Positions 1 through 64,000 of a DNA stretch of 64,000 nucleotides are shown here, one piece after another. A model generated the notes under the pieces. That model had not been told where the DNA came from and searched no databases. It saw only the letters and a list, made by a program, of their open reading frames with translations. This stretch comes from Pogonophryne albipinna (lineage: Eukaryota > Chordata > Actinopteri > Perciformes > Artedidraconidae): contig CM053253.1 of the NCBI GenBank assembly GCA_028583405.1, positions 9,788,441-9,852,440 on the forward strand. The letters are read 5' to 3'. The first letter of the stretch is position 1. Every line of letters starts with the position of its first letter. The translations under genes and the position numbers were made by a program.

Positions 1-337
1 AAGTTTGAATATGTTTGCACAATCAGTATTTTTCCATTTAAATGCTCTATTTAGACTATTACAACTATGTGAAGTCAGTTTGATATGCTGGACTTATGTT
101 TGAATAAGCAGCTTTAATGCAGAAGTCACAATTGGATGCCCTCGCATTAACATAATACTATATCAATGCCAGGTTAATTACACGCAGAGAGATATAAAAT
201 GCAAACGTTATTTGCTTTCTTTTGCTTTAGATAATGAAAATGAAAAAATGAAGCTTTAGGGAAATAAAGCCAGTAATATTAAGTGTTTATGTCTTAAAGC
301 ACTTGTAATGTGTTTTCACTCCCATCTGATCCCCCAG

Positions 338-3180
338 AGAGTGAGGAGGAGAACGAGGTCAGAAGAGTGGCAAAAGAAAAAAAACGAAAGTTGAAATCTG
401 AGCCGGATGCGAAAGCGGGGCAGGAGACGGAGGAAAGGAACACAATCAAGAAACAAAAGGAGGAGCAAGCAGATGAAGAAAATCATGAAACCTTTTTGCT
501 CTTCATCAAAAGATACTGCAGTGACACGAGTGCAGACCCTTCTGTTTCTGCCTTCTTAAGTCCGACCCACTGCGCGAACGTCATTAAAGCCTGCTACTCC
601 CTGCCATACTGCCTCTACCTGTACATGGATGTGGAGCTGGGCTTAGAAAAGAACACAAGTGTCGTCCTGGTGGGATATTTCGACCAAAACTCAGGTGTCA
701 GTGTGGTAAAGCCGCTGCTCACGCTGCAGCTGAGCGGCAGCTATGCTGACCCTCAGTACTCAGTGGACGCACACGCTGAAACTGATGCAATCCATCTAAT
801 CAAAGAGCTGAAGAGGAATGATCTTTGGCTGCCCAACGCCTCTGTGTTTTACTGTAACGCTCCGAACCTGAGGGCGAGCAACGTGTTTCTATCACACCTC
901 CAGCCTTTCAACCAAAATATCATATCGCTCTGCGGCCTCCCTGGGATGACGTCACGTGCCTGCCAGGCCGGACTCTTGTCTTCCTTTAGTTGTGTGGTTG
1001 ACCTCATTAGAGACATCCACTACCACTACTACACCTGCTCCTCCATCAGTGACAGTGTGAAAGGCCTATTTGCTGATGAGAAGTACTACAACCCCTCCCT
1101 TCCCATCGCTGCACAGTGTCTGTTCATCATCCACGCTTGTCAGAAGATGGTCGACTGCTGGAGGCTTTTAGTGGAGTATTTTAAGTCATTGAAGCAAGTA
1201 GAGGACTCCAACCGTATCAGAGCCCAGCTGTTGGATTATAAAATCCGCCTGCGCATCATTTTCCTCGCCCAAAATTTGGAGCCCATCCGGGCCCTTCAAG
1301 AGTTGCAGGCCTCCAGCAACGCATGCGTGTCCGTGGAGCTCCAGCTAACCTCCATGGTGATGCACTCGTTTGCGTCCAGTCTGCTCCGGCCCTCCGCCAT
1401 AGAGAATTTTCTCAACAAGCGAAACGTGAGTCACCTCCGAACCAGCTCGGACCTGCTCCCTGTCAAAGAGGTGCGCGTTGGTTATAGTGCCAGAGACTTT
1501 CTGTGGGCCAGCGCTGTCGTGGATCTGGGGGAAGCGGACAGGAAGGTCTTCCTGAGCGATGCGAAAGCTTTCTATAAAGCAGTACTGGAGAGTTTTGCGG
1601 AGAGTCTTCCTGAGGATCTGGGGGATGTGGCACTGAAGAATATGGGCAGGGTGCTGGGACATTCTGAGGATATCAACGTAAGGATATCTTTTTTGGTTCA
1701 TTCAAAGTGACACTTAATGCAGTCAGCTCCTGCTTAACATTTGTTGAGCCTGTATGATGCGGATTGTATATTTAAAATGAATACAATAAACTAAATCATA
1801 GTAGGGATGCAGTCAAACATGTCTTTACTGGACTATATCAAATATTTTGGCTGTTTTCTCCCAAAAATTTAAGAATTCTCTCCAGAATTAGATGTATAGA
1901 TACAGCATTAAAACTGTTATGACAAAATAGAAGGCACTTTGAATCTCTGGATGGGCCGCATATTCACTATCTGTATTTTGCTTCCTTTTGATATATGTGT
2001 TTTTCTTCCAGGGAAATAAATTGACCGCAGGAGTGCTCACAGAGTTGGCGGATCAGCTGGGTCTGTTCAAAGCTGGGGTTAGCGGAAAGAAAATTCTGGT
2101 CAGCAGCTACTTCCATTTCCTCAAGACCACAAAGAAGGAACAAAGTGTCAGCTGGAAAAAGGTAAACTAACAACACAATGGAGCAAAGTTGCCTACGATT
2201 ATCAAATTACATTTTTAAGTGAAGAATACTGGTGTTACCTTATCAGGTAAACTTAATGAGTAACAGAATTCCTACAGTAGCTCATGATTAATACAAAAAA
2301 AAAAGTGTCATCATTTGAATGATATATATATATATTGATTTGATTTACGTTAAGTTGCAGAAAAACTGCTGGTTCTGAAGCTATCAAAAGTCATTACAAT
2401 GGCTGCCTGTGTTCTCTTCATAGATATTGAACATGAACAGACATTTCACGAGTCTGCGTAGACTCTTCCTGACGATCCTGGCCCTGCCGAGCTCTCTTCA
2501 CAGGACACAGGTGTTTGCTAAGGTGAGTGTTAATAGTTAAATCTGTTCTGAAGGCTGACAGTCGGTTCAATAACTGAATCAGAGGCCATTTTCACAAAAT
2601 CTTATTTTAAAGGGATAGTTTGGATCTTTTAAAGTGGGATTGTATGAGGAACTAATCCATAGTCAGCATTTACAGTATCAACCAATCAAAAAACAAAACA
2701 TCATATTTTATGATCAAAACATCACATACGTTTGTCTTTAATATAACCTTGATACCAACCGAAAACAAACACAGGAGTGAATCAAATCCTATTCCAAGGG
2801 GTCCTATTATACTCTTTGGGGTTTTCCCTTTCCTGTAGTGTGTTATATCGTTTTTTTTGCATGTAAATGATCTGCAACGGCAACAAACCCAAACTGTATC
2901 TCCCATCCCCAACCCCCAAATTAAGAAGATGTTTGTCTACACTAGCCATTAGCTTATTTGGGTGACTTTGATGTTTGAATGGTTGGTTCGTAATCACAAA
3001 GTATATACTCATCAATGAATCAAGGACATGTGTGCTTTAAACTGTTGGTTATGTATTTTTGTGAACATGTGTGTTTTTGCTCCTGATTTAAAGATGTGCA
3101 ACAAGGCTCTTCCTCAAAGCAAGGAACCCCCCATATCCTTATCTGAATTGTACGAAAGGCTAAGAATACCCAACACATTG
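338..3180 (+). other. hAT-transposase-derived module of the DNMT3 gene (exons 1-4)
   Basis: About 555 residues before the DNMT3 linker follow the order of hAT transposases of the SCAND3/ZNF862 kind. Seen: a strand with GYFD (~679), a CNAPN segment (~861) where family members have SDNA, then LCGLPG, then a helix reading [14 protein letters not shown] (~995-1036) that matches the family's DLLxDIYxHF region, then [11 protein letters not shown]. Exon 2424-2522 plus the start of exon 3094-3337 give [14 protein letters not shown], then QVFAK and MCNKALPQ, which matches the C-terminal hAT dimerisation segment (LxxLAxxLLxIPxS, then ERVFS). The segment spans a splice junction, which ties these exons together. 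Acidic catalytic positions appear lost. A KEKKRKLK patch at about 379-402 may be a nuclear signal. Assignment is by eye against remembered consensus. Confidence 0.75.
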
Positions 3181-6100
3181 AGGAAGTATCGGAAGAAACC
3201 TGTCCAGTCAAAAAATGACAACAAGAGGAAAGAGGAGTCTTCCTCAGATGATGGTGCTGTGGCCAAACCACGGTTACAGCTTCCCTCCAAACGCCCCATC
3301 ACTAAGGAGGACTCGGAAAAAACGGACAATTCTTCAGGTAAGACTGTCAGGTGTGATTTCAGAGTGTAGCTCACGTTTCTGTACCAGCCTCAGGACAGTT
3401 TTATCTCACAGACCACCATTGAATTCCTGATATTACCACTTACATTTGTTCATAATACGCTGTTCTTCTATACAGCTGTATTTCCCTATATCTACATAGT
3501 TAAATGTCATTATAGTACAGTATTACATTTCACATTCTGTTTCATTTTAATGTATTTTTACCTGTACATGGTTAACTTATTCCTGCATTTACTTGCACTA
3601 TTTAATTTTTATTTTCTTATTTACTTTATGTCTTAAGTATATTTTATGTGTATCACCATTCACACTCATAACCAACGATTAAATTGTACTTTACATACAT
3701 CTTTTAATAATACTATGCTGTACAAGATTGAAATTCAATTTGATTGTGTTTTCTCTTTTTCTCAGATGTGGTGGATGTCACTGAAGGGTCCAAAATGAGG
3801 CCCAGAAACATGAAGCCAGGAAGTAAGAATGGATGTGGAATATTTTAAATGATGTAGTATTAATAATGTTATAGTTATTGACATAAATGTAAACACAATA
3901 TGTACTTATTGTAATCCTAGTGTTGTGAACAATGCTATATTTAACGTGTGTATGGAAACATATTCAGTAGGTCATTGTAACTGTATTGCAGGTGAAAGTA
4001 ATCCAAAGGCAAAGTATGCATGCGTTGAGGACAGTAAAAACGATGATGAAGACAGCGACTGCATGATTTTAACAAGAACACCACCCAAGACTGCAGACTT
4101 AACGGTAAAAATAGTTCATTCAGATGAGCATTTTTTAAAACAACAAATCAAACCTGCATTTATCTCTTCAAACATTGATATTCTAACAACACATTTTTGC
4201 TTGTTAAGTTTGGTGGCATTAAAGGTTTGTGTGTGTTGTCTAGGATGTGATGGGGGAGCTGGTCTGGGGTCTGGTGGAGGGCTTTGCTTCCTGGCCAGCC
4301 GTCATTGTCCCGTCTAATGAAGAGAAGCAAGATCCAGAGAGGAGGATGGTGTCGTGGTACGGACAGAACATGTCCTCTACGGTGAGTCAGATGTGAGCGG
4401 TAAAACGTTGCAGGTTGTTACAAAAATCATAAATGCTTAATAGTGACACTAAGGGTTAGGCAAAATGTGATTGGCTGAGAACATCGCTGTTTATTTAGCT
4501 AATTTAATTGTATGCCCAGAAAGAGCTTCTGAGAGCAAAGCTTTGCGGGTTGTCTTTTTATAAAACTCCATGCCGGTTGAATCAGTGGTCTGCGTGGTTT
4601 TAACTCTGCTCAGATGCTTGTAACCAAATAAAGTACTGGATACTATCCATAACCACTGTTCAAACAGATCTTTAATTGGAAAGCTTTTTTACATCACTAT
4701 CAAGTTTAGGCAATGACAGTTTTAGATTCTCAGTCTCCCTTCAAAAATGCTCCATGATAATCTATATATATAAGAGAACCCTAGTATCAAAATCAAATCT
4801 TTTTAAAACAATTTTTCATATAGTTTTGAAATGTGTTTGAGTTTGAAATATTGTCAACACATCGCCATGCACTTCTTATAGTAACTGAATAAATGTAACT
4901 CTGGTTCCAGATCAAGTTTCAGGCTCTGAAACCGTTCGCTTCCTTCGCCCAGCACTTCTCCTCCAACTCCTTCGCCATCCTCGACACCTACCGAGAATCC
5001 ATCTTCTTGTCTTTGAAGGTCTGAGAGTCTCTCTGTGTATTTCCTGATAAACATAAACTGAAAATATGTTGTTGACTTGACCGCCCACACAACATATGGG
5101 ATCCTAAAAAGTGCACATATGTGATGCAGATTTGTGCTCTTGCTAACATGTTTGTATCCATGCCTTTTAGGAGGCAGCCCTGCGTTGTAAGAAGCCGTTT
5201 ACTGCGTCTGATGAGGACCGCGACGAGCTGCTGAAGCAGATGTTGGACTGGGCCCTCGGAGGGTTTCTGCCCTCGGGGCCGGGCGGACTCAAAGCAACGG
5301 CAGCCTCAAATGGTATGATTGAAGAAGTGCCTGAATAGATGTATCACTGCTTTCAGACTAAAAGGAGTTTTTTCTCAGAGGTAATGTCAGAGGCATTTGA
5401 CAGCAATTAAGCATTCATATGTATTCATATGTATCTTTTACTGTGCTTTTGTTGTATATTAAATACACTTTTCCGGACAGCACTATTGAAAGCAAAAGTC
5501 TGAACATCAGCTAACTGCTAGCCTTGTCGCATTTCGGTATGTTAATGGTTTTCAATGAAATTGAATTTTTGAATGGATTTGTATCTGTCTTTTTGATCAA
5601 ATGTTCTATTTCAGTAGAGTTGTACAGCAATTCCATAGAATTATACCTTGAAACTTTTCTGTTTCTAATGTGTTGGAAAAAACTACAGCTCTTATTAAAA
5701 ATGTACTGGAGCAGCAGACTGGGTACTTTCATCATTGTATCTCATAGGTTTCTTTCATATTTAAGAACATGACCAGCACTCTATAAGTGTACATTTGTTC
5801 TAGCTTAAGCTGTTCTCTTTGCTAAAAATATGTCCACAGTGTTTGCAACAAAAACAGCACTGATATCTTTGTATCTAGACATGGATTCAACCACTTTAAC
5901 TGTTGAGTTTATTCAGCTTTCTTTGAGGATTAATACAAATGTCTTCTCATTTCTGGAAAAGAATGATCTGTTACTGCTTCTTCATTAAGTGTTCACGGTC
6001 TCCCAACTTTTAAGTCAAGCGCACAATTCCTTTTTGAAATATAAATGTGCATCAAAAAGCACATAGGAGTTCAAACACGGGAACTCGAACTAACGTGTAA

Positions 6101-9100
6101 AAAGCCCTTCAGAATCACAATCAGGTTTATTGTAAAGAAGGTTACACATAAAAGGAATTTGCTTGGTGCATAACAATAAACATAGTAAGGTCAAATAAAA
6201 ATACAATAAACAAGATGTGAAGAATGTCTGTGAAGATATAGGGTTGTGCAACGATTAACAGTAAACAGCATGTGTGAAATATGCTGAGATATGACTCCAA
6301 AAGATGTGCAACGTACTTGGAGGGGGGGGGGGGGGTTGCTTTAACTTTGGGTCACAGAGTTTCCGGCCCTGTTGATGAGGCCAGCTGCAGGAAGTGTTTT
6401 TGAGGTTTTAGTCCTGGGAGGGCTCGGCCACCATCTCTCCGGCAGCCTCAGAGTCCTGGAGGCAACAGGTCCTGCAGCCAATCAGCTTCTCTGCTCAGTG
6501 AGTGATGCGCTGCAGTCTGTCCTCCATCTTGGCCAGGTGGCGATGAAGGAGGTGACCATGGACTCCAGACACTGATGGCAGTTTAGAAGGTCACCATGTT
6601 CAGGTGATTTCCCATCCACTTTTTGTATGCACACATTGAAATGTGCATAAAAGCAGGTGGATGTGGAGTGGAAAGGTTGTTTACACTTGGCTGAAGGAGA
6701 AACAGAACAGATTCAGATAAATCATTTAACTTCAACGTCAACTGAATCTTCCTCTCCACTGAATACATGAAGCAACAGATTTAACTCTCATTAATAGATG
6801 AAACAAACAAATGTAATATTTCCATAATGTTTTCTACGCTTCTTTCAACATTTGAGGGTCGACCGGCACTGTTTTAATTCATCTTGTTGCGCCCTCTTCT
6901 GCAATGTTACAATAACTTAAATATATAACTCGTAATAATTGCATGTTGGTATTCCAGTTCCTTCAATTTTTTTGTGCCATTTTTCTCAAAATTCGGTTAC
7001 AATTTCCAATACATTTGGACGGAAACCCGGCTAATCGTGGACGTGAGGAAGTGTGCCATTGTTGTCTGTGACAAGTTCATACAACAAGATAAAGAAAATG
7101 TTGGAGTGATGCCAGACAGCATCTTGTTAGACAAAACCGCTTCACAGACTTGTATACACACACGATGTTACTGTATTTACCTATAAATATAACTTTTCTT
7201 TACTGTTGTGTAAAATATCTGATGCTCACTTCTATTATTGTCTCCTGTTTAGGTGTAACTGAAACAAAAGTGACGGTGAAACTCTTCTCGAAGGTCATCT
7301 CCTCTCACACGGCCATGAGCTCCTCACCCCCGATAAGCAGCAAGAGCAACATCCTCAGCACTCTGACAAAAGAACTGTCAATCTGCTTAAACAGACTGCC
7401 GCTGGAGAAGTACTCAGTGCACAGACCTGCAAATGGAAAAACATTGGAAGAAGGATTTGAGTTTGCAGGAAAATTCAATAATGGAGTTGCGAAAGAGAAG
7501 GTGTCCAGAGGAGAATGGGAGGGGGAGAGTAATGACTGGAGAGAAATATTGGGAAAGGAGAGAGGGAGCGGTAAGGGAGGGAAGTTGCAGAAGAAGAAAT
7601 TCAGTCCCTCTGATGATCTTCTTGACGATGATGTGTCACCGGATTATGTGCCCCACAAGACGAGGGACTACGCTAAAACGTACAATAAAGTCAACCATCC
7701 TTCCAGCACATACACACAGCCGAACCAGAAACACAGAGGTAGTTCATCACAATCTAAATCTTTCTTTCTCATTCACAGATGTAAAACAGGTCATGTAAAA
7801 TATATATATAATTAAAACGGTATAAATAGAAGCAATTATTAAGCAAGGAACATTAGTGAAAAACAAAAATAATATTAAAATAAATGTATATTGCATACAT
7901 ATATCTGAGTACTAGATTTGTGTTTGATATATTGATTTTATTTGTTTCCTTACAGAGAGGGCCATCCGTAAGATCATGGACTTAAAGCTGGAAATTGAGG
8001 GTGAGCTTAGGCATGTTGTATGTCCTTTTTGATGTGATTAGTTTCTTTGATTTTGTAGCGGAGAATATTGAAGTGAGCAGTTCATTCGTCGATTTTATGT
8101 GCACAGTTCTATATGAATGAATGTGAGGTAATCTATTATTAGGGTTATATGATTTCTGAGGTTTGAAACATATTTACCGTATAACATGAAAGGCATGCTT
8201 TTAAATGTAGTCATTGTGTCTTTGTTTGTGTTTTGTCTGCAGGCTTTTGTTTGTGCTGTGGTACTGAAGACGTGGAGATATTTCACCCTCTTTTTAAAGG
8301 CAGCCTCTGTGTGAAGTGTAAAGTAAGGAATCATCAACTTGTCTCTATGTTTCGAACAAGCAGTTACCATTGTACTGTGAATATGTGTGAAAATGGAAGA
8401 AACATTCGTATCCTCCCTAGATAACACACTACTCAAATAGATTTTTCAGAGGGGTCAAAGTGCATTTGCACTGTTCTTTCTGCTGAGCTCTACCTCTGTT
8501 AAACCCTCCCTAACCAGTGTCTGTGATGCTGTCTGTGTCCCTGTAGAATAACTTAACAGAAACTCTGTATCGGTACGATGAAGATGGATATCAGTCCTAC
8601 TGCACCATCTGCTGCTACGGAATGGAGGTCATAATGTGTGGCAACGACAGCTGCTGCAGGTTGGTTGGTTCATCTCTTTCTCAAGTATTATTAGCTATAT
8701 AAATAAAAGGTTTTCTTTATTTGTCTAAAAGTGAAATACAGTGTGTAACACATCTGCATTAAAATATCTTAGAACGACCAGACCAATGTAGGTGAGCTCT
8801 GTACTTACATCCAACATGTTTCAAATAATGTTCTAACCTAAGAAATATGTCATTTGAATCAAGGTGCGTTTTATTTTGTCGCCTGTCAATGGCATCATAT
8901 GCTCTTTACCCCCTGTAGTTGCTCTAACTTATAAAATATGTTTACATAAATTGCATGCTTTGCGCATAACACAGTTATCCAGTAGAGACATTAATAATAA
9001 GATATTACAATCTTGCTAAAGCTTACTTCTGGCACATGGTGGATCATCCCAACCACCAAGTTAATGCATCATAAAGTGACAACATCAGTGGTAGGAGCTT

Positions 9101-12100
9101 TTTTTTAACTCATCTTATTGTAAGTTATGAAGTTAAGGCAACAAGAACTCTTTAACTTGTGGCTATACGAATACAAAGTGTTTTAGTCTGAGAGACCCCT
9201 AGATAAAGGTATTTCATACTCTTCATTAATTGTCTTTCCAACCCGTTCTGCTCTACCTCTCCATCTGCAGATCCTATTGCGCGGACTGTATGGACATCCT
9301 GGTCGGTGCGGGGACGTTTGATTCGTTGAAGGAGCTGGATCCGTGGATCTGCTTCCTGTGTCAGCCTCATCGACCGCACGGCGCTCTGATTCCCAGAGAG
9401 GACTGGAGCATCCGTGTTCAGGAGTTATTCGCCAACAACAGTGCCATGGAGTTTGTGAGTGATCTACAGAGCTTTTGTTTGAACAATTGTTCATGTCTAA
9501 CACAGTTATATACAGGGCCGGCCCTAGACTTTTGGGGGCCCTAAGCGAGCTTTGGCTTGGGGGCCCCCCTCACTCTAGCACGTTCTCACTACACACAACA
9601 CGGAACCAACTTTTGTCTTATGATGTTAGCATAAGCACACATATTGTATCAATAAGCATGTAAACACAGTGGACCTAACCTCCTCTAGGGGGGTCCCCAC
9701 CTCCTCTAAGGGGGTCCTCACCTCCTCGAGGGGGGTCCGGAGGCATGCTCCCCCTGGAAGATATTTTTTTTAAATATTGAAGTTAAAAGCATCAATCTGG
9801 TGCACTTTGAGAGCAAAATTAAGAGATCTATGGATACATCTCTCAACACCCATATGAAACAGAACTGTAAACAGATGTTTCTTTATGGATATTTTACAAA
9901 TCACTTAAACTGTATTCTTGTTTTGTCATATAGTATTTCATAACTGTTTTTCATTTATTCTCTCTGGCTGTCCATCTCATAATGTTCACATAGAAACTAG
10001 CTGTCAATAGGAATATCATTCAGAAGAATTATAATTTCTTGCAAAAATCTGTCACAAAAAGAGGTTGCACATTTAAATTCAGGTGTTGTTATGGCAACGT
10101 CAGTGGCCAAACAGCCACATTTACTGCTGCAAATACGTTCAAACATGCTGTCGACACGTAAAGCAGTGGCAACTATGCCACCATTTCAGCTGACTTTTTC
10201 TCAGAAATACTGTCACATAACATCCATATATTTCAGTGCTAGGTTGATGCTTAGCTAAGCTAACTATGAAACACTTTAACTGACAGGACTCAGGATCAAC
10301 TGTGTACTGTGAGGTAGCTTCTAGCTTCATGTCGAACAGTAAGTCAACATTTCCCAGAGAGCTTTCTTTGAAATCACCAGGTAACGCTAAAAAACATAAC
10401 ATTTAGATTGTATGACAAAGTGTTTATTTAATATATCTGGCTAGCTATAGCTACTTGCTGACGGTTTAGCTTACCCCACGATTCAAAGTAACGTCAACGT
10501 AGCTGTAATTTATGCTTTGCTTACATGTTTGCATAACTTGGAAGTTTACTGACATTTACATACCTTGTTTACCTGGCTCAAGTGGTGGCTCTGGGGTTGT
10601 TGTGTGAGCCACCACTTGAGAATTTTCGTATTTTTTAAGAAATGTTTATCTTATGCCCATCTTCAAAAACTCTGAGTCCGACTGACAGTTTATTTTAAAC
10701 ATTGTCACAGCTCACAGGATAGGTACCTGTCAGCCAATAAGACAGATGTTTATTTCCATTCAACTCTCAGGTTGGTATGGTGTCTTGCCTCTGTTGCATT
10801 CATTGAACACGGGAAATTACAATCCTGCCGTCCTCTCTAGTGTCATGATGAGGTTCAGGTAAAGCACGGTTAATGTATTATATTATTGACTCAATAATAT
10901 AATACATGACTTTGAGAGTAGGCAATCTAGGCATGTTAACAAAATTAATTAAACATACTTATCACGGCGACGGTGTACTGAGATAATTTCTCTTTTTTCA
11001 TATATATATTTTTTTCCATTTTTTGCTAGGGGGCCCCTTAGTGGCTGCGGGGCCCTAAGCGGTCGCTTATGTCGCTTAATGGGTCGGGCCGGCTCTGGTT
11101 ATATACGTGGTTATATATGTTAGCAATTCATTTTCTGTCAATCAACAAGTTAATGATTTGACAAATCTCCTTTCAATATTATGTTTTTTTTATCTTGTAG
11201 GAGCCTCACCGTGTTTACCCGTCCATCCCTGCAAACCTGAGGAGACCGATCAAAGTTCTGTCCCTGTTTGATGGAATAGCAACAGGTTAGTGAACACACA
11301 CATTTAACTTTCTGTAAACAATAAAAATATATTACAGGAAAAAGCGAATGTGTTGTAAACTGGAGGAGAAGTAGAGATTTTTCTAATTTCTCAATTAAAT
11401 ATTTTCTCCTTCAAATCAAAGGTAACTTAACAACGAAAATAAGTATTCATTAGAAATGAGAATTTGTGGGGTTCTCCGGCAGGTTCTTGAGCTCCTCTTA
11501 TTGTAATCAATAATCTCATCATTTCGAGTTCATTTCAGTTACAATGTTTACAGGAAAAACACTGAACTAATTAAGGTTCATAAGATTGATTTTAGCATTG
11601 TCTTTGCCCTAACATGCATTTGGGAAACCTGGTCCTTAATCTCATTCAAACACTGATTTTACAAGTCTTCCTGATTATTTTCCAGGCTTACAGCATGTTT
11701 ATGTGTGTCTTTCTGTATTTGTTCAGGCTACCTGGTGCTGAAGGATCTCGGCTTCAAAGTAGACGAATGTTATGCTTCAGAGATTTGTGAGGATTCGATT
11801 GCAGTGACGACCGTCAACCACGACGGGAAGATCATCCACGTTGGAGACGCCCGCTTCATCACCCAGCAACACGTATGTTCATTTTCTGTACATTTGCAAC
11901 CTTTCACACAGTTAACAATGTTTTGTCTTTTGTTTGAAGTTCTTATTTGTTGTTGATTTGAGTCATATATTTTTTGATATATCTTGACTCAATACTGAAC
12001 CAAACCATCTCTGTGTTCCTCTTTGACCTCCAGCTGGAGCAGTGGGGTCCGTTTGATATGCTGATCGGTGGCAGCCCCTGTAACGACCTCTCCATCGTCA

Positions 12101-15100
12101 ACCATTTAAGAAAAGGCCTCTATGGTACGTTACTGTTGTATGTGTTTCAGCACTAAATACATTTGTTGTCAACAATTAGAAATGCCAAGTTAAACTGCAT
12201 AATCATTTATTGCACATATGGTCAATGTATTTGCTGTAATCCCCTCCTCTCTCCTGCAGAGGGCAGTGGCAGGCTGTTCTTTGAGTACTACCGCATCCTC
12301 CAGCTGCTGAAGCCCAAGGAGGAAGACCCCAGGCCGTTCTTCTGGCTCTTTGAGAATGTCGTCTTCATGAACACGCATGACAAAGTCAACATCTGCCGCT
12401 TCCTCGAGGTGGGCAACATTTGGTTTCTTTTTATGTTGAGCTCGTTCCTTCTCTTACTGTTACCTCTCGTTTTACCTTTCCCGTGTCTTTCCCTTCCTGC
12501 TGTCCTCATAGCTCTAGTGCAGGGGTGTCAAATTCAATTTAATCGCGGGCCACATTCGCATTATGGTTGCACTCAAAAGGGCCGGTTGTAACATTAAGAC
12601 TATATAAAAATACATGTATAAATATTTAATATATATATAATAATGCATTATATTACATTATTGCCTCTGCATTGGATTGTTATCGGAGAGGGTAATAACT
12701 TCATAATTAACTAGGTCTGAAAGCAGAAGTCTAGGGCAAGTAATTGCAAGTCTCTTCAGTGAGAATGTCACAAAATGATTTAAAAAGAAAAGCACATTCT
12801 GGAAAAAAATCCAAAATAAAAAAAGGCATATTTTGAAGAGAAAAAGGGAAATTCTGAGAGAAACTCAAATTTGAGAAGCATTTTGCTACATGTATGCGCA
12901 ACGTGCTTCTGTAAATCGCCATGTAACCATATAATAAACATATTATATTCTTTGCAAGCTCTTGTGGGCCACATTAAATGAAGTTGCGGGCCGGATTTGG
13001 CCCCCGGGCCTTGAGTTTGATACCCCTGCTCTAGTGTTTTTCTCAACAATGACTTATGTGATTATGTGATTCTTCAACAGTGCAACCCGGTGTTGGTGGA
13101 TGCAGTCAAAGTTAGCCCTGCTCACAGAGCACGATACTTCTGGGGAAACATCCCGGGGATGAGCAGGTGAGACTTTCAATTACACATACATTATAATCAG
13201 GGCTGCACATAACTGGTGCGCAGGTGCGCATGTGCACCTCCGCCAAAAAAAGAGCACCGGGTCATTTGAAAAAAGGCGCATTTGCATACCAAAATTGAGA
13301 GAGAGAGAGGGAGAGAGAGAAGGGAGAAGAGAAGAGAGAGGAGAGAGAGAGAAAGATATTTGCGAGTTGCATATGAACTCAGGGTCGGCACGTAGCACTG
13401 GCGTTATAGATGTTCGCCTAGGGCGCCAGATCCGGGGAGGCGCTGCTCTGGGAGGGAAAAAAACCTTTTTGACCGTTGGTGCTAATCCTAATTTTCGGCC
13501 TTGATGTAGGCCTAACAATATTCATAATTAAGTAAATGTAACACCCTTTTCACCCCGGTTACACGTTTCATTTGCCCTGTACGATGGGCGCTGTAAGTGA
13601 TGAAAATGGGGGATGTTGGCTTATCTGGCGCCCGCAGCTCACAGCCAAAATGCGAGTGAGCGAGGGAGAAGGGCGCACCGCCCGGTACCGGCGCTGTTGT
13701 TATTAGAATCTGGTGCTAGCTGCTCTAACGGATATAAGAAGAAGATGTTTCTACAATGATGTGGAGGGAGAGCTCTCTCCAGTCAGACTGAGTGGCTGAT
13801 AACTCCAGCTCAGTGAGGTAAGGACTCTGAGTGTTAGATAGTTCACTTTAGTCTAAGTTCAAACAGTTTGGTCACAATTTATGTAAACACATATTTCCAA
13901 GGCACTCCTTTATAATTATTGGGATAAAACAGGTTTTAAATCATTCCAATGTATACTATAGGACAGTAAACCAAAAACATCCTATAAAACTGGAGAGATA
14001 AAAAAAATGCATAAATATATAAATGTTAAGGTAAAATAAGATATGAATGAACAACACAAATAAAATAAGTTACATTCATTTGTTATTGGCTATGGTAGGT
14101 TATTGGTTATGTTCACATACTTATTTGATTACGTCCACTTGTCTAAGATGACAACAGAGACTTTCGACCCAAACCCAGCTGTTGACTTGTGGATGCAAGC
14201 AGCTAATCGCAGACTCAACCAGAGAGAAAGTAGTAGGCCTACATCATCAGCTACCATGTCTGACAGAGAGGAAGACAGTGAGGAGAACAGTCAGGAGGGT
14301 AGTGATGACAGCTTGTAGGATTACTGGTCGTGCTAATGTTGTCTTGTGTTCACCTCTGCATGTGTGTTCTGTGTTCACCTCTGCATGTGTGTTCTGTGTT
14401 CACCTCTGCATGTGTGTTCACCTCTGCATGTGTGTTCTGTGTTCACCTCTGCATGTGTGTACAGTGCCGTGTGTCTGGCAAATAAAGTCAAGACCCCCTC
14501 AAAAGTTACGGTTTATTTCATTTTAAGGATGAGCACCAAGCAACATCTCCAGGTGCTCCTTTGAGAACCAGGGCAAAAAAGTTATGTGCACCCCTGATTA
14601 TAATGGTTGAACTAATTGTGTCAAACTATGTATTTGATAAGAGTCATATGTTATTGTTAACACATAAGTATTCTATAGTTTTTACTCATTATCTTTGTTG
14701 CCCTTTCTTTGCTCTGAACTGCTGTCTCATTGCTTTGTTTAATATGTTCTTACATGTCTTCCCCCCCATCAGGCCCATCATAGCGTCCCAGAACGACAAG
14801 CTGATTCTGCAGGACTGTTTAGAGATCGGAAGAGAAGCCAGGGTCAGTGACTGAACCTGCTGCATCACATTTCGTTATTTTGCTCAATGTGACTTTATTT
14901 TAACCAAAAAACAAATATGATTGTAGGGTTCATCAAGATACAAATAATCACTCTGTCTGTGTGTTTTTTTATTCCAGGTCACCAAGGTGAGGACGATCAC
15001 TACCAATTCAAACTCTCTAAGGCAGGGCAAAGGACCGTCTTCTCTGCTGCCCGTCCTCTACAACGGCAGGGAGGACAGCCTCTGGATCACTGAACTGGAA

Positions 15101-15566
15101 AAGTAAGCATCTTTATAGATGTATTACAGATTGTGTATTTGTAACAAGCTAAATGTGCTGCACACTAAAATGACAAGAAGAAGACTGTGTTGGTCTTCCC
15201 TGCTTTCAATTATTTATTTTATTTTCAAAAACACTTCATTATGTTAGTCATATTTCTGTTGATAGAAATAATCGAATATATAGTTGCAGATCTAAATGTA
15301 ACACCCTGAGACTTTGACTGATGAGATCTGGTCCCTTATTCTTCTCCAGGATCTTTGGTTTCCCCAAACATTACACGGACGTGAGGAACATGACCCGGCA
15401 GCAGAGGCAGAAGGTGTTGGGGAAGTCGTGGAGCGTGCCCGTCATCCGCCACCTCTTCGCTCCCCTCAAGGAATATTTTGCCTGTGAGAAGCTGCCTCCT
15501 CTGACCATATCCTCCATCTACTCCCCATCCTCCCCTGACTCTCCAGAGATGATGCAACTCAGATAG
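338..15566 (+). CDS. dnmt3b: DNMT3B-like de novo DNA (cytosine-5)-methyltransferase with N-terminal hAT-transposase-derived region (5' end outside window)
   Basis: Transfers methyl groups from S-adenosylmethionine to cytosine in nuclear DNA. Exons by GT-AG and phase: 338-1677, 2012-2161, 2424-2522, 3094-3337, 3766-3822, 3992-4104, 4244-4381, 4911-5018, 5171-5312, 7253-7738, 7956-8000, 8243-8322, 8547-8659, 9271-9454, 11201-11285, 11727-11872, 12034-12124, 12260-12408, 13081-13166, 14773-14842, 14978-15102, 15350-15566. They join without frame break into about 1421 residues before the stop at 15564. Order: lysine/glutamate-rich lead, hAT-like module, linker, PWWP, ADD, methyltransferase with a ~20-residue tail after the conserved FACE end. 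The first exon starts with two bases of a split codon after an AG at 336-337, so the true start lies upstream. Teleost dnmt3bb paralogs are reported with a calponin-homology N-terminus; such an exon, if present, is left of the window. Paralog identity is unresolved. Confidence 0.9.
4244..5312 (+). other. PWWP domain exons of the DNMT3 gene
   Basis: Exons 4244-4381, 4911-5018 and 5171-5312 encode [19 protein letters not shown], then a short loop, then RMVSWYG, then [14 protein letters not shown] and a C-terminal helical part with [15 protein letters not shown]. This follows the DNMT3B PWWP (DLVWGKIKGFSWWPAMVV, RWVQWFGD, FSQHF, SYRKAMYHALEKA). The name-giving tetrapeptide is ASWP: the tryptophan before the WP pair in mammalian SWWP is serine here. 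In the family this domain binds H3K36-methylated nucleosomes and DNA. Confidence 0.88.
6112..6260 (+). repeat. SINE-like repeat in DNMT3 intron
   Basis: The stretch contains the fish SINE/L2-tail signature AATCACAATCAGGTTTATTG followed by GGAATTTGCTTGGTGCAT. A related copy is at 47578-47690. It lies in the large intron 5313-7252, which also holds a 12-G run near 6326. Nothing else recognisable was seen in that intron. Confidence 0.5.
7956..9454 (+). other. ADD (ATRX-DNMT3-DNMT3L) zinc-finger domain exons
   Basis: Exons 7956-8000, 8243-8322, 8547-8659 and 9271-9454 encode the cysteine-rich ADD. The series of CxxC pairs is complete: CLCCG, CVKC, CTICC, CGNDSCC, CADC, CFLC. The signature [10 protein letters not shown] is intact, as is the [10 protein letters not shown] helix that in mammals packs against the catalytic domain. 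In the family the ADD reads unmethylated H3K4 and relieves autoinhibition. Exon 7253-7738 upstream is a low-complexity linker rich in serine, lysine and acidic residues. Confidence 0.9.
9513..11097. mobile_element. Non-autonomous hAT element (intron of DNMT3), 8-bp TSD
   Basis: Imperfect terminal inverted repeats: CAGGGCCGGCCCTAGAC at the left, and a right end whose reverse complement starts CAGAGCCGGCCCGAC. The flanking direct repeat GTTATATA (9505-9512 and 11098-11105) is 8 bp, diagnostic of hAT. No transposase ORF remains. A ~95-bp internal segment (9730-9822) recurs in the hAT element at 26934-28147. Confidence 0.85.
12520..13028. mobile_element. Non-autonomous hAT element with CAGGGGTGTCAAA termini, 8-bp TSD
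   Basis: Starts CAGGGGTGTCAAATTCAA and ends TTGAGTTTGATACCCCTG, a widespread fish and vertebrate hAT-MITE end type. It is flanked by CTCTAGTG at 12512-12519 and 13029-13036. It lies in the intron between methyltransferase exons 12260-12408 and 13081-13166, only about 45 bp upstream of the latter's splice acceptor. No coding capacity. Confidence 0.9.
13198..14596. mobile_element. hAT element with transposase C-terminal remnant, 8-bp TSD
   Basis: Starts CAGGGCTGCACATAACTGG and ends AAGTTATGTGCACCCCTG. It is flanked by ATTATAAT at 13190-13197 and 14597-14604. A short + strand remnant at 14148-14318 reads [21 protein letters not shown] followed by an acidic serine-rich tail, resembling the end of some hAT transposases. 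An internal ~25-bp minisatellite occupies 14346-14465. It lies between exons 13081-13166 and 14773-14842. Confidence 0.85.
14346..14465. repeat. Minisatellite, unit about 25 bp
   Basis: Four to five copies of a unit containing GTTCACCTCTGCATGTGTGT, some shortened, inside the hAT element 13198-14596. Open frames over it are cysteine/valine-rich by repetition only. Confidence 0.85.
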
Positions 15567-17163
15567 TTAGTTATGTTTGTGTGGAGGATTTCCGCCACGA
15601 GGTGCTTTATAAGAAATGGTTGAGCTGAAATGAAGTATGCAGTCTTCTACTAATTTCAATTTCAGACAGGCTTTTGTGGATCACTGCCACAAAAAGCTAT
15701 TTGTTGCCTCTGCAATCGAGAAACACAGATTATGTGCACAGCTAGCAGTCACTCTGTCCTCCAAAGACACAAAATAGGGATGTTTGTGAGCCCTTCAGCT
15801 CTGTGCTTTAGTTTGTTATTATTTCCCCTGAACTCCTCCACCAACAGGAGTTTAAAGACACTCTCAATCCTTCCTTATTCCCTAAAATGCTCAGTGATTG
15901 TTAACACTGCTACCGACCAGCAACACATCTCAGCTTGGAATGGTAAAAGAAGCCGAGACCGGCCTCTGGTTAGTTTCGTGCAAAAGAGTTTTGCAGGAGG
16001 AAAGAAAGTCAATCAATGACATAAAGGTGCTGATTACGTAATCCAAATGTGGCATAAACCCTTGAGACTTTTAAGCATTTTCAAGTAGATAACAAATGAT
16101 GTTCACGTGTTTAAAAAGGAAGATATTTTTGGTCTGTTAATATTCAATTATTTTTGTGTGAATCATGTTATACTGAGAGCTGCCTCCTTTCTTTACTGTT
16201 ATATTTGAATCATGTTGGTTGTTTACAGGAGAAAAGCAGAACTTGCAATATATTTTCATTAGATCAACATCTACTGTAGTTTCATATAGTTTATATTCTG
16301 CAGCAAGCTTGGTCGTTAGACCAAAATTAACCAAATTGTCGGTATCGATGAGAAGAAACCAGGTTTTTGTGGCTTATTTTCCAAAGTAGAGACACTGATC
16401 CTGTTTTTAATGAATTTCCATAATGTTTTCATCCCTTTTACTGTTTTAGGGAAGTGGAAAGTAATTCATTGTAACGTTTTCATGTGTTTTTTAAAGGTTG
16501 CATTGATTTTCAGTATTTTGTTTTACTTTAGAGAAACTAAATGTTATTTATCATGAGCCACTAAACTCATAACATATTTGATCCTTCAGTGTTAATGGGG
16601 AGACGATCCGAGTCCAAAAGGACCTTTTTTTTTCAACCAGCTGCTTATTTGTTGTTAAATAGAGTTTCTTATTTGTCAGGGGCACGAGAAGCAAAAAATT
16701 CATTATCAGATTTTTTTTTTGTTTCAACAGAACATAAGTTGTATTCGACAATAGTGTTTACTGCATTGAATCGACTAATTGTCACAAAATGTTTACATTT
16801 ACTGCTTTTTTTTTTCTGACAAAGTGTTTGTGAGGATGCTGCAGCTGCACCACTGAGGCATGTGGCCTTATTGACCGATGATTGTAAAGAAAACTACTAG
16901 TCATTTTCTGACTGAAGACTGGATCATAGGAGAATGTTTTTGAAAAGTGTTTTTTATTTGAATGAAAGTGGGCTGTACTCTATTTTTGCACAGAACACCA
17001 GAGGGCTGGATTGAGAGGTACGCAGGGTTAAATGTTCATTTTTAAATGTGGGTAGAGTACACTACCAGATATTTTTATTGTTAAGGGAAATAATGTATAT
17101 TTTGCAAAGTCATTGTTTGAAAATAAGGATTCGTTTTACTTGGGACTTGACAAGACAAATAAA
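15567..17163 (+). other. Probable 3' UTR of the DNMT3 gene with polyadenylation signal
   Basis: Between the stop at 15564-15566 and a canonical AATAAA at 17158-17163 there is AT-rich sequence without a recognisable gene or repeat. A ~1.6-kb 3' UTR is the simplest reading. The L2 LINE starts shortly after, at about 17420. Transcript data would be needed to fix the end. Confidence 0.5.
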
Positions 17164-17417
17164 AGAAAAAAAATGCAAAATGATTCCACGGATGGCTTCT
17201 CTATTTCTTTGTTTTTTTCTTCACAATTTGGGTAGTAGAGTAGATTTTGGAAGACTATATTTAAATGTTATTTCTTCTACCTTGTAATCAGGATGTACCA
17301 GGATTCCTTTAACTTTATCTTGTACAGTTTTTGAATTTTTCATTCATCAGTTTTTTTTAAACCAGGTGTGCAGCCATGTTTGACTCAAGTTTACTTATCA
17401 ATACTAAACCAAAATTA

Positions 17418-19806
17418 AATTATACCTCCTTTGAAAGCCTTGTTTTTAGTCTTACGCATCCGACCTGGAAAACTTTGTAACAATCTTAGTTGTTAGAGTG
17501 TACCGTGCACCAGGTCCTTATTCACTATTCTTATCGGAATTCTCTGAGTTTTTATCAACGTTGGTACTTAAAACAGATAAAGTAATTATCGTAGGTGACT
17601 TTAATATTCATGTTGACGATGATAAAAATAGCCTTACTGTTGCATTTAACTCTATATTAGATTATATTGGTTTCTGTCAGAAGCTAAATAAACCAACCCA
17701 CTGCTATAATCACACTCTCGACCTTGTTCTGACTTATGGTATTGAAATTGAGCAACCATTAGTCGAACCGCATAATCCTGCTTTATCCGACCATTTCTTA
17801 GTAACTTTTGAAGTACTGTTACTAGACTACAAAGCATTAGTCAAAAGCTCCTGCAGCAGAAACCTATCTGTTAGTGCTATAGCCAAATTTAAGGAAGAGA
17901 TTCCACCAATACTTAACTCAATAGCATATCTGCATGTAAGGGAGGAAACTTATACAAAATGTACACCACCCCAAATTGATCATGTTGTTGATAGTGCTAC
18001 AGATGCGCTGCGAATAAAATTAGACTCTGTTGCTCCTTTGAAAAAGAAGAAAATAAAACAACATAGATTAGCTCCATGGCATAATGCCGAAACCCGCAAA
18101 ATAAAGCAAAAGTCGAGACAACTTGAAAGGATATGGCGTTCCACTAAACTTGAAGAATCTCGTTTGATTTGGCATATTACTCTCAATGAATATAATAAAG
18201 CACTGCGTAAAGCGAGAGCAGCCTACTACTCTTCATTAATAGATGACAATAAGAATAATGTAAGATTTATTTTCAGCACTGTAGCCAGGCTGACAGAGAG
18301 CCATAGCTCGATTGAGCCTTCTATTCCCATAGCACTCAGTAGTAATGATTTTATGTGCTTTTTTAACGATAAAATTGTTACTCTTAGAAACAAAATTAAT
18401 GACCTCTTGCCTTTGACCAGTATAAGTGTTATCAACAGCTCCGGGAAATGTAAGTTCTAATATTACACTCGATAGTAAATTAGAATGTTTTTCAGCCATA
18501 AACCTTGAACAATTAAACTCAATGATTCTCTCTTCTAAACCATCAACGTGTATCTTAGAACCCGTTTCCAACTAAGCTGTTGAAGGAAGTTTTTCCATTA
18601 ATTAACACTTCTTTATTAAATATGATGAATATGTCTTTATTATCAGGCTATGTTCCACAATTATTTAAAGTAGCAGTGATAAAACCTCTTCTTAAAAAGC
18701 ACAACATTGATCCAGAGGTTTTAGCCAACTATAGACCTATTTCTAATCTTCCGTTCCTCTCAAAAATTCTTGAGAAAGCGGTGTCAAAACAGTTGTGTGA
18801 TTACTTAAAAAACAATGATTTATTTGAAGATTTTCAGTCTGGCTTTAGAACACATCATAGCACAGAGACAGCTCTGGTTAAAGTCACAAATGACCTTCTA
18901 ATAGCCTCAGACAAAGGACTTGTCTGTATTCTTGTCTTGCTCGATCTTAGTGCTGCATTTGATACTATCGATCATGATATCTTATTGCAAAGACTAGAGC
19001 ACTTAGTTGGCATACAGGGAACTGCTTAGGCTGGTTTAGGTCCTATCGATCTGAACGCTCTCAGTTTGTGTGTGTCAACGATGAATCTTCTATGCAAACC
19101 AAAGTTAGCCATGGAGTGCCACAGGGCTCAGTGCTTGGACCTATTTTGTTCACATTATATATGCTTCCGTTAGGCAATATTATAAGGAATCATTCTGTAA
19201 ATGTTCATTGTTATGCAGATGATACTCAACTATATTTTTCAATCAAGCCTGATGAAAACCAATCATCTAAATAAAATTCAAGACTGCCTCAAGGACATAA
19301 AAACGTGGATGACCTTACATTTTTTTATGTTAAACACGGCCAAAACTGAAGTTTGGTTTGGTTTGCCTTGCCATCTTACCTTAAAGAACTCATTATACCC
19401 TACTGTCCTACTAGGGCATTGCGTTCCAAGAATGCAGGGTTGTTGGTTGTTCCTAGAGTCTCTAAAAGTACAATGGGAGCCAGAGCCTTTTCTTATCAAG
19501 CTCCACTTTTGTGGAATCAGCTTCCAATTTGTGTTCAGGTGGCAGACACCCTATCCGTTTTTAAGAGTGCGCTTAAGACCTTCCTTTTTGATAAAGCTTA
19601 TAGTTAGGGCTGATTAGATTCAGCCGCTAGTTTTGCTGATATAGGCTTAGACTGTCGGGGGACACCTTAGTTCTTCCTTCTCTCTGGCTGTACCTGTGTA
19701 CTCTCATGTTCCGAATATTGAATATTGATTGACTGATATTCTGTACAAACTGTGAAGTCCACTGAGACAAATGTAACATTTATGATATTGGGATATATAA
19801 ATAAAC

Positions 19807-19844
<38 letters not shown>

Positions 19845-19845
19845 G
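17418..19845 (+). mobile_element. L2-clade LINE, 5'-truncated and internally deleted
   Basis: Translated pieces are typical of fish L2 ORF2. The endonuclease C-terminal half has IIVGDFNIHVDD and SDHFLVTFE (17498-17830). The reverse transcriptase has [26 protein letters not shown] and YADDTQLY (18580-19274). The final C-terminus has YLKELIIPYCPTRALRSKN and FLFDKAYS (19353-19607). Frame breaks occur near 18460-18580 and 19027. The segment after the YADD block is fused directly to the C-terminus near 19350, so an internal deletion is present. The 3' end is a (TTGA)n tail at 19808-19842. Not functional. Confidence 0.88.
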
Positions 19846-22139
19846 TTCACAAACCCATATTATCCTGTCAGTTTCCACAATTCTAACAAACTCAGATAAT
19901 TCATTAAAATACTGACAGTCCTTTGTTGTCTTTAACAAAGCCACCATGTAACTCTCAAATGAATCATGACAATTAATAATACATAATCTAATATATCACA
20001 AAAGATGATTGTGAAACAATGAAAAACAAGTGAAAATGTGTCAAATTTAGACCCTTACATAACACGTGTAAAATTGTATATGTTTGTGATTATTTAATAT
20101 GATACAAAATGCAATATTTGATATTTTAAATATAAAAATGAGAACAAATAAATAGAGTTTGATATTTCAGATTAAATATTTGTTGAATAGACAATTAATT
20201 TTAAATGCCTTATTATTCCTTGTGTTTTTTATAGTGCTAATATATTGTTTTCTATCCGTTCACTGTGTTCTATATGCATGGATGCATGGATGGGTTGAGG
20301 TCTAGGCAGGGGCGCCGTAAGGGGGTGGAAAGTTAGGACGATTCTAAGGGGCAGCCCCCATGACTGACAGGGGCGTCAAAATGTTAAGAACATTAATAAA
20401 AAAATGTAAGTAACCTTTCATCAATCCTCAATAATTAACATTAATAGAACGTGGTATTGATAAATTACTCACTAAACTTACGATTCATTTAACTATTTTT
20501 CTTCCAAAAGTTAATTACCCAAAGCCTCTGTACACCCCCTTCTATTTACATGTAATGGTTTGGTCCTGCCTCCAAACACGGTGCGGCACCGGCACTTGCA
20601 GAGAGTGAAAGCATGTGAGGAGGGATGCTAGTACTTAGCCTACATACGTGTGTTGTTGTTTCAACGACCAACAAAGTCAGGCTCTAAGAAAAGAAGAGAA
20701 AGACAAGAGAGAGGGACTAAAGGTCGACAGTATGTCACCCAGTTTTTCACAAGAAAAGGTGGGTGTGGTCCATGAGTGGTGGAAATTAGTCTGTTAGCTA
20801 ATCTGTTTTTGTTTACTAAGCTGACATTAAGTACTGTTAATATCTTTACAGAAAATTCAGAGGTCTTTAATTTCACTGCTCTTTTAGCTGACATTTAAAG
20901 GTATGGTAGGTAATTCACTTCAGAAACACTTTTTGTTATATTCCATGGAATGCTCTTAACATCCCGATAGCAATGAATATATTAAATGCTTTGACAACAA
21001 ATACAAAAATGTCATCTGTGGAAGCTGTGGCGCTGTAAAAAGCACGACCAATCATCTGAGCCGGCCCGGCTAAAATAACTGGATGGCCTACCTGCCTGTC
21101 AGCCTTCCATCTGTGCACAAACTTCCTCATTGGTCATGTGCGCGTTCGTGTGTGTTGGAGGAGGGGCTCTGTAAGGAACAGATTTTTTTTCGGTTGTGTA
21201 CTTTCAAATTCTAGCGCACTCGAGCTGGTTTCTCCATTCTTACCTACTGTGATGCCCCTGTGGGTTCATCAGTAGAGAGGAGGTGGCTGTCCTGTCTGTG
21301 CTGTGGTGATTGGTGATTGCAGTAACTCAGGGCACCTGGGTCTGGTGTCCTGCAGCTATTTAACACCTCTCTGCTCCTCTCTGTTCTCTCTCTGCTTTCC
21401 CCTGCAGACACCGGGGTTTTGGTTGAGTATGAAGTACGGGTTTTCTCAGTTGCTCCACTTTGTTGCACTCTATGAATTTGGCTAATTTGAATGATTTTCT
21501 TTAATAAACACCTTTACCTACCCGTTGACATGTTGTGTCTCCTTTTTGTTGTGGCCTTTTGAGCCAGGTCGCAACAAATGGGGGCTCGTCCAACGGGTTA
21601 TTTGTTTAAAAAGTTTGTGTAGTGCTCAGAGCACATGGTGTCATTGAACAGCTGATTCATTGTTGTGGTCCAGCTGTGTGCTGGCTTGTCGTTGCTATTT
21701 GGGGGACACATCATGTCTTTTGGGTTTTAGGAGGCTGTAGTGTTTGACATGTCGTCAGGTTTTGTCTGCCAATCAGAAGGTAAGATGTTGCTGTTTGTTA
21801 CGCTTTTGTAAAAGAGATTTTCCCCGCTAGGCTTAAGTGGCGTTTCCCCTTGGGTTGCGTCTGTTTTTTGTTTGTTTTTTTCATAGTGTTGTGGCGACGC
21901 GGTTAGTGTCAGCTGTTTTCGGACAGCTGTCTCGGGGGCACGTCCGCGTGAGTTCTTGGTGTTACATGCGTGCAGGTTGCTCCATAACTCCGCCGGGTTC
22001 CAGTGCGTAATTACCCACCGCAAGCCACATGAAGACTAGGGGAGATTAGGAAGATTTTGTTTAGGCAGTTAGGGGGAAATTCTCTGTTGGGTTAATCTTA
22101 TGCCCATGCGTGTTGGCAGTTTAATACTTTGCTTTCTGA

Positions 22140-22823
22140 TTGGTTATTATGACTTCTTTGTCAGCGTTTGTGGATGCGCCCTCAGTGTCTTTCTTAGATA
22201 ATTGCCAGAAGGCGCAGTTGGTCGAAATAGCAGAGCACTATAACATTGCTGTTGTGGGGAGCAAGCGGAAACATGACATTAAAACTGTCATTGTGTCATC
22301 TTTGTTTGAGCAGGGGGTGTTGCAGAAGAGTGAGTCTGGTGCAGCAGGGTTCGTGCCGGTAGTGGTTCAGACAGCTGGTTTAACGTTCGAGCAGCAAAAG
22401 GAGCTTTTGGCCATGCAGTTTGATCAGGAGAGATTGCGGTTGGAGTTGACGTTGGAGCAGGAGAAGTTGAGGTTGGAGCAGTTGGAGATGAGGGGTCAGC
22501 AGCAGGAGGTAGAGAAGCGTTTAGAGGTGGAGAAGGTGCTGGAGGTGGAAAAGATGAAATGTGGGGTGGAACATGCTAGATTACGGCTGATGGGAGAGGG
22601 CAAGTTTTCTCCAGGGGAGGATGGTGGTGATAGGTCGGCATCAGGCAGTGGCGATATCATTTCTTACTTGCGATTAGTGCCAAAGTTCAATGAGCGTGAC
22701 CCGGACATTTTTTTCACTCTATTTGAACGCATAGCAGAGGCAAGAAACTGGTCAGATTCGGACAGAGTGCTGTTACTTCAGTGTGTCTCCAGTTTATACT
22801 GTTACGCGTGCGCAGAGCCGTAG
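22140..22823 (+). CDS. Gag-like ORF of the LTR element
   Basis: 227 codons; the reported start near 22140 may be a non-ATG, and an ATG lies at 22149. The N-terminus resembles short Gag leaders of fish Gypsy elements. Residues ~80-150 are a long glutamate/leucine/arginine-rich coiled coil. The end has YLRLVPKFNERDPDIFF then LFERIAEARNWSD, which matches the start of the SCAN-like capsid domain of fish Gypsy Gags. The ORF stops just after this point, so the capsid is truncated, and sequence of different origin follows. Probably a decoy or fragment Gag rather than a complete capsid. Confidence 0.7.
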   Translation: MVIMTSLSAFVDAPSVSFLDNCQKAQLVEIAEHYNIAVVGSKRKHDIKTVIVSSLFEQGVLQKSESGAAGFVPVVVQTAGLTFEQQKELLAMQFDQERLRLELTLEQEKLRLEQLEMRGQQQEVEKRLEVEKVLEVEKMKCGVEHARLRLMGEGKFSPGEDGGDRSASGSGDIISYLRLVPKFNERDPDIFFTLFERIAEARNWSDSDRVLLLQCVSSLYCYACAEP

Positions 22824-22834
22824 GATGTCGACTG

Positions 22835-23110
22835 ACCTACCTGTTTCGGAGTCTGGAAAATGTGGTCCAGCACGGTCCTTGGACTTTGAGATCGAGACAA
22901 AGAAGAGGAGGCCGAACAAGAGGAGGCCGAACAAAAGGAGGCCGAACGAGGTCGGCGCGCCCAAGAGGCCGATGAGCGCCTACATGCTGTGGATCAACGC
23001 CAGCCAACCCAAGGAGGAGTGGGACAGCGGCGGAGGAGGAGCGTCCTCCTGTCCTAAGAAGGAAATTAAAAAAGCTGGAGTTAAGAAGGAGGATATTGGG
23101 TTATCGTGGA
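22835..23110 (+). pseudogene. HMG-box fragment (SSRP1-like) carried by the LTR element
   Basis: In the frame running 22783-23169 the translation reads GAPKRPMSAYMLWINAS followed directly by KEEWD and a glycine/serine/lysine tail. This is the start of an HMG box of the SSRP1 (FACT subunit) type, with the box middle deleted and its KEEWD part joined on. Upstream are three ~15-bp tandem repeats encoding KRRPN. It lies between a truncated Gag and the polypurine tract, so it looks like host sequence captured by retrotransposition. SSRP1 is the best guess; other HMGB-type boxes are possible. Confidence 0.6.
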
Positions 23111-24084
23111 TCCCTTTGGGGCCCCGTCTTAAGGGGGGGGCTGTGATGCCCCTGTGGGTTCATCAGTAGAGAGGAGGTGGCTGTCCTGTCTGTGCTGTGG
23201 TGATTGGTGATTGCAGTAACTCAGGGCACCTGGGTCTGGTGTCCTGCAGCTATTTAACACCTCTCTGCTCCTCTCTGTTCTCTCTCTGCTTTCCCCTGCA
23301 GACACCGGGGTTTTGGTTGAGTATGAAGTACGGGTTTTCTCAGTTGCTCCACTTTGTTGCACTCTATGAATTTGGCTAATTTGAATGATTTTCTTTAATA
23401 AACACCTTTACCTACCCGTTGACATGTTGTGTCTCCTTTTTGTTGTGGCCTTTTGAGCCAGGTCGCAACACCTACCTACCTTTAATAAATGCAGGCACAT
23501 TTTTAGCGCCTATTCATACTAAATCAGTTGTCCCTCCCCCTGGTACCAGGTCCAACAGATCCATCTTTAGGCTCAGCAGCCCTGTCCCCCCATAAGGCTG
23601 AACCTGAACCAGCTTTTCTCCCAACTGAAGGAGGTGAGCAGCATTGTGTTGAATGACATGCCACTTAACATATCTGAAGGGAGACTGGAATACAAAATAT
23701 ATATATAACAAAAAGCTAACATCTAATTTAAATTATACATTTCAAACACAGTATTTTCCCACACAGCCAATGATCTATATAAAACAAAAAACTGCTTTTA
23801 GTCTATTTTAGGATGATGGACAGTTTGAAGCATTGAGTGATCAGTCTGTATTAGGTAAACAAAATGTTAATCACCGACATTTTGGTTATGATATTAATAC
23901 TAATGTTATTATATTAAAGCAGGGGTGGGGAACCTCCGGCCCCCGGGCCATATACGGACCGCTAGACCATTTGGCACGGCCCTCGAGGTAATTTATAAAC
24001 AAAGTGCCCTGTGCCTGGTGGTGGGGCCCAATGTGATATATTTTCATGGGGCCCAAAATCCCTGGCGGCGCCCCTGGGTCTAGG

Positions 24085-24636
24085 CATGATATTACCCCGT
24101 CACCAAGGCCGCCTTAATGCACGGTCTGACCTGGACTGAAGCCCAGGGGCCTACGGAGATCGGGGGCCTATCATGAGCCAATAAAAAAATGCATTGTTTT
24201 GTAATTTGTCCAATGTTCTGTCCATCATTTGATCTGAATGTATGTGGCTAGATTGTCAACCCCACTCTTTTTTTACACTCTCTCTTTCTCTTCACTCCAC
24301 TGTGTAGTTCTCTCACACAATATATTCCTGTTATTCTCAACAGCAAAGCACAGGTGCATCCCTGTATGTGTAAGTGAGATGGTTGCTGCACCTGTTGTCT
24401 GGCACACACACACAAACGCACTTCTTTTATATCAGACCACAGTGGCAAATACTAATCCACTGACACCATTGTGATCCAAGGCTCATGGTATTGTGGGAAT
24501 TAAAATAGCGTGTGTGTGTGTGTGTGTGTGTGTGTCTGATGGCAGGTTAAGGCTGGCCTGCCCGTCACAGTTTGTAATAATGCGTGCCAAACAAACACCT
24601 CCCTACCGGTCTGGTGACATCCGTGTTTACCAAAGT
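24085..24636. other. Upstream region of the MORC3-like gene
   Basis: AT-rich sequence with a (GT)n microsatellite at about 24511-24535 and no recognisable gene. It separates the hAT element 20307-24076 from the MORC3 start codon and presumably holds its promoter. No TATA box was recognised. Confidence 0.5.
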
Positions 24637-24644
24637 ATGGCGGC
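24632..24644 (+). promoter_or_regulatory. YY1/TISU-like element overlapping the MORC3 start codon
   Basis: AAGTATGGCGGCG surrounds the ATG at 24637. ATGGCGGC is the core of both the YY1 site and the TISU initiator, which supports short 5' UTRs. The bases before ATG match the TISU consensus only partly. It also supports choosing this ATG. Confidence 0.35.
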
Positions 24645-27600
24645 GCAAGGAGACCGCGGTGTCCCGCTCAGTACTGTAAGTAGGATTTACTTGTATTTAA
24701 TGTTGACAAACTGTGGCGTGAGCTGCACCACTGAGGTTCTAATAAAGTATCGTTAAAGAGTTAAATCAGAAAAACTCTGCCTGTGTGTAACTCACTTAAC
24801 AAATAGTGACTTATGCCATGCTCTTAAATAATGTTTGTTCTCTGACCACCTATCCTCTGGGACACATTGATTCAATATGAAAAGATGGATGTATGAATAT
24901 AAGGCCGCTTTGATGTAATTATTGTGTACTTTTTTATTTACTTCCCTTGCAGCTTAGTCCCAAATATCTTCATGCTAATTCCACCAGCCACACCTGGCCC
25001 TTCAGCGCCATAGCTGAGCTCATCGGTGAGTCATCATCACAGGATTTATTCTCTGCTATTTGTTAAGTATTTTTAGTTGTCATTTTACTTTAAGATAAGA
25101 AGGATATTTGTTTATCCCCATGGTTTCATTTAGATATCCATAGCATTGAAGGCTTGAATATCTTTGTATTACTTTGCAGTACTCTATTATTGTTAAATTC
25201 CTCCTTTGCAGCGTAACAATGAGAGAGATGCACCTTGTAAGCTGCTGTAAAAGGATAATAGGCCTGTTATATTCACGCACACACATCATATCGAGGAAAT
25301 CCTGGTGTTAATCTGATCCTACATACATTTCTACTTCCCTTCATGTGGGAACTTCAAATGCTGGAGGTTGCCCCTTCTGGTGGGAATTTATTTATCAAAT
25401 GTGGATAAAGGATCAAACCATTCAGCTGTCTTTGAGGTATTTTATTTCTTGCAAGAAAGTTCAGTCGGTCATACAGAGAGCATTCTGTCTGCAGAGTGAA
25501 AGACGAAAAATAGTGTTTGGGTTGCATATTTAAACACAGAGAGAGGAGAAAGGGAGGGGTCAAGCTTGGCGATAATGAAAGGAGCATTCTGGGAGTTAGG
25601 CTGGGGAGGCCGTATCAGGATGTTTTCAGTTCATGGAGTGTAACTAGCAACATTGCAACAAATCTTCTTATTAATGACTTTTCCAAAGCTTAGCAAAGAA
25701 GTGGAAGCCAGTAAATAAAGATAAACATTAGCAAATAGAATCACACATGATAGTATTAAAGTAAATAAGTGGGTATAATATTTTTCTGTTACATTGTCTT
25801 CTCTCGACAGACAATGCCTATGATCCAGATGTCAATGCCAAACAGTTCTGGATTGATAAGATTGTGGTCAAAGATGAGGACTGCCTTAGCTTTATGGATA
25901 ATGGATATGGACTAGACAAAGATAAAATACACAGATGCTCAGGTAATTTGAAATGGCTCACCAAACGAATGTTGTACATGATACATTTGTGTATGTAACC
26001 ATGCTGTTATTCACTAAAGAATTTATGCATTTCCCCCCCTTTTTAAGCTTTGGCTACAGTGACAAGACTCCTATAAACGGTGTAACGCCGATTGGTATGT
26101 ACGGCAACGGTTTCAAGTCTGGATCCATGCGCCTCGGCAAAGACGCCATCGTGTTTTCAAAGTCAAAAAGTGTGTCCTGCGTTGGGATGCTCTCTCAGAC
26201 CTACCTGGAAGAGATTGGTGCTAACCAAATAATTGTTCCTATTGTATGCTTTGAACGGAATGAAAAAAGCAAGTATATCCTTTACCTGCTGCGTTAAGGC
26301 ATGTTGCTTCATGTAAACTTAATGTAAATGGTGAAAATGACATGCAAATCCCAGCATCTGATGGAATGGGTGCTAGATCAAATGTAACCGAGAAAGAACA
26401 AGAACAGATAGATTCTAAACACCAAATGTGACAGCTCAAAATGTTACACAGCATCATTCCTATCCTTCAGACGAGAGTTGTAGAAAAATATTATGAGAAC
26501 CCAAATAGTTTGCTTAACATACAAATGTAATCATACACCAGATACATATTTCCAATTGTCCTCATTTACGAAGTTTTCCTTAACTTGGGCTATACTCAGT
26601 TTAAAAGAAGAACACAAGGCCAGTCTTCAGGACATCCTGCGCTATTCCCCATTCAACAAAGAGGACGACATTCTGGCTGAGATCGAAGCCATCAGTTCCC
26701 ATGGGTCCGAAACCGGCACACGGATCATCACCTGGAATCTCCGCAGGTCTGAGGGTTCTTCACACACACAAACCGTTATGTTTTATTTCGGAGACCAAGG
26801 GCTAGTAGTTCCTGTACATGCCTGATCAGACTATATCAACTATTCTAATTTAGTCATCATTAATTTAAACATGACTTATGAGGTAATAAAAAGTCAAAGC
26901 TAGATGTTTGAATAACATTTTTTGTTTCACAACCAGTGGCGGATTTAGGATTGTAGGAGATCCGGGGCTTAGCCCAGGAGTTGTTGGGGGGGGGGGGTGC
27001 AGGGGTACAGTGCTATTTTGTATAAGTGGGGGGTGGACCGAACATCCTTTAGGGGGGTCGTCGCCTCCTCTGGGGGGGTCCGGGGGCATGCTTCCCCGGG
27101 AAGATTTTTTTTTAAATATTGAAGTTGAAAGCATCAATCTGGTGCACTTTGAGAGCAACATTAACCCTACCTTAATAACACCTTAAAGTGGACAAAAGGC
27201 ACTGGAGAACACTCATTAACACCCTTTAATGAAGCAAACTAATGCCTTAACTCACTCAAACAGTAGTTTACTTATTAAGGTGAAACGAATGTGCGTAGAG
27301 TTTTAAAGGATGCGGATAGTCTCACCTTGATTCTGGCGCATTGCTTATCGTTTTATAGATCTATTCTCATCCACCATCTTTGTTTGTGACATAAAAAATG
27401 TGTAAGAGTCACGTTTCTGAATCGGACACTCTGATGCAGTCACAGCCAATCGGAGTCTGATTCAGAGGGTTGCCTGTCAGTTCCGTTGTTATGTGTACTG
27501 AAACGAGAGCCGGTATAATTCCAACGCGCGAAAACAAAATAAAAAATGGAATACGTTATTTTAGTGTCTTAAAAGTAGACTGAGGTATGAAGGGTTAACG

Positions 27601-30600
27601 TTACATCTTAGGATAATTTTTAGTCATGTTCTGTATACATACTAACATATAAGGGTATACTTAGTGTGGTTACTCCATGTTTACTAACTATAACATTAAC
27701 GTTACATCACTCTTTTTCACTTCTTACCCAGTCAGCCAGAGTGCAGATATCACCATTAGATTCACAAACCTGAAACATCATCCATTTCTTCACTGCTGGT
27801 GATGACATTGTTGTCAGCTGCTGATACTGCTGCTGCTGCTGCAGCTTGTGGCACCTGCTTCAATGACAATAACTTTCTAATATCCATAACTGTATAGGCT
27901 ATTAGCTTAAAACTCTTCAGGCACTAGGAAGGATCACTTCTACTTCAGGGCAGGCTACGCAGTACGCAGGCTAATGTCCCGCAGCGGATGCCTCTCTGGT
28001 GGACTCCGGTACTGTACATTACTCCCGAGACGTTTTCAAAAAAAATTTAAAAAAAATAATTTTAATTTTTTTAAGTGAAACATCCGGGGCTTTTCAGAAA
28101 ACATCCGGGGCTTGAGCCCAAGTAGCCACCCCCTAGCGCCGCCACTGCTCACAACCATGTGTCCACTTTGGCTTTAAATCTGTTTCCAACAAACAGCAGC
28201 AGGGTTGTTACCTATCAACAATGAATAACGCTATAGTTCTGCATGTTAATTGCTGTTTGATGTCAGTTGTTGGTATTAGGGTGGCCCAATAACTCAAAGA
28301 TTATGATAATGACTGATCACCAATGTCTTTGTTTTATATTTTTAACAGTACATCTAGTAGACCATCAGAATTTGATTTTGAGAGGGACCGCTACGATTTC
28401 CGAATACCATCTGAACTCGACGAGACAATGAAGGACGCTGTTCCAAGTCAAGCGACCAAGTCAAACACCCCTGAGAGTGTTTCCTCACTGCGGGTAAGTA
28501 GCTGTTTTGTGCATGACGCCCACAGTCACACATTTCATAGTGATACGTATACAATCCTGAAAACTGAGGCCAATTAGGTTACATTATGCAACTTACACAA
28601 GTGGCATGTAAAAAAAGGTAAAGCTTCCAGTTTACAAATAATGAGAATGTATTTTTTATGGAATTAGGAGTTTTTCACTGGATCTCAGTGAAAAGATTCA
28701 CTGAGATCCAGTTGGAAGGATTCTTATCTTAGCTTCAGAGTCAACACAGAGGATTGTGTCTTGGATTCATGCTGCCAGGGAGTAAGGGACGACACACAAG
28801 GAGCTTTGTCTGCCTTCCCATTTGCATCCTGCATTTTAAACACAATGTTTTGTGTGTTAACCAAATGGAGGGAGACAGACAAAACGCCAAAACACAAATG
28901 CAAATTATGACTGTAATTGTGATCTAAAAGCCAGATTTATGGCACTCCTGCGATGTGTCACCCCAAATCAGCCCTGACCCTGACCCTGGACGGCCCGCCC
29001 CCCCCCAATACAATCATTGTCGCATGTTTTTCCCTTACAATCAATGAACCCCTTCAAATTAAAGCTGTATAACTACTTGATCAAGGAAAAGGACTACTTG
29101 TTTATTTGAATAATTTATAACCAACACAAGTATATTCAGAAACATAAAGCATTTAAACATGACTGTTGTGTAACTCAAAATGTTAACTGTACCAGTGTTA
29201 GTCAAAACACAATGGATAAATAGTCAAATAAGAAATCAGTATGCTATAACAGCATAATACAATTCCTTGCATTATGGCAGGTCGATTTTTGATGTGTTTT
29301 CTTCAACAGTAGCACCTTAATTGTAGGTTTATAAAACATATTTTTCTTTTTTAAATCGTATGATAAGTAGGCAAATTGAATCAATTTAATTGTAGATAAT
29401 CTGTGTTGTGTCCAAGAGAAAAAGAGAATTTCCTTAAAACCTGATACTGATTTTTGATATCTCTTCCTTTGTATTGGGTTATAATTGTGTTTCTACTGTC
29501 CGCAGGCATATTGCAGTATTCTCTACTTGAAGCCTCGGATGCAAATCATCATACGGGGTAAAATGGTGAAATCTCAGCTCATTGCTAAGACACTGGCCTC
29601 CGTCAGAAAGGACCACTACAAGCCCACTTTCCTGGTATCCTTTCTCCACAGAGAACAGATAATTGTGTATGATTTGGGACATTTTGTTGTTCATCTTTGT
29701 CTTGTCAAGTGTTTCTTGAGTTTCCCTTACATTTTCTTTTAGACCAAACGCATTCCCATCACTTTTGGCTACAACACCAAAAGTAAAGACCAGTATGGCA
29801 TTATGATGTATCACAAGAATCGGCTCATCAAAGCCTATGAACGTGTAGGCTGCCAGCTCAAGGTGAGTTGGTGTTGTTTTGTGGAGCGTGTTTGTACATT
29901 ACACATTTTCAAGGGTTTCTAAATCTCATCATCTGGTATTCATGTTTCTGAACCGTTGCCTTCTGCAGGCCAACAAGGAAGGAGTTGGGGTCATTGGGAT
30001 CATAGAGTGTTTCTTTCTGGAACCTACCCACAACAAACAGAGCTTGATGAGACAGATAAGTACAGGTAATGCTATCAATTCTGTTTAGATTATATCGGTA
30101 CGATTACGGCCCAGGAATACAGAAATCTGAAGTATTCATGTATTTTTATAGGAAAACAATGAACAACTTGGGGACCAAACTGAAGGAGTACTGGAATGAA
30201 ATTGCCAACAAGAAAAAACAAGAGAATCCAAACAGCACCATACCCATGGAAGATACCACGTTAGTACATTTTGCAGGGACTATCATCGTGTATTCTAACT
30301 GGGTGCAGTGTGATGAGTGTTTGCGCTGGCGCAAACTCCCTGATGGGATCGACGACCTCAAGCTGCCAGATAAATGGTACTGCCATTTGAACCCGGATCC
30401 TCGGTTCAGGTAACTAGAGCATTATCCTAACCCCTGTTGCAATGATAATAAGCTTCTGTGATAAATAAACTAATATACATTTCTAAGTGATTAAAACACA
30501 ATAATCATACTATTGACTCCAAATTGATCTCCAGGTGCAGATTGGCTGTTTGTTTATAGCTGTAATAACTTGTTTATAATACTAGTTAAGCCAGATAAGC

Positions 30601-32680
30601 AGGGACATTGCTGGACTACTGAGCGGTGCCTAATCAAGACAATTGGGTTAAGAGTCACATTTGAACTGGCTGATTAGATTTATGATAGTTAATAACCTCT
30701 GCAGGGCATGGTTATAGGTCAAAACATCATAAGGAAAGGCAAGGCAAGTTTATTTATATAGCTCATTTCAACACAAGGCAATTCAAAGTGCTTTACAAAA
30801 ATGAAAGACACTAAGAAACATGTTATAAAATGACATTTAAAAACACTCATTTAATGGCAAAGATACATGAATACAAGTTACAGTGTAGTGTGATGCACAC
30901 ATCTGAAATGTTTAGGTCTGACTCTCAATCATTGCTAACTTTTTAGCAGAAATAGTTTTCTATGACCTCACTTTCTTTCTACTTTCTTTTTTAACTTGTC
31001 CTTTAGTTATTTCAAGTGTTTTAATCTGACCCCATGGTACCTTTTAGTTTTCACCGAAACTATTCCTCTTTTTTAAATGCACATTAGTTAAGTTTAAGTT
31101 GTCGTTTCTATTTAACACGAATCTCAGTCTTCCACATAAATACTACTCCAACTTTTGCCACATTGTTCTGTGATTTGAAATGAGAAGCATCTTCATTTTC
31201 TCTCCCAGGAGCTGCCAGGCAGTAGAGGAGCCTGAGGACTCAGATGACGATCTGCAACTTTCATACTGCAAGACGTATAAACTAAAGTGAGTCCCAATGT
31301 ACATTTTTGACACTGCCCAAAAAGGTAATTTAGTGCTCCGACTCAAAATTAATTGCATATATTGTTGGGAAATCAACCACACCCTAAATGTTTCTGAGGT
31401 TTGTATCTTTATCCTCATCTGTAATCGACTGGCCAACTTTCCGATCATATATTTTTGTATCAAGCTGCCAAAATCTTCTTTAATACATTATTTGAGCATA
31501 ATAAAGGAAGTGACTTGCCTTGCCTAACCTGTGCTTGTGTATTATCTACAGAGAAAAGGAAGAGCAAAAGGTAAGGACGCACCCTATGCTGTAATTCACC
31601 CGTTTCCTCCACATGGTACCAAGTTGGGTATAAAAAGTTATTTGAATGATAATATTTGTTTCCAATTATTTAAAAGTATACATTTATCTAATAGCACTAA
31701 AACATTTATTTATTTTTCTAGGCTGAGGAGGCTCGAAAGCATCAGGAAGCGCTGGATTTGGCTAATGTCACCAAGCAGAAACAGGCCCAAATACATCCGC
31801 AGGTTGGGAGAGACGACTAACCGTGATGTCATTTTACTGAAGAAATCGTTTGTGTTTAACTGTCTATGTTTTTCTTTTTGTTGTTCTTGTTGACAGGCTG
31901 TGGCTCCCCCCTCCACACCTACTACCCCAAAGAGTAGGTTTAACAACGTTGCCCCAAGGGGGGGCTGGTATGTGTGTCTGTGTTTGGTGTTATGTGTGTG
32001 AAAGAGAGAGAGAAAACGTTTTAGAGATTTAAAAATATCTGTTTTATTTCTCTCTAGCTTGCAGCCCAAGTAGCAGTGATCTTCCAATTAATCCCCCCCC
32101 AGAGGTAGTTTTTATCTGCTGTTTACAAGCATAAATGTATCCATGCGACTTTGTTTAAGAAGCATTCTAATTGTGCTTTGTGTGCACAGCAAGGGGAAAA
32201 GAACCCAGCCTGCTTCTCCACAAATGGCCCCCAAAAGACAGAGACAGAATGGCTTCGCTCAGGGCAAATTAGACCCATCAACATCAGTGAATGTGAGCCC
32301 ACTGAGCTCCCCATCAGTTCTCAGTGATAACGAAAATGATGATACTGATGATGACATTTGCATCTTGGAGTGGGCCAGTACCCCCAAGCCAAATCTGACC
32401 GTCGACTTGTCTGCTGATCGAGTGCAGCGATGATGCTGCTTTGGATAACGGCCCAGAGATAAATGCTGCGGGAACGAGCTCTACAGCGTCTGCAGCTGTG
32501 GGAACCAGTACCTCCACAGCACCCCCCACAGAGGTGTCCACTAGCACCACCCAAATAACAAACCAAACTGAAGGGGAGGAGAGAGTGGAGCTGAGTACAT
32601 CTAATAAGAGTGATATAACAAAGCCTTCAGGTGTCTGCAGTGTCGAGCAAAGTGTAACTAAGGAAGAGAGCAGTGGAGAT
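24637..32680 (+). CDS. morc3: MORC3-like GHKL ATPase / CW zinc-finger chromatin protein, reading frame broken
   Basis: Nuclear ATPase of chromatin and PML bodies in its family. Exons: 24637-24675 (starts MAAQ), 24953-25025, 25811-25942, 26048-26272, 26600-26746, 28349-28493, 29506-29634, 29743-29862, 29969-30065, 30152-30409, 31209-31286, 31552-31570, 31722-31802, 31897-31967, 32058-32104, 32190-~32680. GHKL motifs are visible: AELI plus NAYD across an intron, [24 protein letters not shown]. The S5-like part includes [18 protein letters not shown] and [16 protein letters not shown]. The CW finger is [14 protein letters not shown]...WYC. The late exon has [15 protein letters not shown] as in MORC3. 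Single-base losses shift the frame in exons 3 (~25932), 9 (~30043) and near 32410; exon 14 has a G-run whose length does not fit. The C-terminal coiled coil is absent. Pseudogene or uncorrected sequence are both possible. Confidence 0.85.
26934..28147. mobile_element. Non-autonomous hAT element in MORC3 intron, 8-bp TSD
   Basis: Ends CAGTGGCGGATTTAGG and CTAGCGCCGCCACTG. The target duplications are TTCACAAC (26926-26933) and CTCACAAC (28148-28155), one mismatch apart. No transposase ORF. The segment 27071-27164 is nearly the same as 9730-9822 of the hAT element in the DNMT3 intron, although the terminal repeats differ. It lies between exons 26600-26746 and 28349-28493. Confidence 0.85.
28677..28712. 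repeat. Perfect hairpin, 16-bp arms
   Basis: ACTGGATCTCAGTGAA and its exact reverse complement flank a 4-base loop AAGA. It lies in the MORC3 intron after exon 28349-28493. No larger element boundary was found around it. Confidence 0.75.
30733..30840 (+). repeat. SINE-like repeat
   Basis: Contains GGCAAGTTTATTTATATAG and CAATTCAAAGTGCTTTACA, the conserved 3' part of a very common fish retroposon. It lies in the MORC3 intron between the CW exon and exon 31209-31286. Confidence 0.6.
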
Positions 32681-34123
32681 ACCACGTTAGTACATTTTGC
32701 AGTGACTATCATCGTGTATTCTACATTATTCGTCTAGAAATTTGCTTCCTACTTGCTCAGATACTTGTCTCTTTCTTTGTCCTTAGGAAGCCACCAGATC
32801 AAAACTGCGTGCAGTGTGATGAGGGTTTGCACTGGTGCAAACTCACTGATGGGATCGACTGACAAGCTGCCAGAGAAATTGTACTGCCATTTGAACCCGG
32901 ATCCTCAGTTCAGGTAACTAGAGCTTTCTCCAAACCCCTCTTGCAATGACAATAAGCTTCTGTGATAAATAAACTAATACAAGTGGAAAAACATGTAGTT
33001 TACATTTCTATCCACATCTCCTCTTTTTTGTACACATACTCCATAAAAGTACGTCTAGATCTGCACACACACACCTGTGGACATCACTGTGTTTAGAGCA
33101 ACTAACAAACCTCTTGTGACGGTGACGGAGTTCTATTTGTCCGTTCAAAACATATGCTTAGTCGGTTGTTTTAAGCTCCAAAACTTTATTTATACAGCAA
33201 CAAAAAAATAAATATAGGCTAATGTTTGACAAAAGTGAAACAGTACAACTCAAAACAAAATCAAAGCTACTAAACTAGGTTGTCTATTACTCATGGTTAT
33301 GGAGTAGGCCTACACACAGTCCAGCCGTTGCCTTCACTGCAACAATCTCCCGAATGACACTTCCAGGGCCAACACCGTCCCTTTTGAACCCATAGCCCCT
33401 CCCCACAGGTTTACCGTCAACAGGTTACACAATTAACTCAAAACCACATTGTCAACATAAATGTAATCCCTCAAACATGAGGAAACTATCCGACCCAAAC
33501 ATACACAGGTTAACTACCTCTTAACACAATCATTCCCCATAATTAATAAACGCAAAATAAATAATAAATTGCATGGTTCATGACATCATATTGAAATCAC
33601 GGAAGTGATGCGCCTCCGTCTTTTCTACATTCCCTTTGCTGGGGAGACGGCGGCCGCCCGCCGCTCCCCGCGTAACGTAAGTATCGTGTAATATAGTTAA
33701 ATGTATGTTGAAATAATTGTAGACTCACAAGCGTGAACTTATGGTCGCGCTACAGAAAGGAAGGGGAAAAAGGGACGTTTTAGTGATGATTTAACCTGAT
33801 TTATTGACGAACGGAAGAGAGCAGGAAATGTTTGGTGTGTGTGTGTGTGTGTTGGCTGTCAGTGGCGGAGTCAGTCACTCTGTGATCTGCTCCGTCACAC
33901 CTCTAAACATAAACAGATGCTTTTGAAATTATTCAATCACAATAATCATACTATTGACTCCAAATTGACCTCCAGGTGAAGATTGACTGTCTGTTTATAG
34001 CTGTGATAACTGGTATCGGTTTATAATACCGGTGAAGCCAGATAAGCAGGGACATTGCTGGACTGCTGAGCGGTGCCTAATCAAGACAGTTGGGTTAGGA
34101 GTCACATGTGAATTGGCTTATGT
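32676..34123 (+). pseudogene. Degenerate duplicate of the MORC3 CW exon and flanking introns
   Basis: 32676-32720 repeats 30253-30293 (GATACCACGTTAGTACATTT...). 32790-32990 repeats the CW exon and following intron (30295-30480). 33935-34123 repeats 30493-30670. In this copy an intron with AG acceptor at 32786-32787 precedes the exon, which reads KPPDQNCVQCDEG. The conserved W is C, the second zinc cysteine is G, and a stop interrupts GID. It therefore cannot encode a CW finger. A solo LTR (33115-33899) was later inserted within the duplicated intron. Confidence 0.8.
33115..33899. mobile_element. Solo LTR of the Gypsy-like family also present at 42.6-44.8 kb
   Basis: 785 bp with ends TGTGACGG and CCGTCACA, flanked by CCTCT at 33110-33114 and 33900-33904. 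The left 240 bp match 42631-42835 and 44573-44760, the LTR parts of the pol-deleted element. It includes a GC-rich patch (~33640-33672) and a (GT)n. The minus strand is the likely coding orientation, by comparison with the internal element. Confidence 0.8.
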
Positions 34124-34171
34124 ACAGTGGGGCAAAAAGTATTTAGTCTGCCACCAATTGCGCAAGTTCTC

Positions 34172-35171
34172 NNNNNNNNNNNNNNNNNNNNNNNNNNNNN
34201 NNNNNNNNNNNNNNNNNNNNNNNNNNNNNNNNNNNNNNNNNNNNNNNNNNNNNNNNNNNNNNNNNNNNNNNNNNNNNNNNNNNNNNNNNNNNNNNNNNNN
34301 NNNNNNNNNNNNNNNNNNNNNNNNNNNNNNNNNNNNNNNNNNNNNNNNNNNNNNNNNNNNNNNNNNNNNNNNNNNNNNNNNNNNNNNNNNNNNNNNNNNN
34401 NNNNNNNNNNNNNNNNNNNNNNNNNNNNNNNNNNNNNNNNNNNNNNNNNNNNNNNNNNNNNNNNNNNNNNNNNNNNNNNNNNNNNNNNNNNNNNNNNNNN
34501 NNNNNNNNNNNNNNNNNNNNNNNNNNNNNNNNNNNNNNNNNNNNNNNNNNNNNNNNNNNNNNNNNNNNNNNNNNNNNNNNNNNNNNNNNNNNNNNNNNNN
34601 NNNNNNNNNNNNNNNNNNNNNNNNNNNNNNNNNNNNNNNNNNNNNNNNNNNNNNNNNNNNNNNNNNNNNNNNNNNNNNNNNNNNNNNNNNNNNNNNNNNN
34701 NNNNNNNNNNNNNNNNNNNNNNNNNNNNNNNNNNNNNNNNNNNNNNNNNNNNNNNNNNNNNNNNNNNNNNNNNNNNNNNNNNNNNNNNNNNNNNNNNNNN
34801 NNNNNNNNNNNNNNNNNNNNNNNNNNNNNNNNNNNNNNNNNNNNNNNNNNNNNNNNNNNNNNNNNNNNNNNNNNNNNNNNNNNNNNNNNNNNNNNNNNNN
34901 NNNNNNNNNNNNNNNNNNNNNNNNNNNNNNNNNNNNNNNNNNNNNNNNNNNNNNNNNNNNNNNNNNNNNNNNNNNNNNNNNNNNNNNNNNNNNNNNNNNN
35001 NNNNNNNNNNNNNNNNNNNNNNNNNNNNNNNNNNNNNNNNNNNNNNNNNNNNNNNNNNNNNNNNNNNNNNNNNNNNNNNNNNNNNNNNNNNNNNNNNNNN
35101 NNNNNNNNNNNNNNNNNNNNNNNNNNNNNNNNNNNNNNNNNNNNNNNNNNNNNNNNNNNNNNNNNNNNNNN
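34172..35171. other. Assembly gap of exactly 1000 N
   Basis: 1000 consecutive N, a conventional fixed gap size, so the true distance is unknown. The left flank is MORC3 intron duplicate; the right flank begins inside a minisatellite. Missing MORC3 3' exons could lie here. Confidence 0.99.
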
Positions 35172-36326
35172 CCCATACATCCTTCTCCCCCCCGTCTCCC
35201 CCCCATCACATCCTTCTCCCCCCTCATCCCCCCTCGCCTCAGTCCCCCCATCACATCCTTCCCCCCCTCGCCCTCGTCCCCCATCACATCCTTCTCCCCC
35301 TCGTCCTCGACCCCCCATACATCCTTCTCCCCCTCTCATCCTTCTCCCCCCTCGCCCTCGTCCCCCATCACATCCTTCTCCCCCTCGCCCTCGTCCCCCC
35401 ATCACATCCTTCTCCCCCCTCGCCCTCGACCCCCATCACATCCTTCTCCCCCTCGCCCTCGGCCCCCCACCATCCTTCTCCCCCTCGCCCTCGACCCCCC
35501 ATCACATCCTTCTCCCCCCTCGTCCTCGACCCCCCATCACATCCTTCTCCCCTCGTCCCCCTCGCCTCGCCCCCCATCACATCCTTCTCCCCCTCGTCCT
35601 CGACCCCCCATCACATCCTTCTCCCCCTCGTCCCCCCTCGCCCTCGTCCCCCCATCACATCCTTCTCCCCCCTCGCCCTCGTCCCCCCATCACATCCTTC
35701 CCCCCCTCGCCCTCGACCCCCCATCACATCCTTCTCCCCCCTCGCCCTCGACCCCCATCACATCCTTCTCCCCCCTCGCCCTCGACCCCCCATCCATCCT
35801 TCTCCCCCCTCGTCCTCGACCCCCCATCCATCCTTCTCCCCCCTCGCCCTCGCCTCGACCCCCATCACATCCTTCTCCCCCTCGTCCTCGACCCCCCATC
35901 ACATCCTTCTCCCCCCTCGTCCCCCCTCCCCTCGTCCCCCCATCACATCCTTCTCCCCCCTCGCCCTCGTCCCCCCATCACATCCTTCTCCCCCCTCGCC
36001 CTCGCCCCCCATCACATCCTTCTCCCCCCTCTCCTCGCCCCCTCGCCCTCTCCCCATCACATCCTTCTCCCCCTCGCCCTCGACCCCCCATCACATCCTT
36101 CTCCCCCCTCGCCCTCGACCCCCCATCACATCCTTCTCCCCCCTCGCCCTCGTCCCCCCATCCCATCCTTCTCCCCCCTCGTCCTCGACCCCCCATCCCA
36201 TCCTTCTCCCCCCTCGCCCTCGTCCCCCCATCACATCCTTCTCCCCCTCGTCCTCGACCCCCCATCACATCCTTCTCCCCCCTCTCATCCTCCCCCCTCG
36301 CCCTCGTCCCCCATCCCATCCTTCTT
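35172..36326. repeat. Pyrimidine-rich minisatellite, unit about 33-35 bp
   Basis: About 35 copies of a unit built from CCCTCGCCCTCGTCCCCC and ATCACATCCTTCTCC, with frequent internal length changes in the C runs. The + strand is almost purely C/T with few A and G. The complementary strand carries repeated G runs. Long open frames across it, and across the N gap, are artefacts. Confidence 0.95.
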
Positions 36327-36790
36327 ATTTTCAGCAACACATTATGTTGGCGAAACACTCGAGTCAAATGTAATGAAAGTCAGATGGTGTCTCAGACGGG
36401 GCAGTGATATCATAAAACTATACGCTTTCAAACACTCGGTAGGCCTAGTTATTTTTTAACCAGTTGTTCTGTATTCACCTTGCAGCAACTCTGTGGCTTG
36501 TGTCCTGGATCATATGTTTAATCATGGATGTTCAAAGCTCATATTTGTCTAATATTGGTTTACTTTTCATTAATTAAGTATGACGCTTCTCCATGTTTGT
36601 GATTGGTCAAATGTAGCTAACCCCGCCCCTTTCACGTGAACGCGCTCTCAGCTGGAGAGAGAATCCCTGGCTTACCGAGTTGATAACCAGCGTCGTAGGA
36701 CCGCTTAGCGAGATCTCGTTTGTTAGGGTTAGTTAAGATAACTCAAACATATCCAGGGTCTGTGGAACTGGCTTCGTAGCACATGGCAGC
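36327..36790. other. No recognisable gene
   Basis: Moderately AT-rich sequence after the minisatellite, including CACGTGAACGCGCTCTC near 36635. I see no coding exon and no clear repeat boundaries. Confidence 0.5.
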
Positions 36791-38468
36791 GCTAATGTCA
36801 AAACACAGACATTATACATTATATTTTATTTTACCAGGATGCAGTGACACCAATATTTGGGAAGGCTTAGCCTTCCCTAGCCTACAGTACCGCCGCCTGC
36901 CTTAGACCCCTGTCCTCAGACCCTCCGTCCTTAGACCCTCTGTCCTCAGACCCTCTGTCCTTAGACCCTCACATCGTACAAGGAAACACTTCCAGAGAAA
37001 ACCCACCGTTTAAAGGGAACATGGGAGAAACCTCAGGGAGAGCAACAGAGGAGGGATCCCTCTCCCAGGACGGACAGACGTGCAATAGATGCCGTGTGTA
37101 AATTGAAAAGATAATACATTTGCAACATAGGTAGTCCAAATGTTTGGAAATGCATGTGTGTGTAATAAGAAGATGAATCCACGAGGATGTCAGCAATCTT
37201 GTGGGAGCCTTCAGGGAAGTAGTATGGTGAGAGTCTGGCAGGACCGCAGAGACGGGTTCAGCCACGACTCAAAGTCCAGGACTCAGATCCAGTGCTCAGG
37301 ACCACAGCAACAGGATCAGCCTCGACTCAGGATCCCGGCGTAGATATGGACAAAAAAGAGATTTGGGGGAAGCTGGGTTAATCGGAACATGAGAGTACAC
37401 AGGTACAAACAGCCAGAAAGACGGAGTAAGGTTCCCCCCTCAACAGTCCAAGCCTATAGCAGCTAAACTAACGTGTCTACATACATGCACTCCCTTAGGA
37501 TATATTGAGGGAAAAGGGGAGCAAGTAAGAAGAAGAAGAGCAAGGACTGTCTTAGGTGAGACAGCTTTTATGTGCGCAGCTCCACTTGCTTGGAACAGTC
37601 TTCAGCAAGAATTGAAACTGAGCATTCTCATTCCTCTGCATGTCTTTAAAGCTCGGCTAAATGAAATGCTCGTTGATACTATGGGCACTTGTAAATGTCT
37701 ATAACTATGTAAATGTATCCTGTAAATATAATGTATGATGTCCTTTATTGTTTTATGTTTCATGTGGAACCTATATGCTTGCAGGTCTCCCTTGAAAAGG
37801 AGATCTATGATCTCAAGGACCAATCTGGTTAAATAAAGGTTTGAAATGAAAGAAGTAGGAAACAGAGGTGGAGAGGCACGCAGGGAGAGAGGTCCCCACT
37901 GGAACCTGAATTGGTTAGAGGTAAGGTCTGTGGCTACGTTCCACACTCCCGGGCCGGGCTAGGCCTTCTCTGCAACCTGTTACCCTCTAATAACCTCGAG
38001 AGGTCAGAGAGGGGAAAGGTTTGGATAAAGTTTTAAATATAAGATCTAAGTTTTTAGGATTTAAGCGAAAGAGTAAGAACTAAAATGTATAGGTGAAGAG
38101 GCACAACGTATCTACGTCAATGCACTCTTATTAGATTATTTTATCACTATAAGCTTTATCAAAAAGGAAGGTCTTAAGCGCACTCTTAAAAACGGATAGG
38201 GTGTCTGCCGCCCGAACACAAACTGGAAGCTGATCCACAAATGTGGAGCTTGATAAGAAAAGGCTCTGGCTCCCATTGTACTTTTAGAGACTCTAGGAAC
38301 AACCAACAACCCTGCATTCTTGGAACGCAATGCCCTAGTAGGACAGTAGGGTATAATGAGTTCTTTAAGGTAAGATGGCGCCTGCCCATTAAGGGCTTTG
38401 TAGGCGAGAAGAAGAATTTTAAATTCTATCCTGTGTTCTATAGCAGTGAAGGCGAAACCAGACAACAC
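36791..38468 (-). mobile_element. L2 LINE 3' part (C-terminus and 3' UTR), split by another LINE tail
   Basis: 38136-38468 on the minus strand encodes the L2 ORF2 C-terminus (FKILLLAYKALNGQAP, YLKELIIPYCPTRALRSKN), the same as at 19353-19607 on the plus strand. Lower coordinates carry its 3' UTR, including the ACCTGTGTACTCTCATGTTCCG segment (reverse strand) also seen near 19690, and a small repeat of CCTCAGACCCTCTGTCCTTAG at 36907-36970. A different LINE 3' end (37543-37846) is inserted. Truncated and not functional. Confidence 0.75.
37543..37846 (+). mobile_element. LINE 3' end (ORF2 C-terminus plus tail)
   Basis: Translation gives APLAWNSLQQELKLSILI then VFKARLNEMLVDTMGTCKCL and a stop. 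This is followed by the common fish LINE tail with TCTCCCTTGAAAAGGAGATC and GGTTAAATAAAGGTTT. A second copy of this tail is at 39526-39590. 5'-truncated. Confidence 0.7.
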
Positions 38469-38875
38469 ACAACTTCACTTTACGGAGCCAAACTTCCGAA
38501 CCTCCCCTGGATTCTATTGGCTCTAACGGTTCAAAAGAGATGTCAATCAACATCGACCGAGGGGGGCCAGAGATAGGGGAAATCCACCCAAATGACCCCA
38601 GAAGTGTTTTTTTTGTTGCTAAACCTCTCTAAAAAGTCAAATGTCACTTATTTTGCATCAATCTTGATACAAGGTACTTATATGTTATAGTTTGGATTCC
38701 TAAAGCTTTTAGTCTACTATCCCATCATTCAACGGTGGTTTTCACTATAAGTAATGTTTTATTTTTGGACAGACACTATCATTTAAAAATGTTAAGCCAT
38801 GTAAAACTTTTGTTTTAATTATATAACCCAATATGGAACCCTCCTCGGTCTCTGGTTGTACATTTTGCCAGTTCT

Positions 38876-41113
38876 GGGGCCTCATTTATAGGGATGGAAC
38901 GATACCAAAAACTCATGGTACGATAATATCGCGATAAAAAGTCCACGGTACGATATTTATCGCGATATTGAAAAATAAAGGAAAAAAATGTGGGAATTTT
39001 TTTTTCTTCATTAAATAATACATCTGATTTGTACAGCATTTGAGTAGGATAGTAGTATTTTAAAGTGTCAACAATATAATAATCAGACCCGGCAATAGAA
39101 TAAATCAAGTTTCACTTTAGTTTTTCAAGTAACTCAACTCTAACTCTCTCACTCAGCGTCATCAAGGTTATCTTTTAGGGATATGAGCATGTCCACATTT
39201 CCAGGTAGAAGCTGGGATGTTTGGGCGTTTGCAAAACCCCCTGCTGTGGAAACAACTCTCCTGCTTGTTACTGATGTTGCTGGGACAGAGAGATATGCTT
39301 TGGCCATGGGTAACAGCAGTGGGTCAAACTGTGCATTGTCTCTCCACCACTTCAACAACAATACAGTGTTTGCCAAGAAGGTGAGGCTTATTGACAGAGA
39401 TATAGATATCCTGTTGGTACTGGTCAATGTCTCTAGGTATGTACATGTAGCCCTGTAAATACCATGTCCTTTTGTTATCTGTTGTTTTATGTTCGTGTTG
39501 TAACCTACTTGCTGCCATGTTGGACAGGTCTCCCTTGAAAAAGAGTTCGATGATCTCAACGGGACCATCTGTTTGAATAAAGGTTTAAAAAAATATATAT
39601 ATTTAGTTTTTTTTTTTTTTAAATTGCGGTATATTTTGTCAGTCTCACGACGGTATTGAGACATTTATTTACCGCGATATTCGATTTATCGTTACATCCC
39701 TACTAATTTATAATGCCGTGCGTAGGATTCACGTGGGAAGGTTGCTCACGTAGTAGAAATCCAAAAAATATGGACAGAAATGTTCCGTCATTTTCCGACT
39801 CTCAAAACATTGCTTACCGGTGCAGGACTCGCGTACGGCACTTCCTACGCCGGTTTCCCTTTATAAATCACAATCGACTCGAAATGCGGTGCAGCTTTTG
39901 CGGGCTTCACGTAACGCCCATATTTGCCAATAAATAGTAAAAGAAACGCCCATTCATTCATTCATTAATTCTGACTGACTGCAGGAAGGAGATCGCAGGA
40001 AATGACGACAGAACAGCTAAAACAGACGTCTCACACCGAGTCAGATTCTGGTTATTTTGGGGAGGTGGAGATAAATCATATTGTTTGGTGGATGCCGTTT
40101 GAACCAGAGTAGCAGCATGGAGGTCGGATCGTCACCAAAATAAATAAATAAGTGGTCCGAAAAAGGTTAATGACAAACTACACACATAGCCTTCCTCAGG
40201 CAGTGTGTTTGTACCGGGGACAGGAGACCCCCCCTGGATGAGAAACTGTAAGAAGGTATCGGGGATCCCTGCGGAGTGGAGTCAATTAATGTTTATTTTT
40301 TTATTTGGCGGTTTGTGTTCCAGCTGTCGATCAGCTGTGCGCAGCGTCTCCACTGCAGCAACTCTATATCCACCAGTTAAAGGAAATACAACTAATGTGT
40401 TGAGTTATATCAGCTGCCAAATCTACCAAACATATGGTCTTCTTAGCTTCCAGACCTCCTGTGTTTTACGAGCGACTTATCAAGTCTTAGCAAACGGCAT
40501 AAAACACGATTAAACGTGATAGTATATAAAACCATGCTCGTATCTACAATAGAAATGCAACACAGCGTCAGTTCAGACGTAATTCTGTCCTCCTGCTCAC
40601 CGCATCATTGATGAGAAAACATTTCATAACATTAACACAACATATTCGAGGTGGTTTTAAATATCTGTATTTATGTATTTCTCCAGGTGATGTGTGTGTG
40701 TGTGTGTGTTCTCCAGGTGATGTGAGTGTGTGTGTGTGTGTTCTCCAGGTGATGTGTGTGTGTGTGGTGTGTGTGTTCTCCAGGTGATGTGTGTGAGCAC
40801 TAAGGAGTCTCAACAGGCGTTTGTTTAATCATTTTAAGATCAGCTTTAATCAATGTTCTTCATATCTGATAAATGAGGTAACATTTTATTGATGGTATTA
40901 TTTCCACATATTTCTCTCCATTCTTCCTTCTGCCAACGGGGTCGCAGTTTCTCGCCTCTCCAGTTGTTGTGCTTAGTGCGTACGCGTGGGTTAGAGTTTG
41001 CGTGGAGGACCGCACGTTTTCCCGTCAAGTTAGTATTTTATAAATCGCAAACATTGCGTAGAAACTGGCGTACGCCATTTTTTGAGCGTATATCTATTTA
41101 TAAATGAGGCCCC
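38876..41113. mobile_element. MITE with GGGGCCTCATTTATA termini, split by a hAT insertion
   Basis: Left GGGGCCTCATTTATA and right TATAAATGAGGCCCC are inverted repeats. The left end is interrupted after CATTTA by the element 38889-39702. The body has CG-containing repeats (GCGTACGCC, GTGCGTAGG) and a (GT)n-containing minisatellite at 40680-40795 with CTCCAGGTGATGTG units. No coding capacity. Superfamily not determined, since no clear target duplication is visible. Confidence 0.7.
38889..39702 (-). mobile_element. hAT element with transposase C-terminal remnant
   Basis: Ends TAGGGATGGAACGATA and ATCGTTACATCCCTA, with flanks CTCATTTA (38881-38888) and CTAATTTA (39703-39710), 7 of 8 bp equal. 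On the minus strand 39149-39370 encodes WWRDNAQFDPLLLPMAKAYL then SVPATSVTSRRVVSTAG and NVDMLISLKDNL, the hAT C-terminal dimerisation region of ZBED-like transposases. A LINE tail (39526-39590) is inserted inside. Confidence 0.85.
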
Positions 41114-41284
41114 TTGTCATCCACAGCCCTCGCTTTACTTGGACCACATTTTTTTTATCACAGCAGTCGAATTATCGCATTTTATAAAACGGACAAGTCA
41201 AATCAAGCAATCTGATTGGTTCTTAGCCGTGATATACTGAGCGTATACCACGGGTAAAATTGTAGTTACTTTTCACAACAAGTC

Positions 41285-42490
41285 CAGGGCTCGACATTAA
41301 GGACTGCCCGATGGCCCGGGGCCATCTAGTATTTAGCTCGGGCAATGAAGCCTCACCTGCTGGTTGCCCGATCGGGCAATCTATTATGCCAGTATCATGC
41401 AGCTGGGGGATCCAGTAATGAGTGACCCGACAGTGAAACTAAACATATCTATAACTAGTTACGGTAGTTTGAGAGGTCATTAAAATAGCTACGTGTGATA
41501 TTCTAACCCGAAGTGTGTGTTTTGTTCCGCTCACCGCTGCATGTGATCATGCAGAGCTGCGTGTTGACTCGTCAGCAGCAGCTGATCTCTCTCTCCCGTC
41601 AGATTAGACTCGCGTTTATGTCCATTCGATCAGATCCAGCTGGTTCTAGCTAAGATAGGACGACCTGCTTATTAAGAGACACCTACACAATAAGTGTCGC
41701 TATGCAACCGGATGAGGCCACAAAGTATAGCGCAGCATTATGCATTTGTTTACATGCCCCGGAACCCCGAGGCATTACCAACAGATCAACGCACAATCAA
41801 CCCATCCAGGACATCTCTCTCTCCACATTAAGTGTTAGACATTAGAATTGACTCTTCTTGTCTGTCACATAAGTGGCGCAACTGAAGCGATATTGCGCTA
41901 AAGGGAAATTATTTTGACCGAAGAGATTTAGATTTGCCGGCTAACTGACGTCGCCATTTTGTGTGCTTCGTGGATGCGCTCGGCTCCTCTCGACTGCTGC
42001 TCGGGTCTGCTCGGTCAGCTTCCGGATGAGGAGGCATTCGTTCGACCAACTGACAGTAGATAACATTATAAACATTTTTAACAGGGGCCATAATAGTGTC
42101 AATAATGTTTGTTTTGGCAGTTATAACTGAATGTAATGTTTTCTACTTGTTTCTACTTGAAAGTGTCTTGACCAAGAACTTAAGTATTTCTTATAGCTAT
42201 GCAGGGCATGCAAGCGAGCAAACACAAACAAACAAGTGAAATGAAGAATAAAATCGAAATTGTAGAATATAATATTGTGGTGGTTCATCTTATAATTCAG
42301 TCTAGAGAACCAGACAGCATCTAAGACCTGCACAAATCTAAATGTTCTAGGGGGAGGCCCCCCAAACCCTTCGTGCGTCATTTCGTCCGCGCGCATTTTT
42401 CAGGGCGATCTCATTGGGCTCAGGGCCATCTGTAAATTAGCTTAGATGGCCCACAGGGCCATCTCCCAAAATCCTTAATGTCATGCATTG
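41285..42490. mobile_element. hAT-like non-autonomous element
   Basis: Left end CAGGGCTCGACATTAAGG. The reverse complement of the right end is CAATGCATGACATTAAGG, so the inverted repeats are imperfect. Both ends continue with GATGGCCC. Only AAGTC is shared as flanking duplication. The surrounding 41114-41284 and 42491-42630 appear to be an older unclassified repeat. Confidence 0.6.
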
Positions 42491-43125
42491 AAGTCAGTAT
42501 CCCTCCGCGTCTGAGAAAAGCTGTATACAGTTGGGCTGAAAAAAAACTGCCTGCAGTTTGTTTTTCAAACTGGGCAAGAAAACAGTGGATACCACGGCCT
42601 GCGTGAGCTATTGCTTGAATATACGATGTGTGACGGGGTTCTATTTGTCCGTTTGAAACATAGGCTTAGTCGGTTGATTTAAGCTCCAAAACTTTATTTA
42701 TAACGGCAACAAAAAAAATATATACCGTTTGATAAAAGTGAAACAGTATAACTTAAATAAACAAAATCAAAGTTACCAAATAGGGTTGTCTATCACTCAT
42801 GGAGTAAACACATTCTAGCTGTTGCCTTCACTGCAACAATCTCCCGAACACATTATCCTCCCCCTCCCCGAGGTTGGCGATGTGCGGCAACCTGGAAAGG
42901 TAATCAGCCACTACATTTGATTTGCCAGATCGGTGACAGATAATGAATTTGAACGGTTGGAGTGAGAGGTACCAATGGTAAGACGGCTGTTGTGATCTTT
43001 CATGGCCCCTTAGTGCCACCCTCACACAGACTACTATCTAAGTCTGGGAGTGGTTGGACTCCAGCTTTCGCTTGGGCTCTAGTTATCATTGGGCCAGAAA
43101 CATTAACATTCCCATTTTCCCAGAG

Positions 43126-43527
43126 TCAGTTTTCAGAGAGTTCTTTTTCATGCAGCAAATCCAAGAGTATTGGTAAATCCCATCCCAGGATTGCATCAAC
43201 CGGCAAGTTCTGTACCACCCCCACACTCAACAAGTACGATTGTCCATCAATGATCACGGATAGGTCCGCTTTGGGATAGGGATGCTTATCCCCGTGAACA
43301 CACAACATGTCTGTTTGTCTGCTGTAGTCCATAGCTCCAATTGGCACAAGTCTTTGCTTCACTAAAGACATGAAGCTACCAGTATCCAACAAAGCAGTGA
43401 CCTGCTGGCCATTAACAGTGACAGCTGTATGACGTTGAACACGTTCCTCTTGATCCCCAATGGGCCGCAACTCTGCCCGGGGTGCATAGCAAGCGCCTGT
43501 GACCTTAGCTTTGCGTAGGGGACACAC
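43126..43527 (-). pseudogene. Retropepsin (protease) region of the Gypsy-like element
   Basis: The translation has the aspartic protease signature ALLDTGSFMSL and the later ILGWDLPILL, the two halves of a retroviral-type protease monomer. It follows Gag in the same orientation. It ends at KELSEN, and the reverse transcriptase is deleted. Confidence 0.8.
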
Positions 43528-43532
43528 AGAAG

Positions 43533-44562
43533 CTATGTGGCCTGGCTGCTGGCAGTAATAGCAAATGAAATCCTTACAGCTCCTTGTTGGTTTGGGGCAG
43601 TGCTAGGATATCCTGAGAACTCTGGTCGATTCTCTCTCTTTGCAGGCCTGGGCTGGAGTGCTGGTTGGTGTGTAAAAGTGGTTGAGCGTGCAGGTGGTCC
43701 TCCTCTGCGGGCGTTGATGTACTGGAGCACCAGCTTGGCAGCCGCAAGACAGTCTGTAGGCTCATGCTCCTTCACCCAGGTCCTCACCTCCGGTGGGAGT
43801 ATCCGAAGCATCTGCTCCAAGATGATGGCCTCTGCAATTTCCTCCTTGGTGTGCTGCTCTGGCCGAATCCAGCGCCGGTAGAGACCTTTAAGGCGATGGT
43901 AGGTCTCGATGGGGCTCTCTTCAGACGGTACCACCATGGACCGGTACTGCTGCCAATACGTCTCTGGGGAGATGTCGAACTTTGTCAGCAACGCTTCTCT
44001 CAGGTCTCTATAGCAGTGGGCTCTCGCCTCGTCCATTGCAGTATAGGCCTCCAATGCCTTCCCTGATAGCAATGGAACGAGCCGGCATGTCCACTCCCTT
44101 TCTGGCCACCTCCACGTTTTGGCAATGCACTCAAACCCAATAAATAGTTCTCAATGTCCTCACCGCACTGGTACTGTGGAATATTTGGCTCTGCATAGTG
44201 CCTCCACTCAGGCGTTGGCTGATCAGGCTGGCTATCGGAGTCTGATTGAGGAAACGGATTACCAACTGGAACAGAAGTCCGTAGGTCTTGGAGCTCTGCC
44301 AACAGGAACTCCTCTCGCCTTTGCTGCCCTCATAGAAAGTCTTTCATCAGTGACAGTAGTTCTCCCCCTGGTTCACTGGTTGACCCTGAGGCCGTAGGAG
44401 CTGCTGGGGGCATCCAGGAACTGTCTTAATCATCGTCCTCCGTCTCCCATGCCCGCTCTGATTTGGCAGTTGCGTTCTCCTCCTGCTGCTGACGCTGGGA
44501 ACGTAGTCCTGTGCGGTGCTTCGTAACGCGGGTTAGCTTTTTCCGATTATCCATCCCACTTC
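43533..44562 (-). pseudogene. Gag gene of the Gypsy-like element (frame-broken)
   Basis: Begins near 44562 with MDNRKKLTRVTKHRTGLRSQ. A stretch at 44000-44302 has QPDQPTPEWRHYAEP. The capsid part at 43533-44072 has LSGKALEAYTAMDEARAHCY then LLTKFDISPETYWQQYRSM and EQMLRILPPEVRTWVKEHEP, a SCAN-like capsid C-terminal domain. A frame change near 44070-44130 and early stops separate the parts. Inactive. Confidence 0.8.
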
Positions 44563-44762
44563 TGACACCATATGTGACAGGGTTCTATTTGTCCGTTTGA
44601 AACATAGGCTTAGTCGGTTGATTTTAGCTCCAAAACTTTATTTATAACATCAACAAAAAAAAAGATACTGTTTGATAAAAGTGAACAGGTATAACTTAAA
44701 TAAACAAAATCAAAGTTACCAAATAGGGTTGTTTATCACTTAAGGCGTAAACACCAACACCC

Positions 44763-45437
44763 AACTGAAACCTAACAATAATCAGTGTCAGGTTCAGAAG
44801 AGTCTCCAAGGTGGTCCTCAGTCTCTGGTTGTAAATGTCTCTCTGGATCTGAGTTCCTCTCACTGTAAAATATTTCACACAGATGAGGTGAATGATTTCT
44901 CTCATGTGTGAGCTCTAATGTGTGTAATTAAATTCCCAATATCTGCAAAAGATTACTCAAAAATTAAGCAGCTGAAGGGTTTCTCTCGTGGGTGGATACT
45001 CATGTGGTGTTTTATATTTCCTCTCCGTCTAACAATTTTCTCACACAAAGAGCAGCCAAATGGGTTCTCTCCTACTCTACATCTTGAATCACTGAGTCTT
45101 GTTTATTTTTCTGAGAGTTTGAACCTGGTTCTCTGGTCTTCTTCCAATCAGCCCTGTCTCCAGTGTCAGGTTCAACAGAGTCTCCAGGGTTGTCCTCAGT
45201 CTCTGGTTGTAAATGTCTCTCTGGATCTGAGTTCCTGGCTGGTTCTGGTCCTCCACAGTCCTCTCCATCAGCTTCTGTTTACAGGTTTTCAGCTGTGCTG
45301 CTGGCTGGAGGCTCTGCCTCTCTGTTCTCATCACTTTGAGTTTGATGAAGCTCTGAGGACTGATAACCCACACACTTATGGCTTTTGACCATATAACTCC
45401 AGGTGAATCTTTTTTCACAGACACTGCAGCTGAATGG
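44763..45437 (-). pseudogene. Decayed extra zinc-finger/acidic-linker module
   Basis: Downstream of the nonsense codon the minus strand still encodes PFSCSVCEKRFTW then an acidic linker like the one at 47100-47290 ([21 protein letters not shown]). Finger remnants with several stops follow, and a last linker copy ends at the Gypsy-like LTR near 44762. These are further repeats of the finger-plus-linker module that have lost their frame. Confidence 0.75.
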
Positions 45438-47559
45438 TTACTCTCCTGTGTGGATTCTAATGTGGGCCATTAAATGTCTTCTCTGTGCAAAAGATCTCTT
45501 ACATACTGAGCAGCTGAATGGTTTCTCTACTGTGTGGATTCTCATGTGGGCCATTAAATGTCCTCTCTGTTCAAAAGATTTCTTACAGACTGAGAAGCCA
45601 AATGTTTTCTCTCCTGCACTACGTCCTGAATCACTGACAGGGTCTTGTTTATTTCTCTGAGAGTTTGAAACTGGTTCTCTGGTCTCCTTCCAATCAGCAC
45701 TGTCTCCAGGGTTGTCTTCAGTGTCAGGTTCAGAAGAGTCTTCAGTCTCAGGTTCAGAAGAGCCTCCAGGGTTGTCCTCAGTCTCTGGTTGTAAATGTCT
45801 CTCTGAGTTCCTGGCTGGTTCTGGTCCTACACAGTCCTCTCCATCAGCTTCTGTTTCCATGTGTTCAGCTGAGCTGCTGGCTGGAGGCTCTGCCTCTCTG
45901 TTCTCCTCATTTTGAGTTTGATGAAGCTGTGAGGACTGACCACCAACACACTTATGTCTTTTGACCTGATAACGGTGTGAAAATCTTTTGTCACAAACAC
46001 TGCAGCTGAATGGTTTCTCTCCTGTGTGGAATCTCATGTGGCGCTTTAATGCTTCTTTCTGTGCAAAAGATCTCTTACAGGCTGAGCAGCTATATGGTTT
46101 CTCTCCTGTGTGGATTCTCATGTGGCCCTTTAATGCTGAACCCCATGTAAAAGATTTCTTACAGACTGAGCAGCTGAATGGTTTCTCTCCTGTGTGGATT
46201 CTCATGTGGCCCTTTAATGCTGAACCCCATGTAAAAGATTTCTTACAGGCTGAGCAGCTATATGGTTTCTCTCCTGTGTGGATTCTCATGTGGTCCTTTA
46301 ATGCTGAACCCCAGGTAAAAGATTTCTTACAGACTGAGCAGCTGAATAGTTTCTCTCCTGTGTGGATTCTCATGTGGTTCTTTAATGCTGAACTCCGTGC
46401 AAAATATTTCTTACAGACTGAGCAGCTGAATGGTTTCTCTCCTGTGTGGATTCTCATGTGGCCCTTTAAATCTCCACCCTGTGTAAAATACTTCTTACAG
46501 ACAGAGCAGCTGAATGGTTTCTCTCCTTTGTGGGTTCTCATGTGGCTCTTTAATGTTACTCTATGTCGAAAAGATTTCTTACAGACTGAGCAGCTGAATG
46601 GTTTCTCTCCTGTATGGATTCTCATGTGGCTCTTTAATCCAAAACTTAGTGCAAAAGATTTCTTACAGACTGAGCAGCTAAATGGTTTCTCTCCTGTATG
46701 GATTCTCATGTGGCACTTTAATCCAAAACTTCGTGCAAAAGATTTCTTACAGACTGAGCAGCTAAATGATTTCTCTCCTGTGTGGATTCTCATGTGGTCC
46801 TTTAAATGTCCACTCTGTGTAAAATAATTCTTACAGACTGAGCAGCTAAATGATTTCTCTCCTGTGTGGATTCTCATGTGTTCCTTTAAATGTCCACTCT
46901 GTGTAAAATACTTCTTACAGACTGAGCAGCTAAATGGTTTCTCTCGTGTGTGGATTCGCATGTGTCTCGTTAAATTTCCGCTCTGTTTAAAAGATTTCTT
47001 ACAGACTGAACAGCTGAATGGTTTCTCTCCTACACTACGTCGTGAATCACTGACAGGGTCTTGTTTATTTCTCTGAGAGTTTGAACCTGGTTCTCTGGTC
47101 TCCTTCCAATCAGCACTGTCTTCAGTGTCAGGTTCAGAAGAGTCTTCAGTGTCAGGTTCAGAAGAGTCTTCAGTGTCAGGTTCAGAAGAGTCTCCTGGGT
47201 TGTCCTCAGTCTCTGGTTGTAAATGTCTCTCTGGATCTGAGTTCCTGGCTGGTTCTGGTCCTCCACAGTCCTCTCCATCAGCTTCTGTTTCCAGGTGTTC
47301 AATTTGTCTTTGATGAAGCTGAGAGGACTGAGGTTTCTCTTCATCATCTTCACTCTTCACAGGGACAGGAGTGAATGTGGACTTGATGATATCAGCCTCC
47401 TCCAGCCCTTGAAGCTGCTCTCCCTCCTGACTGATCCAGAGTTCCTCCTGTTCCTCTTTAATGTGTGGGCGGGGCTCTGGGTCCTCCTGGTCCAGACTGG
47501 AGCTCCACTCCTGCTGCTCAGGGGAACCTCTTCTTCAACCACCACCAGCTGCTGGACGT
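45438..47559 (-). CDS. C2H2 zinc-finger gene, last exon (15 fingers), frameshifted and truncated
   Basis: Probable DNA-binding nuclear regulator. The exon starts after an AG on the minus strand at 47559 and begins [13 protein letters not shown], the usual fish ZNF last-exon start. A C-run near 47521 is one base short, shifting the frame; the correct frame then runs through [21 protein letters not shown] to the fingers. Thirteen fingers with [20 protein letters not shown] linkers follow. Then come an acidic linker and two more fingers, the first missing a zinc cysteine (FGFSVC). The ORF ends at a TAA (45438-45440) where a linker lysine AAA is expected. The upstream exon was not found; a LINE fragment lies there. 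The function of fish paralogs in this expanded family is unknown. Confidence 0.85.
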
Positions 47560-47577
47560 CTGCAGGAAACAGGAAAC

Positions 47578-47690
47578 ACATATTCATATTCATCAGAATC
47601 GGTTATATTTACCAAGTAGGTTTACACATACGAGGAATTTGCTTTAGTATATGTGGTGCATAAAAAGACAAAGAAAGAAGCATCTTAGAC
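47578..47690 (+). repeat. SINE-like repeat
   Basis: Contains ATCAGAATCGGTTATATTTA and GGTTTACACATACGAGGAAT then TTTGCTTTAG and GGTGCATAAA, the same family as 6112-6260. Immediately upstream, in gene direction, of the zinc-finger exon. Confidence 0.5.
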
Positions 47691-47763
47691 AAACTAAATA
47701 AAATACACAAAAGTCCTAAAGGGTAAACCTCGCATTATCAGTAAGAGAGACAAAAAACATTTT

Positions 47764-48399
47764 ATGAAGCAGGGTTTTGTTCGTGATCAGTTTGATTTTG
47801 ATTGGGGTAAAATCGATTTGTGTGCTGCTGTAGAAACGGCATGGTCTTATTTTTATCTTGGTTTTATGGAAATTATAGATAGACATGCATCCCTGCGTAC
47901 ATTTAGAGTAAAGGGACGAGACAATCCTTGGTTTCCTGCTGAATTATCTAGTCTCCTACATGAGAGAAACAAGGCCTGGGCAAAGGCTAGGCAATCAGGC
48001 TCAGAGGTAGAATGGCTACGCTTTAGGCAGCTAAGTAATAGCTTCACTTCACATGTCAAAAGTGCTAAGTCTAAGTACTATTTGTCAGTTACCACAGAAC
48101 ATCTGAATAATCCTAGGACATTTTGGAAAGCCATAAAATCGATATCCACCAGTGATATCCGTAATGAGCTACCTCCGTGCCTTACCACAGCATCTGGCTC
48201 TATATCGGACAGGGCCACTATTTTAAATTGTTTTAATGAGCATTTTGTGTCCTGTGGTTCTCTGTTTGATTCTGTCACTAACTCTGCTTCTGTGAACACT
48301 ACAGTATGTGACTCTGAAAAACGTGTGTTGGAAAACCCTTTTAGTTTTACTCCTTTTACTGTTAATGTTGTTCTTGAAGCTTTATTCTATAACACATAG
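47764..48399 (+). mobile_element. LINE ORF2 fragment (between endonuclease and reverse transcriptase)
   Basis: One open segment of about 211 codons reads RVKGRDNPWFPAELSSLLHE then RNKAWAKARQSGSEVEWLRF and LNNPRTFWKAIKSI, typical of the inter-domain region of fish CR1/L2-group LINEs. It stops abruptly where Crypton-type flanking sequence begins (~48380). Both ends are missing. Confidence 0.75.
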
Positions 48400-50560
48400 G
48401 TTTGAGCAAGCTCTCTGATTGGTCAATAGGCGTGTTTGATTCCACGATCAAACAACGATCAAATAGAACGTGCCTAATCACAAAGTATCCAGTGGCCTAC
48501 ACACGCCACTAGCCTACCGAAACTACTTCCATGAGCCTACATCGTGTGGTTTCCATAGCGACGTTTAGCGACACAGCCGTTACACTGTTATACATTGTCT
48601 CTCGTGGGAAATCGGTAGCTACAAAATGTCAGATTTTAAAGTTAATTTTGATTTGTTGGGGGGCCTCAGTATTGATGAATGGTTGGACATGGACACAGAC
48701 CACAAAACCAACAAAAGATTTGCGGCTGTTTCAACTGACGAGTTGAGTGCATTGGAAAAAAGTCGCAACGAAAAGAGTACATTGGCGTCAACTACCTGGG
48801 CTGTCAAATGTCTCAAAGCGTTCTTAAAAACTCAGGAGAAAATGGTGGATTTCGGAACAGTGTCCAAACCGGAGCTGAACAGCTTACTTCGCCAGTTTTA
48901 TGGAAGTGTTAGAAACACTAAGGGCCAGCAGTATGCTATTAGTACCTATGTCGGTTTGAGAGCTGGGATCAACCGCTTCGTTAATGACCCTCCGTACAGC
49001 CGGGCATGGTGTTTGATGAAAGACAATGAGTTTACCACCTCAAATAACGTGTTCTCCGGACTCATCAAGTCACTCAGAAGGGCTGGGCAGGACAAAACTG
49101 AACACCATCCCGCTATCACCAACGAGGACCTCGAAATCCTGAGGAAGTCCCGGGCCATGGACCCAAACACACCACGGGCCTCCTCAACAAGGTAATAATA
49201 ATAATAGCCCAATAATAATAGCTACTTTATTGATCCCCAAGGAAATTGTTTTTACAGTAGACATTTCCTACATTACATTACAGGTGTGGTTCGATACCCA
49301 ACTGCATTTCGGAAGAAGGGGAAAGGAGGGCCTGAGGAAACTCACTCCACAATCTTTCGTTGTTAAACGAGATTCTGCAGGTGAGTTGATCAAACACGCG
49401 TTCTCCGGACTCATCAAGTCACTCAGAAGGGCTGGGCAACGAAAAAGTTGTTATCATTAAGCCTACAAGCTTTTAGTATTATCAGGCTATTATTATTATT
49501 GTTGTTCTTATTATATTGTTATTATTATTATTTCATCATTGTTATTATCTTTGTTGTTGCTTCATAAGGTTAAACTTGCCTAACATTCGTTTTTTTTTTT
49601 TTATTATCCTGAAGGCACCAAATATGTGACGATGGCATTTAACGAGGAAACGAAAAATCATAAATGCCACAACGACAGGGAGCGCCAGAACAGGAGAGGG
49701 GCAATGTTTGAGGAGCTGGGCAATGCCCTTTGCCCGGTAGCTTCGTTCGAGGCCTACCTATCAACACTGCCCGAATCAGCAAAGGCTTTCTACCACCATC
49801 CAAGGAAGTCGGTGAAGCCTGGGGATGCGGTGTGGTATAGCATGGAGCCCTTGGGGGTGAACAGCCTGGGGTCCATGATGACCCGCATTAGTGAAGAGTC
49901 TGGCACTGCTACGCGTTACACAAACCATTGCGTCAGAAGCACCTGCATACAGCGGCTGGCGGAGGCAGGGTTGGAGGCCAGAGAAATCATGTCCGTTAGT
50001 GGACATAAAAACGAGTCATCGCTTCGCAGCTACTGGGCTCCATCTCTAGACAACAGAAAGATGTGGAGCAACGCGCTTTTTGCCGGTCCGGGACACGCCA
50101 TGAAACGGCCACTGGAGGAAATCTCTTCCTATAACGTAGTCCTACCCGTGAACACCACAGCACCACCTGCAAACAATTCTGGCATGGAGTTCATGGAGAG
50201 CTGTTTCAAAAATTGCACTTTTAATGGCAGCATGAACATCCACCTTCATTCTGAACACAAAATGTTTCAGCACCATGGACAGCCTGATTTGATTTGTTCC
50301 GCTAATCCCACACAGTGATTACTCAGATATTTAAATAGCCTAATTCAAGAATTGTTTTCAATAAATTGTTTTCAATAAATTGGTTAATAATATATTATTT
50401 ACTATAATTATATCTATAACTGTAAGCGGGGTAGCAGGAGTGTTTGATCGGCTATCGTTACCATGGGAACTACTTTCTGACGGAGATTAACTCAAGCAGA
50501 AAGCGTAGGTTTGGGAGCAAATTAGCCCACATTATGAAATTATTTTACGATATTGTTGAT
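48381..50560 (+). mobile_element. Crypton DNA transposon (tyrosine recombinase), frame-broken
   Basis: Codes for a DUF3504-type tyrosine recombinase (see the next entry). The element limits are estimates: the left flank contains GATCAAACAACGATCAAAT and the LINE break at ~48380, and the right flank has TGTTTGATCGGCTATCG near 50440. Cryptons lack inverted repeats, so the ends cannot be fixed by inspection. Confidence 0.7.
48626..50318 (+). pseudogene. Crypton tyrosine recombinase gene
   Basis: Cuts and rejoins DNA through a tyrosine in its family. Exons: 48626-49191 (MSDFKVNF start; core-binding domain with LKAFLKTQEK and ISTYVGLRAGINRF), ~49284-49379 (VWFDTQLHFGRRGKEGLRKL) and ~49620-50318. 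The last holds NHCVRSTCIQRLAEAGLEAR then SGHKNESSLRSYW, giving the HxxR, H and terminal Y of the family. Exon 1 ends one base short in a G run (~49172) for its frame to meet exon 2, so the gene is disrupted or the base was lost in assembly. Part of exon 1 (49069-49106) is duplicated in the second intron (49401-49438). The 91-bp first intron contains a SINE-tail-like TTTATTGATCCCC. Confidence 0.82.
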
Positions 50561-50584
50561 TACAATGATAGTTTGTGTAATAGA

Positions 50585-53525
50585 ATCGCAATCATACGGA
50601 CGGACAGACCTTGTCAAGAGTCCATTTGTGGAATGACTTTTAATGTGTTTGAGAGCATCCTCTCTGTAGAACCAGCACCTTACCGTGGTAGAGAGGTTTG
50701 TGTGCCCTGATGAACCTGGGGGCTGTGTTGTCTGGAACCTTGTGTTCCTGGTAGAGTCTCCCATGGCAAATTGGTCTCAGGCAAGGGGCCAGACTAAGAT
50801 TGGTTCAAAAGACCTCATGAAAAAAACAAAAAGAAGTGAGGATACCCGGCCCGGAGGAAGCCCGGGGTCCCTTTCTGGAGTCAGGCCCAGAAGGAGGACT
50901 CGTCGGCGAGCGTCTGGTGGCCGGGCTTGCCACGGAGCCCGGCCGGGCCTGCCACGGAGCCCGGCCGGGCCCAGCCCTGCCACGGAGCCCGGCCGGGCCC
51001 AGCCCTGCCACGGAGCCCGGCCGGGCCCAGCCCGAAAAGGCAACGTGGGCAACACCTCCGCTTCTCCGTCCCGCGGGCCCACCACCTACGGGAAACAGCG
51101 ATGGGGTCGGGTGCGCTGCCAGAAGGGTAGCAGTGAAAGCGGAGGGTCTCGACGGACCAGACCCGGGCGACAGAAGCTGGCTTTGGGGACGTGGAACGTC
51201 ACCTCTCTGGGGGGGAAGGAGCCAGAGCTTGTGCGGGAGGTGGAGCGTTACCAGTTGGATCTGGTTGGGCTCACCTCTACGCACAGCGTCGGCTCTGGAA
51301 CCTTACTTCTGGATAGGGGTTGGACTCTATTCTTCTCCGGAGTTGCTCAAGGTGTGAGGCGCCGGGCGGGTGTGGGGATACTCACAAGTCCCCGGTTGGG
51401 TGCTTCGTTGTTGGAGTTTACCCCAGTGGACGAGAGGGTCGCCTCCCTACGCCTGCGGGTTATGGGGGGGAAAACTCTGACTATTGGTGTGTGCTTATGC
51501 ACCCAACAGCAGTTCAGAGTATACGGCCTTCTTGGAGACCCTGGAAAGAGTCCTGTATGGGGCTCCTGAAGGGGACTCTTTAGTCTTGCTGGGAGACTTC
51601 AACGCACATGTGGGCAATGATGGAGACACTTGGAGGGGCGTGATTGGGAGGAACGGCCCCCCTGATCTGAACCGGGAGTGGTGGTTTGTTACTGGACTTC
51701 TGTGCTAGTCATGGATTGGCCATAACAAACACCATGTTCGAACATAAGTTCATAAGTGTACGTGGTACCAGAGCACCCTAGGCAGAAGGTCCATGATCGA
51801 TTTCGTTATCGTATCATCGGACCTGAGGCCGTATGTTTTGGACACTCGGGTAAAGAGAGGGGCGGAGTTGTCAACTGATCACCATCTGGTGGTGAGTTGG
51901 GTCGAGTGGCGGGGGAAGCCTCTGGATAGACCTGGTAAGCCCAAAACGTGTAGTTCGGGTGAAATGGGAACGTCTGGAGGAGGCCCAAGTTCAGGAGGCC
52001 CTTCAACTCACACCTCCGGCGGAGCTTTTCAGGCATTCCTGTGGAGGTTGGGGACATTGAACCAGAGTGGTCGGTGTTCAAAGCCTCTATTGCCGAAGCC
52101 GTGGCGGGGAGCTGTGGTCTCAAGGTCCTAGGTGGCCTCAAGGGGCGGTAACCCTCGAACCTCCTGGTGGACACCGGTGGTCAGGGAAGCCGTCCGACTG
52201 AAGAAGGAGGCCTTCAGGGAATTTGTTATCCCGTGGGACTCCCGAGGCAGTTGCAAGGTACCGACAGGCCCGAAGGGCAGCAGCCTCATCCGTGGCCGAG
52301 GCAAAGCAGCGGGTGTGGGAGAAGTTCGGAAGGACATGGAGAAGGACGTTCGGGCGGCACCAAAGTTGTTCTGGAAAACTCTCCGACACCTCAGGAGGGG
52401 GAAGCAGGGAACCATCCAAGCTGTGTACAGTAAGGATGGACGTTGTTGACCTCAACTGATGGAGGTGTTGGGCGTTGGAAGGAACACTTTGAGGAACTCC
52501 TGAACCCGACAACTCCGCCCTCTATGTTAGAGGCAGAGCTGGAGTATGACGGGGGATCGGCACCAATCTCCCGGGGGGAGGTCACTGAGGTTGTTAAACA
52601 ACTCCACAGTGGCAAAGCCTCAGGGGTGGATGAGATCCGCCCAGAAATGCGGAAACAGTACCGAAGGAGTTGCAGACCGGGGTGGTGGTTCCCATTTTTA
52701 AAAAGGGGGATCAGAGGGTGTGTGCCAATTACAGAGGCATCACACTACTCAGCCTCCCCGGGAAAGTTTACTCTAAGGTACTCGAAAGGAGGGTCAGGCC
52801 GATTGTCGAACCTCAGATTGAGGAGGAACAATGCGGATTCCGTCCTGGTCGTGGTTCTCAGCAGGAAACCGATGGACTGTCCACTCCAAGTAGGGAATGA
52901 GTCCTTACCCCAAGTGAAGGAGTTCGAGTATCTCGGGGTCTTGTTCTCGAGTGAGGGAACAATGGAGCGTGAGATGGCCGGAGAATCGGAGCAGCGGGAG
53001 CGGTACTGGCAGTCGCTTTACCGCACCGTTGTGACGAAAAGGGAGCTGAGCCAGAAGGCAAAGCTCTCTGTCTACCGGGCCATTTTCGTTTCTAGCCTCA
53101 CCTATGGTCATGAAGGATGGGTCATGACCGAAAGAACGAGATCGCGGATACAAGCAGCCGAGATGGGTTTTCTCCGCAGGGTGGCTGGTGGTCTCCCTTA
53201 GGGATAAGGTGAGAAGTTCAGTCATCCGGGAGGGACTCGGAGTTGTACCACTCCTCCTTCGCGTCGAAAGGAGCCAGTTGAGGTGGTTCGGGCACCTAGT
53301 TAGGATGCCACCTGGGCGCCTCCCTAGGGAGGTGTTCCAGGCACGTCCAGCTGGGAAGAGACCAAGGGGTAGACCTAGGACCAGGTGGAGGGATTATATC
53401 TCTTCGCTGGCCTGGGAGCGCCTTGGGATCCCCCAGTCAGAGCTGGTTGATGTGGCCAGGGAAAAGAAAGTTTGGGGCTCTCTGCTGGAACTGCTACCCC
53501 CGCGACCCGACCACGGATAAGCGGG
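50585..53525 (+). mobile_element. RTE-like LINE, internally deleted and frameshifted
   Basis: The 5' region starts near CAGACCTTGTCAAGAGTCC and holds a GC-rich minisatellite (50925-51035). Endonuclease pieces: GTWNVTSL (~51191), [20 protein letters not shown] (~51583), DFVIVSSDLRPYVLDTRVKR (~51799). Reverse transcriptase pieces: VVVPIFKKGDQRVCANYRGI (~52682), EEEQCGFRPGRGS (~52820). The C-terminal part has FEYLGVLFSSEGTMEREM, TYGHEGW, IQAAEMGFLRRVAG and RSQLRWFGHLVRMPPGR. The palm segment with the catalytic YxDD-equivalent is deleted near 52860, and several frame shifts occur. Not functional. The clade (RTE/Expander-like) is assigned from memory. Confidence 0.8.
50925..51035. repeat. GC-rich minisatellite, unit about 30 bp, in LINE 5' region
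   Basis: Four copies of GCCACGGAGCCCGGCCGGGC, with CCAGCCCT between the later ones. All copies lie in the 5' part of the RTE-like LINE. Confidence 0.9.
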
Positions 53526-54896
53526 AGAAGATGGCTGGATGGACCCCTGCTCTAGAAGCTGGAAAACAATGCTGCCTCTTTTATAAAATTATTTTTTATA
53601 TAACGTATGTGGAAGAAGTGAGGAACTATCTTTACTTTACCTTACCTAGGACTTACCTTTACCCTGAACCTTGAAACTAAAGATAGCAATGGCATACGTC
53701 GGACAGTCTCGTAAACTTGTTGCAAACTGCCTTCTTGCCAGCGCTGCACCTGACGCCTTGTTGTTACGTAGAGGCGCAGGAGGAAAGCGGCGCTCTCGAC
53801 AGAAGGGGGCAAGAGCCCGGAGCTGTGCAGTGAAACTAATAGCCGCTTACGACTGCAACTTGTTGTCCAGTGTGAACTACTGAGCCGGGAGGAGATGTAG
53901 CTGCTATCGGATATAGGTCTGAGCCCTACCTACGGGAGGGGCTGTGATGGTTGAAACCAGAGATGGGGTGAAGCTTCGCATGCGATGATTTGAGCGGCCC
54001 TGATGCCGGTGATGCCCTCTCAAGAGACTGAAGGCGTGCACCGTCAATTGTTTGCATGAAGTAAGCCAGAGATGCAGGGTGTTGATTGAGCTATTACCCG
54101 GGGGCGGCTGCTATGGTGAGCGTTGGAGCGAGCCGGGGAGGTTTTCCATTAAGCCAGAGGAGCTTCCGTGGGGCCCGACTTCTTTGTCCTTTTTCCTCCC
54201 GCGTCCGGGTTTGCGGGTAGCCGGCTGGAGCCGCTGACTCGAGCTGGGGAACGCCGCCTGTAGCTTGATCTGCGAGCCTGCGGAGCTGGTGAAGAGATAG
54301 GCCTGGAGCTGGAGTAATGCATTGCTGCTGCAGTTTGGAAAGGAGGAGATCTGCCTCTGCTGCTGGTGAGCTGCTGCGGGATACCGAGCGGCAGCTTGAG
54401 GAAGTTGCGTAGGGACTCAGGCAGTGTGTCGGCCCCGGATCAAGATCCTGCTGGAAGCTGGTCTGAGTACTATGAATCGGACGTCTTGAGAATCATAATA
54501 CCATGAAGTACGAGGTTAGTTTGACGATTTCTGTCTGTGTGTTGCGTAGAGTCACCCGAAATGACAACTGTCAGAGGGGGGAGAGCAGATTTAAAAGGTT
54601 TGGCGCTATGCTAGGCTCTTGGGAATAGAGCGAAGTAATTGGTTAAGCTGGAGAGGAGAGAGAGTAGTTACGCAGGAATAGTGAATAGACTGTCTTCCTG
54701 GTTGAACTTACGCTGAGCTTCACTTGTACCGCAGAGTTTGCCACGTCACAAATAAATGGGGCCAATCTTCAGTCAGATGTGACTGTGTACATTTTTAGAA
54801 GGAATAACGGACAAAAGGTGGAAATACCATATGAGGAAATATGAACCAGAAGTTATCAAAGTTGAACCATCAGAAATGTTTTTAATAACAACATTT
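53526..54896. other. No recognisable gene between LINE and satellite
   Basis: Mixed composition with a GC-rich middle (~53720-54300). No protein homology and no splice-consistent exon were recognised. The short open frames here carry no motif. It may be unclassified repeat or promoter-like sequence. Confidence 0.4.
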
Positions 54897-57800
54897 GGTC
54901 AAAAAGAGAGAGTGAATATAAAGAGTGAATATAGAGAGTGAATAAAGAGAGTGAATATAGAGAGTGAATATAGAGAGTGAATATAGAGAGTGAATATAGA
55001 GTGAACATAGAGAGTGAATATAGAGTGAACATAGAGAGTGAATATAGAGAGTGAATATAGAGAGTGAATATAGAGAGTGAATATAGAGAGTGAACATAGA
55101 GTGAACATAGAGAGTGAACATAGAGAGTGAATATAGAGAGTGAATATAGAGAGTGAATATAGAGAGTGAATATAGAGAGTGAATATAGAGTGAATATAGA
55201 GAGTGAACAGAGAGTGAATATAGAGAGTGAATATAGAGAGTGAATATAGAGAGTGAATATAGAGAGTGAATATAGAGTGAACATAGAGAGTGAATATAGA
55301 GTGAACATAGAGAGTGAATATAGAGAGTGAACAGAGAGTGAATATAGAGTGAATATAGAGAGTGAACAGAGAGTGAATATAGAGAGTGAATATAGAGAGT
55401 GAATAAAGAGAGTGAATATAGAGAGTGAATAAAGAGAGTGGATAAAGAGAGTGAATATAGAGAGTGAATAAAGAGTGAATATAGAGAGTGAATAAAGAGT
55501 GAATATAGAGAGTGAATATAGAGAGTGAATATAGAGAGTGAATATAGAGAGTGAATATAGAGTGAACATAGAGAGTGAATATAGAGTGAACATAGAGTGA
55601 ATATAGAGAGTGAATATAGAGAGTGAACATAGAGAGTGAATATAGAGAGTGAATATAGAGAGTGAATATAGAGAGTGAATATAGAGTGAACATAGAGAGT
55701 GAATATAGAGAGTGAATATAGAGAGTGAACAGAGAGTGAATATAGAGTGAATATAGAGAGTGAACAGAGAGTGAATATAGAGAGTGAATATAGAGAGTGA
55801 ATATAGAGAGTGAATATAGAGTGAACATAGAGAGTGAATATAGAGTGAACATAGAGAGTGAATATAGAGAGTGAATATAGAGAGTGAACAGAGAGTGAAC
55901 ATAGAGAGTGAATATAGAGAGTGAATATAGAGAGTGAATATAGAGAGTGAATATAGAGAGTGAATAAAGAGTGAATATAGAGAGTGAATAAAGAGTGAAT
56001 AAAGAGTGAATATAGAGAGTGAATATAGAGAGTGAATATAGAGAGTGGATAAAGAGAGTGAATATAGAGAGTGAATAAAGAGTGAATATAGAGAGTGAAT
56101 AAAGAGTGAATATAGAGAGTGAATATAAAGAGTGAATATAGAGAGTGAATAAAGAGAGTGGATAAAGAGAGTGAATATAGAGAGTGAATAAAGAGTGAAT
56201 ATAGAGAGTGAATATAGAGAGTGAATATAGAGAGTGAATATAGAGAGTGAATATAGAGTGAACATAGAGAGTGAATATAGAGTGAACATAGAGAGTGAAT
56301 ATAGAGAGTGAACATAGAGAGTGAATATAGAGAGTGAATATAGAGAGTGAATATATAGTGAACATAGAGAGTGAATATAGAGAGTGAACAGAGAGTGAAT
56401 ATAGAGTGAATATAGAGAGTGAACAGAGAGTGAATATAGAGAGTGAATATAGAGAGTGAATATAGAGTGAACATAGAGAGTGAATATAGAGTGAACATAG
56501 AGAGTGAATATAGAGAGTGAATATAGAGAGTGAACAGAGAGTGAACATAGAGAGTGAATATAGAGAGTGAATATAGAGAGTGAATATAGAGAGTGAATAA
56601 AGAGTGAATATAGAGAGTGAATAAAGAGTGAATATAGAGAGTGAATATAGAGAGTGAATATAGAGAGTGAATATAGAGAGTGAATATAGAGAGTGAATAT
56701 AGAGTGAACATAGAGAGTGAATATAGAGTGAACATAGAGAGTGAATATAGAGAGTGAATATAGAGAGTGAACAGAGAGTGAACATAGAGAGTGAATATAG
56801 AGAGTGAATATAGAGTGAACATAGAGAGTGAATATAGAGAGTGAATATAGAGAGTGAACAGAGAGTGAATATAGAGTGAATATAGAGAGTGAACATAGAG
56901 AGTGAATATAGAGAGTGAATATAGAGTGAACATAGAGAGTGAACATAGAGAGTGAATATAGAGAGTGAATATAGAGAGTGAACATAGAGAGTGAATATAG
57001 AGAGTGAATATAGAGAGTGAATATAGAGTGAACATAGAGAGTGAATATAGAGAGTGAATATAGAGAGTGAATATAGAGAGTGAATATAGAGTGAATATAG
57101 AGTGAACATAGAGAGTGAATATAGAGTGAACATAGAGAGTGAATATAGAGAGTGAATAAAGAGAGTGAATAGAGAGAGTGAATAGAGAGAGTGAATAGAG
57201 AGAGTGAATAAAGAGAGTGAATATAGAGAGTGAATAGAGAGAGTGAATAAAGAGAGTGAATATAGAGAGTGAATATAGAGAGTGAATAAAGAGAGTGAAT
57301 AAAGAGAGTGAATAGAGAGAGTGAATAGAGAGAGTGAATAAAGAGAGTGAATATAGAGAGTGAATATAGAGAGTGAATAAAGAGTGAATATAGAGAGTGA
57401 ATAGAGAGAGTGAATATAGAGAGTGAATAGAGAGAGTGAATAGAGAGAGTGAATAAAGAGAGTGAATATAGAGAGTGAATATAGAGAGTGAATAAAGAGA
57501 GTGAATAAAGAGAGTGAATAGAGAGAGTGAATAGAGAGAGTGAATATAGAGAGTGAATATAGAAAGTGAATAAAGAGAGTGAATATAGAGAGTGAATATA
57601 GAGAGTGAATATAGAGAGAATAAAGAGAGTGAATATAGAGAGTGAATAGAGAGAGTGAATAGAGAGAGTGAATAGAGAGAGTGAATATAGAGAGTGAATA
57701 AAGAGAGTGAATATAGAGAGTGAATATAGAGTGGATATAGAGAGTGAATATAGAGTGAATATAGAGAGTGAATATAGAGAGTGAATATAGAGTGAATAAA

Positions 57801-60800
57801 GAGAGTGAATATAGAGAGTGAATAAAGAGTGGATAAAGAGAGTGAATATAGAGAGTGAATAAAGAGAGTGAATATAGAGTGAATAAAGAGAGTGAATAGA
57901 GAGAGTGAATAGAGAGAGTGAATATAGAGTGAATAGAGAGAGTGAATAAAGAGAGTGAATATAGAGAGTGAATATAGAGAGTGAATAAAGAGAGTGAATA
58001 GAGAGAGTGAATAGAGAGAGTGAATATAGAGAGTGAATATAGAGAGTGAATAAAGAGAGTGAATATAGAGAGTGAATATAGAGAGAATAAAGAGAGTGAA
58101 TATAGAGAGTGAATAGAGAGAGTGACTAGAGAGAGTGAATAGAGAGAGTGAATATAGAGAGTGAATAAAGAGAGTGAATATAGAGTGAATAGAGAGAGTG
58201 AATAAAGAGAGTGAATAGAGAGAGTGAATATAGAGAGTGAATATAGAGAGTGAATAAAGAGAGTGAATAAAGAGAGTGAATAGAGAGAGTGAATAGAGAG
58301 AGTGAATATAGAGAGTGAATATAGAGAGTGAATAAAGAGAGTGAATATAGAGAGTGAATATAGAGAGTGAATATAGAGAGAATAAAGAGAGTGAATATAG
58401 AGAGTGAATAGAGAGAGTGACTAGAGAGAGTGAATAGAGAGAGTGAATATAGAGAGTGAATAAAGAGAGTGAATATAGAGAGTGAATATAGAGTGGATAT
58501 AGAGAGTGAATATAGAGAGTGAATATAGAGTGAATATAGAGAGTGAATATAGAGTGAATAAAGAGAGTGAATATAGAGAGTGAATAAAGAGTGGATAAAG
58601 AGAGTGAATATAGAGAGTGAATAAAGAGAGTGAATATAGAGTGAATAAAGAGAGTGAATATAGAGAGTGAATATAGAGTGAATATAGAGTGTGAATATAG
58701 AGAGTGAATATAGAGAGTGAATATAGAGAGTGAATAAAGAGAGTGAATATAGAGAGTGAATATAGAGAGTGAATAGAGAGAGTGAATAAAGAGAGTGAAT
58801 ATAGAGAGTGAATATAGAGAGTGAATATAGAGAGTGAATATAGAGTGAATAAAGAGAGTGAATATAGAGAGTGAATAGAGAGAGTGAATAGAGAGAGTGA
58901 ATATAGAGAGTGAATAAAGAGTGTGAATAAAGAGAGTGAATAGAGAGAGTGAATAGAGAGAGTGAATATAGAGAGTGAATATAGAGAGTGAATATAGAGA
59001 GTGAATAAAGAGAGTGAATATAGAGAGTGAATATAGAGAGTGAACATAGAGAGTGAACATAGAGAGTGAATATAGAGAGTGAATATAGAGAGTGAACATA
59101 GAGAGTGAATATAGAGTGAACATAGAGTGAATATAGAGAGTGAATATAGAGAGTGAATAAAGAGAGTGAATATAGAGAGTGAATATAGAGAGTGAATAAA
59201 GAGAGTGAATATAAAGTGAATATAAAGTGAATATAGAGAGTGAATAAAGAGAGTGAATATAAAGTGAATATAGAGTGAATATAGAGAGTGAATATAGAGA
59301 GTGAATATAGAGAGTGAATATAGATATAGAGAGTGAATATAGATAGTGAACATAGAGAGTGAACATAGAGAGTTAATATAGAGAGTGAATATAGAGAGTG
59401 AATAGAGAGAGTGAATAGAGAGAGTGAATATAGAGTGAACATAGAGAGTGAATATAGATATAGAGAGTGAATATAGATAGTGAACATAGAGAGTGAACAT
59501 AGAGAGTGAATATAGAGAGTGAATATAGAGAGTGAACATAGAGAGTGAACATAGAGAGTGAACATAGAGTGAATATAGAGAGTGAATATAGAGAGTGAAT
59601 AAAGAGTGAATATAGAGAGTGAATATAGAGTGAATATAGAGAGTGAATATAAAGTGAATATAGAGTGAATATAGAGAGTGAATATAGAGAGTGAATATAG
59701 AGAGTGAATAAAGAGAGTGAATAGAGAGTGAATATAGAGAGTGGATATAGAGAGTGAATATAGAGAGTGAATATAGAGTGAATATAGAGAGTGAATATAG
59801 AGAGTGAATATAGAGTGAATAAAGAGAGTGAATATAGAGTGAATAAAGAGTGGATAAAGAGAGTGAATATAGAGAGTGAATAGAGAGAGTGAATAAAGAG
59901 AGTGAATATAGAGAGTGAATATAGAGAGTGAATAAAGAGAGTGAATAAAGAGAGTGAATAGAGAGAGTGAATAGAGAGAGTGAATAAAGAGAGTGAATAT
60001 AGAGAGTGAATATAGAGAGTGAATAAAGAGAGTGAATAAAGAGAGTGAATAGAGAGAGTGAATAGAGAGAGTGAATAGAGAGAGTGAATAGAGAGAGTGA
60101 ATAAAGAGAGTGAATATAGAGAGTGAATAGAGAGAGTGAATAAAGAGAGTGAATATAGAGAGTGAATATAGAGAGTGAATAAAGAGAGTGAATAAAGAGA
60201 GTGAATAGAGAGAGTGAATATAGAGAGTGAATATAGAGAGTGAATAAAGAGTGAATATAGAGAGTGAATAGAGAGAGTGAATATAGAGAGTGAATAGAGA
60301 GAGTGAATAGAGAGAGTGAATAAAGAGAGTGAATATAGAGAGTGAATATAGAGAGTGAATAAAGAGAGTGAATAAAGAGAGTGAATAGAGAGAGTGAATA
60401 GAGAGAGTGAATATAGAGAGTGAATAAAGAGAGTGAATATAGAGAGTGAATATAGAGAGTGAATATAGAGAGAATAAAGAGAGTGAATATAGAGAGTGAA
60501 TAGAGAGAGTGAATAGAGAGAGTGAATAGAGAGAGTGAATATAGAGAGTGAATATAGAGAGTGAATATAGAGAGTGAATATAGAGTGGATATAGAGAGTG
60601 AATATAGAGAGTGAATATAGAGTGAATATAGAGAGTGAATAAAGAGAGTGAATATAGAGAGTGAATAAAGAGTGGATAAAGAGAGTGAATATAGAGAGTG
60701 AATAAAGAGAGTGAATATAGAGTGAATAAAGAGAGTGAATAGAGAGAGTGAATAGAGAGAGTGAATATAGAGAGTGAATAGAGAGAGTGAATAAAGAGAG

Positions 60801-62729
60801 TGAATATAGAGAGTGAATATAGAGAGTGAATAAAGAGAGTGAATAGAGAGAGTGAATAAAGAGAGTGAATATAGAGAGTGAATAAAGAGAGTGAATATAG
60901 AGAGTGAATATAGAGAGTGAATATAGAGAGAATAAAGAGAGTGAATATAGAGAGTGAATAGAGAGAGTGAATAGAGAGAGTGAATAGAGAGAGTGAATAT
61001 AGAGAGTGAATAAAGAGAGTGAATATAGAGAGTGAATATAGAGTGGATATAGAGTGAATATAGAGAGTGAATATAGAGTGAATATAGAGAGTGAATATAG
61101 AGAGTGAATATAGAGTGAATAAAGAGAGTGAATATAGAGAGTGAATAAAGAGTGGATAAAGAGAGTGAATATAGAGAGTGAATAAAGAGAGTGAATATAG
61201 AGTGAATAAAGAGAGTGAATATAGAGAGTGAATATAGAGTGAATATAGAGTGTGAATATAGAGAGTGAATATAGAGAGTGAATATAGAGAGTGAATAAAG
61301 AGAGTGAATATAGAGAGTGAATATAGAGAGTGAATAAAGAGAGTGGATATAGAGTGAATATAGAGAGTGAATATAGAGAGTGAATAAAGAGAGTGAATAT
61401 AGAGAGTGAATATAGAGAGTGAATAGAGAGAGTGAATAAAGAGAGTGAATATAGAGAGTGAATAAAAAGAGTGAATATAGAGAGTGAATATAGAGAGTGA
61501 ATAGAGAGAGTGAATAAAGAGAGTGAATATAGAGAGTGAATATAGAGAGTGAATATAGAGAGTGAATATAGAGTGAATAAAGAGAGTGAATATAGAGAGT
61601 GAATATAGAGAGTGGATATAGAGAGTGAATATAGAGAGTGAATATAGAGTGAATATAGAGAGTGAATATAGAGAGTGAATATAGAGTGAATATAGAGAGT
61701 GAATAAAGAGTGGATAAAGAGAGTGAATATAGAGAGTGAATAAAGAGAGTGAATATAGAGAGTGAATAAAGAGAGTGAATATAGAGTGAATAAAGAGTGT
61801 GAATATAGAGAGTGAATATAGAGAGTGAATATAGAGAGTGAATATAGAGAGTGAATAAAGAGAGTGAATATAGAGAGTGAATATAGAGAGTGAATAAAGA
61901 GAGTGAATATAGAGAGTGAATAGAGAGAGTGAATAAAGAGAGTGAATATAGAGAGTGAATATAGAGAGTGAATATAGAGAGTGAATATAGAGTGAATAAA
62001 GAGAGTGAATATAGAGAGTGAATAGAGAGAGTGAATAGAGAGAGTGAATATAGAGAGTGAATATAGAGAGTGAATAAAGAGTGTGAATAAAGAGAGTGAA
62101 TAGAGAGAGTGAATAGAGAGAGTGAATATAGAGAGTGAATATAGAGAGTGAATAAAGAGAGTGAATATAGAGAGTGAATATAGAGAGTGAATATAGAGAG
62201 TGAATATAGAGTGAATATAGAGAGTGAATATAGAGAGTGAATAGAGAGAGTGAATAGAGAGAGTGAATATAGAGAGTGAATAAAGAGTGAATATAGAGAG
62301 TGAATATAGAGAGTGGATATAGAGAGTGAATATAGAGAGTGAATATAGAGTGAATATAGAGAGTGAATATAGAGAGTGAATATAGAGTGAATATAGAGAG
62401 TGAATAAAGAGTGGATAAAGAGAGTGAATATAGAGAGTGAATAAAGAGAGTGAATATAGAGTGAATAAAGAGAGTGAATATAGAGAGTGAATATAGAGTG
62501 TGAATATAGAGAGTGAATATAGAGAGTGAATATAGAGTGAATAAAGAGAGTGAATATAGAGAGTGAATATAGAGAGTGAATAAAGAGAGTGGATATAGAG
62601 TGAATATAGAGAGTGAATATAGAGAGTGAATAAAGAGAGTGAATATAGAGAGTGAATATAGAGAGTGAATAGAGAGAGTGAATAAAGAGAGTGAATATAG
62701 AGAGTGAATAGAGCGAGTGAATAGAGCGA
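54897..62729. repeat. 7.8-kb satellite/minisatellite array, unit about 13 bp (GAGAGTGAATATA)
   Basis: Several hundred copies of GAGAGTGAATATA with variants: 11-bp GAGTGAATATA, GAATAAAGA, GAATAGAGA, GAACATAGA, GTGGATA and GAGAGAATAAAGAG. The left third (to ~57130) and an island at ~59040-59570 are rich in GAACATA variants; the rest favours GAATAAA and GAATAGA. This indicates local homogenisation. The reverse complement contains no stop in any frame, which produces huge meaningless ORFs. The right end abuts coding sequence copied from the DNMT3 gene's first visible exon, after two GAGCGAGTG variants. Confidence 0.98.
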
Positions 62730-62730
62730 G

Positions 62731-64000
62731 TGGGATATTTCGACCAAAACTCAGGTGTCAGTGTGGTAAAGCCGCTGCTCACGCTGCAGCTGAGCGGCAG
62801 CTATGCTGACCCTCAGTACTCAGTGGACGCACACGCTGAAACTGATGCAATCCATCTAATCAAAGAGCTGAAGAGGAATGATCTTTGGCTGCCCAACGCC
62901 TCTGTGTTTTACTGTAACGCTCCGAACCTGAGGGCGAGCAACGTGTTTCTATCACACCTCCAGCCTTTCAACCAAAATATCATATCGCTCTGCGGCCTCC
63001 CTGGGATGACGTCACGTGCCTGCCAGGCCGGACTCTTGTCTTCCTTTAGTTGTGTGGTTGACCTCATTAGAGACATCCACTACCACTACTACACCTGCTC
63101 CTCCATCAGTGACAGTGTGAAAGGCCTATTTGCTGATGAGAAGTACTACAACCCCTCCCTTCCCATCGCTGCACAGTGTCTGTTCATCATCCACGCTTGT
63201 CAGAAGATGGTCGACTGCTGGAGGCTTTTAGTGGAGTATTTTAAGTCATTGAAGCAAGTAGAGGACTCCAACCGTATCAGAGCCCAGCTGTTGGATTATA
63301 AAATCCGCCTGCGCATCATTTTCCTCGCCCAAAATTTGGAGCCCATCCGGGCCCTTCAAGAGTTGCAGGCCTCCAGCAACGCATGCGTGTCCGTGGAGCT
63401 CCAGCTAACCTCCATGGTGATGCACTCGTTTGCGTCCAGTCTGCTCCGGCCCTCCGCCATAGAGAATTTTCTCAACAAGCGAAACGTGAGTCACCTCCGA
63501 ACCAGCTCGGACCTGCTCCCTGTCAAAGAGGTGCGCGTTGGTTATAGTGCCAGAGACTTTCTGTGGGCCAGCGCTGTCGTGGATCTGGGGGAAGCGGACA
63601 GGAAGGTCTTCCTGAGCGATGCGAAAGCTTTCTATAAAGCAGTACTGGAGAGTTTTGCGGAGAGTCTTCCTGAGGATCTGGGGGATGTGGCACTGAAGAA
63701 TATGGGCAGGGTGCTGGGACATTCTGAGGATATCAACGTAAGGATATCTTTTTTGGTTCATTCAAAGTGACACTTAATGCAGTCAGCTCCTGCTTAACAT
63801 TTGTTGAGCCTGTATGATGCGGATTGTATATTTAAAATGAATACAATAAACTAAATCATAGTAGGGATGCAGTCAAACATGTCTTTACTGGACTATATCA
63901 AATATTTTGGCTGTTTTTCTCCCAAAAATTTAAGAATTCTCTCCAGAATTAGATGTATAGATACAGCATTAAAACTGTTATGACAAAATAGAAGGCACTT
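62731..64000 (+). pseudogene. Near-identical duplicate of part of the DNMT3/hAT first visible exon and following intron
   Basis: 62731-64000 equals 671-1939 apart from one extra T in a T run (T5 instead of T4, near 63915). It starts inside the hAT-like exon at the codons for GYFD, continues through the exon end at 63737 with the same GTAAGG donor, and runs into intron to the window edge. The exon's first ~111 codons are replaced by satellite, so this copy lacks its splice acceptor. It is either a very recent tandem duplication or a false duplication in the assembly. What follows is outside the window. Confidence 0.95.

What the first reader, a model, noticed from the sequence alone, without database searches (positions are those of the whole stretch)
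338..4381. In-frame fusion of a hAT transposase module to a DNMT3 methyltransferase
The exons upstream of the PWWP domain encode ~555 residues in the order of a hAT transposase: RNase H-like fold, helical insertion, C-terminal dimerisation segment. The dimerisation segment is split by the intron 2523-3093. The exon holding its end (3094-3337) also holds the linker that splices, phase-matched, into the DNMT3 exons. All 22 exons read without a stop. This is a host-transposase fusion in which the domesticated domain precedes PWWP, ADD and methyltransferase. Such a module could direct de novo methylation to DNA or dimerise the enzyme.
Basis: partly seen in the sequence, partly recalled or inferred. 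Interest (0 to 1): 0.9.

Follow-up and report, generated by a model that had tools for sequence, protein, structure and literature searches.

The report
Transposase-fold domain inside fish DNMT3 enzyme
A fish enzyme that puts new methyl marks on DNA carries, in its front half, what looks like a worn-down copy of a jumping-gene enzyme (a hAT transposase), a part shared by many fish for which I found no earlier report.

The parts
338..1677 (+). first exon in the window (4th coding exon of the gene): N-terminal tail and most of the hAT-like module; b-strands at residues 90-101, 104-115, 120-129, 167-172 of the window protein
2012..2161 (+). exon: helical part of the hAT-like module
2424..2522 (+). 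exon: C-terminal hAT-like motif [15 protein letters not shown] (residues ~515-529); T524 sits where the aligned hAT ORF has the Glu of its SERIFS motif
3094..3337 (+). exon: mostly unconserved linker
3766..4104 (+). two linker exons (3766-3822, 3992-4104)
4244..5312 (+). PWWP exons (4244-4381, 4911-5018, 5171-5312); Pfam PWWP at residues 671-729
7253..7738 (+). exon: linker between PWWP and ADD
7956..9454 (+). ADD exons (7956-8000, 8243-8322, 8547-8659, 9271-9454); Pfam ADD at residues 958-1012 and 1019-1068
11201..15566 (+). methyltransferase exons (11201-11285, 11727-11872, 12034-12124, 12260-12408, 13081-13166, 14773-14842, 14978-15102, 15350-15566 with stop)
62730..64000 (+). start of a second, 5'-truncated copy of the gene (equals 670-1939 and on; continues past the window), entered from the minisatellite

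Best explanation
The gene encodes a three-part fish DNMT3B: an EB1-type CH domain, then a catalytically dead domain derived from a hAT DNA-transposon transposase, then the usual PWWP-ADD-methyltransferase. Shown here: the frame, the domain order, the hAT-like fold (by predicted structure), its presence in many teleosts, and the absence of the hAT catalytic residues. Inferred: a hAT transposase gene was captured between the CH and PWWP parts before otophysans split from salmonids and acanthomorphs, lost cutting activity and (in this paralogue) any DNA-binding finger, and was kept because its contact surfaces are useful. The most likely mechanism is that the module dimerises or oligomerises the enzyme, or docks it on partners, and so helps set where and how densely de novo methylation is laid down. 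My estimates: hAT-derived 0.92; non-catalytic 0.9; oligomerisation or docking as main role 0.5.
Confidence: 0.62

Rival explanations
1. The module still recognises DNA, such as transposon ends, and steers de novo methylation to them: a transposase turned into a guide for silencing transposons.
For: Fold of a transposon-end-binding protein; this genome is rich in hAT copies (150 scored matches to PF05699 out of 6399 candidates, a lower bound); a paralogue in Hoplias (P0177) keeps a C..C-H-H finger just before the module, where hAT transposases have a DNA-binding BED finger (PMC10368747, abstract start and one passage; PMC4763223, passages).
Against: By the same pattern the finger is absent from the first 420 residues of the other 176 of 177 fetched proteins and of the window protein, and Pfam does not call it a BED finger (best zf-U1, E 0.03). 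The DDE and CxxH residues are not kept. No binding data.
Confidence: 0.17
2. The module is RNase H-like but not hAT-derived: another RNase H-like family that converged on a similar insertion.
For: No significant sequence match to hAT families; RNase H-like ATPases and integrases fill lower ranks.
Against: Among the listed rows only Hermes matches over nearly the whole module, 3 to 5.5 Z units above the next row outside DNMT3; a second library also returns a hAT protein first; the C-terminal LP...F motif coincides with the hAT one.
Confidence: 0.07
3. It is a neutral relic: an in-frame passenger tolerated at the N-terminus.
For: The module diverges faster than ADD-MTase (median end branch 0.2 v. 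0.088 changes per column).
Against: The frame stays open in relatives from salmonids to catfish, and the columns of W274, P518 and F527 do not vary in the 36 aligned proteins.
Confidence: 0.12
4. The fusion is a gene-model or assembly artefact.
For: The public model for the second copy joins a Crypton-like recombinase ORF to the module, so mis-joining happens at this locus.
Against: Copy 1 reads as CH-hAT-PWWP-ADD-MTase without interruption in the assembly; other genomes give the same order (62 of 81 hits also carry CH); cDNAs of CH-bearing dnmt3 genes encoding 1447 aa (zebrafish, PMC1274307, parts 1 and 2 of 3 read) and 1484 aa (ricefield eel, PMC5320511, passages) were cloned.
Confidence: 0.02

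Closest known systems
Teleost dnmt3ba / dnmt3bb.2 / dnmt3bb.3 genes (dnmt3bba/dnmt3bbb of PMC6976628)
   Same: Same gene group: N-terminal CH domain, then PWWP, ADD, methyltransferase; reported for sole, eel, trout and zebrafish (passages of PMC5513168, PMC5320511, PMC6976628; parts 1-2 of 3 of PMC1274307).
   Different: In what I read these papers note only the CH domain, no transposase-like domain between CH and PWWP. Which paralogue the window gene is was not settled here.
Hermes hAT transposase (PDB 4d1q, 2bw3, 6dww, 8edg, 8sjd, 6dwz)
   Same: Predicted fold over Hermes ~147-585: RNase H-like core, helical insertion, C-terminal segment.
   Different: 8-10% identity; no DDE, no CxxH, no finger in this gene; joined to a methyltransferase.
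Domesticated hAT proteins such as Kat1 and DAYSLEEPER/SLEEPER (PMC4763223 passages; PMC3499209 and PMC4029315 search listings)
   Same: hAT transposase kept as a host gene.
   Different: Kat1 keeps a working DDE and a BED finger (passages). That none of these is fused to a DNA methyltransferase is recalled.
Host-transposase fusions: SETMAR (PMC8994322, search listing), 'transposase capture' genes (recalled; the phrase was a search term)
   Same: A transposase domain joined to a host chromatin or DNA-binding domain (recalled).
   Different: SETMAR joins a mariner transposase to a histone methyltransferase (recalled); here a hAT fold is joined to a DNA methyltransferase and shared by many teleosts.

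Membership tests
hAT transposase | RNase H-like core with a helical insertion, matching a solved hAT structure | tested here: met
   predicted structures
hAT transposase | DDE catalytic triad | tested here: not met
   36 relatives: first site D in 2; four columns at the end of strand 4 D in 0, 4, 2, 0; last site E in 17, D in 3. Window: D97, C-N-A-P, T524. Sites assigned by motif and fold, not by a residue-level superposition
hAT transposase | CxxH motif | tested here: not met
   C in 33 of 36, H in 1 of 36; window C198, P201
hAT transposase | C-terminal dimerisation region (PF05699) | tested here: inconclusive
   Pfam 0 of 8 pieces (one piece with a typing error); fold alignment of the mullet model reaches Hermes 585; motifs coincide in hhalign without significance
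hAT transposase | N-terminal BED-type zinc finger | tested here: not met
   no C..C-H-H finger in the first 420 residues of the window protein or of 176 of 177 fetched proteins; one in P0177
hAT transposase | terminal inverted repeats, target-site duplication, mobility | not tested
   not looked for around the gene; the own-genome search with the module did not complete
domesticated hAT-derived domain fused to a host gene | in-frame fusion kept in many species, catalytic residues lost | tested here: met
DNMT3B | PWWP, ADD (two parts) and C-5 methylase domains above Pfam cut-offs | tested here: met
   33.6, 84.4, 73.1 and 69.6 bits against cut-offs 25.6, 26, 27 and 22; 3B rather than 3A rests on the names of its relatives
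EB1/MAPRE-type CH domain | match to EB-family CH structures | tested here: met
   on the Gymnodraco orthologue P0001: 10 of 13 matches are named RP/EB family member 1 or 3, best E 4.2e-25, the other 3 are yeast BIM1 and Mal3 (EB1 relatives, recalled); the same exons lie upstream of the window

The most novel reading that the evidence does not exclude
Fish turned a hAT transposase into the targeting part of a DNA methyltransferase: an enzyme that recognises transposon DNA, or assembles on it in transposase-like rings, and methylates it, so that a transposon protein became the guide of the machinery that silences transposons.
Probability: 0.15. Interest if true: 0.93.

Novelty: new variant of a known kind. 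Interest (0 to 1): 0.77.

Why it matters
De novo DNA methyltransferases are central to silencing transposons (established knowledge). Finding that one group of them contains a transposase-derived domain gives a direct, testable link between transposon capture and methylation targeting. Genes of this group exist in zebrafish, where knockdown of dnmt3bb.2 is reported to affect brain and retina (passage of PMC13205079), so the module could be deleted and tested. It also offers an identity for the long, unassigned N-terminal half of these proteins.

Tried and rejected
Sequence routes to hAT failed: Pfam on the whole protein, on the module alone and on eight members of an alignment, PDB sequence searches, eight C-terminal pieces, and a profile search for proteins of transposase length, where all 48 hits at E<=10 were the same family, the weakest at 1.8e-96 (only the 7993 candidates sharing most words were scored). 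hhalign against 31 of 43 ORFs taken from 22 hAT loci of the same genome (12 left out as near-copies or unrelated) was not significant and its reversed control scored as high. The permissive local run exceeded 200 of 200 column shuffles, but that control also destroys secondary-structure periodicity; 54 of 94 rotations reached its raw score, 6 of 94 its summed confidence; in the global run 1 of 200 shuffles and many rotations exceeded the true register. I therefore rest the hAT claim on fold comparison. Rejected: annotation artefact; recent transposon insertion (the module is in otophysans, salmonids and acanthomorphs); a Crypton-hAT-DNMT3 fusion as in public model P0004 (probably a mis-join at the second copy). 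Whether the window gene is the ba or the bb.2 orthologue stayed unsettled. Presence in gar, sturgeon or bichir was not tested. The own-genome search with the module, meant to count paralogues and transposon relatives, did not complete.

Full report
What is there. The window starts inside a gene on the + strand. Twenty-two exons from 338 to 15566 have AG acceptors, GT donors at every internal junction and matching phases; the joined frame of 1421 residues has no stop before its end. Pfam finds PWWP (671-729), the two ADD parts (958-1012, 1019-1068) and the C-5 methylase domain, and nothing before PWWP. The annotated protein P0004 of Pogonophryne albipinna is identical to it in 1240 of 1240 ungapped positions of a 1282-column alignment with 42 gap columns, and its contig has the length of the contig the window lies on, 41,761,029 bases, so the window is very probably from that Antarctic fish.

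DNA upstream of the window (fetched) holds three more coding exons. In the print the start codon lies 1,394 bases before base 1 and the exon borders read GT-AG and join in phase to 338, as in the Gymnodraco protein P0001 (borders read by eye). In P0001 this part matches EB-type CH structures: 13 PDB sequences at E<=0.01, 10 named RP/EB family member 1 or 3, best E 4.2e-25, the rest yeast BIM1 and Mal3. Conserved synteny around dnmt3b includes mapre1b (passages of PMC6976628); that this is an EB1 gene is recalled, and that the CH domain came from it is my inference.

Catalytic residues. In Kat1 and Hermes the working parts are a DDE triad, a CxxH motif whose histidine is in the active site, tryptophans (W182, W319 in Hermes) and a BED finger (passages of PMC4763223). 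In 36 relatives, picked by hand from 177 fetched proteins, the column at the end of strand 1 is D in 2, the column two on is W in 0, the four columns at the end of strand 4 are D in 0, 4, 2 and 0, the CxxH cysteine is C in 33 but the histidine H in 1, and the last acidic site is E in 17, D in 3. The window has D97, C-N-A-P at 172-175, P201 for the histidine, and T524. The sites were assigned by motif and fold, not by a residue-level superposition. Cutting activity is therefore very unlikely. In the C-terminal motif L is kept in 34, P and F in 36 of 36, and W274 in 36 of 36.

How widespread and how old. Searching residues 40-610 gave 81 proteins at E<=0.001 among 7993 scored, every one with a DNMT3 ADD domain and 62 of 81 with a CH domain; 80 of 81 bear a fish's name and one (P0064) none; identities fall from 94% (Gymnodraco) to 28% (Astyanax, Clarias). 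Starting from Clarias gave 51 proteins including the query, 3 of them also: catfishes, characins, electric fish, cyprinids (some named b.2 or b.3), salmonids and one eelpout. Candidates were limited by shared words and by length, so absence elsewhere is not shown. Hoplias malabaricus has the module in two genes, P0140 and P0177, the latter named duplicate a; their N-terminal parts share 32% over 1017 columns. Trees of the module and of ADD-MTase, 36 rows each, give the same groups; they are unrooted, and if rooted on P0177 they put otophysans against salmonids plus acanthomorphs, the expected species order. One capture before that split, and before the duplication that separated ba from bb if P0177 is truly dnmt3ba, is the simplest reading. 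P0177 also has a C..C-H-H finger (from residue 199) between CH and module, the only one by the pattern used in the first 420 residues of 177 fetched proteins; hAT transposases carry a BED finger N-terminally, but Pfam gives only zf-U1 at E 0.03.

Expression. Nothing in the window shows transcription. Published cDNAs of CH-bearing dnmt3 genes encode 1447 residues in zebrafish (and 1297 for its neighbour; PMC1274307, parts 1 and 2 of 3 read) and 1484 in ricefield eel, whose protein was detected most in testis with antiserum against residues 125-280 (passages of PMC5320511). That these contain the module is inferred from their length and from hits of like length in the same groups (Chanodichthys b.2, 1458 aa; Monopterus, 1505 aa); I did not have their sequences.

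What is in print. The rows listed by ten paper searches show no paper on a transposase-like domain in DNMT3. Of the dnmt3 papers, passages of PMC5513168, PMC5320511 and PMC6976628 and parts 1-2 of PMC1274307 mention the CH domain and no other extra domain; term searches of PMC12191198 ('CH domain', 'transpos') and PMC13205079 ('calponin', 'transposase') found neither. Most subscription papers are not in this library, so this is not proof of novelty.

How it probably works. Hermes forms tight dimers through its dimerisation domain and rings of dimers through a helix swapped from the insertion domain (passage of PMC10368747). With no catalytic triad and no finger in this gene, what remains of use is the folded body and its contact surfaces. 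I therefore favour oligomerisation or docking as the main role (about 0.5), with residual DNA recognition as the bolder alternative (about 0.15). Neither was tested.

Noticed in passing
window 62730-64000 and G000:C12 beyond: A second copy of the gene begins here at base 670 of the first copy, directly after the minisatellite; over 31,296 aligned columns (to the end of the DNA fetched) it differs by 7 mismatches and 63 gap positions. Either a very recent tandem duplication that lost the CH exons and the first ~110 residues, or a false duplication in the assembly.
   Followed up: partly
window 54907-62732: A 7.8-kb array of about 620 copies of a 13-bp unit (AGAGAGTGAATAT) separates the two gene copies.
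   Followed up: no
window 48842-49192, 53803-53871, 62817-63737: The public protein model P0004 joins a Crypton-like recombinase ORF and a short exon to what is probably the second copy of the DNMT3 gene, giving an apparent recombinase-hAT-DNMT3 fusion that is probably a mis-join.
   Followed up: partly
window 49584-50318: ORF matching DUF3504 (2.7e-14) and phage integrase (5.4e-8), a Crypton-like tyrosine recombinase (the name Crypton is recalled).
   Followed up: partly
window 39149-39664 (minus): Remnant of a real hAT transposon with the Dimer_Tnp_hAT domain (E 2.3e-13).
   Followed up: partly
window 45438-47534 (minus): 698-residue open frame that looks like an array of C2H2 zinc fingers; seen in the ORF list only.
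   Followed up: no
window 17450-19029 and 43126-44150: Open frames that look like a non-LTR reverse transcriptase (plus) and a gag/protease-like element (minus); seen in the ORF list only.
   Followed up: no
window 34172-35171: Run of 1000 N, an assembly gap beside a proline-rich simple repeat.
   Followed up: no
P0177 from residue 199 (Hoplias malabaricus): A C..C-H-H finger between CH domain and hAT-like module, not found by the same pattern in the other fetched relatives; may be the vestige of the transposase's own DNA-binding finger.
   Followed up: partly
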